From: Sycon ciliatum
Taxonomy: Eukaryota; Porifera; Calcarea; Leucosolenida; Sycettidae
DNA length: 64,000 bases
Reading direction: 5' to 3'
Assembly (NCBI RefSeq): GCF_964019385.1
Contig: NC_088654.1
Coordinates: 8,925,200 to 8,989,199 of the forward strand
Part shown: positions 1 to 64,000 of the stretch, one piece after another
How the letters are laid out: every line of letters starts with the position of its first letter
Numbering within the stretch: the first letter of the stretch is position 1
Made by a program: the position numbers and the translations under genes
Notes under the pieces: model-generated
Told to the model about the DNA's origin: nothing
What the model saw: the letters and a program-made list of their open reading frames with translations, nothing else
Database searches by the model: none

Positions 1-2
1 AT

Positions 3-560
3 TTACCGGGCATGCTTGTCAATGGCACGGTATGTGAAGGACGCTTTGGACAACTTAAGCTGTACGTCCAGGCTTCACAAGACGATCTCATTCAATTCTT
101 CCTGAAGACCTCAACACCTTTGAGACGTGCCGTGAGATCTCCACATATCAACAGGATACGGAGTAACATCTTCCCTGCAATGTACCAAGGGAAGAGTGTG
201 ACTGCTTTGTATCTCAAGCCAACCAAGGGTGTTCCCAACTTCCCGATGAACGAAGAGTGTCAGCTCTATCTGCATCCTTCCACTATATCTTTCAACAGGG
301 AGAAGTGCGAATTCAAGGCATGGCTTTCGGCAATCCCCCTGATGTTTGTAGACTCACGGCTTTGTGAAAGGGATCACGACACCGTGCAAGACCTTCCCGA
401 GGCTGAATTGACTCGACTGGTGATTGCATTCCTCAAGAAGTGGAGCACTGCTGACAACGTGACTGCTGACATTGCGTTTGACACAACGGTGGCGGCGGCA
501 GCGTCTCTCCCTGACACCCTACCGGACAATTCACTGGACTTGAATCTGCTAAATGCTTAG
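3..560 (+). CDS. Unknown conserved Polinton protein (5' truncated by window edge)
   Basis: The frame is open to the window edge, so the ATG at 12 is probably internal; the stop is TAG at 558-560. I do not recognise the family. It is clearly similar to the frame-broken gene at 35545-36287 in the second Polinton-type element. The shared pattern includes a Leu-Pro followed about 16 residues later by Gly-Gln, a Leu-Arg near the centre, an Arg-Ile/Lys-Ile and Asn-x-x-Pro block, a Pro-x-x-Ile/Val-Ser strand, a Val-Asp-x-Arg motif and an Glu-Leu-x-x-Leu helix near the C-terminus. The product is mixed alpha/beta with no membrane segment. The C-terminus is low complexity (Ala-rich, then Leu/Asp/Asn-rich). 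Its place upstream of the fibre gene suggests a virion or expression role, but this is inference only. Confidence 0.7.
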   Translation, partial: LPGMLVNGTVCEGRFGQLKLYVQASQDDLIQFFLKTSTPLRRAVRSPHINRIRSNIFPAMYQGKSVTALYLKPTKGVPNFPMNEECQLYLHPSTISFNREKCEFKAWLSAIPLMFVDSRLCERDHDTVQDLPEAELTRLVIAFLKKWSTADNVTADIAFDTTVAAAASLPDTLPDNSLDLNLLNA

Positions 561-603
561 TCATCTTACCACATTGATTGATCAGAAAGACTTTATATCC
601 TAA

Positions 604-606
<3 letters not shown>

Positions 607-652
<46 letters not shown>

Positions 653-661
653 CATGCTCTC

Positions 662-700
<39 letters not shown>

Positions 701-823
701 CTAACATATCATCGCTTCATTAGATTACCACTAGCACACATGAGTATCATAATGATTTATTTGAGAAAGAAAATATTTCCTATCATAATTAGAACAGTGT
801 GTGTGTGTGTGTGTGTGTGTGTG
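607..823. repeat. Stacked poly-T, (CT)n and (GT)n microsatellites
   Basis: A run of about 46 T (607-652), then about 17 CT units (to about 698), then about 13 GT units (about 797-823) lie directly upstream of the fibre-like gene. They keep a reading frame open, which makes that gene look longer at its N-terminus than it probably is. Confidence 0.95.
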
Positions 824-826
824 AAG

Positions 827-2596
827 ATGGCGTACTGGGCTACGCATTTCCATAGGAGTGATGAGGAGGAGACTTCCCTCAAGCACATGCAAAGCATGCG
901 GAATGATATTACCGAAATACAATCAGTTGTGGGGAACGATGACACCGAAAACACCTTGGTTCATGATGTGGAGAAACTGAAAGAGGTGAAAGCCGATGAG
1001 AGCAAAGTGGAAGATGTGGAAAACAGATCTACGCGCTACACAGATCAAGCCATAGCAGCTGATGAGCTGCACGTGAAAACAGATGGATCCGTGTCCATGG
1101 ATGCTAACCTCAACATGAACGAGCATTCCATCTGTAATTTGGCGTACGATGATAGTTCTTTGACATGTGCTGTCCCTGCCGGTTGGGTCAAGAATGAAAT
1201 CCAACAAGCATCATCGAGATTGCAAACTGGTATGGACACTGTGCGCAAGATGAAAGGACCTCGTGGTGATCGGGGATTGGGATGGCTTAGCGGAGGTGGC
1301 ATGCCACTGAACTCTGTAGGGAGAAATGGTGACTTCTATCTCGATGCAACCACGCTCATCGTGTACAAGAAATTCAGCTCGAAATGGAAGGCGTTTGGTC
1401 GGCTTCATGGATCAAGAGGTGAAGCTGGTCCACGTGGAGAACGTGGATTGATCGGTCCTGAAGGTGAGACTGGACCTAGAGGAGCTGATGGGCAAGGTGG
1501 TGAACGCGGTCAAAAAGGTGATCAAGGAATACCTGGTCCAGAAGGTCCCAGAGGTGAAGTTGGACCACGTGGAGAACGTGGATTGGTCGGGCCTGAAGGT
1601 GAGATTGGACCTATAGGAGAAGATGGGCAAGACGGCCCACAAGGTGAACGTGGTGTGCAAGGTGATCAAGGAACCACAGGTCCCATGGGTCCCCAAGGAA
1701 CCATCGGTCCAACCGGTCCTCCAGGAAACAGAGGTCCCGTGGGTCTCCAAGGAATCATCGGCCCCATAGGTCCTCAAGGAACCAGAGGCCCCATGGGTCC
1801 GCAATCAAATCAGAACCTATCCGATCCGTTTCATCTACTACCTCTCATTCGAAGAAACGCCTACCTCTACATATACTCTCATCCTAGCAGATTTGAATCC
1901 GTCACCAGGGTGAGCAGAAACAGATACAGAGGGATAAATCTCGTTGACATGAAGGACAAGAGAATCAACGTGAACAGCATCGACATGTTCCGAGACGATC
2001 ACTTCTACCTCAACATTACACAACCCAGCGAAGTTTCCATTAGAGAACGATTCGTCAATCTGTTTCACGACAACATGTCTTTTGCAATGTTCCAAGTAAT
2101 TCAAGTGGACGCACCTGACCCTAGAAACATGGCATTGAAGGCATTCGATATCGATACTGTCGGAAATTTCAGCTTGGATAGTTTGTACGTGTTGTTCACT
2201 GCCACCCACATAAGTGGCAACTACTTCACGCGTCCCGGCCATTCATCATTCAACATACCCGTTTCGTCTGTAGTCAGCCAATTATCGGCGGCTTTGGATA
2301 AACCTGTGTCGAGTATGACGGATCTCTTGGGTACAAAGTGTGTCATAAGTTACGCTCGGAATTCAGAAGGCCTATTCACTCTATACGTAAACTCCATTTT
2401 GATACATTCCAACTTAGACACTGTCCCATTTTCCAGGACCAATGGAATCGAAGATTGCAATTATAGTATTGGTGGTACTCAATTCTTCAACGGCACTTCA
2501 TCAAAGTTGTTCTGTCATTTGCACTTTGCAGAGAGTTTATCTTCTCACACAATCCAGCGCATCCACACAGAACTCATGGCACACTACGATATATGA
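827..2596 (+). CDS. Fibre-like protein with collagen repeats and lectin-like C-terminal domain
   Basis: The ATG at 827 is preferred over upstream codons because everything before it translates microsatellites (Phe, Leu-Ser and Cys-Val runs). The product is 589 residues. Residues 1-140 are polar and probably coiled. A short Gly-Pro-Arg-Gly-Asp collagen-like stretch at about 143 is followed by a Gly-Asp-Phe-Tyr-Leu-Asp ... Val-Tyr ... Trp module like those between tail-fibre repeats. About 44 Gly-X-Y triplets follow (roughly residues 194-326), rich in Gly-Pro and Glu-Arg-Gly. The C-terminal 260 residues end in an Ile-Gly-Gly ... Phe-Asn-Gly ... His-Thr-Ile-Gln-Arg-Ile pattern typical of concanavalin/LamG-type jelly rolls. 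Such a shaft-plus-head architecture fits a trimeric receptor-binding fibre. It precedes the minor capsid gene. An AATAAA signal lies at 2666. Confidence 0.8.
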   Translation: MAYWATHFHRSDEEETSLKHMQSMRNDITEIQSVVGNDDTENTLVHDVEKLKEVKADESKVEDVENRSTRYTDQAIAADELHVKTDGSVSMDANLNMNEHSICNLAYDDSSLTCAVPAGWVKNEIQQASSRLQTGMDTVRKMKGPRGDRGLGWLSGGGMPLNSVGRNGDFYLDATTLIVYKKFSSKWKAFGRLHGSRGEAGPRGERGLIGPEGETGPRGADGQGGERGQKGDQGIPGPEGPRGEVGPRGERGLVGPEGEIGPIGEDGQDGPQGERGVQGDQGTTGPMGPQGTIGPTGPPGNRGPVGLQGIIGPIGPQGTRGPMGPQSNQNLSDPFHLLPLIRRNAYLYIYSHPSRFESVTRVSRNRYRGINLVDMKDKRINVNSIDMFRDDHFYLNITQPSEVSIRERFVNLFHDNMSFAMFQVIQVDAPDPRNMALKAFDIDTVGNFSLDSLYVLFTATHISGNYFTRPGHSSFNIPVSSVVSQLSAALDKPVSSMTDLLGTKCVISYARNSEGLFTLYVNSILIHSNLDTVPFSRTNGIEDCNYSIGGTQFFNGTSSKLFCHLHFAESLSSHTIQRIHTELMAHYDI

Positions 2597-2665
2597 AAGT
2601 GCTACTTTGATTGTACATAATATATAGCACACATGCTACACTACATTCTTGAGATGAAAATGAAA

Positions 2666-2671
2666 AATAAA
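2666..2671 (+). terminator. Polyadenylation signal AATAAA
   Basis: AATAAA lies 70 bp after the fibre gene stop and 35 bp before the next start, and probably ends the fibre transcript. Confidence 0.5.
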
Positions 2672-2705
2672 ACCTATCTATAGTGAGTGTCATCACAACA
2701 CCAGA

Positions 2706-3452
2706 ATGTCTGTGATATTGACAGTGGCGAACAACACGTCGGGCGTGAGCAGGGGATTGCACAAACCGAACTTTACTCTAAATGTGAAGGAGCTCGATAC
2801 GCGTGATAAAGTCCTGCATGTTGAATCGGCTCAGTTTGAAGTACACTTTGAGAACATAGACGAGGCAACGAACAAACTCTATGTGGTACATGGTGTAGAA
2901 GAAGAAGAAGAAGAGGATAGACTTTCCATCAAGACGGGAACATACAGCGATGTAGACGATTTGGTGTCTATTATCAATGCCACTCTGAAACGAGCAGGAC
3001 ACGGAGACATTGTGTTTTCCTACTCTCGTCACACCAGCCGCATAAGTGTCTCGGTACCCAGGAATAAACGGTGCTTGTTGAAGAAGGACTCACCCGCATT
3101 GGTGCTGGGTGTGGGCACTATTCTCAAGCCATACACGATCGAGGGATCTCACACGTTCCCGTTCGCTGTGGATCTGACGAAAGGCAGAAGACTTGTCCTG
3201 CTCTACACCGACCTCATTGGACCTGCTGTGGAGTACGAAGACAATACTGATTCGAGGGTGCTGAAGACTTTTCTTATTCAAACCCTCAACGGTTTGAATA
3301 ACTACGTGTTCGGGAAAGAAGACAAACGACTGCTGCTTCCACACGAAAACGTGACTAGCATTTCGTTCTGGTTGAAATTCAACACCGGTGAACACATTAC
3401 TTCCGGATATCCCGTCTACCTTGATCTTCGGATCACCAACACAACTACTTAG
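2706..3452 (+). CDS. Minor capsid (penton-like) protein
   Basis: The product is 248 residues. The layout fits the single jelly-roll penton of Polintons: an N-terminal hydrophilic strand region, an acidic loop of Glu residues near 69-74, a Gly-Thr-Tyr-Ser-x-Val-Asp-Asp-Leu-Val ... Ile-Asn motif near 80-92 that recurs in Polinton minor capsid proteins, a Leu-Leu-Tyr-Thr-Asp-Leu-Ile segment near 165-172 and beta-rich C-terminal strands. It would form the fivefold vertices with the major capsid protein encoded about 500 bp downstream. The stop codon TAG is directly followed by the ATG of the next gene, so the two abut with no spacer. Assignment rests on motif pattern, length and gene order, not on a database search. 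Confidence 0.8.
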   Translation: MSVILTVANNTSGVSRGLHKPNFTLNVKELDTRDKVLHVESAQFEVHFENIDEATNKLYVVHGVEEEEEEDRLSIKTGTYSDVDDLVSIINATLKRAGHGDIVFSYSRHTSRISVSVPRNKRCLLKKDSPALVLGVGTILKPYTIEGSHTFPFAVDLTKGRRLVLLYTDLIGPAVEYEDNTDSRVLKTFLIQTLNGLNNYVFGKEDKRLLLPHENVTSISFWLKFNTGEHITSGYPVYLDLRITNTTT

Positions 3453-4058
3453 ATGGATCTTCCAGATGTTCGTGTCCGTCACGTGCGTGACATGGTGGAG
3501 GATATAGCAAAACGAAAGAAATTGGAGAGCGAAAAGGTGCGTTGCCGGGAGAAGTACGTGATTTACAACACTGCAATCTTGTCCTTTCTCATACTCATTC
3601 AAACCATTCTCAACATTCTTCAAGGGAGTGGTGCCGTATCTGGAGAACATCGCATTCGAATCATCGCCATCAGTAGCACGATTATCGGCGTGATCATGGC
3701 ATGCATTGGTAAACACGTTCTCGACACCAAACGTCAACTTATCACGTGTATCGAACAACTGCAGCAGATGGAGAGAGCTGAAGACTCGTTCATGTTGGAA
3801 TTGGGCATTACTCTTGAAGATGGGAAGCTCACTAACGAGGAGCATCAACGATTGATATCGATGATGAACGACTTTCGCAAGACACTGGATATTGGATCTT
3901 TGAAAAAAATTCACCCCTATTATAATGTGACTCACAAGAATGGCACAGGAGATATACTCACCACAAGCTCCGGAGTCCTTCACGGGACTCCTGACCAACA
4001 CGAAGATCGTTCAGAAGAACATCCTCGACAGGACGGAGAAGAAACTCTCGTTGCTTGA
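3453..4058 (+). CDS. Two-transmembrane-helix protein with coiled-coil tail
   Basis: The product is 201 residues. A basic N-terminal helix (residues 1-35) is followed by two hydrophobic segments (about 36-58 and 69-91), then a charged, heptad-like helix (92-150) and a polar tail. The layout recalls the two-helix SLATT-type membrane modules, but I cannot show homology. It starts at the base after the penton stop, and its last 119 bp overlap the major capsid gene in another frame. A virion inner-membrane or host-membrane role is possible. The overlapping tail is Glu/Arg/Asp-rich and may be constrained by the capsid frame rather than by function. Confidence 0.65.
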   Translation: MDLPDVRVRHVRDMVEDIAKRKKLESEKVRCREKYVIYNTAILSFLILIQTILNILQGSGAVSGEHRIRIIAISSTIIGVIMACIGKHVLDTKRQLITCIEQLQQMERAEDSFMLELGITLEDGKLTNEEHQRLISMMNDFRKTLDIGSLKKIHPYYNVTHKNGTGDILTTSSGVLHGTPDQHEDRSEEHPRQDGEETLVA

Positions 4059-5541
4059 GGGTAGACGCGGAGTACGACTCTTTTCCACAGCAGATCGATC
4101 ACCACCATCCCTGAACAATGAACTAGACATCTCGTCGCCGAATTTCATTGCTCTGGGGGAGAGCTATTTCATCGTGAAAATGCGCTATAGTGTCAAAAAC
4201 AATCTCAATAACCAGCCTGGAGACTACACGCGATGGGTGTGCACCACGTCGCCAGCCTTTTCGTGGTTCAAGAACATTCGAGTGGAGATCAACGGAACAG
4301 AGGTCACGCAATCGAGTAAAGTTGCCGACATGCAAATGGTTCAGCATATCCTCAGTCTAATGGAAAGCAGCAGCGAACGCCTTCAGTACGTGGACTCGGA
4401 TCTCTACGGTCTACAGAAACTGGATCCGCAAAGAGCATTGAGAGGTGTGGATTTAACACCCTATCAACTTGGTGTGAAGCGTAAGCATGGCTATGCCTTC
4501 GAAACAAACGCTGCAAACGCTAATGCAGCACAAGCACCGGATTTCGTCGATGATTTCACACTCAGGCGTGCACCCACCGTCGAGCTTGTCACCAACGAAG
4601 GCTTCTCCAACACGGTTCAGGAAAATGCACTTCGTGCAGCTGTTGGACGGTTTCAGTACAAGCTGAGACCCTTCCTACCGTTTTTCAATCAGGACGATGC
4701 TTGGTTACCCCCGGGTACACAGGTGAAGCTTCGCTTTGATCTGCCACAATCCGAGCTTTCCAGATACATCATGCTTAGCGATCAAGGCGGTGGTGCCAAC
4801 AGTGCTCTGAGCGTCGGTGATATTGAGATCGATCTACTCCAATTGGACTTTGTGTACACTACCTATCGCATGGAACCCAATCTCACCGATCGTGTACGCC
4901 TTCCCAAACAACTCTATTTCCACACGTGGTGCCCTCGTCTCATACAAAAGAGCATTTCAGATGATGCTGGTACACTGGAACTGCTTCACAATGCGGACAT
5001 TCCACGCAGGATGATCCTGTTCTTCACAGATTTGACTCATGGTACACAGCCAGCATTGGCTGGAGGTCAAGCATCGCATTCTTCGAACAGACTGGCCATG
5101 ATTCATGCAAATCTCAGTCAACTTCGTGTCACTGTCAACGACCAGACGCTCTTTGACAACCCGCTCAAGTTCCAGTGGGATGTGAGTCGTAATACTGAAG
5201 GGCAATACTTCTACGATTACAACAAATCCTCCTACCTGCGTGGCTACAATCTGGTTCAAGACTTTTTCGGCAAGACGTATGGAACGCAAATCCCCATCAC
5301 CGCTGCAGATTACTGCAATCACTACTTTATGGTGCCTATCAACTTGAATCTGGATCGGACCACAGACAATCCAAGATCGAGAGGAAATCTGTCCATCGAC
5401 TATCAATTTAGCGACGTGACAAACGCCCCCGTGAGGAGACCTAGCGAAAATGGCGCCTCGATCAAAGTCAACCTTCTCTGCATGGACAAGTACTTGTACA
5501 CCATGAGCAAAGATGAAGGTATCAAAGCCGAAGTTGTATGA
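3940..5541 (+). CDS. Major capsid protein (double jelly-roll type)
   Basis: The product is 533 residues, the expected size for a Polinton/adintovirus major capsid protein. The N-terminal 40 residues are polar, followed by alternating beta strands. Visible landmarks are a Trp-Phe-Lys-Asn-Ile-Arg-Val-Glu-Ile-Asn-Gly segment near 105-120, typical of capsids with a strand carrying an Asn-Gly turn, a Pro-Pro-Gly-Thr-x-Val strand near 265-270 and a Tyr-Phe-x-Tyr-Asp-Tyr segment near the second jelly roll. Its position between penton and ATPase matches Polinton gene order. The ATG at 3940 overlaps the upstream membrane-protein gene by 119 bp. A later Met cannot be excluded, but conserved-looking sequence begins soon after this start. 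Confidence 0.85.
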   Translation: MAQEIYSPQAPESFTGLLTNTKIVQKNILDRTEKKLSLLEGRRGVRLFSTADRSPPSLNNELDISSPNFIALGESYFIVKMRYSVKNNLNNQPGDYTRWVCTTSPAFSWFKNIRVEINGTEVTQSSKVADMQMVQHILSLMESSSERLQYVDSDLYGLQKLDPQRALRGVDLTPYQLGVKRKHGYAFETNAANANAAQAPDFVDDFTLRRAPTVELVTNEGFSNTVQENALRAAVGRFQYKLRPFLPFFNQDDAWLPPGTQVKLRFDLPQSELSRYIMLSDQGGGANSALSVGDIEIDLLQLDFVYTTYRMEPNLTDRVRLPKQLYFHTWCPRLIQKSISDDAGTLELLHNADIPRRMILFFTDLTHGTQPALAGGQASHSSNRLAMIHANLSQLRVTVNDQTLFDNPLKFQWDVSRNTEGQYFYDYNKSSYLRGYNLVQDFFGKTYGTQIPITAADYCNHYFMVPINLNLDRTTDNPRSRGNLSIDYQFSDVTNAPVRRPSENGASIKVNLLCMDKYLYTMSKDEGIKAEVV

Positions 5542-5572
5542 ATTAATTCCGACCTAGTAGTAAAAGGGCATC

Positions 5573-6358
5573 ATGGAAGGTGGTGACCTGGAGACCAGAC
5601 ATCGTGTCTACGGTGGTGATTTGAAAACATCGAGTCGACAACACGGTGGATTCTTCTGGAAAAAGAGCTTCTGGAAAAACCTAATCGGTGCTGGACCGGA
5701 TGAGATGGAAAAACAGATGGCGGAACCCACGACAAAACAAGATGCAATGCAACGCGGTGGACTTGGACCCCTGGCTGCCATGGCAGGAATGACACTTCTT
5801 CCCATGCTTTTGGGGAGAGGAGAGTCCGGAGACATTGTGGAAACGCAAATGAAAACAGCTTACAACCCTGCCATGCACCGAGGAGGTCTAGCCATTCCAC
5901 CAGGATTAGCCGCCAAGGCCATACCACTCCTGACGAATCTGGCTGCTCCCTTGGCCATGGGTACCATGGCATCACTGGGTGACAACGTAATGGATAAAAT
6001 ATTCGGCAGAGGAGTAAGGAAGGGAAGCTCAGCAGGTGCCATGAAGCGCACTAAAAGTCGTCGTCGTCGGCATGCACCGAAGAAGATTCGTCAACGAGCA
6101 TCTCGAAAAACCAAGAAACCAGCTCGTCAAGTTCGCTCCAAAGGCCGCAGGGCACGAGGAATAAAGAAACAAGGAAGGGTATTGTTCAAAAAACTAGGAC
6201 ATCGTGCCCTCGACGAAGCTTCATCGTTCCTGTCTGCACCTCGTAGATCCCTAACCCGTCCTGAAACTCCATTTGCTCAAAAAATTCGACAGAACATTAA
6301 CAGTGCAGGACCGTCTTCTATGAGTTCCGCTCACATCGGTCCATCCTACAACATCTGA
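5573..6358 (+). CDS. Basic core-like protein with hydrophobic segments (adenovirus pVI/pX-like)
   Basis: The product is 261 residues. The N-terminus is Gly-rich with several Gly-Gly sites. Residues 60-85 and 100-135 are hydrophobic and Ala/Met/Leu-rich, and could form amphipathic or membrane-active helices. Residues 150-210 are extremely basic, with runs of Arg and Lys that would bind DNA. The C-terminus is polar. This mix recalls the adenovirus core and membrane-lytic precursors (pX/mu, pVII, pVI) that adintoviruses also encode next to the capsid genes. The Gly-Gly sites near residues 3, 15, 26, 62 and 106 could be processed by the adenain-type protease encoded at 8357; this is inference. 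It begins 31 bp after the capsid stop and ends 2 bp before the ATPase start. Confidence 0.65.
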   Translation: MEGGDLETRHRVYGGDLKTSSRQHGGFFWKKSFWKNLIGAGPDEMEKQMAEPTTKQDAMQRGGLGPLAAMAGMTLLPMLLGRGESGDIVETQMKTAYNPAMHRGGLAIPPGLAAKAIPLLTNLAAPLAMGTMASLGDNVMDKIFGRGVRKGSSAGAMKRTKSRRRRHAPKKIRQRASRKTKKPARQVRSKGRRARGIKKQGRVLFKKLGHRALDEASSFLSAPRRSLTRPETPFAQKIRQNINSAGPSSMSSAHIGPSYNI

Positions 6359-6360
6359 TC

Positions 6361-7113
6361 ATGGACTTTATCTCGCTCCTTGAACAGGAAATCGGGAGGA
6401 AGAAAAAGACTAGTCCCGTAAGGAACGACGATGTTCCGACCACGGCCACTGCTCGACACGGGCTGCACATTCCTGGTCTTCAGTTCGAGTCTAAGGATTG
6501 GTTCACGGAAATCATTCCTGCTCTGAAATCCTGGGGTCAAAACGTATTGTTTCTGGGACAGAGCAACATGGGTAAATCCTACTTTCTCATCAAGCTCCTG
6601 AAACGTGTGCAACCTGAGCGTATAGTTGTCATCTCCAACACGCCGGCCGATCAGTATCGTCTCCCAAGCCTCAAATCCTTCAAGCATTACAGCACCATGC
6701 CCGAGTGTATCGAAGACATGGATCTCCAGCCTAACACCTATGTGATCATTGATGACATCAGAGTGATGGGTTTGAAGCACGGCAGTCAAAGAGAGTGTCT
6801 CTACAAGTTCTTCACCATGTACAGTCATCATCATAAGTTGAACGTGTTCTTTCTCTCTCAGAGCTTTGATAACATTAAGGACATGAAGATCAATGCAAAC
6901 TTTATGTATCTATTTCGCTTCACTGATAAAAGCAATATCAAGCGTTATCTCAATACTCTGTTTGGTGGTCTGTGCACGAAGTCATCCATTATCTTTAGAT
7001 TGTATGAGAAGTTATTGGCGGTGTGTCGCAGACCTATCCTAACCATTGATTGCTCTTCTAATCAGTACTACACGTATTGCGAAGACACTGCATTAAAGGT
7101 GACTTTTGAATAA
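6361..7113 (+). CDS. Genome-packaging ATPase (FtsK/HerA superfamily)
   Basis: The product is 250 residues, typical of Polinton and adintovirus packaging ATPases. The Walker A loop is GQSNMGKS (residues 66-73). Walker B is a hydrophobic strand ending in Asp-Asp (about 127-132). A Phe-Phe-Leu-Ser-Gln-Ser strand near 158-164 supplies the sensor/Gln of this superfamily. The enzyme would pump the element's DNA into preformed capsids. The gene follows the core-like gene with a 2-bp gap, and its stop codon lies within an AATAAA (7109-7114), so translation stop and polyadenylation signal coincide. Confidence 0.92.
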   Translation: MDFISLLEQEIGRKKKTSPVRNDDVPTTATARHGLHIPGLQFESKDWFTEIIPALKSWGQNVLFLGQSNMGKSYFLIKLLKRVQPERIVVISNTPADQYRLPSLKSFKHYSTMPECIEDMDLQPNTYVIIDDIRVMGLKHGSQRECLYKFFTMYSHHHKLNVFFLSQSFDNIKDMKINANFMYLFRFTDKSNIKRYLNTLFGGLCTKSSIIFRLYEKLLAVCRRPILTIDCSSNQYYTYCEDTALKVTFE

Positions 7114-7134
7114 AAACCTCGTTGATGTGCGTGT

Positions 7135-7228
7135 TTAGCCGAAAAGTTAGCCGAAAAGTTAGCCGAAAAGTTAGCCGAAAAGTTAGCCGAAAAGTTAGCC
7201 GAAAAGTTAGCCGAAAAGTTAGCCGAAA
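7135..7228. repeat. 12-bp minisatellite, about 8 copies
   Basis: The unit TTAGCCGAAAAG is repeated head to tail almost perfectly between the ATPase stop and the next start. It fills most of the 146-bp intergenic gap, so it may carry promoter or spacing function. Confidence 0.95.
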
Positions 7229-7259
7229 CATTGAAAAAAAATTCCAATAATGAATAAGA

Positions 7260-8321
7260 ATGGAGCATCTTACGGTGAAATTCTCAAATGGGCTACCGAG
7301 CAGTATACAGAGGGTGGGGTCCAGAAAGGGATCCTTCTCGATACCCAAGCGTAAAAGGTTGCAAACCTTGCAGTTTATGTCGAAACATCCTCAACACATC
7401 CTCAAGAAGAGAGTAAATTCGTGGGAAGTTCTCGGTATACCACCACTCATGCGGCAAAAAGGAGGTAATAACTACAATACCTACTTGAAAAGCGTCAAGA
7501 AAGTTCTTTCCCAAGTGCCAGATCACAGTTTGAGCACCTCCACCCTGTTGGAACTGCAAGCTGATCCGCGAGTAAAGCGTCTATATGACACCCACTTCAA
7601 AAACAATCCCGATCACATCAGTTACCCGTCTGTGAGAAATGTGATTGCATCCAACATACTCAACTATGATTCCACTACCGATCAAGTTCGCGATTCCGTT
7701 GCAGATGTCAGGAAGAAGAGAAAGGCACCTTTAACATCAGTGCCTTTCAATCTATTACAAGACCACGAATTTGACCGATGGATCCTACAAATCCTGGACA
7801 GTTTCCTCCGACATACAAATATACCGGCAACCTTTTTGAAGAGCAACTATTTCACAAGCCGATCACAACTGCTGCAACTCTACGATGAAGATCGACTGAG
7901 GTTCAGGAGTCGGGTGGAAGCGGCTGCGGATGCCCTGAAGACGCAGACGATGAACGACTACACTACTCTGGTCAACGAGACGAATCGCATCTACATGTCC
8001 AGGTACCCGTTTGCAACCATAGCGGGTGCGGTGGGAATCCACAAACATGTCGATGGATTCCTTCGATCAGAACGAAAGATTCATGAACTAGCCACCCTAG
8101 TGCTAGCTGTACCGGGATCGCAGCTCAAGTTTCAAGATCTCAACGATATGACTTCTACGTATGGTAGAACAACTGAAGCAAAATTGATCCATCCCGAGCA
8201 TTTCATGATCAGAGCACAAAAGGTGATGGTGGACGATGCATCATTCATTCAAGAGGTTCTGAAGGATAAAAGCAGGATCACTCGTATCATCAAGGATATC
8301 CTGAGTGGACGTTCAATGTGA
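7260..8321 (+). CDS. Unknown Polinton protein, 353 residues
   Basis: I do not recognise the family. The N-terminal 55 residues are basic (clusters of Lys/Arg near 22-33). The remainder is mostly predicted helical with no membrane segment, no cysteine cluster and no nucleotide-binding loop. A basic patch lies near residue 153 and a Glu/Lys-rich C-terminus ends the protein. It lies between the packaging ATPase and the protease-integrase gene, in an otherwise virion-related block, so a structural or DNA-binding role is plausible. The ORF is intact and much longer than chance would allow, which supports it being real. The start at 7260 follows the 12-bp minisatellite by 31 bp. Confidence 0.7.
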   Translation: MEHLTVKFSNGLPSSIQRVGSRKGSFSIPKRKRLQTLQFMSKHPQHILKKRVNSWEVLGIPPLMRQKGGNNYNTYLKSVKKVLSQVPDHSLSTSTLLELQADPRVKRLYDTHFKNNPDHISYPSVRNVIASNILNYDSTTDQVRDSVADVRKKRKAPLTSVPFNLLQDHEFDRWILQILDSFLRHTNIPATFLKSNYFTSRSQLLQLYDEDRLRFRSRVEAAADALKTQTMNDYTTLVNETNRIYMSRYPFATIAGAVGIHKHVDGFLRSERKIHELATLVLAVPGSQLKFQDLNDMTSTYGRTTEAKLIHPEHFMIRAQKVMVDDASFIQEVLKDKSRITRIIKDILSGRSM

Positions 8322-8356
8322 TCACGTGCGCGAAAATTTTCAGGCTATGATCAAGA

Positions 8357-9850
8357 ATGGACTACCCTCTCAGCAGTGCCGACATCAAAGGAAGATTGAA
8401 TGGTGTCGGAGGGTTCGTGGGGTGTACAAGTTACGATCTCTTACCACCCTTGAACAATGGAGACTTTTGTATCGTCAACACCGACAACGTTCTACCGGTG
8501 TACGATGCACCGGAAGGTGGACATCATTGGTTGACCGTGTGTCGCGAGCAAAACGTGATCCTGGTTTTTGACAGTTTCGGACGCAGTCTATACACTATGG
8601 AGCAAGATTACACTGAACCTGCACTGTGCGATTTCTTTAAAGAAGCCTATGTAGACTGTAAGATCATCACCAACACCCAAGCCGTTCAAGACAGAAGCAC
8701 AGCAGTATGTGGATGGTATGCCATATTGATGGGAAAGCTATTTTCCAAATATGGTCTGGATGAAGCACTTCGAATTTTCCGAAGAGTCTTCGATGAGGAT
8801 GAAAAGCTGGAAAACGATCAACTGGTTCTCAGTTTAGGTGCCTTGCGAGGTGGTGGAGCCTTGTGGGATACGAAAGTGCAAAAAGCACTTCATGATGGAA
8901 GACAGAAGAAGAAGTCGCAGTCCACACCATTCCACACGCAACTGGCTAACGAATTGCACAAACCCAGACGAGTGCATTTCAAAAGACGCAAGGTGAAGAG
9001 CAGGTCTGTGGATCACATCTGGAGTGCCGATCTAGTGGATATGCAACGGTTTGCCCGAAGCAACAAGAACTATAAATTCCTGCTGACCGTCATCGATCTG
9101 TACAGTCGCTATGCCTGGGCAGTACCCCTGAAAACCAAAACTGGCTCTGCTGTCAGGGATGCATTCGACCTGATCCTGAAAACATCGAACAGGGTACCAC
9201 AAAAACTATGGGTAGACGAAGGCAAGGAGTTCTACAATGCAACAATGAAGCAATGGGTCAAGGATCACAACATCATCATGTACAGCACCCACAACGAAGG
9301 AAAAGCCGTGGTGGTGGAACGCTTCAATAGAACACTGAAAGGCAGAATGTGGCGCCATTTCACGGAGAAAGCTACGACACAGTATCTTGACGTCCTTCCT
9401 CAGCTTATGGTCAAGTACAACAGCTCGAAACATCGCAGTATCGGCATGAGTCCCACGAAAGCTTCTCTTGATGGAAAACCAAAAGATGCAGACGTACACT
9501 CGAAGCAATCACCAGCTAAATTCAAAGTGGGTGATGATGTGCGTTTGGCTGTGGCTAAACGTCATTTCGAGAAAGGGTACACGCCCAACTGGACAGAGGA
9601 AGTGTTCGTGGTAAACGATGTCCTACCCACTGTACCTCACACCTATCGTGTTCAAGACCTGATGGGAGAAGTCATTCAAGGACAGTTCTATGGAGCTGAG
9701 CTACAACATGCCAGACACACAGGATTGAGATTCGATAAGGTGTTGAAATACAACAAGAACAGTCGGCTCGTCAAATGGAAGGGTTATCAAGACGAAAAAT
9801 TCCATACCTGGTTAACAAAGAAGGATGTGAATGATCTCAAAAAGTATTAG
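8357..9850 (+). CDS. Adenain-type cysteine protease fused to DDE integrase with chromodomain
   Basis: One ORF of 497 residues holds two Polinton enzymes that are normally separate. Residues 1-165 resemble the adenovirus protease: His at 56/57 before Trp, acidic Asp72 in Val-Phe-Asp-Ser-Phe-Gly, Gln108 or Gln111, and the nucleophile Cys118 in Cys-Gly-Trp-Tyr. A basic linker (about 180-215) leads to the integrase core with Asp225 (or Asp228), Asp287 in Trp-Val-Asp-Glu-Gly and Glu321 in Val-Glu-Arg-Phe-Asn-Arg, a D-D-33-E arrangement. After an SH3-like region (390-445) the last 45 residues match a chromodomain (Leu-Val-Lys-Trp-Lys-Gly-Tyr ... Thr-Trp), which could steer integration to modified histones. 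No HHCC zinc domain is visible. The protease might release itself from the integrase. Confidence 0.9.
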   Translation: MDYPLSSADIKGRLNGVGGFVGCTSYDLLPPLNNGDFCIVNTDNVLPVYDAPEGGHHWLTVCREQNVILVFDSFGRSLYTMEQDYTEPALCDFFKEAYVDCKIITNTQAVQDRSTAVCGWYAILMGKLFSKYGLDEALRIFRRVFDEDEKLENDQLVLSLGALRGGGALWDTKVQKALHDGRQKKKSQSTPFHTQLANELHKPRRVHFKRRKVKSRSVDHIWSADLVDMQRFARSNKNYKFLLTVIDLYSRYAWAVPLKTKTGSAVRDAFDLILKTSNRVPQKLWVDEGKEFYNATMKQWVKDHNIIMYSTHNEGKAVVVERFNRTLKGRMWRHFTEKATTQYLDVLPQLMVKYNSSKHRSIGMSPTKASLDGKPKDADVHSKQSPAKFKVGDDVRLAVAKRHFEKGYTPNWTEEVFVVNDVLPTVPHTYRVQDLMGEVIQGQFYGAELQHARHTGLRFDKVLKYNKNSRLVKWKGYQDEKFHTWLTKKDVNDLKKY

Positions 9851-9970
9851 CATTTCATATGTACAATGTAGCTCATGCTTTGGATTAACGTGAATATTAT
9901 GAATCGCATAGTATTTACAATGTATTTCATGAGAAGATATGACATATGCTCTAGTATGTGTGGAAATCCC
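9851..9970. other. Convergent intergenic gap
   Basis: This is an AT-rich 120-bp gap between the integrase stop and the polymerase stop. No clear gene or repeat is seen. Confidence 0.6.
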
Positions 9971-10869
9971 TCAGTGCTTTGGAATATCCTTGTGTCCGAA
10001 TGCCAGGGTGTTGATACCATCCTCCAGAATGTAACGCTTACTGTCGAATCCACAGAGGGCAATCTTGTGTAGCTCCTCTCCGTGAATGCAATGTCGTCGA
10101 CTTCGAAGAACATTCATTGTTCTCTTCAGCTGAGACTCCTCGACGAGACATGTTCGATAATCATCGACGGTTATGGTGTTTTTCAACACGCTTCTCTGCA
10201 CACCTTTGGCACGCTTGCCATTGTCGTCGTTGTCTTCACAGCGGTATGCGTACATCTTGCTCCGCAAACCAATGAACTCCTTGATGGGTTTGCCACCTAG
10301 TTCGTCCTTGAACTTCCCTACCACCTTCTTGTTGACCGTGCTGTACAGGTGGTGGGATGGTGAATAGTTGGATGTGTCATAGGCTGTTATGTTGTTTGAC
10401 ATATCGGTGTACAGATCATCCGTTTGAATATGTACGATCAGACTATCAGTATCAGTGTAGAGCAAACGTACATTTTGTCCATAGCGGGGTAGGAGAACTT
10501 CATAGTAAAAGGAATACATCAAGTGCTTCGACAGATCGAGGATGGCTGTACCCACATAAATGGGTTTATTGAGAGTCACCTTTGTCTTGGCAAACTCGAT
10601 TGCTATCAGATCGTTCTCAAAGGCTACACTGCGGATGTACGAAGGTTTGTTGATGCTTTTCTGGAGACGTGGTTTTTCATCCTGTTCACGAATGAGCTTG
10701 ATGTTTACTCTGTTTCGAACGTTTTCCATGGTCTTGCCATATACAGCATTGTTCATCAACTACGATAAACAGGCATACAAAGAAAAGACAAGAAAAACAA
10801 CAATAAGAAAACTGTTATCTTCAGGTCATTCACACTTCCAGTACATACTAGATCCCACACTATCGCTAA

Positions 10870-10902
<33 letters not shown>

Positions 10903-12498
10903 ATGTGGAGTACCCACCTTATAGAAGTCTTTCTCGAAATCAGAAGTTGATAGCTTTCTCAGGTCAGTATTAGTGTCGATGTATGGCTTCATCCATGGAT
11001 GTTGTGTGAAGGAGAGCACACGATGCACATCTGTAATCTCCACACCCAAGGACACATACTGCTGCAAGTTTCTGTAGTGCAGAACATAGTGCTCTTTCGG
11101 TAGTAGATTTGGTACCAGTTTCTTCGCTTCCAAACCGGTCACCTACAAGAGTACAGTATAGATATACACAAACCTTAGAAGATTAATACAAGCATATCCA
11201 CCAGATAGACCATGACTTACCATTAGTTTCTCTGCCATGTGGGTCTGATATGGAGAAAGCATATCTCGTGTCACCTTCATCTTCTCAGGAGCCAACGGAT
11301 AGTCATTCATCATGTCATGCACACCATCTGGAATCCTTAAATCGCACTCCACCATGTATCCCGTCGAAGAGTCCATTGGATGATCGAGTACCGTCTCCAG
11401 AAGATCATCCGTCACTGCTTCAAAGCAGAAGTCCGACACGGGCAAGGGTTGAGACATGGCCCATCCATATAGATTGTTCGCATCTAAATATTGGATGAAG
11501 CTTGACGGCTCGTCTGGATTGTACTCCGATAGATATCTGTTGTTGGCGGTGGCGTGTCTAGCGGACACCATGCTTATGCCACCTCTTTTGCCATGCTCAA
11601 TGAAGTTGAACATGTCAATGTCGGAAATGAGATGAAGGGACACCTTCGTCATTTTCATCAGCGAATCCCAGGCAAATCCCGGTAAGGTGAGGTAATTAGC
11701 GGGATCCAATCCATAGGTTGCGTGAGCAGTTCTTCTGAAGTTTTCGAAAACGTCAGCCAACAGCAGCACATCAGTCTCCAGGTAGAGGTCGTGATAGTCT
11801 CCTAGATCTTCACAGTCAAACACAGTCCATACTGTTTGCGCATAGGCATAGTCTTCATCACTGATACCCTAGGGAATAGAAAATGTACACCAAAAAGAAA
11901 AACAAATCAACGAACTTATTTTAGTAGTTCGCCCACACAATCAATTATTTAGTATGAAGCTGTAGGAAGCGTTCAAACACATCTTGGATTATTTTAGTAC
12001 TTCGAAGTAAGATGGTGAAAAAAGAAAGAGAGAAAGATCTACTATATCTATCACACTACTCACCGTGTTCGTTAGCGTTGAGTGGAATGCATCCTTGGGT
12101 GGTAGACGCGTTTCTTCGAATTGGTCGTACGACCCCATATATTCATACGGGTAGACACCCTTTCGTGTCAACAGTTTGCGTTCATCCTCGTCTGGAAATC
12201 GTGCGGATAGAAGGGCGAATGCATCTGGTGGTGTGGCCGAAACCAACCGGTCTAGGGAGGTGTTCAAGAATGCCAGGCTGTCGATGAACTGGAACTGTCT
12301 CCATCCGAATGTGACATATTTTTCACTGTTGATGGGAATCACTTTGATAGCACCGAGACGCTTGGTCTGAGAAGAAAGAAAAAGAGGAGACACAGTTTTA
12401 AGGTGCAGCTGTAAAGATGAATATCAATCATATAAACGTGAATATGAGTACCAACATAGTAATGATCTTCCTTCTTAGAAAAACATCATGATCCACGC

Positions 12499-12549
<51 letters not shown>

Positions 12550-13281
12550 ACGCATATGTAACGTACCCGTTCTTGTCCTTTCTCGTTCACATACGTAATC
12601 TCATCAGTGGACGTTCTCCCAATGGCAGATATGATGTGATGAGAATCGTATCCCTTCAAGTTATGAAAGATCACAGGAATCTTGATCTTGAACGGCTCAA
12701 TCCGCATGTTCAGGTTACAATGGTTGTGTGCTGCACCACGGTAAGCACCGGTGATGTGACAGTGGTCACGTACACGATCGCTACCCAACGCTTCACCACA
12801 GATCCAACAGGAGACTACCGTTTCAAATTCACGTTGCTGACTTTCTGAAATGATCATTTGACCAGCATTACATGCTAGAAGCTCATCACGGATAGTCTCC
12901 TCCTCTTGCTCAAGTGACAGCAGAAAACAGAACATAGAATCTTCTCCACGGTAGAAGAAACGGTTCGTGACGACGCCATCAGATCGTACTACAATGTACG
13001 AACAGGAACAGGCTACATGCTTGTTCTTTTGGAATGTCGAATGACCGATTTTCTTGTCAGCGGACAGAGGTTCTATGAAGGCCTCACAATCGGCATAGAT
13101 CACCTGCATTTGAGAGAGAGAGAGAGAGAGAGAAGTAGGAATAGCAGCAGGGACAACATCGAGTAAAACAGCGGAAAAGACAGATAGAGAATTAGGAATA
13201 GCTGCAGAGACAACACCGAGTAAAACAGCAGAAAGGTGAACAATCAGAGTCAAGAAACATGTGCAGGAAAGAAAAGAAAAG

Positions 13282-13312
<31 letters not shown>

Positions 13313-14458
13313 AGACCACAGTGTGTTCACCTTGATTAAATGTTCTACTTACAAATGGGGCTTGAAGCTGCTTGTTCACATTCCTGAACATCACTCTATC
13401 GCCAGCCTTTGGCATCTTCACCGTGGCTTCAGGATGTTCACTGCAGTACATCATATGATTATTCAATGCCTTCTCCGTGACGTGTGTTGAGAGACATCTG
13501 AAGCAGACGAAATGTGCTCGACGTGCTCCAGTAGCAACAAGACGACTGAATGATTTTATCCACACCCAGTGCTGCACCTCCACGTCATTGCGTTCGTCTT
13601 GGATGAGCAATACATTGATGGCGGACTGCGGATGCTGAGAAATTCTTAACGGATATATGACTTTCTCTTCATATCCGAAGACGTTGATGTAAAGACCGTC
13701 GTTCAGTCTTTCGATGACTGGTATGTCTTCCAGTTTTGCTGGAAACTCGATGCCGCTCACATCCACAGTATCCGCATGTTCTGCGTACGACGATTGACGA
13801 CATGGATGAGACTTGTCTGCCGAAAATTTAGCAGCCAGTATTGACCATCTAAAGTACGGATGACATAAGACATGGACAGGCGTCATACAGTTCAATCCAT
13901 ACACCGTATCACCACACTGAAACCCCACTGCTATACTTACAGTAAACACTTGTTGTCAGTGTTCTGCACGTTAACAATGGCCTTCTTCGACTTCAACTCC
14001 GGTGGCAAGGGGATGTACGAACTTCCTCCAAGTACACAGTAGCGTGACATTTCGATGTGTAAACAGGAAATCCGTTCAACTACCCAACCTGATCCATGAC
14101 GAACGAAATCATCAAGACGAGCGTTGATCTGAGCAATCATCCTACTGAGAAGGTCCCTCAGCTCCATGGTGTTGAGCACCAGCGTTGTACTCGATCGGAA
14201 GAAGAATGTGTTGGAAACCATTTGTCCTGTAGCAGGATTCAGCTTCTGCATCACCACCTGAACTACCAAAGAACACTTGTACTGACCCCATTGCTCAATA
14301 TTCTCTTCAAGAAGCAGCTCCAGCGACGGTAGAACATGAGAGAAAAACTTTAGTACATCTGCAAACTCTTGATCAGGACAATAACTAAAGAATTGCAACA
14401 GATCAGATGATCTCACTACATCAAAAGACTGACGAGGTTTCTTCCGAATGGGTTCCAT
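9971..14458 (-). CDS. Protein-primed DNA polymerase B with six introns
   Basis: Exons on the minus strand are 14458-13941, 13848-13353, 13103-12567, 12366-12064, 11868-11221, 11142-10918 and 10759-9971. All six introns (92, 249, 200, 195, 78 and 158 bp) begin GT and end AG. The first is phase 2 and the rest are phase 0. Spliced length is about 1,171 residues. Motifs fall in order: exonuclease I (Tyr-Ala-Asp-Cys-Glu, start of exon 3), an endonuclease-VII-like Cys/His cluster (Cys-x2-Cys ... Asp-His-Cys-His), exo II (Asn-Leu-Lys-Gly-Tyr-Asp), exo III (Tyr-Leu-Glu-Thr-Asp), palm A (Asp-Ala-Asn-Asn-Leu-Tyr-Gly), motif B (Asn-Asn-Ala-Val-Tyr-Gly-Lys, completed across the last splice) and motif C (Tyr-Thr-Asp-Thr-Asp). 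Microsatellites (GT, CT, poly-T) sit inside three introns. I chose the Met at 14458, 11 codons inside the ORF, because Met-Glu-Pro starts the charged N-terminus. Confidence 0.93.
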
Positions 14459-14515
14459 CCTGAGCAGGGGTGGTGGCGGACAACCACACAATGGCTTGAC
14501 AAGGTACCGAGGATC

Positions 14516-14665
14516 TATTTTTATAGGGTTTTCGTAATAGTTGAATTCGGAATAACTGGTTGTTTTTCAATTAACCAATCCACTCATCTCCCGCTGGAAA
14601 CAATTAACCACTTACCGCACTTCCCGCTGAAAACATGTGACCAATTAGCGCACTTCCCGCTGAAA
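14516..14665 (-). promoter_or_regulatory. Polymerase promoter: TATA box plus three E2F-like sites
   Basis: Read on the minus strand, CTATAAAAATAG (14516-14527) lies about 60 bp before the polymerase start. Upstream are three near-repeats of CACTTCCCGCTGAAA type at about 14588, 14618 and 14650, each containing the E2F core (T)TCCCGC. The spacing is about 30-36 bp. E2F binding is inference from the core motif. Confidence 0.55.
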
Positions 14666-14785
14666 TCACATTCATCCTTTTATCGCGCATTGACCCATGT
14701 TCCACACTTCACAGTGAAATCAGTGCTGCAATGATGTACTGTGACGTCAATGCATGGATGCATGATCTGTGCATCTGAGGTCAAG

Positions 14786-15082
14786 ATGAATCCGGTATTC
14801 CAGCAGCTAAAAGTTCGAGAAAGAATTGTTGTATGTCGAAAAGAATTATACGAGAGGAAAGCTAGAAAAATTCTACACCTCATGGACCTTTCGATTACGG
14901 ACATAGATGGAAAACTAATTGACTTATGTCAATGGAAAGATTCCAAACCCGAACCAAAAAAGACACGACATGTCGCGAGCAACGTTTTGGTTTTTGGCGC
15001 GCACCGTGTTCACCGTGTTCTCCAAGGTCGTCACCTTCCCGGAGGCGGGACCCGGCGGGACGGGACTTGGCGGGACCTATAA
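14786..15082 (+). CDS. Small hypothetical ORF
   Basis: The ORF is 98 residues from the inner Met. The first 60 residues are charged and helical (Arg/Lys/Glu-rich) and look like plausible coding sequence. The rest translates the GC-rich promoter-like repeats at 15046-15076 and is less convincing. No family is recognised. It lies divergently from the polymerase gene and may be part of the Polinton end or of flanking DNA. Confidence 0.3.
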   Translation: MNPVFQQLKVRERIVVCRKELYERKARKILHLMDLSITDIDGKLIDLCQWKDSKPEPKKTRHVASNVLVFGAHRVHRVLQGRHLPGGGTRRDGTWRDL

Positions 15083-15083
15083 A
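15044..15083 (+). promoter_or_regulatory. GC-rich GGCGGGA repeats followed by TATA box
   Basis: Three GGCGGGA-type boxes stand directly before CCTATAAAACC (about 15077-15085). The arrangement resembles an E2F/Sp1-type promoter reading rightward. About 40 bp downstream begins the 34-bp polymerase-derived segment. Confidence 0.45.
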
Positions 15084-15122
15084 ACCTGATATAATTTCAT
15101 TTTTGGTTCACAATTCATTTTT

Positions 15123-15156
15123 GAGTCCATTGGATGATCGAGTACCGTCTCCAGAA
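15123..15156 (+). repeat. 34-bp exact copy of polymerase exon 5 (antisense to polymerase mRNA)
   Basis: These 34 bases are identical to 11369-11402, inside exon 5 of the polymerase gene, in the same plus-strand orientation. A rightward transcript from the TATA box at 15077 would therefore carry a stretch antisense to the polymerase mRNA. Confidence 0.9.
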
Positions 15157-15159
15157 TTT

Positions 15160-15729
15160 CTCTCTCTACCAGATCAAAGATGTCGGCCTGGTCAACATCC
15201 GAACCGTATGTAGAGAAGTTTTATTTATTTTCTTGTAGTAATAAAGATGAATTAACCGTTCGGTTACTCACCGATCTGGGTACAGCTTACGAGTCCGGAA
15301 AATGATCCGAAAAATTGAAATTACAAGTCAAAATACTGCAAAACTATGAGTTCTGATTAATATAAAATTGGAAAAAGTGAGATAACATTGACATTTGAAA
15401 TAGTAATATTTTAGACATCGGAATGCAATATTATGATGTAGGGTAGGACATATTACCCACACCCTAAAAATCAAAATTAATGATACATGTAGAATTCCAA
15501 ATCATGACACCATATTACCTTATTGTTTAGGGTAGAGCATAACACCCCAATACATATTTTCAATAATACCCCCCTTTTTTTTTTGAGGTAGGGGCACCCC
15601 CTGGCACATATTTTTATCCGCAAAAAAACCGGGCCAAAAATAATTTTCACCGCAAAAATGGGGTACTATTAGTACCCCATTTTTCAATAATACCCCATTT
15701 TTTGGGACCCGGGCGCCCCCTGGCCCAGA
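15160..15729. other. AT-rich sequence, no gene seen
   Basis: No convincing ORF is present. The 3' part has short direct repeats around AATACCCC and a GC-rich end just before the LINE tail. The right terminus of the Polinton may lie here. Confidence 0.4.
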
Positions 15730-16110
15730 ACCCGCTCGTCCATTCCTACTGCTCTGCTGTGGAACGCTCTCCCTGGTGAGGTCCGCACAATTACCCGGCT
15801 ACCTGAGTTTAAGCATGCATGTGTACCATACGCCTGTAGGGAGTAGTTCGAGTTGCTGCTGATTGCTCTGCTCTCCCTCCCCGTGCAGTTCAGTAACCCG
15901 CACGTAGTATCACAGATACATCGTATTCTCTCTCTCCCTCCGTTTACCCGCAGTTATTAGTATCCTATTCTCTTACTATGTGCTTCCATAGCTTTTACTA
16001 TGTTCTTCCATAGCCACTTCTAGGCTAAGCCTTCGCCGTCATTTTATTGGGTCGTCATCCCGTTTGAATGTGCGAAGTGAAATAAAAACCAACCAACCAA
16101 CCAACCAACC
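15730..16110 (+). mobile_element. LINE 3' end (reverse transcriptase C-terminus and 3' tail)
   Basis: 15730-15846 encodes the typical LINE (CR1/L2-like) carboxyl end: Ile-Pro-Thr-Ala-Leu-Leu-Trp-Asn-Ala-Leu-Pro-Gly-Glu-Val, then a Leu-Pro-Glu-Phe-Lys stretch and TAG. The 3' UTR ends with AATAAAAACC and a (CCAA)n microsatellite at about 16087-16110, as expected for non-LTR elements that end in simple repeats. The 5' part is truncated. Confidence 0.75.
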
Positions 16111-16209
16111 ATTTTATCTAATTTCCTTTGCGTTTACATGTACTTTGTTGAGCCCGTGGTTTCATTTCTGTGTACTGTTATGATTGGCCTCTGGAAATAA
16201 TCGGAGTGG

Positions 16210-16707
16210 ATGTCATTTTTGTCATATGTGTGTGCCTTGTGCAACAGGTTCAAGGCTAGATGCACTTCACATTCGGCGTGCGATCTCGGCGGTAGGGGAC
16301 CTGATAACGTCTTGGTTGGATGGGTAATCAAGGAGGATACTACTCGGCACACCAATGTACATGTCAATGCAATTTTTACTTTTTCAGAGCTGCACTGTTT
16401 ACGGACGAATGTGTCTGTTAGAGAGGAAATAAATAGTATTCACAAACAAGTCCCACTTATTGTTTCTGTTCGTAAAAGGAAATTGCAATTTTTTGGTCAT
16501 ATTGTTCGTTCCGGCTGTTTGTCATTGACTGTTCTTCAGGGTTGTGTTGCTGGAAGTCGTGGCCGAGGCAGGCCCAGAATGTCATGGCTTGATAATATTA
16601 TTTCATGGACTGCACTTGACGTGCAGTCCCTGCTCGCTGCTGCACCGGATCGATTTTTATGGCGCTCGCTTGTTCATACTTGCTCTGTGAAGCCCCGACG
16701 GCCTTAG
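16210..16707 (+). pseudogene. LINE reverse-transcriptase C-terminal fragment
   Basis: The 165-codon ORF has, from about codon 90, the typical LINE tail: basic Arg-Lys-Arg-Lys-Leu-Gln-Phe-Phe-Gly-His-Ile-Val-Arg, then Gly-Arg-Gly-Arg-Pro-Arg and Trp-Leu-Asp-Asn-Ile, ending with Asp-Arg-x-Trp-Arg-Ser-Leu-Val-like residues. Catalytic parts of the reverse transcriptase are absent, so it is a truncated relic. The second copy is at 52406-52903. Confidence 0.7.
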
Positions 16708-17411
16708 GGCTATGGGCTTGTGATGATGACTATTTACGTCTTGATGCTTACTTCGGTGCTAGCGTGTTTCCCCCGGATTATTTCTATCATCATACGTGTT
16801 CTTGGGCTGAGCGAGCACATGCACGAGTGTGCAGCTATAACCCCGTGTATTTTTGGTTACACTTTGTTATGCAATGCATTTACCTTGTAACAGTATGTGC
16901 TTGCACTGCTTTGTGTGGTCTGCGTATTTCAGGACTATTCAGTGCATTAGACCCAGGTTGGTTTGCGTCGCTCGGTGTTTTGTATTCATCAATATTTGGG
17001 CTTGAGCTTTTGGGGTTGAGAATTGAGCTGGTGTGTGGTTCCCAATATCAAAACATCGTGCTGGTGCTCTGTGTTTCGATTATCGACTGTCAGAGCAGTC
17101 ACGCTTCATTACCAGAACGGTCAATACTGTAGTCTCTTGACGTGTTTTGTCTTTTTGTGTTTTCGCCGGGGGAATTAGCGGTGACGTTGCACATAGAACG
17201 GCAGTGTTGCATGACTGGACGACACTGCCTCTGCATCTGACTTCATGTCCCCAGGATCTGGTGCAGATACACCAGACAGTCACTTCCTGTAAACACGCAA
17301 ACAGCAAAAGAAGAGATCCCGCAAATCAGGAAAAACCATTGTGGAAAATATCGAGTAGATCATACACCATTCAATAATCTGGAGTTATTACAGTGGGACA
17401 AACACTTCACT

Positions 17412-17665
<254 letters not shown>

Positions 17666-17791
17666 CATCCTTCCAAAATACCCTGTAACAATTCCCTCGA
17701 ATTATTTTATATTCTCAGGATATCATTCTGAACATAATAACTTCTTCCATGGGTCTTCAATCACCACGGAGGGCGAGAATATATCTAAGTC

Positions 17792-18223
17792 ATGCAGTTT
17801 ACGGGAGGTGCGAGCTGTTATGGATATAGGCTGATATTATTGTGCCAGCTTGAGGGCAGAGACAGAAAGAAGACACTGATTTCTTGTACAACTCACCTAC
17901 ATATAATCGAATCCACAGGGATCGCTCGTACTTTGATCCATCAGGACGCGAAGAATCTTCAAAGCACTCTCAAACACGGAGTTTTACAGTGGGCAGCCAA
18001 TTTCACAGCCATTATGAAGGCCCTCGACGACTACAGGAGATTTGTAAAGGAAAGAACAAGAAGTAAACAGCGACAACAATCGCTTGAAGAAAAAGCAAAG
18101 AAAAACTGCTCTCTCTCCAGTCATTTAGATGCTGTTGCCTTTGACAACTGGTTCCATCCAGTGGACGCGACTTTTGTTTGTCCCCAGTGCTCTCCGTTGC
18201 TATGCGTCTCGAAGGGGCCGTGA
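17792..18223 (+). CDS. Hypothetical ORF, 143 codons
   Basis: No family is recognised. The middle (codons 85-115) is Arg/Lys/Gln-rich and helical. A Cys-Pro-Gln-Cys pair lies near the C-terminus. Both duplicate copies (this and 53980-54411) keep the frame with a few substitutions, which is weak support because the copies are so similar. It may be an exon fragment of a transposon gene. Confidence 0.25.
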   Translation: MQFTGGASCYGYRLILLCQLEGRDRKKTLISCTTHLHIIESTGIARTLIHQDAKNLQSTLKHGVLQWAANFTAIMKALDDYRRFVKERTRSKQRQQSLEEKAKKNCSLSSHLDAVAFDNWFHPVDATFVCPQCSPLLCVSKGP

Positions 18224-18282
18224 CGTCACACTTAACAGCCCCATATGTGTTGGTTTGTTTTGAACTGCCTTCACAGCTGGGC

Positions 18283-18660
18283 ATTATTTAGAAAAGCGAT
18301 CCTGTCAGCTTTTCTATTATTGTGTTCACATGGCAGAAAAAACGACATCGCTATGCTACGTAAGTTTCTACGTAAGGTGCTCGGTATTTCACTTAGGCTA
18401 CGTAAGTTTCTACGTAAGGTGCTCGGTATTAATCTAGCCGCGTGCTGTGCACGTGCACGGCAGACATTGTGTTTTCGGATGTGCATGCGCGAGGAACTTT
18501 ACTTACTTCTTTGGAACTGCTTCTTGCATGAGCTGTTTCGGATATTTCGTTTCCTGGCTTATTTCGCTTTGGCTCTGCTGAGACCTCCTTTCACGGAATA
18601 TTACTCAATGACAGGTGAGTTGACCAGTTCCCTTTGATTCATTTGCTTGTGTTGACTCTT
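18283..18660 (-). mobile_element. Truncated inverted copy of the 2.6-2.7-kb repeat family
   Basis: This matches, in reverse orientation, the right end of the elements at 22529-25122 and 44367-47068, including the terminal hairpin GAAAAGC/GCTTTTC and the two 40-bp repeats built around TACGTAAG. The second copy is at about 54479-54858. Confidence 0.75.
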
Positions 18661-18686
18661 TCATTTACGCTGACGTTAACATCATC

Positions 18687-19313
18687 GTGTGGCTCGCCCC
18701 CACGGCACTGACGATCGCCGGGTTCTTGCTTCGACGGATCGACGGCGACCTGCTGACAGGATCGTGCTCAATAGGATCGTACAATGTGGTCATCGCCCCG
18801 GTGACGGCCGTGTTCAGTGCCGTTATGTCTCTCCTGGGCGCACGGCTATGGCTGGGAATCCAGAGCCCATCCTTCGTTCCAGCATCGTCATTGGAGCCTC
18901 CTGCGGACGAGACTAGTGCTTGCACCATGCCCCGGCGAGCTCCGGCAGAGGTCGGCGACTTGTGCCGACAGTACGCCAAGTGCATTGTCAAGTTCTGCGG
19001 CATGCGCCTGATGCCCGCCACTGGCTACATTGCGTCGCCTATCTACGAGTATTCGGAGCAGGAAAGTTGTCAGCGAACAGCAACGGCGTGCGCCAGGAAC
19101 AGTGCATCACTAACCTGCATGAGCGGCAGTCGTCCGCGTCTGCCTGTGTTTATCCTACGTTACTCCAAGGGCTTGCAGGCAGCGCTCGTCTGCCTCTGGT
19201 ACAATAACCCAATCCACACGCGACTGCAGGTTCGTGCGGCGAGCCGTGGCGTTGCTTTGCGCGCAGATTGCGGGAGATTACGGCCCGCCGCTTATTACCC
19301 TACCAGCACCTGA
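18687..19313 (+). CDS. GC-rich hypothetical ORF, 208 codons
   Basis: The segment is more GC-rich than its surroundings and open in several frames, so the reading frame is uncertain. In this frame the product starts with two hydrophobic stretches (codons 1-15 and 34-52) and carries nine cysteines. I do not recognise it. The copy at 54885-55511 is identical in sequence. It could be a gene fragment or just GC-driven open sequence. Confidence 0.3.
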   Translation: MWLAPTALTIAGFLLRRIDGDLLTGSCSIGSYNVVIAPVTAVFSAVMSLLGARLWLGIQSPSFVPASSLEPPADETSACTMPRRAPAEVGDLCRQYAKCIVKFCGMRLMPATGYIASPIYEYSEQESCQRTATACARNSASLTCMSGSRPRLPVFILRYSKGLQAALVCLWYNNPIHTRLQVRAASRGVALRADCGRLRPAAYYPTST

Positions 19314-19479
19314 CATCGCATCAGTGAAGACGTGACTATCCTCTTGGCTCCGCCAAGATCCTGCTCTTTCTGTAGCCTTTCACTTGGCTGGCCAGCACCC
19401 TCCTAACCGCAAGCTGCTGTGGGTTGTAGTTAACCTCCTAACCGCAAGCTTCTGTGGGTTGTAGTTAAATATAGTAATA

Positions 19480-19971
19480 ATGCAGACTAATGCGTGCGCG
19501 CGGCTGATTCGTGCTATGCTGCTATTATTGCTGGCGCTTTTACTGTATGCTCATCTTGCTGCTGGCTACAGTCACGTGCGCTGTACATCACGGTATCCAT
19601 GTCGGTCAGACGCCTTGCTGCATGCTATGCGTCGTGGCATTCTATGTGTCACTCAACGTGACATTCATTCATGCGCGACGCTCATCGTAGGCGGCAGGCG
19701 TCGTGGGCACTCAACGTGTCATGCTAAAAGTTGCTTAGTTATATATTATTTCGATCCGTTCTGTGTGTGGATCACTCTGGTCAGATCGTTCTGTTTCACC
19801 CACCCACCTCCCATTTCTCATCTCTCATTTACTACGTGTATCGCCAGCGCTTGTCCACGGCCTTGCTCGCAAGGGCCTTGCTCGCAAGGGCCTTGCTCGC
19901 CCGAACGAGGGTATAAATGCGAGCTTACAGCATGTTTAGGGTGCATTTTTCCCAAGTTCACTGGAGTGTAG
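19480..19971 (+). CDS. Possible secreted cysteine-rich protein (doubtful)
   Basis: 163 codons. Residues 13-30 are a strong signal-peptide-like Leu/Ala run ending Ala-Gly-Tyr, followed by a chain with more than a dozen cysteines. A 15-bp unit (CCTTGCTCGCAAGGG) is present about three times here and two times in the copy at 55678-56154, an in-frame length difference. However, the 3' part overlaps the TATA box and leader of the eIF1A pseudogene, which is shared with unrelated flanks, so the C-terminus is probably not real. Confidence 0.25.
   Translation: MQTNACARLIRAMLLLLLALLLYAHLAAGYSHVRCTSRYPCRSDALLHAMRRGILCVTQRDIHSCATLIVGGRRRGHSTCHAKSCLVIYYFDPFCVWITLVRSFCFTHPPPISHLSFTTCIASACPRPCSQGPCSQGPCSPERGYKCELTACLGCIFPKFTGV
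19912..19918 (+). promoter_or_regulatory. TATA box of broken eIF1A copy
   Basis: TATAAAT in the same context as the intact eIF1A copies, 183 bp before the ATG at 20095. Confidence 0.55.
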
Positions 19972-20094
19972 GATAGAGTTTTGCTTGCAGAATTTCTAAG
20001 ACCGCTATCAGTGTAACGTGAAGCTACAAAGGAGAGATTCAGTTGCGCGCATTGTTCCTTGTGTTCGAGAACATCCTCTCATTCGGTGACAGCC

Positions 20095-20443
20095 ATGCGG
20101 CCGAATAAAGGGAAAGGAGGAAAGAATCGTCGTCAACGAAAGGCGGACCGCACCGACAGCAATCGGATTAGCCAAATTCGAGGATCGCTAAGGTTGAACA
20201 AAGTCTGGATCAAGCAAGGCGACATCATACTGATTGGCGTCAGGGACTTCCAGGATTCTAGAGCAGATGACTGTAATTATGAAGTCCAGCCATGAGGAAG
20301 CAAGGACGCTGAAGGCCAATGGAGAGTTGCCAGAGACAGCCAAGCTCAGCGACAGTACCACGTTCGCACCAGATGCTGAACATTACCTTGTTTTCGACGA
20401 CATATCAGAACCTGAAGGTGATGACAGTGATGCAACGATGTGA
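20095..20443 (+). pseudogene. EIF1A: eIF1A-like pseudogene
   Basis: The N-terminal Lys-Gly-Lys-Gly-Gly-Lys-Asn-Arg-Arg tail and the [10 protein letters not shown] strand of eIF1A are present. About 102 bp encoding the first OB-fold strands are missing relative to the intact copies, and a 4-bp insertion near 20268 breaks the frame before the C-terminal half. The acidic tail survives in another frame to 20443. Confidence 0.9.
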
Positions 20444-22464
20444 GAAGTGACTCAATCGACAATGCTGAGAAACGGTAAAGGAGAGCATACTCCAAGAACA
20501 ATGCCAGAGAGACAACTCTGTAATGATCCGAAAGACTTTGTGATGGTGCCATTCGGCGGAGAACATTTGAATTTTTCGTACGATTCAGAGCAGTCGGCGA
20601 AAACGAGCCAGTAACCTGAAAGGAGGGCGTGAACAGGTGTAATTTTCGACAATGTGGTTGCCCTCGACCCTGCTCTCGGACATTCGAGTAATGGTTATGG
20701 CAAAATCGATGGTGCTCCAGGTTTTTCAGACGCATTTCTTGACCATACTCAATTCCGTAGATAAACCTGTGCACAGAAAGCACACAAGAGTTCAAACTAA
20801 CTCCACTGTATTCAGTTCACGTGTTTTCCACAGATCCAAAACCCTCCTGGGACCAGGAAAGTGGACAATACGCTGGAGTATAGACGTGTACACTGCGGAC
20901 ACGCCCACGCGCCACTCCTGCACACCCGTGTCGGACATCACATACTGGCCATGTCACGGTGCCGCAGACGTAATGGGCGTGCCCCACACGCTTGCGTTAC
21001 ACACGTTTAGATCCTACATGCACACGTGGAGCACAAACATGTCAAACATGCGTGCCGCGGATGCACACACATTGTTCGTACATGCCGGATACACTTCGCA
21101 TACATCACATGTGTGTGCGCACGTGCCACACCGTCGGAGGAATACAAACGAGCACGGATACGCACACATGAGAGTACCTCACCAACAAAGCCTAGCCAGG
21201 TTCGCACTCGGTTTCCCTATCAACAATAATTTCTGGCTAGAACAGTGCAGTAGCAATAGCCGAAACAGATAGAACGCAACACGGGTGGCCGAGCAAGTGA
21301 CATACAGCATAAACAAGACAAACGTATTTTTTACATTCACACACAATCAACTTCTCTAATAACCACTGCGTATATAACGACAATTCGCAAATACGACAGA
21401 ATTTCCATGCCCAGAGCAAAGTGACACACAGCATAAACAAGACAAACGCACGTTATACATTCACACACTTTTAAAAGTTTGTATACATGTATGTGATTGT
21501 ATTGATATGCTTTGGTTTTCTTTCCTCAAACTCATAGTCAAAGGAGAAGTGACGCGTGCATCATAGACCGTTGAAGTTCGTGTGAATGCATCAGACGCAC
21601 ACATGTACAGGACACTTTGCATTTTTCAAACTGAAACCGTATACATAAGCATGCGTGCGTGTGTGTGTGTGTTTGTTTGTGTGCGGGGGGGGGGGGGTAC
21701 GTGTACGTGTACGTGTGAAGAGCAAAAACCAGTACTGATAAATTGATAATGCAGGCCAAGCAGAGAGGAATGCAAAGCAGACAATCACCTCTACATTGTA
21801 ATCTCCTACAAATAACACATACATGTACATGTAGCTTCATAAGCAGAAAACGAGATACTGTGAGCGCGACAGACTCACACACACACACGCGCGCGCGCGC
21901 GCACACACACGCGCACACACACCCCCCCCCCCCCCCCCCACAGACTAGGGTCCGGCGGATTCTGCCGGCAGAAAATTGGCAGAATTCGGTACTTTTTCTG
22001 GTAAGTTTCATGCATGTTTGGTATGTGGATAAAGAAATGGAGCAGAATTCGAGGAATTGCCCGCCATTAGGTTTGTATGGTTCTGCCAATTTCACTGCTT
22101 TTCGAGCAGAATCTGCCACCTTTTCGAGCAGAATCCACCGGTTCCTACCACAGACACACACCACGAGACCATAAATCTGAAACGGCATGCATTTTGACAC
22201 ACACACGCACACACACACACACAGTCACACACACAACACACACACACACACCACGAGACCATACATCTGAAACGGCATGCGTTTCGACAGGCTTTAGAAG
22301 GCCACGAGTTAGGTGATCCACATCAAGGCAATACGCACCACCAGCCCAGCTACATGTACCGATATCTCATACTAGACAGCAACTGAACGCGGCACACATA
22401 CTACACACAAGAGCGCGTACAGCGGCAACTAAAAGTTACTTTCTCCTTATGCTTACGGTTGTCG
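20444..22464. other. No gene seen; microsatellite-rich, absent from second duplication copy
   Basis: The segment contains eIF1A 3' flank, then GT, CA, poly-G (21682-21695) and poly-C (21922-21938) tracts, and two copies of a CACGAGACCATA(A/C)ATCTGAAACGGCATGC unit (about 22162 and 22250). The second duplication copy joins 20201 directly to 22465, so 2.26 kb were deleted there or gained here. Confidence 0.7.
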
Positions 22465-22528
22465 AATACAGCATTGACGACACACCGAGACACACAGAGG
22501 AACACAAACTAGGGTCTACAATGTACAT

Positions 22529-22960
22529 TATAGCAATAAAAACTGCTTCATGGCAGTTTTCTAAAAAAAGTTATTGTGTTCTAGTCCATGGACCACGTCT
22601 AAAAAGTAAGAAATTAACGAAATGTGATAGCCGAAAATTAAAATTTCACACAAAACCTCACAATAATCACAACACTTGAAATGCTGCTTTCAACACTAAA
22701 CTTGTACTGCACCAACATGCATGTCATCAAGAGTACTCTTGATGTCATGCATGCATAGGAAAGAGGATCACGAGGGGAAAAGGTCTTCTACATGTAGCTT
22801 TTCATTCTGTGTGTGATTATTGTGAGGTTTTGTGTGAAATTTTAATTTTCGGCTATCACATTTCGTTAATTTCTTACTTTTTAGACGTGGTCCATGGACT
22901 AGAACACAATAACTTTTTTTAGAAAACTGCCATGAAGCAGTTTTTATTGCTATAATTTCT
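22529..22960. repeat. Palindromic MITE-like module
   Basis: About 150 bp at the left (from GCAATAAAAACTGC) recur as near-perfect reverse complement at about 22806-22957, around a 125-bp centre. The homologous module is at 44367-44773. Confidence 0.85.
22728..22741. repeat. 14-bp palindromic insertion CAAGAGTACTCTTG
   Basis: A perfect palindrome flanked by direct repeats ATGTCAT (22721-22727 and 22742-22748). Its ends match the 31-bp insertion at 23047 and the 320-bp MITE at 27024. Confidence 0.6.
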
Positions 22961-24714
22961 TTTGTTTTTTCTGTCACCAATCAATGGAATGCCCTATACT
23001 ATATCAATATGTAAATTTAAACTAAATGATGGCCTTTACATCATATCAAGAGTACATAAACGGTTTATGTACTCTTGATCATATCAATACCGTATTATAC
23101 GCCTTGATGTGCAAGCCTTTTCTTGCAGAAAATAGCATAGCATGTTCTTCTGCGGGGAAACATGTGAGTGCGTAGTGGACTGTGGTGGACCGCGGTGATA
23201 CTTTTTTTTATACGGAGGTCATTCTGTGCATGTTGCTGTAGAAGAATTTCATGTCATAAAATTGTCTTGCCTTTCAGATATCCCCACCCTCGATCAGATT
23301 TATTTGAGAAATGTAACCAGGTGCGTGTCGCAGATGTTTTTTTTGTTGATTCTGTGTTTATAATGGTTTATAATCATGGGTTTTCGTGATAAGGTCATCC
23401 TGCATCATATTGCACTGAAATCGTAATCCTGTTGATGTCGATAGAACTTTTGGAAGTAGTTCAATGACTTCAAACTGTTAGTCCACGATTTTCTAAAACA
23501 ACACAGCAAAGGAGGAACAATAAACATGGTTGGAGGTACTGAGAGATAAACAAGGCACTCTTACACATCTTTTGGTGAGTATGAATGATATCCAGTCGAA
23601 CCTCTTTAGGACGAACACCAAGGGACCGATGGTATTTATTCTGTGAGTTTGTCTTAACCTATTTATAACCAGTGAATACAATTATTTCTCCAATAGACAT
23701 ACGAATAGATTTCTTCTACAGCGAAAGATTCTAAGCCACACCAACTCATTGACTCGTCTCGTATGAAACAAATGAGTCGTAGAGAGGTTCTGCAAAACGA
23801 ATATGCGTACAAACTTTCGTTCTACGTCATGAAGTGCGAAACTTCGCACGAACTTTCGCAACTTTGGACGCGAAACTTGCAGGGAACGCGAAATTAACTG
23901 TCGTAGGAAAATTCGTGAGATCGGGTCATGGCGTACGTGCACTTGGCCCGCGCAAACTACGAAAATGTGCAGAACGCAAAATTCGTACACACTTTCGCAA
24001 GGACTGTCGCGAAACTTCGTTCGAATTTTCGTTTTGCAGAACCTCACTACTGAACCTTTCTTTAGAAACATGACGGCAACTGAAACAGCAACAGAGAAAG
24101 TACGGTACATGTGCAGCACATTCTTGCTGGTACATGTACTACAAACAGATTGCAAATCGTAATTCTTGCTTTGGCGGTACTCACAAATAATAAATCAAAC
24201 AGCCCAGACTCGAGTAAACAAATCCAATCATACAAGTACAAGATCTTCACGAGACGAGACTGCACCCATTGGCTTGTTTCGTATGAAGCAAACAAGTTAC
24301 TGATCCTCTCCACAATGGAGATTTTCCCTGATATGCGAATTTATTTTGCAAACTCGGTCAATGGGTCCTTGAACCTTTCCCTCCAGATTGGGAACTGCCA
24401 ACGATAGTATGCCACTGACCAGCGCCTTACCTGTAACGTACCAATGTACAATGAATATGGGTATTTCGACAACACATCTAATATAAGCCTTACCTTCAAG
24501 AAGGTGAACTCGCGTTCTTCGCACACTGTAGACAAGGGCAAAGAGATAAAAATGGATCTTAATCCGAATAAAATCAGCACACGTTTCCGTAATTGAAAGG
24601 GTGAGCATAAGCATAAGCAAATGAATCGAAGGAAACAAAGAGATCCTGTCAGCTTTTCCATTATTAATTTTATTGCATTCCGCCCAAAATCAGCACACTT
24701 TTCGTAAATGAAAG
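22961..24714. other. Internal part of 2.6-kb repeat, no gene seen
   Basis: Several short ORFs occur on both strands, but none is conserved between the two copies without frame breaks. Repeated ACTTTCG(C/T)-type words lie around 23800-24020. Confidence 0.55.
23047..23077. repeat. 31-bp palindromic mini-insertion of the CAAGAGTAC family
   Basis: A near-perfect palindrome beginning CAAGAGTACATAAAC. The homologous repeat at about 44845 lacks it and has one copy of the flanking ATCATAT(C), so it is a true insertion with a 7- to 8-bp target duplication. Confidence 0.8.
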
Positions 24715-25122
24715 AGTCAACAGAAGCAAATGAATCAAAGGGAACTGGTCAACTCACCTGTCATTGAGTAATATTCCGCGAAAGGAGGTCTCAGCAGCGC
24801 CGAAACGAAATAAGCCAGGCCAGGAGACGAAATATCCGAAACAGATCATGCAAGAAGCAGTTCCAAAGAAGAAAGTTCCTCGCGCATGCACATATCCGAC
24901 ACACGGATCCGCGGACTGCACTGCATGCAACACTGCCGTGCACGTGCACAGCACGCGGCTACCACGCGTTGGTAGATCTAATAACGAGCACCTTACGTAG
25001 AGACTTACGTAGCATAAGTGAAATACCGAGCACCTTACGTAGAAACTTACGTAGCATAGCGGTGTCGTTTTTCCTGCCATGTGAACACAATAATAGAAAA
25101 GCTGACAGGATCGCTTTTCTAA

Positions 25123-26250
25123 ATGTACATGTACATGTATACACAGCTATGCGTTTGCGAACTTTGCGTGTTTTCATGCTCCCTTCAAAGGTTTATGTAT
25201 ACGGCATGTATGATTTATGTTGCTTGAGTACGCCCACTTTGAAGGTCGAAGTTGGATTATACAGGGTGTGAACAGGTGAGATTTTTATGTCTAGCTGTTA
25301 ATTACCCTTACCTTAGCCCACCAAGGAAATCGGAATAATCAAACTCGATGGTGCTCCAACTTCATTTCGACGTAGAAAATTCGCTGTTTGAACATCTCAA
25401 TTTCAAAGGGTAACCACTGATTTCGATGTGAAAAACGTTTGCTGATCGCCATAAAAAAATTTCTGGCTACACACACCATAACAAGCTCCAAGTTCACAAA
25501 CAGTGGCCACAAACGGTTGCTCGTCATGAAGGTGGTTCGACACTTTCGACCAAATTCGTTCACTTCCGTATTCAGTTGACAATTATTTTTTGCCGTCATC
25601 AAGACTTATTTGGGCCCAAAAGCGCAAAAATCAGTGTAAGTCTCGATTAGTGGCAGAGATATGTTTTTTGCACGCTTGAGCATGGACTGTTGTCGGTACC
25701 ACATTCTGTGGAATGAAATCCAAAATCGGAGCGATTTTGCAGCGTCTTAGCGCAAATTGTTTCGAGTTATCCACAAAGACACAAGCTTTCCAACTCTCTT
25801 AGGCCGTTGGAAAGCGTACCGTACGCTCCGGATGTTTGTCGTACTGGTACAGGGCGAAAACTTCCATATGCGTGTCGCCTCTATGCTCGCCGACAAGAGA
25901 AAGGAGCCCTTCTTCTCACTTCTTGCCTTTATAAGGTCAAGGGTTTCCTTTTCTCTTGTTCGTGCCTCCCATGCCAGTCCGTGGTCACCGCAGGCGCTAG
26001 GCCACGGTCTCAAGATGCCCGCCAGAGAGTCATAGTGACTCTGATCTGATGCTTCTGTGGTCACCCCCCCCCCCTTGCTGCTGCCGAATGCTTTCGGTAA
26101 CTATCCGTGGTGTGTTTGGCTACTGTTCTGCTTCATCCCCCCCTCTTTTTTTGGGCATGTTCGATTGGTAAAGGCCGATTCACAATACAACTTTCTGCGA
26201 CGCGACAAGCGACTTGCGACACATGCGACGAGCTGCGACAGCGACACACG
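25123..26250. other. Duplicated non-coding sequence, no gene supported
   Basis: This is almost identical to 56446-57575. Short ORFs at 25747-26064 (minus) and 25757-26049 (plus) are open in both copies, but no frame shows recognisable protein features. Confidence 0.5.
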
Positions 26251-26258
26251 GTTCACAA

Positions 26259-27016
26259 CAGGGAGTAGTAAAATACAGGGAGGTGACACGCCACTAATCG
26301 TGATTTTTGATGGGTGCCTCGCCCTTGTTTTTTTTTCTTTCGCAAAAAAAGATGATCTGCTGAATCAATCTGGAGTATTTGTCGAAGAACTAATTCCGTG
26401 AAAAGGTCTATCCATCTCATGGAACAGCATTTGTTTTGCTCTTGTGATACATCTGTGTCATCGTCATATGGAAAGGTACCACCCTTCCGAAAATAGAACG
26501 AAGGTGATTTCCTTGAGAACAATACGTGTACGATTGGAGATGAAAAGCGAGTGCACCGATTTCGAAGTCGAAAAAATCTCTAGGACACCACACGATCGGC
26601 ACTAATTTCTCCTCAGTTGTGATCAACCAGTACTTCTCTACCTTCTTTGAGATGATCAGCATTTCATATTATGGTATGCTAGAGATTCGGGAGTTCACTT
26701 TTCGGAATGAAATGTTGCTAAGTTTGTCAAGGATTGAAATGCGGGCTACGTCGTCGTAAACAGCTTGTATCGACACAGGAAAAATCTACGGCACGCAGGG
26801 ATATCTCCCAAAGTGATACCACTCTTGCTGGACTTCTATCCTGACATAGTGGTAGTTTGGTCGACTACCAAACTTTCTGAAGGCAGACAATTGTTGGAAA
26901 TTCTCAGCGCTGAGTTTCTACGGGCTGCAGTAGGAGTCTCTTTGGCGGTAAGTATTTTACTACTACCTGATCGAGAGAATCCTGATCCGCGCGCGAGTCT
27001 ACACACTTCGGTACCC
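26259..27016. other. Left core of hAT-like element, no gene seen
   Basis: No ORF with recognisable features. Includes terminal repeat sequence and AT-rich internal sequence. Confidence 0.5.
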
Positions 27017-27023
27017 ATAGTAC

Positions 27024-27343
27024 CAAGAGTACATAACCCCCTAGAGTGTGCAACTCCACTATGGGTGCTGTCCCGACAGAATTTCAAGTTTACGTCATTT
27101 TGATGATGCAATGCGCACTGTACACGGATTACCAGACGAATCCGGAACCTGTGGTTGACCGAAGCAGATCGATCCTGTACAAATTATTGCAAAGAAAAAC
27201 GTGTGATGCGTTGACACCCGTACACATGTTGTAAATCACTGGTGCAAGGAGCATTGCGTCATAAATAATGACGTCAACTTGAAATTCTGTCGGGACAGCA
27301 GGGTATGTGGGAGTTGCACACTCTGGGGGGTTATGTACTCTTG
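27024..27343. mobile_element. 320-bp MITE with long terminal inverted repeats
   Basis: The ends are CAAGAGTACATAACCCCC and its complement, with imperfect arms of about 75 bp. The TSD is ATAGTAC: intact on the left (27017-27023), and on the right split by the LTR array but restored when that array and its ATAG duplication are removed (27344-27347 joined to 48206). Confidence 0.8.
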
Positions 27344-27347
27344 ATAG

Positions 27348-27689
27348 TGTAGTGGGTAGCCGAGTGGTAGGCGCGGTGCAATTAACAAGAATTACTTTTA
27401 TTCTACTTTCAGGTACACACCTGAGATATAATCGTTATTGCAAGAAGAAGCGGCAAAATAAATAACTTTCTCTCCGGTGCTCACCTAGAGGCTGAATCCT
27501 TATTCTTCGAGTTAGCTTTCATTGCTATCCAATCTAATCTAATCTTCTCTTCCTCAAAACAGAAATGCGCAGCCGCTTATATGCAGCAGACGCCGCACGC
27601 TTACATACGGAGATACACTAAATATACGTCAGGCAAAGCTCCGTATTAGTTCCGTACTGTTTCCGTATTGGTCGGGCAGGGATACTACA
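27348..27689 (-). repeat. LTR 1 (downstream LTR)
   Basis: 342 bp, TG...CA ends. On the minus strand it has CATATAAGC as TATA box (about 27571-27580) and AATAAA (about 27385-27390) as polyadenylation signal. The plus-strand word TAGCCGAGTGG fits a pol III A-box, possibly a chance match. Confidence 0.85.
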
Positions 27690-28170
27690 CCCTCCCTTCC
27701 TACAGATAATCACGCCCTCGTGATTTTCAAAAAATTAGTGAAGAGTTACGAACACAGCGTCAACCGGAAGATGGCAAATAATATATCGGAAATGATAACG
27801 TTTAGAGTAGACAGAAGAAATGAACTGATAACAAATCATAAAGTAGAAGCACACCAGGTTCACACGATCTCACGGGGTCAAAAGGGAAAGAACTGTCCTC
27901 CAAATAGGACCTGAAACCACAGCACTCTTGCTGCACTACGCTGGCACAACCCGCCAGGAACATCGCAGTTCAAAAACCGAACTGAATACACTATAGCTAT
28001 AAGGGGCGTTGTCACACACATTGTCCCACGTTAGCTGGGTAAACCGTGGCTCACCATGATCAGACGCCTACCAAACTAAACTGGATTCACACACTCGCAT
28101 AAAGGAAGCCTGAAAAGAACAGGGAGACTGAAGGAAGAGAGGAAAGAAAATGCCATACCTGGAATCAGCG

Positions 28171-28728
28171 TTAGTAACCACGGCGGCGGCTGGAGCTACG
28201 GCGGAGGGCGAGCCAGGTTTTATCTTCATCTTCGTTGAGCCGGTCACTCAGAGCGACTAGCTCGGCGTTAGACAAATAACCTCCCTCCTCGTCTTGAATC
28301 GTGGTCTTCACATTGTCGATAGCATCGCCTTGCGCGACGTAAAGAGTGATGGTCTAGCCAGGAAGAGTGTTGACGAAAATCTGCATCCCACCACGGAGAC
28401 GAAGTACCAAGTGAATAGTGGACTCCTGCTGAACGTTGTAGTCACTCAGGGTTCGGCCGTCTGCCAACTGCGTGCCGGCGAAAATCAAACGCTGCTGGTC
28501 CTGGGGAATACCCTCCTTGTCTTGGTCAGCAGCCTGCATGTCGTCGTCCTCATCAGCTTCGCCATCACCACCGGTAGTATACATGTAGGTAGCGGGTCGC
28601 TTGGAATCGCCATCGGAGTCTCCAGTGAGTGCCATGCGGAGGGAAGGGTGATCCACGCTAGCACCCTGACTGTGCTGCAAGCTAATAAGCAGGGCCAGGC
28701 CCAGGAAGGCAAGAAACATGATTCTCAT
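28171..28728 (-). pseudogene. Signal-peptide/ubiquitin chimera with internal stop
   Basis: The minus-strand frame from ATG 28728 encodes a clear signal peptide (hydrophobic Leu/Ala-rich core, residues 3-18, then Ser-Gln-Gly-Ala), an acidic linker of about 45 residues, and the C-terminal part of ubiquitin from Asp-Lys-Glu-Gly-Ile-Pro through Leu-Arg-Leu-Arg-Gly-Gly. It continues into a second ubiquitin start (Met-Gln-Ile-Phe-Val) that meets TAG at 28354, where ubiquitin has Lys11. Beyond the stop the frame still reads as ubiquitin-like sequence and then diverges into an acidic and finally Arg/Ser-rich tail ending at 28171. The uninterrupted part is 28354-28728 (124 codons). It is the only cargo of the LTR element, suggesting capture of a host gene. 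Role unknown; it may be dead or a secreted peptide. Confidence 0.75.
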
Positions 28729-28821
28729 CTTGATTCGTCGCACGAAGCTGCGGGTTGAGCCATGGGGGTCTGGGGTCGAATCACGTTGTTTTATTTTACA
28801 AAAACACACCGCTGCCACCAA

Positions 28822-29154
28822 TGTAATGGGTGGTAGGCGCGGTTGAATTCAACAGTAGGTAGCCGAGTGGTAGGCGCGGTGCAATTAACAATAATTACTT
28901 TTATTCTACTTTCAGGTACACACCTGAGATATAATCGTTAATGAAAGAAGGAACGGCAAAATAACTGACTTTCTCTCCGGTGCTCACCTGGAGGTTGAAT
29001 AGCTCGTTATTATCAAAATCTCATCTTTTTCTAAACAGAAATGCGCAGCCGCTTATATGCAGCAGACGCCGTACGCTTACATACGGAGATACACTAGGCA
29101 AAGCTCCGTATTAGTTCCGTACTGCTTCCGTATTGGTCGGGCAGGGATACTACA
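28822..29154 (-). repeat. LTR 2 (middle LTR)
   Basis: 333 bp, closely related to LTR 1 and LTR 3, with a partial internal duplication of TGGTAGGCGCGG near its plus-strand left end. Its right end CA forms part of the Polinton target CACCCT. Confidence 0.85.
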
Positions 29155-29158
29155 CCCT

Positions 29159-29966
29159 AGTAGTAAGTGCGGGGCGGGTTCTGGCCCACTTTTTGACCTT
29201 TGACCTTTGGGCCAAATAAGGCACACTGTGTCGGTCGTGCTTGGTCTGGCCCGCGGGACCCCCCAGAGTTTGACCTTTGACCCCTGGCATGCCATAAATG
29301 TGCCATAAAGGTTCTTTTCCGTGGCGAACGTGCACTTGTGTACGTTCGGTGCATTCGCACCGGGGAGTAGTAAAATACGTACTATTCCCTGATTTGCACA
29401 TCGTAGATGCAGTGACATGATACAGTACAGTTTCTTTGGTAATGGTGTTTCATTTACTTTTGTATTTTCAGTTCGTTTTCTTTGTATTTAACTCCTCATT
29501 GTTTTTTTACCAGGCGTGGGCCATCCCCTGACTTCATAGGTGCCAAACATTTTACGTTTTTCATTTCTATTTTTTGTACTACAGTATACATGGGTCCTTG
29601 CTGCTGCAGAGTGCTTTCGGTAACTATCCGTGGTGTGTTTGGCTACTGTTCTGCTTCAGTACCCCCCCCCCCACTTTTTCATGATTTTGAATGTTATCGT
29701 TTTCTCGGATTCCGGTTTTCCACTCTGTTATGTTCGAATCCATAGTCTGTTTAGTCTGTACACGATTTGTGCGGAACTTCTCATTGTTTTTTTTTGTTTT
29801 TGTTTTTTTTTTACCAGGCGTGGGCCATCCCCTGATCATAGGTGCCAAAGACTATGCTTCTCTTGCTGTCTGATCACATGCGACGTCATCATTATGTGAT
29901 TTGTTTTCAATCCTCCGCCATGGCAAATTGTGTTTTGTTCGCCCGTAAAAGAGGCTTTTACAGACT

Positions 29967-30001
<35 letters not shown>

Positions 30002-31229
30002 AGTACTACAGTATACATGTAGTATCAAGAGTAAAAAAAAAAAAAAAAAAAGACATATTGCGCATGCGTGCATACGCACGCGGAGCGTATGACCTTCAGA
30101 GACCCTGCTTGCGGGAAAGACGCAGTGCAACACAAGGTGTACTAGTACACGTGTCATTATACTACTCCCTGATTCGCACTTCGTAGATGTGCAGCAAACA
30201 AGTTACAGTCCATTCATCGGAAACTGGCCCGCTGGCTTTTGAAAGTCGGATTTGGGCCAAATTGAGGATCAAAAACCCACTTTAAATCTCAAAATTCTGG
30301 GTTTTGGATCTGCTTCTCCATACATTTTGCCATGGCATACCTGTCCTAATTGTGTAAAACCTGGCTGAATTTCTATTTCCCTGTTCTTGGACTTTTCTGG
30401 CCTCAAATGTGGCAAGGAGTAATCGCACGAGTCACACGATGCAGGATGTACTGTTGTTTTCACGATATCTACAACTATGTGAGAGAGACACCAAAAAGTT
30501 AGGGTGCCAGTTTCCAATGAATGGACTGTAGTTCACGTGCCATGCACTCGTTTTATTCGCACATCGTAGATGTGCACTGACAAGTTGCCCATACAGAGCA
30601 TGCCTAATCGGCTTTTCGATCGGTTAAGAGAATGTTCAAATTCGGCCATATTATGAGCTCCAAGATCAGAATTCGGCTCAACATAGTACTTGAAGTCACC
30701 GTTCCCATTACGTCATGTACATTTACATACACCCTGTTGAAGCACTGAAGCATCGGTTTTCGGCGAATTCAACATGCAAATTTTTGAAAATTCGGCGAAA
30801 AGATGGGTAATTTCTTCAAAACCACTGTTTTCGGCGAATTTTTCGCCCGGCCGATTAGGGAAATGCCTACTGTCCATGCAGGTCCATTAGATGCAAATTT
30901 CTATTTTGATCAGGATACAGTTAGAATCAACCGGCTCCGCCCGCAGTATCATGCATCAAAACAATTATTGAAGGGGTGTCACAGTGAAGCAGTGTTGCTA
31001 CGCACCGCAAATCCCCTCTGCACTGCACCGAATCTATACTGGAGAATGCAGAGTGACCAGCAAAGAGTCACAACCCGCAGGTATCCAGTCACACTAAGGC
31101 AAATCCACCATTCCCCACATATTCACTGTAACAAACACAATACTGTTTACTATAATGCACTTTTATTTAAATGGACTTGGATGAGTCTGTAGAAGAGAAC
31201 ACAATGCACGCACACGCACGCATGCGCGG

Positions 31230-31277
<48 letters not shown>

Positions 31278-31716
31278 CTAGGTTATAGTGTTATACACAT
31301 ATCTAGGGTTTAGGAAGCACGAGAATGTGTCGAAGCACCCACACATACCCCTTCATGCAGTGTACTTCAGTTGCCCAACACATTACGACTGCACAGGACC
31401 ATCACAAAACACATTACGACTGCTATAGCACAGGACCATCACAAAACACTACACACTGTTACTACACTACACACACAGTTACTACACTACGCCTGTTACA
31501 AGTACTTACAAATAATTTTGAAACAAATGGCACACCCCGAAGACGGCAGCTCCAGACCTTCATACATCATCATCTGTAAAACAAAACATGAGCGCACACA
31601 AACACTATTAGTGTCACGAATACGAAAGCAGGGTAAGACAAGAGGATACGAAACAAGTAAGTATCGCTATAACGAGGGGGGGGGGTAAGTATACATGTAG
31701 ACAGAGCAGTGCTTAC
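29159..31716. other. Outer part of left arm, no gene seen
   Basis: This part holds short palindromes of the AGTAGTAAAATAC type (29364), poly-A tracts (29969-29999, 30033-30050), two diverged copies of a CAGGCGTGGGCCATCCCCTGA unit (about 29512 and 29815), three copies of a box around CGCACATCGTAGATGTGC (29394, 30175, 30558), a mariner-like MITE and a CA microsatellite (31229-31276). The 129-codon ORF at 30803 has no recognisable features. Confidence 0.6.
30206..30528. mobile_element. Mariner-like MITE in left arm
   Basis: 323 bp with about 23-bp terminal inverted repeats starting CAGTCCATTCAT, flanked by TA on both sides (30204-30205, 30529-30530). TA target and size fit a Tc1/mariner MITE. 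The mirror copy is at 42686-43008. Confidence 0.8.
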
Positions 31717-32146
31717 TTACAGGGTCCTAATACGCTCCACGGCATCCCGGTAGTCGGACTGCAACAGCAGCCCGACCTGGCGACCCTCCCAGTAACGGGT
31801 TAGATGGGCCGCACCCGCCAGGTGGGCGACCACGGCTGGGCTTCCCACCAGCCTTTCTCCACTGTAAAAACGAAAGAAACCGCAGAAAGCACAGTGTCAT
31901 AGAGCTCTTTTGTTGGGGGAGAGAGCTAGGAGCACTGCACACTTACCATTTGTCACAATATATGATGAGAAAGAGGCGGCGCTTGACGCACCGCCTCAGG
32001 TGCTGAAACAGGGTTATTACCCCTGACATTCGAACGCTACAGTGACAAGTGAAAGCCATTTGGACTGTAATGATACTGAAGTGAAGGTGTGAACCGCAAA
32101 GCAAGGACTTTACCTTCTTCCTGTCGAATTCGCTCCCCAGCTGCAT
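31717..32146 (-). CDS. Small zinc-finger-like protein, two exons (left-arm copy)
   Basis: Exons 32146-31947 and 31861-31717 are separated by an 85-bp intron with GTAAGT donor and TTTACAG acceptor. The spliced frame is 114 residues. From the inner Met the protein has Phe-Thr-Cys-His-Cys ... His, and across the splice Tyr-Cys-Asp-Lys-Cys-Gly ... His ... His, resembling two degenerate C2H2-type fingers, then an amphipathic helix and stop. The reading frame continues unbroken only if this splice is used, which supports it. It is divergent from the RING gene 175 bp away. Function unknown. Start could be the inner Met. Confidence 0.5.
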
Positions 32147-32187
32147 ACCGACATCATCCGCTAAAACCCAATCATACCAAGTAACGC

Positions 32188-32208
32188 AAAGGTCATCAGT
32201 TGACCTTT
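32188..32208. promoter_or_regulatory. Palindromic AGGTCA pair between divergent genes (left arm)
   Basis: AAAGGTCA and TGACCTTT are separated by 5 bp, in the gap between the zinc-finger and RING genes. AGGTCA is the nuclear-receptor half-site; a regulatory role is inference. The mirror is at 41011-41031. Confidence 0.35.
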
Positions 32209-32321
32209 TTGACTTTTCAACTCTTATCCAAAACCACCAAGAGGAAAAAACCAGGATGAAGAAGACGTCAGTTGTAGAAGCGTTTGTGGAGGAGTTGTTA
32301 CATTATTCTCAGTAAATAGAT

Positions 32322-33029
32322 ATGGCTGATACATTCGGTGTAGACGTGGACGACCGGTCGTGGTCTCTCACCACGGGTCCTTTACTAATAGAAAGGCGGA
32401 CGCCAATAAGAACTGTTGTGGAGGTGGCAGATCAAAACGCGCAGCAAGAAATTTGGCACGTCGATGGTAGACTCCATCAGGAGGACGGACCAGCTCTTGT
32501 TGATAGTAGGGGAGTGTCCGCCTGGTGCTATGAAGGTCGCCTTCATCGCGTTAATGAACGGGCTTGGATAGGACGGGGTAGCATCGAGTACTACCTCAAC
32601 GGTGTCCGTCATAGAGCCGGCGGTCCTGCAGTCAGTTATTGTGACGCCACATGCTGTATTCTACGGTGGTATCACCAAGGAAGGCTCCACAGGGAGAATG
32701 CGCCAGCGGTTATACACAGGGAAGGTAACAATCGTGGACGGGAGTGGTACCGATACAACCTTTGGCATAAGGAAGATGGACCTGCTTTCATCTCTCAGGA
32801 GGAGGAGGGTGTCTATCAGTGGTACCTCAACGGGGTGTATTACGGTGACCACCATCAAGACCAGGCAATACACCCCATGGAGCTGCAGTATATTGATGTA
32901 GTGCCTACTAAGGTAGACTCGTCAGCAATAAGTCATGAGTCCAGTTGTGTGATTTGTCAGGATGCCCTGGATCGTCCTCTATCCAAGTTGGAGTGTGGTC
33001 ATGAATTTCACTTCCACTGTATCAAGTAG
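32322..33029 (+). CDS. LHREDGPA-repeat protein with C-terminal RING finger, interrupted by amber codon (left-arm copy)
   Basis: 235 codons to the first stop. Five or six repeats of the form Trp-x3-Gly-x-Leu-His-Arg-x-Asp-Gly-Pro-Ala (about residues 44, 66, 88, 113, 138 and 160) resemble the MORN-like repeats of some large DNA viruses and phages. A RING finger begins with Cys-Val-Ile-Cys near 209 and continues Cys-Gly-His-Glu-Phe-His-Phe-His-Cys. TAG at 33027 interrupts it, but the same frame continues with Trp and Cys-Pro-Thr-Cys-Arg to a stop at 33110, completing a C3H2C3 pattern. Either the last Cys pair is lost or the amber is read through. A ubiquitin-ligase role is inferred from the RING. 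Both arms carry the same stop. Confidence 0.75.
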   Translation: MADTFGVDVDDRSWSLTTGPLLIERRTPIRTVVEVADQNAQQEIWHVDGRLHQEDGPALVDSRGVSAWCYEGRLHRVNERAWIGRGSIEYYLNGVRHRAGGPAVSYCDATCCILRWYHQGRLHRENAPAVIHREGNNRGREWYRYNLWHKEDGPAFISQEEEGVYQWYLNGVYYGDHHQDQAIHPMELQYIDVVPTKVDSSAISHESSCVICQDALDRPLSKLECGHEFHFHCIK

Positions 33030-33196
33030 TGGATCAGTTCTGCCCCCAGCCCAACTTGCCCAACCTGCCGCTACTCCATGACTGCTGAGGACTTGGTTGA
33101 GTTCTTGTAGTAATACATGACACAGCTGCATGTAGGCGACTACGAATGACCAGTCATGTGCTACAGACGGACACGGACACGCCACCCTAAGTAGCC

Positions 33197-33421
33197 ATGA
33201 GCGGCTCTTTGGACAAGGGCAACAAAGCACCCCGTGGGCGGCCAAGGTTGACACTAGCCACAAGTCTGCTCGCTCAGTTGAATAAGCTGGGTGTGCCCAT
33301 GAAGACCATGGAAGACCTTTCCAGGTGCCGGCAACAAGCAGAGGATAAGACAGACTGGAAGAAACTGTGCAGCTCGACACTCGAGGACAAATCAGTATCA
33401 GCAGCTACTACACGTTGCTGA
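33197..33421 (+). pseudogene. LINE-like reverse-transcriptase tail fragment (left arm)
   Basis: 74 codons with Arg-Gly-Arg-Pro-Arg-Leu-Thr followed by a helix and Asp-Lys-Thr-Asp-Trp-Lys-Lys-Leu, the spacing of LINE C-terminal tails. No catalytic part is near. Mirror copy at 39798-40022. Confidence 0.35.
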
Positions 33422-33555
33422 TGATGCTCACAAGACAGAAGTGGGAAAAACACTGAATTTCTTTATTTAGTGCTCAACTACGCGAAATGTGTTATTATTA
33501 TTATACATGTTCAACTGTACTCAGTCTGGCTGACTGCCATTCTCTACCACACATT

Positions 33556-34699
33556 ACCGGACACTGTTGTGGTTGTCGTCGTTATCGTCGTCGTCATTGT
33601 TGATGTTGTTGTCGGTTGTTGTCGTCGTTATCGTCGTCGTTGTTGATTTTGTTGGTGGCTGTTGCTGTCGGTTGTTGTCGGTTGTTGTCGTTTGCTGTTG
33701 GTTGTTGTTGGTTGTTGTTGATGTTGTTGTCGGTTGTTGTCGTCGTTATCGTCGTCGTTGTTGATGTTGTTATTAGTTGTTGCTGTCGGTTGTTGGTTGT
33801 TATTGGTTGTTCCTGTCGGTTGTTGGTTGTTATTGTTGATTGTTGTCGGTTGTTGTTGGCTGTTGGATGTTGTTATTAGTTGTTGCTGTCGGTTGTTGGT
33901 TGTTATTGGTTGTTGCTGTCGGTTGTTGGTTGTTATTGTTGATTGTTGTCGGTTGTTGTTGGCTGTTGGATGTTGTTGTCGGTTGTTGTCGGTTGTTGTT
34001 GGTTATTGTTCGTTGTTGTTGGTTGTTGTTGGGCGTTGTTGGTTGTTGTCGGTTGTTGTCAGGTGTTGGTGGTTGTTGTTGGTTGTTGTTGTCGGTTGTT
34101 GTCGGTTGTTGGATGTTGTTGTCGGTTGTTGGGTGTTGTTGTCGGTTGTTGGGTGTTGTTGTCGGTTGTTGGGTGTTGTTGTCGGTTGTTGGGTGTTGTT
34201 GTTGGTTGGTGTTGGTTGGTGTTGGTTGTTGTTGGTTGTTGTCGGTTGTTGTCCGTTGTTGTTGGTTGTTGTTGGTTGTTGTTGGCTGTTGTTGGTTGTT
34301 GTTGTTTGTTGTTGTCGGTTGTTGGTTGTTGTTGTGTGTTGTTGTTGGTTGTAGTTGATTGTTGTCAGTTGTTGTTGGTTGTTGGATGTTGTTGTCGGTT
34401 GTTGTCGGTTGTTGTCGGTTGTTGTTGGTTGTTGTTGGTTGTTGTTGGCTGTTGTTGGTTGTTGTTGGTTGTTGTTGGTTGTTGTTGTTTGTTGTTGTCG
34501 GTTGTTGGTTGTTGTTGTTGTTTGTTGTTGTTGTTGGTTGTAGTTGGTTGTTGTCAGTTGTTGTTGGTTGTTGTATGTTGTTGTCGGTTGTTGTCGGTTG
34601 CTGTCGGTTGTTGTCGGTTGTTGTTGGCTGTTGTTGGCTGTTGTTGGCTGTTTTTGGTTGTTGTTGGTTGTTGTCGGTTGTTTTTGGTTGTTGTGTTTT
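33556..34699. repeat. 1.1-kb TTG-rich minisatellite (left arm)
   Basis: Degenerate 11-bp units of the type GTTGTTGTCGG/GTTGTTGTTGG. Because 11 is not a multiple of 3 and stops are rare, all frames are open, giving long artefactual Gln/Asn/Thr/Pro or Val/Cys/Leu ORFs. The mirror copy is at 38520-39663. Confidence 0.95.
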
Positions 34700-35124
34700 A
34701 ATCGTTATTTTGTTCATTATCCAGGAGGATGTTGCTATGATCTAGTACCATTTTTTCACATATATGAGACAAGTTTGTGTAACGTTAGTGTGACGTGGGG
34801 TATGCTGATTGGATGTGAGGTGGTGAGAGTATGCTGATTGGCGATAACAATTAGTGGAAGGGATAAAGTAATGCGCTGCTTGTGCAGCGTAGCCAAACAC
34901 ATGGTCAGTGGGAAACACCCTAGTACAATAAATAAAATAATAATAACATGAATTGCCACCGGCACTTGAAAGACTCGAGCCCCGCCACCTTGTTCAAATC
35001 GGACTTGGTAGCTTCATACTGGAACTTAATCTTCTTCTTTTTGAGGTATGACCGTACAAAACGCGCTTGGAATTTTTCATTTTATTTTATTTTTTATTTA
35101 TTTTATTTTTTCATTGCAACTTTT

Positions 35125-35484
35125 TTAGCAGATATCAACTTTTTTAGCAGACTCGTGAAACAACGGTGAATCTGGAACGCATAAATGGTCCATGTCAAAG
35201 GCATGACGAGTCTCGAAGTCTTCACATTCATGATGGAACCTTGTCATGATTGACGCATTCCTTAATGGTGCGCACATGAAATCACCCTGGCTCATCTTTT
35301 CCAACTCCATTCTTTTCACATCCTGCAACCCATACCCTACTAGTATCAGTGGGGATGCTAGAATCAGAAGAGGCAAGGCAGCACTCTTCCGTGGATGTAT
35401 TACTCGACACAACACCACCCATACTTGTTTTCTAGAAGTTTTGACTATAATGATATATTGCAGCAGGAAGTAGTATACAGTCAA
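35125..35484 (-). CDS. Hypothetical small membrane protein (left-arm copy)
   Basis: 119 codons, one hydrophobic segment around residues 35-54 (Leu/Ile/Ala-rich), then a polar, His/Asp/Glu-rich C-terminal half with five cysteines in the full chain. The right-arm copy (37735-38094) keeps the frame and differs by one residue (Leu versus Ser). No family recognised; low confidence. Confidence 0.3.
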   Translation of the reverse strand: MTVYYFLLQYIIIVKTSRKQVWVVLCRVIHPRKSAALPLLILASPLILVGYGLQDVKRMELEKMSQGDFMCAPLRNASIMTRFHHECEDFETRHAFDMDHLCVPDSPLFHESAKKVDIC

Positions 35485-35544
35485 ATAGGATAGGATAAGA
35501 ATGAATGATCAACTGTCTGATAAAGAATGCAGTTCATTAAAGAC

Positions 35545-36287
35545 TTATTGGAAGGTCTCTACCAGCTGATCGTCATGTTGGACGGCGACACTGCATAATG
35601 ATATGAAGCTCTCAGTTAGCTGTTTCAGTTCCGTGGTAGAAAGTGTCATGTGTGCGTCCAGAGAACGATGAAAACATCTGGGGTCCACGTTGATGCAGAC
35701 GATTGGAGCAACAGCAAGACGTACCTTCAACGCTTGCTCGTCAATGTCGAGGGAGACTGCCCCGGGGTAGATGAAAACATCTTGTTCCACATCCAGTTCG
35801 AACCCGCTGGTCGGGACTAGCTTGCTTTCACCGTTGATGTACACCCGACATTGACCGTAGGACGAACGTGATGGGTAGAAGTTGGTCTTGATCTTCTCCA
35901 CACGTCCTCTTCGGAGAGTGTCACGGAGCGATGGACAAGTCTTGATCAAGTTCGTAATGATGAACTCAGTGGACTCATTCAGTTCGATGTAAACCTGTCC
36001 TTGAGCATCTTTTTGCGAGCTGTTGCCGTACTACCACAGGCTGGTAGAGCTCCTGAAGGGAAGTACATCTTATAACCAGGCTTGTAGAAGGATCTACCTG
36101 ATGACTTGTAGGACAGTTGCATGTCCTCCTGAAACCCATCTACCACAATCTCTTTGTGGAGCTTGGTAGGAGCAGGTGACACATAGAGACGCTTAGCCGG
36201 TACTGCCTTCGAAGAGAGCACAACTTGAGGAGGGTCAGCAGGAAGAGCGGAATTCTTCCTCACCCGCCGCTCGTATAGGTTATCCAT
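35545..36287 (-). pseudogene. Homologue of the Polinton gene at 3-560, frame-broken
   Basis: The upstream segment runs from Met at 36287 to a stop at 35979. The downstream segment, in another frame, ends at 35545 and is homologous to the region-1 gene along about 130 residues. The frames change near 36009-36014, at a run of five T on the plus strand. The N-terminal 90 residues are basic and Pro/Ser-rich. The break may be a real mutation, an assembly indel at the homopolymer, or programmed frameshifting; the site is not a classic eukaryotic slippery heptamer. Homology ties this element to the Polinton lineage. Function unknown. Confidence 0.7.
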
Positions 36288-36367
36288 CTTCCAGGAAGCG
36301 AAGGGAGAACAACTCATCAGCACTGTATTCGATGAACGAATGACTCGACTACAGGACAACCACCCGT

Positions 36368-36555
36368 ATTTATACAAGGCAGAGACGGAGGCGGGTTGAA
36401 GTGATAAAATATGTGTCAGCTAGGTCAACCAATCACCATCAAGCCCGCCAAAAACATTTGACCACTCAGCATTGAGCCCACCAAAAACATTTGACCACCC
36501 AGCATCAAACCCGCCAAAAGCATTTTGTCCAATCAGCGGCATGCCCACCAAAATC
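36368..36555 (-). promoter_or_regulatory. TATA box and four E2F-like repeats upstream of spacer gene
   Basis: Reading leftward, TATAAATA (36368-36375) lies about 85 bp before the Met at 36287. Upstream are four 34-bp repeats with core CCCGCCAAAA or CCCACCAAAA (about 36446, 36478, 36511, 36545 on the plus strand). The complement TTTTGGCGGG is the classical E2F site. A further GGCGGG is at 36392. Confidence 0.55.
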
Positions 36556-36560
36556 ATATC

Positions 36561-37341
36561 TCATCTTAAAGATTCCTTACATGATACCGCCACTTTAGTG
36601 AACTGATACAGTATGGAAATAAGATCAGAGTCAAACGTGTGCAAGTTCTGAATCACGTGATCAAGTGAATAGGTTTCCCAACAATAGGCATCAATCAATG
36701 ATGCCATAAGAGATGTATCAGATGGAGATAAAATCAGCAAATTCGTACGCAACGTGGACAGTTGAGAAGAAGACACCATCCTGGTCGACTCCATGAGATG
36801 CAGTACATATAGGAGTGGAAAATGCTGAGGAAGAGGTTTCATGATTCGACTGAACCTCAACCATGATACATTGCTACGAGGTAAGTAGGAACGCAGTTTA
36901 CGTAGTACATCCACATTCGTATCGTATACTATGCAGGATAATGCTATAGCATAGTTTATACTCTTGTACAAACAGGATTTTTTTCATCGCAAGTATCTGC
37001 TCCCGAAGAGTGTGTACGCAAAGCTGATCGGATAAGAGTTCAGTTTTCGAAAGAAAATGCAAAAGATGACGATGCACACCGCTTAACCGCTCATGTACCG
37101 CGTAAGGCTTCTTCATCAAACTACATCTCCTATGCACATCATCTTCAGGGAAGTAAATCACCGCCATGACAAGTCCACACGAAGAACACACGTATCTTCC
37201 TTCATGTAAAACATGATCAAGATGTTGACACTGTTTTTCCTCCCCGTATTGCTCTTTTTCTTCTTCTTCTTCATCCTTCTCATGAAGTCTCCTTTCACGT
37301 ACATAAGCAGGTAAGATCTTAAATTCAGAATTCATCTTCAC
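36561..37341 (-). pseudogene. TFIIB-like transcription factor, frame-broken
   Basis: The 5' ORF (37341-36898) has a Glu-rich N-terminus and then a zinc-ribbon-like stretch: Cys-x-His, about 12 residues, Val-Cys-Ser-Ser-Cys-Gly-Leu-Val, the hallmark of TFIIB-family ribbons. It is followed by an acidic linker and helices. The 3' ORF (ending 36561) continues in another frame with helices resembling a cyclin-fold repeat (Tyr-Ala-Ile-Ala-Leu-Ser-Cys-Ile-Val-Tyr-Asp). The frames change at a run of seven A on the coding strand (plus 36978-36984). A TTATATAAAG box lies about 46 bp upstream of the start. Large DNA viruses often encode TFIIB-like factors; in a Polinton derivative this is unusual. The family call is motif-based. 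Confidence 0.6.
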
Positions 37342-37385
37342 ACCAACATCCTCATTATGACACTATATCCAGCATGATATCTACT

Positions 37386-37395
37386 TTATATAACC
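37386..37395 (-). promoter_or_regulatory. TATA box of TFIIB-like gene
   Basis: TTATATAAAG on the minus strand, about 46 bp before the Met at 37341. Confidence 0.45.
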
Positions 37396-37734
37396 AATCC
37401 TATCCTCATACCCTCTCCAACACGTCGGAGAGGATATGAGGTCCTCTACCCCAATGGTTGTACCTGATAATTGCCCTGGAAAAACCCACTATATATCCCT
37501 ACTCACATTTTATTAATTTTTAGTCCACGGCTTTTCTTTAAAGCATCCCCTGATGAGCTACAGACAGCGAAACCGGTCGGGATATGGACTTCACTCTATT
37601 CACTCTACGCATTCTAATAGTTCGACAAACAAATCGCCATGCTGCCCTACTGCGACTATGCCTTGTGCATATTTCTAAACCCTGAACTGCATTCTTTATC
37701 AGACAGTTGATCATTCATTCTTATCCTATCCTAT

Positions 37735-38094
37735 TTGACTGTATACTACTTCCTGCTGCAATATATCATTATAGTCAAAACTTCTAGAAAACAAGTATGG
37801 GTGGTGTTGTGTCGAGTAATACATCCACGGAAGAGTGCTGCCTTGCCTCTTCTGATTCTAGCATCCCCACTGATACTAGTAGGGTATGGGTTGCAGGATG
37901 TGAAAAGAATGGAGTTGGAAAAGATGAGCCAGGGTGATTTCATGTGCGCACCATCAAGGAATGCGTCAATCATGACAAGGTTCCATCATGAATGTGAAGA
38001 CTTCGAGACTCGTCATGCCTTTGACATGGACCATTTATGCGTTCCAGATTCACCGTTGTTTCACGAGTCTGCTAAAAAAGTTGATATCTGCTAA
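37735..38094 (+). CDS. Hypothetical small membrane protein (right-arm copy)
   Basis: Mirror of 35125-35484; one residue differs (Ser for Leu). See that entry. Confidence 0.3.
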   Translation: MTVYYFLLQYIIIVKTSRKQVWVVLCRVIHPRKSAALPLLILASPLILVGYGLQDVKRMELEKMSQGDFMCAPSRNASIMTRFHHECEDFETRHAFDMDHLCVPDSPLFHESAKKVDIC

Positions 38095-38519
38095 AAAAGT
38101 TGCAATGAAAAAATAAAATAAATAAAAAATAAAATAAAATGAAAAATTCCAAGCACGTTTTGTACGGTCATACCTCAAAAAGAAGATGATTAAGTTCCAG
38201 TATGAAGCTACCAAGTCCGATTTGAACAAGGTGGCGGGGCTCGAGTCTCTCAAGTGCCGGTGGCAATTCATGTTATTATTATTTTATTTATTGTACTAGG
38301 GTGTTTCCCACTGACCATGTGTTTGGCTACGCTGCACAAGCAGCGCATTACTTTATCCCTTCCACTAATTGTTATCGCCAATCAGCATACTCTCACCACC
38401 TCACATCCAATCAGCATACCCCACGTCACACTAACGTTACACAAACTTGTCTCATATATGTGAAAAAATGGTACTAGATCATAGCAACATCCTCCTGGAT
38501 AATGAACAAAATAACGATT

Positions 38520-39663
38520 AAACCACAACAACCAAAAACAACCGACAACAACCAACAACAACCAAAAACAGCCAACAACAGCCAACAACAGCCAACAACA
38601 ACCGACAACAACCGACAGCAACCGACAACAACCGACAACAACATACAACAACCAACAACAACTGACAACAACCAACTACAACCAACAACAACAACAAACA
38701 ACAACAACAACCAACAACCGACAACAACAAACAACAACAACCAACAACAACCAACAACAACCAACAACAGCCAACAACAACCAACAACAACCAACAACAA
38801 CCGACAACAACCGACAACAACCGACAACAACATCCAACAACCAACAACAACTGACAACAACCAACTACAACCAACAACAACACACAACAACAACCAACAA
38901 CCGACAACAACAAACAACAACAACCAACAACAGCCAACAACAACCAACAACAACCAACAACAACGGACAACAACCGACAACAACCAACAACAACCAACAC
39001 CAACCAACACCAACCAACAACAACACCCAACAACCGACAACAACACCCAACAACCGACAACAACACCCAACAACCGACAACAACACCCAACAACCGACAA
39101 CAACATCCAACAACCGACAACAACCGACAACAACAACCAACAACAACCACCAACACCTGACAACAACCGACAACAACCAACAACGCCCAACAACAACCAA
39201 CAACAACGAACAATAACCAACAACAACCGACAACAACCGACAACAACATCCAACAGCCAACAACAACCGACAACAATCAACAATAACAACCAACAACCGA
39301 CAGCAACAACCAATAACAACCAACAACCGACAGCAACAACTAATAACAACATCCAACAGCCAACAACAACCGACAACAATCAACAATAACAACCAACAAC
39401 CGACAGGAACAACCAATAACAACCAACAACCGACAGCAACAACTAATAACAACATCAACAACGACGACGATAACGACGACAACAACCGACAACAACATCA
39501 ACAACAACCAACAACAACCAACAGCAAACGACAACAACCGACAACAACCGACAGCAACAGCCACCAACAAAATCAACAACGACGACGATAACGACGACAA
39601 CAACCGACAACAACATCAACAATGACGACGACGATAACGACGACAACCACAACAGTGTCCGGT
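38520..39663. repeat. TTG/CAA minisatellite (right arm)
   Basis: Mirror of 33556-34699, here reading CAACAACCGAC-type 11-bp units. Confidence 0.95.
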
Positions 39664-39797
39664 AATGTGTGGTAGAGAATGGCAGTCAGCCAGACTGAGT
39701 ACAGTTGAACATGTATAATAATAATAACACATTTCGCGTAGTTGAGCACTAAATAAAGAAATTCAGTGTTTTTCCCACTTCTGTCTTGTGAGCATCA

Positions 39798-40022
39798 TCA
39801 GCAACGTGTAGTAGCTGCTGATACTGATTTGTCCTCGAGTGTCGAGCTGCACAGTTTCTTCCAGTCTGTCTTATCCTCTGCTTGTTGCCGGCACCTGGAA
39901 AGGTCTTCCATGGTCTTCATGGGCACACCCAGCTTATTCAACTGAGCGAGCAGACTTGTGGCTAGTGTCAACCTTGGCCGCCCACGGGGTGCTTTGTTGC
40001 CCTTGTCCAAAGAGCCGCTCAT
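39798..40022 (-). pseudogene. LINE-like tail fragment (right arm)
   Basis: Mirror of 33197-33421. Confidence 0.35.
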
Positions 40023-40189
40023 GGCTACTTAGGGTGGCGTGTCCGTGTCCGTCTGTAGCACATGACTGGTCATTCGTAGTCGCCTACATGCAGCTGTGTC
40101 ATGTATTACTACAAGAACTCAACCAAGTCCTCAGCAGTCATGGAGTAGCGGCAGGTTGGGCAAGTTGGGCTGGGGGCAGAACTGATCCA

Positions 40190-40897
40190 CTACTTGATAC
40201 AGTGGAAGTGAAATTCATGACCACACTCCAACTTGGATAGAGGACGATCCAGGGCATCCTGACAAATCACACAACTGGACTCATGACTTATTGCTGACGA
40301 GTCTACCTTAGTAGGCACTACATCAATATACTGCAGCTCCATGGGGTGTATTGCCTGGTCTTGATGGTGGTCACCGTAATACACCCCGTTGAGGTACCAC
40401 TGATAGACACCCTCCTCCTCCTGAGAGATGAAAGCAGGTCCATCTTCCTTATGCCAAAGGTTGTATCGGTACCACTCCCGTCCACGATTGTTACCTTCCC
40501 TGTGTATAACCGCTGGCGCATTCTCCCTGTGGAGCCTTCCTTGGTGATACCACCGTAGAATACAGCATGTGGCGTCACAATAACTGACTGCAGGACCGCC
40601 GGCTCTATGACGGACACCGTTGAGGTAGTACTCGATGCTACCCCGTCCTATCCAAGCCCGTTCATTAACGCGATGAAGGCGACCTTCATAGCACCAGGCG
40701 GACACTCCCCTACTATCAACAAGAGCTGGTCCGTCCTCCTGATGGAGTCTACCATCGACGTGCCAAATTTCTTGCTGCGCGTTTTGATCTGCCACCTCCA
40801 CAACAGTTCTTATTGGCGTCCGCCTTTCTATTAGTAAAGGACCCGTGGTGAGAGACCACGACCGGTCGTCCACGTCTACACCGAATGTATCAGCCAT
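40190..40897 (-). CDS. LHREDGPA-repeat/RING protein with amber codon (right-arm copy)
   Basis: Mirror of 32322-33029 and identical in translation, including the amber stop inside the RING finger. The same frame continues to 40109 with the last Cys-Pro-Thr-Cys of the RING. Confidence 0.75.
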   Translation of the reverse strand: MADTFGVDVDDRSWSLTTGPLLIERRTPIRTVVEVADQNAQQEIWHVDGRLHQEDGPALVDSRGVSAWCYEGRLHRVNERAWIGRGSIEYYLNGVRHRAGGPAVSYCDATCCILRWYHQGRLHRENAPAVIHREGNNRGREWYRYNLWHKEDGPAFISQEEEGVYQWYLNGVYYGDHHQDQAIHPMELQYIDVVPTKVDSSAISHESSCVICQDALDRPLSKLECGHEFHFHCIK

Positions 40898-41010
40898 ATC
40901 TATTTACTGAGAATAATGTAACAACTCCTCCACAAACGCTTCTACAACTGACGTCTTCTTCATCCTGGTTTTTTCCTCTTGGTGGTTTTGGATAAGAGTT
41001 GAAAAGTCAA

Positions 41011-41031
41011 AAAGGTCAACTGATGACCTTT
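41011..41031. promoter_or_regulatory. Palindromic AGGTCA pair between divergent genes (right arm)
   Basis: Mirror of 32188-32208. Confidence 0.35.
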
Positions 41032-41072
41032 GCGTTACTTGGTATGATTGGGTTTTAGCGGATGATGTCGGT

Positions 41073-41502
41073 ATGCAGCTGGGGAGCGAATTCGACAGGA
41101 AGAAGGTAAAGTCCTTGCTTTGCGGTTCACACCTTCACTTCAGTATCATTACAGTCCAAATGGCTTTCACTTGTCACTGTAGCGTTCGAATGTCAGGGGT
41201 AATAACCCTGTTTCAGCACCTGAGGCGGTGCGTCAAGCGCCGCCTCTTTCTCATCATATATTGTGACAAATGGTAAGTGTGCAGTGCTCCTAGCTCTCTC
41301 CCCCAACAAAAGAGCTCTATGACACTGTGCTTTCTGCGGTTTCTTTCGTTTTTACAGTGGAGAAAGGCTGGTGGGAAGCCCAGCCGTGGTCGCCCACCTG
41401 GCGGGTGCGGCCCATCTAACCCGTTACTGGGAGGGTCGCCAGGTCGGGCTGCTGTTGCAGTCCGACTACCGGGATGCCGTGGAGCGTATTAGGACCCTGT
41501 AA
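41073..41502 (+). CDS. Small zinc-finger-like protein, two exons (right-arm copy)
   Basis: Exons 41073-41272 and 41358-41502, intron 41273-41357 (GTAAGT...TTTACAG). Mirror of 31717-32146; the exon lengths (200 and 145 bp) sum to 115 codons including the stop. Confidence 0.5.
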
Positions 41503-41940
41503 GTAAGCACTGCTCTGTCTACATGTATACTTACCCCCCCCCTCGTTATAGCGATACTTACTTGTTTCGTATCCTCTTGTCTTACCCTGCTTTCGTATTC
41601 GTGACACTAATAGTGTTTGTGTGCGCTCATGTTTTGTTTTACAGATGATGATGTATGAAGGTCTGGAGCTGCCGTCTTCGGGGTGTGCCATTTGTTTCAA
41701 AATTATTTGTAAGTACTTGTAACAGGCGTAGTGTAGTAACTGTGTGTGTAGTGTAGTAACAGTGTGTAGTGTTTTGTGATGGTCCTGTGCTATAGCAGTC
41801 GTAATGTGTTTTGTGATGGTCCTGTGCAGTCGTAATGTGTTGGGCAACTGAAGTACACTGCATGAAGGGGTATGTGTGGGTGCTTCGACACATTCTCGTG
41901 CTTCCTAAACCCTAGATATGTGTATAACACTATAACCTAG

Positions 41941-41984
<44 letters not shown>

Positions 41985-42685
41985 CCGCGCATGCGTGCGT
42001 GTGCGTGCATTGTGTTCTCTTCTACAGACTCATCCAAGTCCATTTAAATAAAAGTGCATTATAGTAAACAGTATTGTGTTTGTTACAGTGAATATGTGGG
42101 GAATGGTGGATTTGCCTTAGTGTGACTGGATACCTGCGGGTTGTGACTCTTTGCTGGTCACTCTGCATTCTCCAGTATAGATTCGGTGCAGTGCAGAGGG
42201 GATTTGCGGTGCGTAGCAACACTGCTTCACTGTGACACCCCTTCAATAATTGTTTTGATGCATGATACTGCGGGCGGAGCCGGTTGATTCTAACTGTATC
42301 CTGATCAAAATAGAAATTTGCATCTAATGGACCTGCATGGACAGTAGGCATTTCCCTAATCGGCCGGGCGAAAAATTCGCCGAAAACAGTGGTTTTGAAG
42401 AAATTACCCATCTTTTCGCCGAATTTTCAAAAATTTGCATGTTGAATTCGCCGAAAACCGATGCTTCAGTGCTTCAACAGGGTGTATGTAAATGTACATG
42501 ACGTAATGGGAACGGTGACTTCAAGTACTATGTTGAGCCGAATTCTGATCTTGGAGCTCATAATATGGCCGAATTTGAACATTCTCTTAACCGATCGAAA
42601 AGCCGATTAGGCATGCTCTGTATGGGCAACTTGTCAGTGCACATCTACGATGTGCGAATAAAACGAGTGCATGGCACGTGAACTA

Positions 42686-43008
42686 CAGTCCATTCATTGG
42701 AAACTGGCACCCTAACTTTTTGGTGTCTCTCTCACATAGTTGTAGATATCGTGAAAACAACAGTACATCCTGCATCGTGTGACTCGTGCGATTACTCCTT
42801 GCCACATTTGAGGCCAGAAAAGTCCAAGAACAGGGAAATAGAAATTCAGCCAGGTTTTACACAATTAGGACAGGTATGCCATGGCAAAATGTATGGAGAA
42901 GCAGATCCAAAACCCAGAATTTTGAGATTTAAAGTGGGTTTTTGATCCTCAATTTGGCCCAAATCCGACTTTCAAAAGCCAGCGGGCCAGTTTCCGATGA
43001 ATGGACTG
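42686..43008. mobile_element. Mariner-like MITE in right arm
   Basis: Mirror of 30206-30528, with TA flanks. Confidence 0.8.
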
Positions 43009-43212
43009 TAACTTGTTTGCTGCACATCTACGAAGTGCGAATCAGGGAGTAGTATAATGACACGTGTACTAGTACACCTTGTGTTGCACTGCGTCTTTCC
43101 CGCAAGCAGGGTCTCTGAAGGTCATACGCTCCGCGTGCGTATGCACGCATGCGCAATATGTCTTTTTTTTTTTTTTTTTTTACTCTTGATACTACATGTA
43201 TACTGTAGTACT

Positions 43213-43246
<34 letters not shown>

Positions 43247-44054
43247 AGTCTGTAAAAGCCTCTTTTACGGGCGAACAAAACACAATTTGCCATGGCGGAG
43301 GATTGAAAACAAATCACATAATGATGACGTCGCATGTGATCAGACAGCAAGAGAAGCATAGTCTTTGGCACCTATGATCAGGGGATGGCCCACGCCTGGT
43401 AAAAAAAAAACAAAAACAAAAAAAAACAATGAGAAGTTCCGCACAAATCGTGTACAGACTAAACAGACTATGGATTCGAACATAACAGAGTGGAAAACCG
43501 GAATCCGAGAAAACGATAACATTCAAAATCATGAAAAAGTGGGGGGGGGGGTACTGAAGCAGAACAGTAGCCAAACACACCACGGATAGTTACCGAAAGC
43601 ACTCTGCAGCAGCAAGGACCCATGTATACTGTAGTACAAAAAATAGAAATGAAAAACGTAAAATGTTTGGCACCTATGAAGTCAGGGGATGGCCCACGCC
43701 TGGTAAAAAAACAATGAGGAGTTAAATACAAAGAAAACGAACTGAAAATACAAAAGTAAATGAAACACCATTACCAAAGAAACTGTACTGTATCATGTCA
43801 CTGCATCTACGATGTGCAAATCAGGGAATAGTACGTATTTTACTACTCCCCGGTGCGAATGCACCGAACGTACACAAGTGCACGTTCGCCACGGAAAAGA
43901 ACCTTTATGGCACATTTATGGCATGCCAGGGGTCAAAGGTCAAACTCTGGGGGGTCCCGCGGGCCAGACCAAGCACGACCGACACAGTGTGCCTTATTTG
44001 GCCCAAAGGTCAAAGGTCAAAAAGTGGGCCAGAACCCGCCCCGCACTTACTACT

Positions 44055-44366
44055 CACCCTCCCTTCCTACAGATAATCACGCCCTCGTGATTTTCAAAAA
44101 ATAAGTGAAGAGTTACGAACACAGCGTCAACCGGAAGATGGCAAATTATATCGGAAATGATAACGTTTAGAGTAGACAGAAGAAATGAACTAATAACAAA
44201 TCATAAAGTAGAAGCACACCAGGTTCACACGGTCTCACGGGGTCAAAAGGGGAAAGAACTGTCCTCCAAATAGGACCTAAAGCCACAGCACTCTTGCTGC
44301 ACAACGCTGGCACAACCCGCCAGGAACATCGCAGTTCAAAAACCGAACTGAATACACTACAACTAT
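44055..44366 (-). other. Second internal region of LTR array, part 1
   Basis: This matches 27688-28002 (from the polypurine tract). Interrupted at 44367 by the 2.7-kb repeat and resumed at 47069. No gene. Confidence 0.85.
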
Positions 44367-47068
44367 TATTGCAATAAAAACTGCTTTATGGCAGTTTTCT
44401 AAAAAAAGTTATTGTGTTCTAGTCCGTGGACCCCGTCTAAAAAGTAAGAAATTAACGAAATGTGATAGCTGAAAATTAAAATTTCACACAAAACCTCACA
44501 ATAATCACAACACTTGAAATGCTGCTTTCAACACTAAACTTGTACTGCACCAACAATTGGCAACATGCATGCATAGGAAAGAGGATCACGAGGGGAAAAG
44601 GTCTTCTACATGTAGCTTTTCATTCTGTGTGTGATTATTGTGAGGTTTTGTGTGAAATTTTAATTTTCAGCTATCACATTTCGTTAATTTCTTACTTTTT
44701 AGACGGGGTCCACGGACTAGAACACAATAACTTTTTTTAGAAAACTGCCATAAAGCAGTTTTTATTGCAATAATTTCTTTTGTTTTTTCTGTCACCAATC
44801 AATGGAATGCCCTATATCAATATGTAAATGATGGCCTTCACATCATATCAATACCGTATTATACGCATTGATGTGCAAGCCTTTTCTTGCAGAATATGGC
44901 ACTAGCATGTTCTTCTGCGGGGAAACATGTGAGTAGTGGTGGACCGTGGTGATACTTTTTTTAATACGGAGGTCATTCTGTGCATGTTGCTGTAGCAGAA
45001 TTTCATGACTCTGTCATAAAATTGTCTTGCCTTTCAGATATTTCAGATTTCCCCACCCTCGATCAGATTTATTTGAGAAATGTAACCAGGTGCGTGTCGC
45101 AGATGTTTTTGTTGATTCTGTGTTTATAATGGTTTATAATCATGGGTTATCGTGATAAGGTCATCCTGCATCATATTGCACTGAAATCGTAACCCTGTTG
45201 ATGTCGATACAACTTTTGGAAGCAGTTCAATGACTTCAAACTGTTAGTCCTCGATTTTCTAAAACAACACAGCAAAGGAGGAACAATAAACATGTATTAA
45301 AATGTAAACAAATACATTGCTGAGTCCGACACCTCGTTCCAACAACTACACTGATCCTGAGGATAAAAGGGGCAAGACTATGGTTGGAGGTACTGAGAGA
45401 TAAACAAGGCACTCCATAATAATAAAATCTTACACATCTTTTGGTGAGTATAAATGATATCCAGTCGAACCTCTTTAGGACGAACACCAAGGGACCGATG
45501 GTATTTATTCTCTGAGTTTGTCTTAACCTATTTTATAACCAGTGAATACAATTATTTCTCCAATAGACATACGAATAGATTTCTTCTACAGCGAAAGATT
45601 CTAAGCCACAGCGACTCATTGACTTGTCTCGTATGAAACAAATGAGTCACTAGAGAGGTTCTGCAAAACGAAAATGCGTACAAACTTTCGTTCCACGTCA
45701 TGAAGTGCGAAACTTCGCACGAACTTTCGCAACTTTGGACGCGAAACTTGCAGGGAACGCGAAATGTCCAGTCGTACACACTTTCGTGAGATTGGGTCAT
45801 GGCGTACGTGCACTTGGCCTGCGCAAACTACGAAAATGTGCAGAACGCAAAGTTCGTGCAAAAATTCGTACACACTTTCGCAAGGACTGTCGCGAAACTT
45901 CGTTCGAATTTTCGTTTTGCAGAAGCTCTCTACTGAACGTTTCTTTAGCAACATGACGGCAACTGAAACAGCTCCAGAGAAAGTACGATACATGTACAGC
46001 ACATTCTTGCAGGTACTACAAACAGATTGCAGATCGTAATTCTTGCTTTGGCGGCACGAAACTTCATTTGGGGCAGTGCAATCTCGGCGGAACTCACAAA
46101 TAATAAATAAAACAGACCAGACTCGAGTAAACAAATCCAATCATACAAGTACGAGATCTTCACGAGACGAGACTGCACCCTTTGACTTGTTTCGTACGAA
46201 GCAAACAAGTTTACTGAACCTCTCCACAATGGAGATTTTCGGTCAATGGGTCCTTGAACCTTTCCGTCCAGATTGGGAACTGCCAACGATAGTATGCCAC
46301 TGACCAGTGCCTTACTTGTAACGTACCAATGTACAATGAATATGAGTATTTCGACAACACATCTAACATAAGCCTTACCGTCAAGAAGGTGAACTCGCGT
46401 TCTTCGCACACTGTAGACAAGGGCAAAGAGATAAAAATGGATCTAAATCCGAATAAAATCAGCACACGTTTCCGTAAATGAAAGGGTGAGCATAAGCAAA
46501 TGAATCGAAGGAAACCGGTCAACTCAGAGATCACCTGTCATCGAGTATTCCGTAAAAGGAGGCCTCGGCAGCGGAAAATCTAAATTAGAAAAGAGATCCT
46601 GTCAGCTTTTCCATTATTTATTGCATTCCGCCCAAAATGAGCACACTTTTCGTAAATGAAAGAGTCAACACAAGGAAAAGAATCAAAGGGAACTGGTCAA
46701 CTCACCTGTCATTGAGTAATATTCCGCGAAAGGAAGTCTCAGCAGCGACGAAACGAAATAAGCCAGGCCAGGAGACGAAATATCCGAAACAGCTCATACA
46801 AGAAGCAGTTCCAAAGGAGGAAGTTCCTCGCGCGCGCATGCACATCCGAACACGGACTGCACTGCATGCAACACAATGTCTGCCGTGCACGTGCACAGCA
46901 CGCGGCTACCAACCGTTGGTAGATCTATACCGAGCACCTTACGTAGAGACTTACGTAGCCTAAGTGAAATACCGAGCACCTTACGTAGAAACTTACGTAG
47001 CATAGCGATGTCGTTTTTCTTGCCATGTGAACACAATAATAGAAAAGCTGACAGGATCGCTTTTCTAA
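44367..47068. mobile_element. Unclassified 2.7-kb mobile repeat (copy 2)
   Basis: Same family and orientation as 22529-25122, with several small indels. The empty site is seen at 28003 in the first internal region. It lacks the 31-bp mini-palindrome present at 23047. No coding capacity seen. Confidence 0.8.
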
Positions 47069-47355
47069 ATAAGGGGCGTTGTCACACACATTGTCCCACG
47101 TTAGCTGGGTAAGCCGTGGCTCACCATGATCAGACGCCTACCAAACTAAACTGGATTCACACACTCGCATAAAGGAAGACTGAAGAGAACAGGGAGACTG
47201 AAGGAAGACAGGAAAGAAAATGCCATACCTGGAATCAGCGTTAGTAACCACGGCGGCGGCTGGAGCTATGGCGGAGGGGAAGCCAGGTTTTATCTTCATC
47301 TTGGTTGAGCCGGTCACTCAGAGCGGCTAGCTCGGGGTCAGACAAATGACCTCCC

Positions 47356-47766
47356 TCATCGTCTTGAATCATGGTCTTCACATTGTCGAGAACATCGCTT
47401 TGCGCGACGTAAAGAGTGATGGTCTAGCCAGGAAGAGTGTTGACGAAAATCTGCATCCCACCACGGAGGCGAAGTACCAAGTGAAGAGTGGGCTCCTGCT
47501 TCCGACTGCGTGCCGGCGAAAATCAAACGCTGCTGGTCTTGGGGAATACCCTCCTTGTCTTGGGCAGCAGCCTGCCTGTTGTCGTCCTCATCAGCTTCGC
47601 CATCACCACCGGTAGTATACATGTAGGTAGCGGGTCGCTTGCAATCGCCATCGGAGTCTCCAGTGTGTGCCGTGCGGAGAGAAGGGTGATCCACGCTAGC
47701 ACCCTGACTGAGCTGCAGGCTAATAAGCAGTGCCAGGCCGAGGAAGGCAAGAAACATGATTCTCAT
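47356..47766 (-). pseudogene. Second signal-peptide/ubiquitin chimera, degenerate
   Basis: The same signal peptide, acidic linker and start of the ubiquitin segment as at 28728 are present. A deletion of about 45 bp within the ubiquitin part then shifts the frame so that the Leu-Arg-Gly-Gly end is lost. Confidence 0.75.
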
Positions 47767-47859
47767 CTTGATTCGTCGCACGGAGCTGTAGCGGGTTGAG
47801 CCATCGGAGTCCGGGGTCGAATCACGTTGTTTTATTTAAAACTACACCGCTGCCACCAA

Positions 47860-48201
47860 TGTAATAGGTAGCCGAGTGGTAGGCGCGGTGCAATTAACAA
47901 TAATTACTTTTATTCTACTTTCAGGTACACACCTGAGATATAATCGTTATTGCAAGAAGAAGCGGCAAAATAAATAACTTTCTCTCCGGTGCTCACCTAG
48001 AGGCTGAATCCTTATTCTTCGAGTTAGCTTTCATTGCTATCCAATCTAATCTAATCTTCTCTTCCTCAAAACAGAAATGCGCAGCCGCTTATATGCAGCA
48101 GACGCCGCACGCTTACATACGGAGATACACTAAATATACGTCAGGCAAAGCTCCGTATTAGTTCCGTACTGTTTCCGTATTGGTCGGGCAGGGATACTAC
48201 A
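47860..48201 (-). repeat. LTR 3 (upstream LTR)
   Basis: 342 bp, almost identical to LTR 1; followed by TSD ATAG at 48202-48205. Confidence 0.85.
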
Positions 48202-48529
48202 ATAGTACCCCAATCTCACCCCCCGGGTGAAAACGGTGCTGAGGCAATCGTCAAACTGGCCGTACATGCTCGTGTCACCTCCCTGTATTTTACTACTCCC
48301 TGTATTTTACTACTCCCTGGTTCACAATATTCTTCATGTTTGCGCAATTGCGACATCGATCATGCATCCTCGATCATGCAGACATGCACAAGTAGTATTA
48401 TGCACGTGCACTGCACGTGCACCCAGGGTCGAAACTGTACTCCATCTGTGTATGTCGCGTGTCGCGCGCATGTCGCAAAAGTTGAACTTTCTTCAACTAT
48501 TAACTTCTGCGACAGGTGCATTGCGACCA

Positions 48530-48563
48530 GGGAGTCGTAAAATACCGGTATTTTACGACTCCC
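48530..48563. repeat. 34-bp perfect palindrome of the CAGGGAGT family
   Basis: GGGAGTCGTAAAATAC and its complement abut exactly. The flanking ATTGCGAC/CTTGCGAC are a decayed 8-bp target duplication. Same in copy 2 at 57891-57924. Confidence 0.8.
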
Positions 48564-48953
48564 AGCTTGCGACAGCTCGCGACAGGCAGTTTCTTGTCGC
48601 AACTGTCGCAAATCGCGTGTTGCGTCGCAGAAAGTTGTATTGTGAATCGGCCTTAAAAGGGAAACTCCGGTCCAAAATCACCACCATTTTTTATTGCGGA
48701 ATTAGAGTATGTCGTAAGTGGTAGAATGGCGAAAACCGGAAGCTTCTACGACAAGGATAACATACCTAAATTACCAATTGCAATTTTCCATATTTGGCAC
48801 GAGGGGGCCCCCGCCCACCCTGTGACGTAAAACGTTCTCAGTGAGCTCCAAATTTTTTTATTCAAATGGTAAATTTTGAAAAAGGTATTCAATGTTTTTT
48901 CTTCAATCAATAACCCTTGTACTAGTACATGTACTAGTATTCATTCGATCATC

Positions 48954-49255
48954 ATGTTGGAGGAAAATGAGACCACGGGAGGTGTGGAGGTGGATGCCAC
49001 TTCGGATTCAGCAACACCGAGGCCTTTTAGGTTCGAGCCGAAGCGCGCATCAGCGTCTGCGAAACTGTCTACAAGTAATATTTCTGAGACTACAAAACAG
49101 ATAAACGTGAAGAGAACGCTTTGGTTGTACACAGTGCTCGCGTGAGCACTGCTGGATGCCGTTGCGGACAATGCAGCCTGATGTGGAGCGAGGTCGAGTC
49201 GACTTGCTCCTGGGAGGTTCCTGCAGCTTTTAGTAAACGCGGATTGGAAGTGACG
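48954..49255 (+). pseudogene. Remnant of a cysteine-motif transposon protein
   Basis: The ORF 48954-49145 has an acidic start and an Arg-Pro-Phe-Arg-Phe-Glu-Pro stretch. Just beyond its stop, in another frame, is Cys-Arg-Cys-Gly-Gln-Cys-Ser-Leu-Met ... Cys, matching the Cys-x-Cys-Gly-x-Cys motif of P2X-C-terminus-like domains common in invertebrate transposons. The frame break makes it a relic. Tentative. Confidence 0.35.
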
Positions 49256-49298
49256 TCACTAGTTGGGTGATAGTACACTGGGTGCGTTCGACTACACA

Positions 49299-49342
49299 CT
49301 TGAATCGATCCATGAATCCATTCGTGGATCGATTCAAGTGCG
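49299..49342. repeat. Imperfect palindrome
   Basis: CACTTGAATCGATCCATGAAT faces its near complement; variants recur in every eIF1A-associated unit (58660, 60206, 62352). Confidence 0.7.
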
Positions 49343-49594
49343 TAGTTTCTTCCAAGCCATCGAACGGCGTGAAGAAGGTGAATCACAATGAGACTTTTGG
49401 TTACGTGGTCATGACGTTGAACAACAGGTCAAGTAGGGTCCACCGTTACACACAGCGACACATACTTATCATTGCCATGACTAATGTCTATGAGCACTGC
49501 CTGAACACTTGACCTACCACACAGATGCCGATACACGTGTATCGCCAGAGCTCGATCGCCCGCGCCCTGCGACGTGACTGGCGGCGAACAAGGG

Positions 49595-49601
49595 TATAAA
49601 T
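49595..49601 (+). promoter_or_regulatory. TATA box of eIF1A-like gene 1
   Basis: TATAAAT, 182 bp before the ATG, in a context conserved in all copies. Confidence 0.6.
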
Positions 49602-49776
49602 GCGAGCTTACAGCATGTTTAGGGTTCTTTTTCCCAAGTTCACTGGAGTGTAGGATAGAGTTTTGCTTGCAGAATTTCTTAGATCGCTATCAGTGTAACG
49701 CGAAGCTACGAAGGAGAGATTCAGTTGTGCACATTGTGCCTTGTGTTCGAGAACATACTTTCATTCGGTGACAGCC

Positions 49777-50220
49777 ATGCGGCCGAATAAAGGGAAAGGA
49801 GGAAAGAATCGTCGTCAACGCAAGGCGGTCCGCACCGACAGCAATCGAGAGTTAGTATTCAGAAATGATGGCACCGAATACGCACAAGTTACCAAGCTGT
49901 TTGGCTGTTGTCGCCTGGAGGCTTGGTGTTATGATGCTAGAAGCCGGATTTGCCAAATTCGAGGAACGTTAAGGTGGAACAAAGTCTGGATCAAGCAAGG
50001 CGACATCATACTGATTGGCGTCAGGGACTTCCAGGATTCTAGAGCAGATGTAATTATGAAGTACAGCCACGAGGAGGCAATGAAGCTGAAGGCCTATGGA
50101 GAGTTGCCAGAGACAGCCAAGCTCAGCGACAGCACCACGTTCGCACCAGATGCTAAACATTTCGTTGTTTTTGACGACATATCAGAACCTGAAGATGATG
50201 ACAGTGATGCAACGACGTGA
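49777..50220 (+). CDS. EIF1A: eIF1A-like translation initiation factor, copy 1
   Basis: 147 residues, intronless. The basic N-terminal tail (Lys-Gly-Lys-Gly-Gly-Lys-Asn-Arg-Arg) contacts the ribosome in eIF1A. The OB fold follows: Arg-Glu-Leu-Val-Phe, Glu-Tyr-Ala-Gln-Val, Ile-Arg-Gly, Val-Trp-Ile, Gly-Asp-Ile-Ile-Leu-Ile-Gly, then Leu-Lys-Ala-Tyr-Gly-Glu-Leu-Pro and an acidic C-terminal tail that binds eIF5B. Length equals animal eIF1A (about 144). The first OB loop is unusual: Gly-Cys-Cys-Arg-Leu-Glu-Ala-Trp-Cys-Tyr where animals have Gly-Asn-Gly-Arg-Leu-Glu-Ala-Met-Cys-Phe, and an extra residue follows the Ile-Arg-Gly strand. The Met at 49777 was chosen because it starts the conserved tail. 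Probably a derived paralogue. Confidence 0.92.
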   Translation: MRPNKGKGGKNRRQRKAVRTDSNRELVFRNDGTEYAQVTKLFGCCRLEAWCYDARSRICQIRGTLRWNKVWIKQGDIILIGVRDFQDSRADVIMKYSHEEAMKLKAYGELPETAKLSDSTTFAPDAKHFVVFDDISEPEDDDSDATT

Positions 50221-52306
50221 TCAGTGACTCAATCGACAATGCTGCGAAACGGTAAAGGAGAGCATACTCCAAGAACAATGCCGGAGAGACAACTCCGTGA
50301 AGAAACGCTTGGATGGGATGACGCCAGTTCCTTCCTGGTGAAGGAGCTGTTGATCTCCAAGCGGGCATAGACGGTGGCACCTCCCCGCGGTTATGCCTGG
50401 TAACTTTTGCATTCAGCTCGCTCCAAGTCGAAACATCTGAAGCTGATTTGAATGCGAAAGGCTAAGTCCACCAAAATCCATATACATTGATGAAGTTTGT
50501 TTCAACTCGGTTGTTGAGTACAGGAATAATTATGTACATGTATCAAGATGAAACGCGACAAACGTTCCCACAGGTTACAGTCTATCGAACCTCTGAACAA
50601 ATGCGACGAATCACTCCCGGACTTTTAGAATGTCGCGCGCAGACTTTCGTGACGCTACTCGCACGACATTCTCTCAAAGGTGGCCTTGGTGAGTAAGTAA
50701 GTTCTCAACATTGTCAGAGTCTGTCATACAAAATGCACTGTATACTAGGACGTGGACGCCGGATGGTCACACTTACTTGGGGAGCTGGAAACCTCGGAAG
50801 TGACGTAACTAGTTGAATACAAGTTCACTGAGTGCGTTCGATTACACACTTGAATAATGGTTCATGAATACATTCGTGAATCGATTCAAGCGCGATATTT
50901 CTTCCAAGCAATCGAACGGCGTGAACATGGTTAATCGAATGTTGAGAGACCACCTAGGGTTCCCTGTAAAAAGGCGTCGCCGCCTGTTGGGAATTTCCTA
51001 GTAAAACAAGAATAAATAATAACTTACCTGGTTTTGGAGGCGTAGCGTAGAACCACGCAGGCGTGAGTATTGACGAGTGGTGTCCATGGTTACACACAGC
51101 GACACGTACTCATGTACCTAATAAAGCCTCTTGTACGGTCAAAATGAATTTTTTCACATATTATGAAACCTATCATTGCCATGAGCACTGTCATTGCATC
51201 GGTCTGCCTGACCACGTGACCACCTTGTCATGCAAATGTGTAATGCGGCTGTTAAGTGATGACGTCACAGTTCCTTCGATACGCATAGCAACGATCCCAC
51301 TGGGGACAAACAAAAGTAGCATCGTCTCCACCGAACCTGTTGTCAGTGGCAACATTATAGGAATCGTGTACATTTATTCGTTTCTTCTTTGCTGTTTTCA
51401 GCGAGTGTTTTGTTTTCTCTTTGTCCTTGATCTGGACGGTGTTGTCGTGCTCATTACCTTACTGAGACGTCTCTTGTGACCGTAGCCAGTGTCACGGAGG
51501 ATTTTATTGGCGTGACGAGGTAGATCGCGGAGATCGAGCGTGAAAAACGCTCTGCATTAGTAGCTCCTGTTGAATGTCTTTTGGGATGGCGTATCCATGG
51601 TCAACAAAGCCAAGGTGCAAGACAGCATAAGAGATCGTGTAAACGATGTGAACTCCGAAAGGTAAGTTCCTGAACAAGTGGAAAGATATGTGTATTTACA
51701 AACTCTCTCTTCATCCATCGATTGCCGCTATGAATTGCATTTTGTCTTCACAGATAATCTGGACAAATAAAATTTGGAGAGTGCAATCGTGCTTGGGACC
51801 CATCCCAATGTCATCACATGGCTGTGGTGACTAGTCACGGTATACCTGTACCTGGTAGAGTTTTTCCTCAACTGAGACGGAGTGTAGGTGGACGGATTAT
51901 GAGAAATGCGAAGATGTGGAGTAAGTTGTGTCGAAGAAATGTGTAATAAAATAAATATTACTTTACACTCAAACATACACTGTACATGTACATGTAACAT
52001 CATGATAATGATTCCATCTTCATATCTCCGCAACAGGTACGCCATACGCACCGAATACATGGTGTGTGTGCACGCGCGCGCTTGCGTGCGCGCGTACATG
52101 CACACACTCTCATGCGTGGCCGAGTTGGCCGGATGAACAGACCACGCATTTGCACGAGGTGTCCGTCATGTCATTGGAATGCTGTACTTTATGACTTTAT
52201 TCCAAAATAATATGTCTAATATAGTTTTGTGTTTATGCTCGGCGGGTATCGGGCCACGACGCCACACTGCAGTCAGCGCTGGAATTAAAATAGCACTTCA
52301 TGGATT
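50221..52306. other. eIF1A downstream region and unique sequence, no gene supported
   Basis: 50221-51180 is repeated downstream of the other eIF1A copies. 51181-52306 is unique in the window, contains GT/CG-rich tracts near 52060-52100 and no ORF with recognisable features. Confidence 0.55.
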
Positions 52307-52405
52307 ATTTTATCTAATTTCCTTTGCGTTTACATGTACTTTGTTGAGCCCGTGGTTTCATTTCTGTGTTCTGTTATGATTGGCCTCTGGAAATAATCGG
52401 AGTGG

Positions 52406-52903
52406 ATGTCATTTTTGTCATATGTGTGTGCCTTGTGCAACAGTTTCAAGGCTAGATGCACTTCACATTCGGCGTGCGATCTCGGCGGTAGGGGACCTGA
52501 TAACGTCTTGGTTGGATGGGTAATCAAGGATGATACTACTCGGCACACCAATGTACATGTCAATGCAATTTTTACTTTTTCAGAGCTGCACTGTTTACGG
52601 ACGAATGTGTCTGTTAGAGAGGAAATAAATAGTATTCACAAACAAGTCCCACTTATTGTTTCTGTTCGTAAAAGGAAATTGCAATTTTTTGGTCATATTG
52701 TTCGTTCCGGCTGTTTGTCATTGACTGTTCTTCAGGGTTGTGTTGCTGGAAGTCGTGGCCGAGGCAGGCCCAGAATGTCATGGCTTGATAATATTATTTC
52801 ATGGACTGCACTTGACGTGCAGTCCCTGCTCGCTGCTGCACCGGATCGATTTTTATGGCGCTCGCTTGTTCATACTTGCTCTGTGAAGCCCCGACGGCCT
52901 TAG
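52406..52903 (+). pseudogene. LINE reverse-transcriptase C-terminal fragment (copy 2)
   Basis: Same as 16210-16707 with two residue differences. Confidence 0.7.
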
Positions 52904-53607
52904 GGCTATGGGCTTGTGATGATGACTATTTACGTCTTGATGCTTACTTCGGTGCTAGCGTGTTTCCCCCGGATTATTTCTATCATCATGCGTGTTCTTG
53001 GGCTGAGCGAGCACATGCACGAGTGTGCAGCTATAACCCCGTGTATTTTTGGTTACACTTTGTTATGCAATGCATTTACCTTGTAACAGTATGTGCTTGC
53101 ACTGCTTTGTGTGGTCTGCGTATTTCAGGACTATTCAGTGCATTAGACCCAGGTTGGTTTGCGTCGCTCTGTGTTTTGTATTCATCAATATTTGGGCTTG
53201 AGCTTTTGGGGTTGAGAATTGAGCTGGTGTGTGGTTCCCAATATCAAAACATCGTGCTGGTGCTCTGTGTTTCGATTATCGACTGTCAGAGCAGTCACGC
53301 TTCATTACCAGAATGGTCAATACTGTAGTCTCTTGACGTGTTTTGTCTTTTTGTGTTTTCGCCGGGGGAATTAGCGGTGACGTTGCACATAGAACGGCAG
53401 TGTTGCATGACTGGACGACACTGCCTCTGCATCTGACTTCATGTCCCCAGGATCTGGTGCAGATACACCAGACAGTCACTTCCTGTAAACACGCAAACAG
53501 CAAAAGAAGAGATCCCGCAAATCAGGAAAAACCATTGTGGAAAATATCGAGTAGATCATACACCATTCAATAATCTGGAGTTATTACAGTGGGACAAACA
53601 CTTCACT

Positions 53608-53852
<245 letters not shown>

Positions 53853-53979
53853 CCATCCTTCCAAAATACCCTGTAACAATTCCCTCGAATTATTTTATAT
53901 TCTCAGGATATCATTCTGAACATAATAACTTCTTCCATGGGTCTTCAATCACCACGGAGGGCGAGAATATATCTAAGTC

Positions 53980-54411
53980 ATGCAGTTTACGGGAGGTGCG
54001 AGCTGTTATGGATATAGGCTGATATTATTGTGCCAGCTTGAGGGCAGAGACAGAAAGAAGACACTGATTTCTTGTACAACTCACCTACATATAATCGAAT
54101 CCACAGGGATCGCTCGTACTTTGATCCATCAGGACGCGAAGAATCTTCAAAGCACTCTCAAACACGGAGTTTTACAGTGGGCAGCCAATTTCACAGCCAT
54201 TATGAAGGCCCTCGACGACTACAGGAGATTTGTAGAGGAAAGAACAAGAAGTAAACAGCGACAACAATCGCTTGAAGAAAAAGCAAAGAAAAACTGCTCT
54301 CTCTCCAGTCATTTAGATGCTGTTGCCTTTGACAACTGGTTCCATCCAGCGGACGCGACTTTTGTTTGTCCCCAGTGCTCTCCGTTGCTATGCGTCTCGA
54401 AGGGGCCGTGA
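53980..54411 (+). CDS. Hypothetical ORF, 143 codons (copy 2)
   Basis: Same as 17792-18223 with two substitutions. Confidence 0.25.
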   Translation: MQFTGGASCYGYRLILLCQLEGRDRKKTLISCTTHLHIIESTGIARTLIHQDAKNLQSTLKHGVLQWAANFTAIMKALDDYRRFVEERTRSKQRQQSLEEKAKKNCSLSSHLDAVAFDNWFHPADATFVCPQCSPLLCVSKGP

Positions 54412-54884
54412 CGTCACACTTAACAGCCCCATATGTGTTGGTTTGTTTTGAACTGCCTTCACAGCTGGGCATTATTTAGAAAAGCGATCCTGTCAGCTTT
54501 TCTATTATTGTGTTCACATGGCAGAAAAAACGACATCGCTATGCTACGTAAGTTTCTACGTAAGGTGCTCGGTATTTCACTTAGGCTACGTAAGTTTCTA
54601 CGTAAGGTGCTCAGTATTAATCTAGCCGCGTGCTGTGCACGTGCACGGCAGACATTGTGTTGCAGTCCGTTTTCGGATGTGCATGCGCGAGGAACTTTAC
54701 TTACTTCTTTGGAACTGCTTCTTGCATGAGCTGTTTCGGATATTTCGTTTCCTGGCTTATTTCGCTTTGGCTCTGCTGAGACCTCCTTTCACGGAATATT
54801 ACTCAATGACAGGTGAGTTGACCAGTTCCCTTTGATTCATTTGCTTGTGTTGACTCTTTCATTTACGCTGACGTTAACATCATC

Positions 54885-55511
54885 GTGTGGCTCGCCCCCA
54901 CGGCACTGACGATCGCCGGGTTCTTGCTTCGACGGATCGACGGCGACCTGCTGACAGGATCGTGCTCAATAGGATCGTACAATGTGGTCATCGCCCCGGT
55001 GACGGCCGTGTTCAGTGCCGTTATGTCTCTCCTGGGCGCACGGCTATGGCTGGGAATCCAGAGCCCATCCTTCGTTCCAGCATCGTCATTGGAGCCTCCT
55101 GCGGACGAGACTAGTGCTTGCACCATGCCCCGGCGAGCTCCGGCAGAGGTCGGCGACTTGTGCCGACAGTACGCCAAGTGCATTGTCAAGTTCTGCGGCA
55201 TGCGCCTGATGCCCGCCACTGGCTACATTGCGTCGCCTATCTACGAGTATTCGGAGCAGGAAAGTTGTCAGCGAACAGCAACGGCGTGCGCCAGGAACAG
55301 TGCATCACTAACCTGCATGAGCGGCAGTCGTCCGCGTCTGCCTGTGTTTATCCTACGTTACTCCAAGGGCTTGCAGGCAGCGCTCGTCTGCCTCTGGTAC
55401 AATAACCCAATCCACACGCGACTGCAGGTTCGTGCGGCGAGCCGTGGCGTTGCTTTGCGCGCAGATTGCGGGAGATTACGGCCCGCCGCTTATTACCCTA
55501 CCAGCACCTGA
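54885..55511 (+). CDS. GC-rich hypothetical ORF (copy 2)
   Basis: Identical in translation to 18687-19313. Confidence 0.3.
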   Translation: MWLAPTALTIAGFLLRRIDGDLLTGSCSIGSYNVVIAPVTAVFSAVMSLLGARLWLGIQSPSFVPASSLEPPADETSACTMPRRAPAEVGDLCRQYAKCIVKFCGMRLMPATGYIASPIYEYSEQESCQRTATACARNSASLTCMSGSRPRLPVFILRYSKGLQAALVCLWYNNPIHTRLQVRAASRGVALRADCGRLRPAAYYPTST

Positions 55512-55677
55512 CATCGCATCAGTGAAGACGTGACTATCCTCTTGGCTCCGCCAAGATCCTGCTCTTTCTGTAGCCTTTCACTTGGCTGGCCAGCACCCTC
55601 CTAACCGCAAGCTGCTGTGGGTTGTAGTTAACCTCCTAACCGCAAGCTGCTGTGGGTTGTAGTTAAATATAGTAATA

Positions 55678-56154
55678 ATGCAGACTAATGCGTGCGCGCG
55701 GCTGATTCGTGCTATGCTGCTATTATTGCTGGCGCTTTTACTGTATGCTCATCTTGCTGCTGGCTACAGTCACGTGCGCTGTACATCACGGTATCCATGT
55801 CGGTCAGACGCCTTGCTGCATGCTATGCGTCGTGGCATTCTATGTGTCACTCAACGTGACATTCATTCATGCGCGACGCTCATCGTAGGCGGCAGGCGTC
55901 GTGGGCACTCAACGTGTCATGCTAAAAGTTGCTTAGTTATATATTATTTCGATCCGTTCTGTGTGTGGATCACTCTGGTCAGATCGTTCTGTTTCACCCA
56001 CCCACCTCCCATTTCTCATCTCTCATTTACTACGTGTATCGCCAGCGCTTGTCCACGGCCTTGCTCGCAAGGGCCTTGCTCGCCCGAACGAGGGTATAAA
56101 TGCGAGCTTACAGCATGTTTAGGGTGCATTTTTCCCAAGTTCACTGGAGTGTAG
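55678..56154 (+). CDS. Possible secreted cysteine-rich protein (copy 2, doubtful)
   Basis: Same as 19480-19971, with one 15-bp repeat unit fewer. Confidence 0.25.
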   Translation: MQTNACARLIRAMLLLLLALLLYAHLAAGYSHVRCTSRYPCRSDALLHAMRRGILCVTQRDIHSCATLIVGGRRRGHSTCHAKSCLVIYYFDPFCVWITLVRSFCFTHPPPISHLSFTTCIASACPRPCSQGPCSPERGYKCELTACLGCIFPKFTGV

Positions 56155-56277
56155 GATAGAGTTTTGCTTGCAGAATTTCTAAGATCGCTATCAGTGTAAC
56201 GTGAAGCTACAAAGGAGAGATTCAGTTGCGCGCATTGTTCCTTGTGTTCGAGAACATCCTCTCATTCGGTGACAGCC

Positions 56278-56385
56278 ATGCGGCCGAATAAAGGGAAAGG
56301 AGGAAAGAATCGTCGTAAACGAAAGGCGGACCGCACCAACAGCAATCGGATTAGCCAAATTCGAGGAACGCTAAGGTTGAACAAC
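56278..56385 (+). pseudogene. EIF1A: Truncated eIF1A-like fragment
   Basis: The first 36 codons match the pseudogene at 20095, with the same 102-bp loss. Homology then ends at the junction with part B (56387). A TATA box is at 56095. Confidence 0.9.
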
Positions 56386-56386
56386 A

Positions 56387-57583
56387 AATACAGCATTGAC
56401 GACACACCGAGACACACAGAGGAACACAAACTAGGGTCTACAATGTACATGTACATGTACATGTATACACAGCTATGCGTTTGCGTGTTTTCATGCTCCC
56501 TTCAAAGGTTTATGTATACGGCATGTATGATTTATGTTGCTTGAGTACGCCCACTTTGAAGGTCGAAGTTGGATTATACAGGGTGTGAACAGGTGAGATT
56601 TTTATGTCTAGCTGTTAATTACCCTTACCTTAGCCCACCAAGGAAATCGGAATAATCAAACTCGATGGTGCTCCAACTTCATTTCGACGTAGAAAATTCG
56701 CTGTTTGAACATCTCAATTTCAAAGGGTAACCACTGATTTCGATGTGAAAAACGTTTGCTGATCGCCATAAAAAAATTTCTGCCGACACACACCATAACA
56801 AGCTCCAAGTTCACAAACAGTGGCCACAAACGGTTGCTCGTCATGAAGGTGGTTCGACACCTTCGACCAAATTCGTTCACTTCCGTATTCAGTTGACAAT
56901 TATTTTTTGCCGTCATCAAGACTTATTTGGGCCCAAAAGCGCAAAAATCAGTGTAAGTCTCGATTAGTGGCAGAGATATGTTTTTTGCACGCTTGAGCTT
57001 GGACTGTTGTCGGTACCACATTCTGTGGAATGAAATCCAAAATCGGAGCGATTTTGCAGCGTCTTAGCGCAAATTGTTTCGAGTTATCCACAAAGACACA
57101 AGCTTTCCAACTCTCTTAGGCCGTTGGAAAGCGTACCGTACGCTCCGGATATTTGTCGTACTGGTACAGGGCGAAAACTTCCATATGCGTGTCGCCTCTA
57201 TGCTCGCCGACAAGAGAAAGGAGCCCTTCTTCTCACTTCTTGCCTTTATAAGGTCAAGGGTTTCCTTTTCTCTTGTTCGTGCCTCCCATGCCAGTCCGTG
57301 GTCACCGCAGGCGCTAGGCCACGGTCTCAAGATGCCCGCCAGAGAGTCATAGTGACTCTGATCTGATGCTTCTGTGGTCACCCCCCCCCCCCTTGCTGCT
57401 GCCGAATGCTTTCGGTAACTATCCGTGGTGTGTTTGGCTACTGTTCTGCTTCATCCCCCCCCCCCCCCTCTTTTTTTGGGCATGTTCGATTGGTAAAGGC
57501 CGATTCACAATACAACTTTCTGCGACGCGACAAGCGACTTGCGACACATGCGACGAGCTGCGACAGCGACACACGGTTCACAA
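56387..57583. repeat. Segmental duplication, copy 2 part B
   Basis: Matches 22465-26258 without the 2.6-kb insertion, so position about 56445 is the empty site. Confidence 0.95.
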
Positions 57584-57629
57584 CAGGGAGTAGTAAATTT
57601 TACTACTCCCTGTATTTTACTACTCCCTG
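57584..57629. mobile_element. 46-bp terminal-repeat-only remnant of the hAT-like element
   Basis: It consists only of CAGGGAGTAGTAAA-type termini back to back, plus the extra 18-bp right-end unit, flanked by the 8-bp TSD GTTCACAA (57576-57583 and 57630-57637). At the same site copy 1 has the 22-kb nested element. Confidence 0.88.
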
Positions 57630-57664
57630 GTTCACAATATTCTTCATGTTTGCGCAATTGCGAC

Positions 57665-57707
57665 CAGGGAGTAGTACAATACCTAATATATATTGTACTA
57701 CTCCCTG
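57665..57707. mobile_element. 43-bp palindromic mini-transposon
   Basis: CAGGGAGTAGTACAATA and its complement surround a 9-bp centre, flanked by an 8-bp TSD ATTGCGAC. Copy 1 has the empty site (48347-48354). Confidence 0.9.
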
Positions 57708-58314
57708 ATTGCGACATCGATCATGCATCCTCGATCATGCAGACATGCACAAGTAGTACTATGCACGTGCACTGCACGTGCACCCAGGGTCGAAAGTGTA
57801 CTCCATCTGTGTATGTCGCGTGTCGCGCGCATGTCGCAAAAGTTGAACTTTCTTCAACTATTAACTTCTGCGACAGGTGCATTGCGACCAGGGAGTCGTA
57901 AAATACCGGTATTTTACGACTCCCAGCTTGCGACAGCTCGCGACAGGCAGTTTCTTGTCGCAACTGTCGCAAATCGCGTGTTGCGTCGCAGAAAGTTGTA
58001 TTGTGAATCGGCCTTAAAAGGGAAACTCCGGTCCAAAATCACCACCATTTTTTATTGCGGAATTAGAGTATGTCGTAAGTGGTAGAATGGCGAAAACCGG
58101 AAGCTTCTACGACAAGGATAACATACCTAAATTACCAATTGCAATTTTCCATATTTGGCACGAGGGGGCCCCCGCCCACCCTGTGACGTAAAACGTTCTC
58201 AGTGAGCTCCAAATTTTTTTATTCAAATGGTAAATTTTGAAAAAGGTATTCAATGTTTTTTCTTCAATCAATAACCCTTGTACTAGTACATGTACTAGTA
58301 TTCATTCGATCATC

Positions 58315-58616
58315 ATGTTGGAGGAAAAGGAGACCACGGGAGGTGTGGAGGTGGACGCCACTTCGGATTCAGCAACACCGAGGCCTTTTAGGTTCGAGCC
58401 GAAGCGCGCATCAGCGTCTGCGAAACTGTCTACAAGTAATATTTCTGAGACTACAAAACAGATAAACGTGAAGAGAACGCTTTGGTTGTACACAGTGCTC
58501 GCGTGAGCACTGCTGGATGCCGTTGCGGACAATGCAGCCTGATGTGGAGCGAGGTCGAGTCGACTTGCTCCTGGGAGGTTCCTGCAGCTTTTAGTAAACG
58601 CGGATTGGAAGTGACG
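58315..58616 (+). pseudogene. Remnant of cysteine-motif transposon protein (copy 2)
   Basis: Same as 48954-49255. Confidence 0.35.
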
Positions 58617-58949
58617 TCACTAGTTGGGTGATAGTACACTGGGTGCGTTCGACTACACACTTGAATCGATCCATGAATCCATTCGTGGATCGATTCAAGT
58701 GCGTAGTTTCTTCCAAGCCATCGAACGGCGTGAAGAAGGTGAATCACAATGAGACTTTTGGTTACGTGGTCATGACGTTGAACAACAGGTCAAGTAGGGT
58801 CCACCGTTACACACAGCGACACATACTTATCATTGCCATGACTAATGAGCACTGCCTGAACACTTGACCTACCACACAGATACCGATACACGTGTATCGC
58901 CAGAGCTCGATCGCCCGCGCCCTGCGACGTGACTGGCGGCGAACAAGGG

Positions 58950-58956
58950 TATAAAT
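58950..58956 (+). promoter_or_regulatory. TATA box of eIF1A-like gene 2
   Basis: TATAAAT, 183 bp before the ATG. Confidence 0.6.
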
Positions 58957-59132
58957 GCGAGCTTACAGCATGTTTAGGGTTCTTTTTTCCCAAGTTCACT
59001 GGAGTGTAGGATAGAGTTTTGCTTGCAGAATTTCTTAGATCGCTATCAGTGTTACGTGAAGCTACGAAGGAGAGATTCAGTTGTGCACATTGTGCCTTGT
59101 GTTCGAGAACATACTTTCATTCGGTGACAGCC

Positions 59133-59576
59133 ATGCGGCCGAATAAAGGGAAAGGAGGAAAGAATCGTCGTCAACGCAAGGCGGTCCGCACCGACAGCAA
59201 TCGAGAGTTAGTATTCAGAAATGATGGCACCGAATACGCACAAGTTACCAAGCTGTTTGGCTGTTGTCGCCTGGAGGCTTGGTGTTATGATGCTAGAAGC
59301 CGGATTTGCCAAATTCGAGGAACGTTAAGGTGGAACAAAGTCTGGATCAAGCAAGGCGACATCATACTGATTGGCGTCAGGGACTTCCAGGATTCTAGAG
59401 CAGATGTAATTATGAAGTACAGCCACGAGGAGGCAATGAAGCTGAAGGCCTATGGAGAGTTGCCAGAGACAGCCAAGCTCAGCGACAGCACCACGTTCGC
59501 ACCAGATGCTAAACATTTCGTTGTTTTTGACGACATATCAGAACCTGAAGATGATGACAGTGATGCAACGACGTGA
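59133..59576 (+). CDS. EIF1A: eIF1A-like factor, copy 2
   Basis: Translation identical to copy 1 (49777-50220). The frame is open upstream to 59019 because a T replaces A in the leader, but the conserved N-terminus and Kozak-like GCC before ATG favour 59133. Confidence 0.92.
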   Translation: MRPNKGKGGKNRRQRKAVRTDSNRELVFRNDGTEYAQVTKLFGCCRLEAWCYDARSRICQIRGTLRWNKVWIKQGDIILIGVRDFQDSRADVIMKYSHEEAMKLKAYGELPETAKLSDSTTFAPDAKHFVVFDDISEPEDDDSDATT

Positions 59577-60537
59577 TCAGTGACTCAATCGACAATGCTG
59601 CGAAACGGTAAAGGAGAGCATACTCCAAGAACAATGCCGGAGAGACAACTCCGTGAAGAAACGCTTGGATGGGATGACGACAGTTCCTTCCTGGTGAAGG
59701 AGCTGTTGATCTCCAAGCGGGCATAGACGGTGGCACCTCCCCGCGGTTATGCCTGGTAACTTTTGCATTCAGCTCGCTCCAAGTCGAAACATCTGAAGCT
59801 GATTTGAATGCGAAATGCTAAGTCCACCAAAATCCATACACATTGATGAAGTTTGTTTCAACTCGGTTGTTGAGTACAGGAATAATTATGTACATGTATC
59901 AAGATGAAACGCGACAAACGTCCCCACAGGTTACAGTCTATCGAACCTCTGAACAAATGCGACGAATCACTCCCGGACTTTTAGAATGTCGCGCGCAGAC
60001 TTTCGCGACGCTACTCGCACGACATTCTCTCAAAGGTGGCCTTGGTGAGTAAGTAAGTTCTCAACATTGTCAGAGTCTGTCATACAAAATGCACTGTATA
60101 CTAGGACGTGGACGCCGGATGGTCACACTTACTTGGGGAGCTCGAAAAGCTGAAAGTGACGTAACTAGTTGAATACAAGTTCACTGAGTGCGTTCGATTA
60201 CTCACTTGAATAATGATTCATGAATCCATTCGTGAATCGATTCAAGTGCGATATTTCTTCCAAGCAATCGAACGGCGTGAACATGGTGAATCGAATGTTG
60301 AGAGACCACCTAGGGTTCCCTGTAAAAAGGCGTCGCCGCCTTTTGGGAATTCCCTAGTAAAACAAGAATAAATATTAACTTACCTGGTTTTGGAGTCGTA
60401 GCGTAGAACCACGCAGGCGTGAGTACTGACGAGTGGTGTCCATGGTTACACACAGCGACACGTACTCATGTACCTAACAAAGCCTCTTGTACTGGGCAAA
60501 ATGAATTATTTCACATATCATGAAACCTATCATTGCC

Positions 60538-60935
60538 GTATTTAAAATTTAAATAACAATACCGTAAAATCCCGCCAAAGCGCCCCTACCTCCTCCACCC
60601 TTTAGGTGGGGAGGGGCGGATGGGCGAGTACTACTTAGCGCATTCAGTAGCTAGCCTAGTGCAGGGCTCATAGTAGCTACTGGTACTTGGGTGAATCTAA
60701 CGTGCAAAACCCCCAGTCGTTGTAGACCAGCGTGTGGTATTAAAAGGTTTAGGCGTGGGTGAACATCACCGTACAGACATTGCCAGCTTGGCTAGCGTCG
60801 GCATGTAGATCTACGCTCAAAGCAAGCACCTGGTACTTAATTTTTAGAGGGGGCAAAGTAGAACCACGCACACGTCATAATTACGTGTGCGTGGTTCTTG
60901 ACAGCTAGCAATTGTATTGCTAGCTGTCAAGTAGT
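60538..60935. other. Unit-specific non-coding sequence
   Basis: Present in both inter-gene gaps of the tandem array but absent after copy 1. It has a GC-rich hairpin (about 60577-60618, CGCCCC/GGGGCG stem) and the double hairpin below. No gene. Confidence 0.7.
60860..60931. repeat. Two abutting perfect hairpins
   Basis: Stem 1 is GAACCACGCACACGT (60861-60875) with its complement at 60883-60897, 7-base loop. Stem 2 is CTTGACAGCTAGCAAT (60897-60912) with its complement at 60916-60931, 3-base loop. The repeat in unit 2 is at 63006-63077. Confidence 0.95.
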
Positions 60936-61092
60936 GTCCACGGTTACAAACAGCGACACATACTTATCATTGCCATGACTCATGTCTATGAGCACTGCCT
61001 GAACACTTGACCTACCACACAGATACCGATACACGTGTATCGCCAGAGCTCGATCGCCCGCGCCCTGCGACGTGACTGGCGGCGAACAAGGG

Positions 61093-61099
61093 TATAAAT
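61093..61099 (+). promoter_or_regulatory. TATA box of eIF1A-like gene 3
   Basis: TATAAAT, 182 bp before the ATG. Confidence 0.6.
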
Positions 61100-61274
61100 G
61101 CGAGCTTACAGCATGTTTAGGGTTCTTTTTCCCAAGTTCACTGGAGTGTAGGATAGAGTTTTGCTTGCAGAATTTCTTAGATCGCTATCAGTGTAACGCG
61201 AAGCTACGAAGGAGAGATTCAGTTGTGCACATTGTGCCTTGTGTTCGAGAACATACTTTCATTCGGTGACAGCC

Positions 61275-61718
61275 ATGCGGCCGAATAAAGGGAAAGGAGG
61301 AAAGAATCGTCGTCAACGCAAGGCGGTCCGCACCGACAGCAATCGAGAGTTAGTATTCAGAAATGATGGCACCGAATACGCACAAGTTACCAAGCTGTTT
61401 GGCTGTTGTCGCCTGGAGGCTTGGTGTTATGATGCTAGAAGCCGGATTTGCCAAATTCGAGGAACGTTAAGGTGGAACAAAGTCTGGATCAAGCAAGGCG
61501 ACATCATACTGATTGGCGTCAGGGACTTCCAGGATTCTAGAGCAGATGTAATTATGAAGTACAGCCACGAGGAGGCAATGAAGCTGAAGGCCTATGGAGA
61601 GTTGCCAGAGACAGCCAAGCTCAGCGACAGCACCACGTTCGCACCAGATGCTAAACATTTCGTTGTTTTTGACGACATATCAGAACCTGAAGATGATGAC
61701 AGTGATGAAACGACGTGA
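61275..61718 (+). CDS. EIF1A: eIF1A-like factor, copy 3
   Basis: Identical to copy 1 except Ala to Glu at the third residue from the end, within the acidic tail. Confidence 0.92.
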   Translation: MRPNKGKGGKNRRQRKAVRTDSNRELVFRNDGTEYAQVTKLFGCCRLEAWCYDARSRICQIRGTLRWNKVWIKQGDIILIGVRDFQDSRADVIMKYSHEEAMKLKAYGELPETAKLSDSTTFAPDAKHFVVFDDISEPEDDDSDETT

Positions 61719-63238
61719 GCAGTGACTCAATCGACAATGCTGCGAAACGGTAAAGGAGAGCATACTCCAAGAACAATGCCGGAGAGACAACTCCGTGAAG
61801 AAACGCTTGGATGGGATGACGACAGTTCCTTCCTGGTGAAGGAGCTGTTGATCTCCAAGCGGGCATAGACGGTGGCACCTCCCCGCGGTTATGCCTGGTA
61901 ACTTTTGCATTCAGCTCGCTCCAAGTCGAAACATCTGAAGCTGATTTGAATGCGAAAGGCTAAGTCCACCAAAATCCATACACATTGATGAAGTTTGTTT
62001 CAACTCGGTTGTTGAGTACAGGAATAATTATGTACATGTATCAAGATGAAACGCGACAAACGTTCCCACAGGTTACAGTCTATCGAACCTCTGAACAAAT
62101 GCGACGAATCACTCCCGGACTTTTAGAATGTCGCGCGCAGACTTTCGTGACGCTACTCGCACGACATTCTCTCAAAGGTGGCCTTGGTGAGTAAGTAAGT
62201 TAGTTCTCAACATTGTCAGAGTCTGTCATACAAAATGCACTGTATACTAGGACGTGGACGCCGGATGGTCACACTTACTTGGGGAGCTCGAAAAGCTGGA
62301 AGTGACGTAACTAGTTGAATACAAGTTCACTGAGTGCGTTCGATTACTCACTTGAATAATGATTCATGAATCCATTCGTGAATCGATTCAAGTGCGATAT
62401 TTCTTCCAAGCAATCGAACGGCGTGAACATGGTGAATCGAATGTTGAGAGACCACCTAGGGTTCCCTGTAAAAAGGCGTCGCCGCCTTTTGGGAATTCCC
62501 TAGTAAAACAAGAATAAATATTAACTTACCTGGTTTTGGAGTCGTAGCGTAGAACCACGCAGGCGTGAGTACTGACGAGTGGTGTCCATGGTTACACACA
62601 GCGACACGTACTCATGTACCTAACAAAGCCTCTTGTACTGGGCAAAATGAATTATTTCACATATCATGAAACCTATCATTGCCGTATTTAAAATTTAAAT
62701 AACAATACCGTAAAATCCCGCCAAAGCGCCCCTACCTCCTCCACCCTTCAGGTGGGGAGGGGCGGATGGGCGAGTACTACTTAGCGCATTCAGTAGCTAG
62801 CCTAGTGCAGGGCTCATAGTAGCTACTGGTACTTGGGTGAATCTAACGTGCAAAACCCCCAGTCGTTGTAGACCAGCGTGTGGTATTTAAAGGTTTAGGC
62901 GTGGGTGAACATCACCGTACAGACATTGCCAGCTTGGCTAGCGTCGGCATGTAGATCTACGCTCAAAGCAAGCACCTGGTACTTAATTTTTAGAGGGGGC
63001 AAAGTAGAACCACGCACACGTCATAATTACGTGTGCGTGGTTCTTGACAGCTAGCAATTGTATTGCTAGCTGTCAAGAAGTGTCCACGGTTACAAACAGC
63101 GACACATACTTATCATTGCCATGACTCATGTCTATGAGCACTGCCTGAACACTTGACCTACCACACAGATACCGATACACGTGTATCGCCAGAGCTCGAT
63201 CGCCCGCGCCCTGCGACGTGACTGGCGGCGAACAAGGG
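61719..63238. other. Inter-gene part of tandem unit 2, no gene
   Basis: Same as 59577-61092: downstream flank, palindrome near 62352, unit-specific GC-rich hairpin and the double hairpin at 63006-63077. Confidence 0.7.
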
Positions 63239-63245
63239 TATAAAT
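63239..63245 (+). promoter_or_regulatory. TATA box of eIF1A-like gene 4
   Basis: TATAAAT, 182 bp before the ATG. Confidence 0.6.
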
Positions 63246-63420
63246 GCGAGCTTACAGCATGTTTAGGGTTCTTTTTCCCAAGTTCACTGGAGTGTAGGAT
63301 AGAGTTTTGCTTGCAGAATTTCTTAGATCGCTATCAGTGTAACGCGAAGCTACGAAGGAGAGATTCGGTTGTGCACATTGTGCCTTGTGTTCGAGAACAT
63401 ACTTTCATTCGGTGACAGCC

Positions 63421-63864
63421 ATGCGGCCGAATAAAGGCAAAGGAGGAAAGAATCGTCGTCAACGCAAGGCGGTCCGCACCGACAGCAATCGAGAGTTAGT
63501 ATTCAGAAATGATGGCACCGAATACGCACAAGTTACCAAGCTGTTTGGCTGTTGTCGCCTGGAGGCTTGGTGTTATGATGCTAGAAGCCGGATTTGCCAA
63601 ATTCGAGGAACGTTAAGGTGGAACAAAGTCTGGATCAAGCAAGGCGACATCATACTGATTGGCGTCAGGGACTTCCAGGATTCTAGAGCAGATGTAATTA
63701 TGAAGTACAGCCACGAGGAGGCAATGAAGCTGAAGGCCTATGGAGAGTTGCCAGAGACAGCCAAGCTCAGCGACAGCACCACGTTCGCACCAGATGCTAA
63801 ACATTTCGTTGTTTTTGACGACATATCAGAACCTGAAGATGATGACAGTGATGCAACGACGTGA
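63421..63864 (+). CDS. EIF1A: eIF1A-like factor, copy 4
   Basis: Translation identical to copy 1. The unit is cut off about 85 bp after the stop by unrelated sequence. Confidence 0.92.
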   Translation: MRPNKGKGGKNRRQRKAVRTDSNRELVFRNDGTEYAQVTKLFGCCRLEAWCYDARSRICQIRGTLRWNKVWIKQGDIILIGVRDFQDSRADVIMKYSHEEAMKLKAYGELPETAKLSDSTTFAPDAKHFVVFDDISEPEDDDSDATT

Positions 63865-64000
63865 TCAGTGACTCAATCGACAATGCTGCGAAACGGTAAA
63901 GGAGAGCATACTCCAAGAACAATGCCGGAGAGACAACTCCGTGAAGAAAGATTTGTTTTTTCACCGCTGAGCGTAGCGAAAGAGTGCAAAAACGTATTTT

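Follow-up and report, generated by a model that had tools for sequence, protein, structure and literature searches.

The element at positions 29159-44054 of the window (the whole 64,000-nucleotide stretch of Sycon ciliatum NC_088654.1 analysed here) belongs to a large mobile family, within which it is an atypical member, and we consider it likely to be one copy of a non-autonomous satellite of Polintons that has an inverted dimer as its unit, is moved by a helper and is renewed by fold-back.

The window copy and its family

The window copy is 14,896 bp long, has AG...CT as its outermost bases and consists of two arms (99.81% identity) separated by 2,146 bp. Alignment reproduced the element ends, arm lengths, AG/CT bases and TSD CACCCT given in an earlier note on this DNA, and the undisturbed paralogous target described there proved real and in register with both flanks (27351-27693 with 28854-29158, and 27683-28000 with 44051-44366). 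The arms differ in 12 alignment columns, half of which are length changes in homopolymers or (CA)n, while the other six are substitutions, every one within the inner 1.2 kb of the arm. A MITE-like insertion in the left arm has an exact second copy in the right (42685-43009) and was found only in the window and C2 copies among all genome stretches compared. The latter copy is a second insertion of the same element, at C2:23366745-23381657, with a different TSD (GTGGGA), and the structure is therefore not due to chance.

Features of the window copy and of the neighbouring Polinton (window positions)
Feature	Position	Strand	Remarks
Region-1 Polinton	1..15750		left end beyond window
Right terminus, region-1 Polinton	15725..15750	-	
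Paralogous empty target site	27688..27693		
Left TSD	29153..29158		CACCCT
Left arm	29159..35536	+	6,378 bp
26-bp terminus	29159..29184	+	AGTAGTAAGTGCGGGGCGGGTTCTGG; same pattern as Polinton ends
Terminal block	29159..29409	+	251 bp; 95-98% identical in 36 terminal matches outside window and C2 copies
MITE-like insertion	30204..30530		36-bp inverted ends (86%); apparent TA duplication by eye
HREDGPA-repeat and RING-finger gene	32322..33029	+	interrupted in window copy by in-frame TAG at 33027-33029
10-bp minisatellite	33566..34700		mirror copy about 38521-39655
Small ORF	35125..35508	-	retained in C7 (L013), 122 aa
Inner arm end	35229..35536	-	83% to Polinton left-end DNA
Central 'spacer'	35537..37682	-	its positions 1-1869 are Polinton left-end DNA, 87% to L039:3705-1856
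P0122 / Polinton ORF o1 family gene	35545..36419	-	weakly SSB-like model; frameshifted in window
33-bp promoter-side repeats	36428..36557		similar to those upstream of Polinton polB N-terminal ORF (14560-14700)
TFIIB-like gene	36561..37341	-	weak zinc-ribbon match; frameshifted in window
Pivot hairpin	37404..37441		same hairpin is palindrome axis in C7 and C8a
Remnant of mirrored right-hand centre	37442..37480		
Filler	37481..37682		202 bp; hammerhead-like core, sub-threshold
Right arm	37683..44054	-	6,372 bp; second RING gene at 40112-40897
Right TSD	44055..44060		CACCCT

The genome search for further copies with 6-bp TSDs that the earlier note had proposed revealed a large family. The combination of AG...CT inverted termini and a 6-bp TSD was found in the window copy and in 13 of the 14 other terminus pairs examined, the TSDs being perfect and all 13 different from each other; the remaining pair, C13b, has no matching TSD. 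Ten copies besides that in the window were read end to end (C2, C3, C7, C8a, C8b, C9, C10a, C10b, C12 and C14), every one flanked by a different perfect 6-bp TSD. In six of them the mirror image covers 98-99.9% of the half-element (mirrored share of the left half: C9 and C8a, 99.9%; C8b, 99.8%; C14, 99.5%; C12, 98.6%, with a one-arm insertion of about 0.1 kb; C7, 98.1%), and a seventh palindrome, C3, is continuous across the centre but carries a one-arm insertion of 2.15 kb. In the other three (C2, C10a and C10b), as in the window copy, the palindrome does not continue across the centre, and among all 11 copies the mirrored portion of the left half ranges from 73.8 to 99.9%. Where left and right stretches were compared (nine copies), the mirror ends at the element ends or at most 7 bp from them.

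The half-elements of the palindromic copies are about 7.0-7.8 kb long, and each comprises a Polinton-type terminus, a cargo with the RING gene and minisatellite, and at the axis a left-end module whose o1/SSB-like and TFIIB-like genes run outwards from the centre, every gene being present twice. Long terminal repeats around a unique spacer, as described in the earlier note, do not define the class: in the typical copy the palindrome includes the centre, and the copy in the window derives from such a form by central deletion. The 2.1 kb of supposedly unique DNA is single-copy in the window copy, in C2 and nearly so in C10a, but is duplicated in the seven palindromic copies read. This 'spacer' is the leftover of a deletion in the centre of a palindrome, created when the window copy lost about 1.87 kb from its second centre and gained the 202-bp filler, a sequence that the C2 copy shares and that no other genome stretch compared contains.

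Relationship to the Polintons of the same genome

Termini are common to this family and the enzyme-encoding Polintons of the genome. The same terminus pattern is present in the region-1 Polinton, C1:88639520-88656588 and C2:49749739-49765989, and the latter two also have a 6-bp TSD. The 26-bp pattern occurs exactly 344 times genome-wide, compared to 0 occurrences of a reversed control. The comparison with the region-1 Polinton that had been called for showed 20 of 26 positions identical to its end at 15725-15750 and a mismatch at the other 6, with no similarity beyond about 30 bp (local score 25; best of 500 shuffles 31). Satellite-type ends read GTGCGGGGC and Polinton-type ends ACGAGC; the 100 termini listed, classed by eye, included 52 of the satellite type, 46 of the Polinton type and 2 others, with no mixed-class pair among them. 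On the strength of these mismatches, the dissimilarity farther inwards and the lack of mixed pairs among the termini listed, there may be a dedicated helper whose own ends are of the satellite type.

The region-1 Polinton encodes an rve integrase with a protease-like N-terminus, polB pieces, ORF o1 and ORF o5, together with a weak ATPase match; ORF o5, without a library match, is taken for a capsid protein. Integrase, an ATPase-like ORF and o5 are also encoded by C2:49749739-49765989 (L039), to whose left end the centre of the satellite is 86-88% identical at the DNA level. C2P, the closest relative, gave no match to the region-1 polB. The spacer gene of the window matches Polinton ORF o1 (hhalign E 1.8e-9), and the promoter-side repeats resemble those of the region-1 Polinton. 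Polintons and satellite have the left-end genes o1 and TFIIB-like in common, the TFIIB-like gene being absent from the windowed part of region-1. The earlier note held that the element carries none of the polymerase, integrase and capsid genes of Polintons; integrase and polymerase were indeed not found, but the centre and inner arm constitute a Polinton left-end module.

Ten other copies were found to have the o1-family gene, and it is open in eight of these; the TFIIB-like gene is open in C7 (244 aa) and the RING gene in other copies (349-350 codons). The labels TFIIB-like and SSB-like are weak, as is dN/dS (0.33-0.62) as evidence for working genes.

No integrase, polymerase, ATPase or further Polinton gene was found by Pfam in 14 ORF translations (two pairs overlapping), and 15 region-1 ORFs gave no tblastn match at 1e-3 against 20 stretches of 11 satellite copies (best at E ≤ 10, 0.22). 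The o1 query itself missed the o1-like genes of the satellite, which means that an enzyme of high divergence might likewise go unnoticed, and very diverged or split enzyme genes could escape the ORF and tblastn searches. ORFs of at least 120 aa in six halves were limited to the RING, o1-like and TFIIB-like genes, minisatellite frames and short unassigned ones. Unlike the Polintons, the satellite is a head-to-head dimer in which the autonomous gene set (rve integrase, protein-primed polB, packaging ATPase and capsid, the last putatively o5) was not found. Since neither integrase nor polymerase was detected, it is probably non-autonomous and probably spreads with copying and insertion genes borrowed from Polintons of the same genome. 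The proposal of a new class of non-autonomous or satellite Polinton accordingly stands as regards Polinton-type termini, 6-bp TSDs and the enzymes not found, and needs amending in that Polinton genes are present.

It is unlikely that the element is self-sufficient, with one of its three or four genes encoding an unrecognised transposase. In favour of this, Pfam, NCBIfam and PDB yielded little on the satellite proteins, and no function for the o1-like and TFIIB-like ones; however, both central genes are present as well in a Polinton-class element with its own rve integrase, TSD size and termini agree with Polintons, and the longest ORF in six halves is 354 aa.

Origin and spread of the inverted dimer

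We suggest that a deleted Polinton was fused head to head by snap-back copying, which would place the same terminus at both ends, because in three of the four halves that were compared the axis is immediately internal to the left TIR of the related Polinton-class element, and in two copies it is a small hairpin; in C9 it falls within the TFIIB-like gene instead of at the left end. A Polinton integrase would act in trans, a helper polymerase would replicate the element from its two identical ends by protein priming, and the halves would be kept alike by fold-back or panhandle pairing.

In a block of ~1 kb, the halves of one copy show 0-5 differences (0-0.5%; 8 in total for the 11 copies), compared with 0.1-7.2% for different copies; the two halves thus undergo concerted evolution. 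Five left/right differences are common to the window and C2 copies and survived transposition; the halves are therefore not rebuilt from one half every time.

It is distinctly improbable that the palindromes arose once the element had inserted, through inverted duplication of the host chromosome or through host gene conversion, and not during the element's own replication. Host gene conversion could also homogenise halves, and the one-arm insertions of C3 and C12 demonstrate that post-insertion change exists. Against this, TSDs flank both identical termini in all of the 14 other pairs but C13b, the mirror stops at or close to the element ends in the nine copies compared, and the window and C2 insertions agree in their centre, in the MITE-like insertion carried by both arms and in five left/right differences, which implies that the dimer itself moved. 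Hairpin reads are a known source of false inverted repeats, but an assembly or read artefact is hardly credible given that 13 of 14 other pairs have different flanks with a TSD at each side, and that halves show private differences and one-arm insertions. Likewise, a cut-and-paste element of another DDE superfamily is highly implausible: 6-bp targets alone are not unique, being found in Ginger2 too, but the passages on Ginger2 in PMC2836005 give TGTNR ends and AT-rich RTATAY targets, as opposed to the AGTAG ends and varied targets seen here.

Beyond the helper-moved inverted dimer, we tentatively raise the possibility of an obligate self-complementary, helper-dependent satellite of an animal Polinton/adintovirus-like element, with ssDNA-binding and transcription-factor genes derived from the left end of the helper, a RING gene that targets host or helper, and repeated germ-line fold-back renewal. 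If true, this would be the animal equivalent of virophages and of P4-like satellites, with a new genome architecture.

Comparison with known systems

In eukaryotic chromosomes, long perfect palindromes are considered highly unstable, yet at least seven, of 14.0-17.2 kb, are present in this one genome in a mobile family with precise TSDs. Their centres form a natural series (intact, slightly trimmed, deleted with filler) for studies of palindrome making and breaking, and the family makes it testable whether animal Polintons replicate by protein-primed strand displacement, yielding fold-back dimers. It probably links Polintons with satellite-style parasitism in an animal.

Snap-back or symmetric defective genomes of adenovirus and AAV are likewise inverted dimers formed by copy-back, their two ends carrying one and the same terminus, but are transient products of virus passage, whereas the satellite is an inherited, multiplying family. 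Foldback transposons have very long inverted repeats, which here too make up most of the element; the present elements differ in their length of about 14-15 kb and in being gene-bearing, with Polinton termini and a 6-bp TSD. Phage satellites (P4/PICI) keep a small gene set with helper-derived parts and depend on a helper; gene set and helper-derived parts are similar here, and helper dependence would be a further likeness. Virophages, as described in the relevant passages of PMC8547959, encode replication and integration proteins, whereas no polymerase or integrase gene was found in the satellite. Endogenous mavirus-like virophages (EMALEs), according to the same passages, are integrated elements with TIRs, as is the satellite, and truncated EMALEs regained TIRs after truncation; their TIRs measure 0.2-2.3 kb, in contrast to the full palindrome of the satellite (PMC8547959).

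Structure of the window element and its genomic copies

The element in the window is real and more unusual than first reported: rather than simply a Polinton with long terminal inverted repeats (TIRs), it belongs to a family of giant palindromes that bear genes and are probably satellites of adjacent Polintons. Its position, its arms, the 6-bp target-site duplication (TSD) CACCCT and the undisturbed paralogous target, all proposed in the earlier note, were confirmed. The arms are inverted copies with 99.81% identity and 2,146 bp in between, and the empty target is intact and in register with the element's site. Twelve alignment columns differ between the arms: simple repeats vary in length at six, and substitutions account for the other six, all of which lie in the inner 1.2 kb.

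A search of the genome (538 Mb, 313 contigs; the window is C13:8925200–8989199) using the arm's outer 501 bp as query returned at least 44 matches among the best candidates scored; 40 lay at its terminal end, and four were short and internal. The terminal matches resolve into the pair of the window element, 14 further inverted pairs (8–19 kb between termini) and 10 single ends. The further copies with 6-bp TSDs that the note had suggested seeking were thus found, inserted as precisely as the window copy, with a perfect TSD in 13 of the 14 other pairs. Ten were read over their full length, nine of them as two overlapping stretches and C10b as one, and each has a different perfect TSD at AGTAG...CTACT ends. 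For the remaining four the ends were read (C13b additionally in one 10-kb stretch), giving perfect TSDs in three (TTTCGG, CCACGG and CATCGA). The sole pair lacking a matching TSD, C13b (flanks CTAACA and GGCACA), is possibly a recombinant of two copies.

The copies are dimers, mirrored to varying extents (see table); by comparison, mirrored bases numbered 314 and 1,571 among the 5,900 end bases examined in the two Polinton-class elements described below. Pairing continues to within ~20 bases around the axis in C8a, C7 and C9, with ~56 unpaired central bases in C12 and C14 and ~80 in C8b. In the database protein P0128, a TFIIB-like ORF continues directly into the 10-bp minisatellite peptide; this is apparently a rearranged satellite copy with centre and arm joined otherwise.

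Features of the window, and family copies named by contig (mirrored share: part of the left half with ≥97% mirror match in the right half)
Feature	Position	Mirrored share	Remarks
Region-1 Polinton	window's left edge to 15750
~4-kb repeat	16111–20201; 52307–56384		98.7% identity; Frizzled-type membrane region in first copy
Empty paralogous target	27688–27693
Ubiquitin-domain piece	28354–28821 (−)		signal-peptide-like start precedes (by eye)
Window copy	29159–44054	85.6%
Left arm	29159–35536
Hairpin	37404–37441
202-bp filler	37481–37682
Hammerhead-ribozyme-like core	37539–37599		within filler; Rfam Hammerhead_HH9 16.5 bits, E 0.3 (gathering score 52)
Right arm	37683–44054
Ubiquitin-domain piece	47356–47781 (−)		diverged second copy, on the other side of the element; under Pfam cut-off
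~2.14-kb repeats	49428–51180; 58789–63949		eIF-1A-like ORF
C9		99.9%
C8a		99.9%
C8b		99.8%
C14		99.5%
C12		98.6%
C7		98.1%
C10a		86.9%
C2		85.6%
C3		75.0%	2.15-kb one-arm insertion; palindrome continuous across centre
C10b		73.8%
C13b	C13:2659880–2675101

Concerted halves and the central spacer

The two halves of a copy change in concert. Across a ~1-kb arm block, left and right showed no substitutions in the window, C2, C12, C7, C3, C9 and C8b copies, one each in C8a, C14 and C10b, and five in C10a, while differences between the 11 copies were 0.1–7.2%. Side-versus-side identity in the longest inverted alignment per copy ranged from 98.7% (C10a) to 99.9%, values that take in indels and the minisatellite. 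A MITE-like insertion with an apparent TA duplication sits at the same place in both arms of the window and C2 copies (its second copy in the window being exact) and was absent from all other stretches examined; this, together with the near-identical halves, indicates that sequence passes from arm to arm. Five inner-arm left/right differences common to the window and C2 copies outlasted transposition, so homogenisation is incomplete and may proceed from both ends towards the centre.

The C2 copy belongs to the same sub-family as the window copy (spacer 100%, arms 99.7–99.8% identical, TSD different). It lies in the opposite orientation with its inner-arm differences in phase with the spacer, and flip-flop was therefore not seen.

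The 2.1-kb centre that had been described as unique DNA is single in the window copy's sub-family; in the seven palindromic copies, spacer positions 1 to ~1,690–1,870 are duplicated, one per half. A small hairpin marks the axis of C8a and of C7; the window copy retains it, followed by a short mirrored-side piece, the filler and the right arm. Given this order, we read the window copy as a palindrome with its second centre (~1.87 kb) deleted and the filler in its place; the filler occurs in C2 too and in none of the other stretches examined. One ORF of the spacer has 97% identity to a EukProt protein with a scpid/scgid-type name, as used for the calcareous sponge Sycon ciliatum, which is accordingly the probable host.

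Relationship to Polintons

One protein of the region-1 Polinton clearly has an rve integrase domain and also matches an adenovirus-type protease, at a score just under the Pfam cut-off. The Polinton further has a DNA_pol_B_2 match that likewise falls just short of the cut-off, a weakly scoring ATPase match and additional ORFs. Its ORF o5 (533 aa), recognised by no library searched, was taken for the major capsid protein from its size and place. The Polinton seems inserted in a LINE-like C-terminal coding end at 15751 onward (...LLWNALPGEV..., by eye), an apparent interruption that supports placing the Polinton's true end at 15750.

The proposed comparison of termini found 20 of 26 bases agreeing with the right end of this Polinton (runner-up in the window scan, 17 of 26), with similarity gone past ~30 bp (score 25, under the maximum of 31 in 500 shuffles). 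A pattern built from both ends, hence fitted to both, had 344 exact genome occurrences, and none when read backwards; it overlooks variant ends (AGTAGTTAG). The first 100 places listed, classed by eye, were 52 of satellite type, 46 of Polinton type and two other; they formed 18 satellite pairs (12.8–21.1 kb, median 15.5) and 20 Polinton pairs (0.6–32.9 kb, median 17.1) and no mixed pairs. Extrapolation, if the other 244 are alike, would give ~90 satellites in the genome.

Stretches of two Polinton-class elements were read. One (C1:88639520–88656588, outer 6 kb per end; TSD CACCAC, TIR 248 bp) is of the region-1 family and holds o1, a collagen-like ORF, o3, o4, the o5 start, the integrase ORF end, polB pieces and a TFIIB-like gene with 51% identity to the satellite's. 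The other, C2P (C2:49749739–49765989; TSD CAGGTG, TIRs 1,573 bp), holds a protease-integrase ORF, o3–o6, o8, a collagen-like gene and an ATPase-like ORF, and region-1 polB had no match in the three stretches searched; C2P may represent a second, different non-autonomous class or have had one end copied onto the other. Its left end holds the satellite's genes (o1-like, 86.7% over the full length; TFIIB-like, 91%). The Polinton-type terminus assigned earlier stands, and the searches run found none of the enzyme genes; the view that no Polinton genes are present is not supported, given these left-end genes.

At the DNA level, the centres of the C8a, C7, C9 and C14 halves match C2P's left-end stretch (L039) from ~4020 back to 1852–2097, reversed (86–88%, ~2 kb), and satellite positions 34–124 match L039:1673–1784. 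These matches place the axis of C8a, C7 and C14 just inward of the C2P left TIR; that of C9 lies ~250 bp further in, inside the TFIIB-like gene. Both central genes point away from the axis. The spacer gene's region-1 counterpart is ORF 12–557 (o1; hhalign probability 96.3, E 1.8e-9, versus E 0.12–0.63 for the other 14 region-1 ORFs), and the 33-bp repeats before the spacer gene resemble those that precede polB in the Polinton (score 37, where 500 letter shuffles reached at most 27).

A possible origin of the satellites

We infer descent from a Polinton that shed most genes and acquired cargo; its left end may then have snapped back at a hairpin and been copied through, and the resulting dimer would end in an identical terminus on either side. 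Such satellites would depend on a helper, Polinton integrase and a Polinton-type polymerase acting in trans on their ends, while fold-back or panhandle pairing in replication would keep the halves alike. Centres may be trimmed once chromosomal, which may apply to C12, C14, C8b, C10a, C10b and the window copy. Adenovirus and AAV have symmetric snap-back genomes, which the proposed dimers parallel. Dimer formation would also be the same kind of event as that in truncated virophages, whose TIRs, according to PMC8547959, were regained following truncation.
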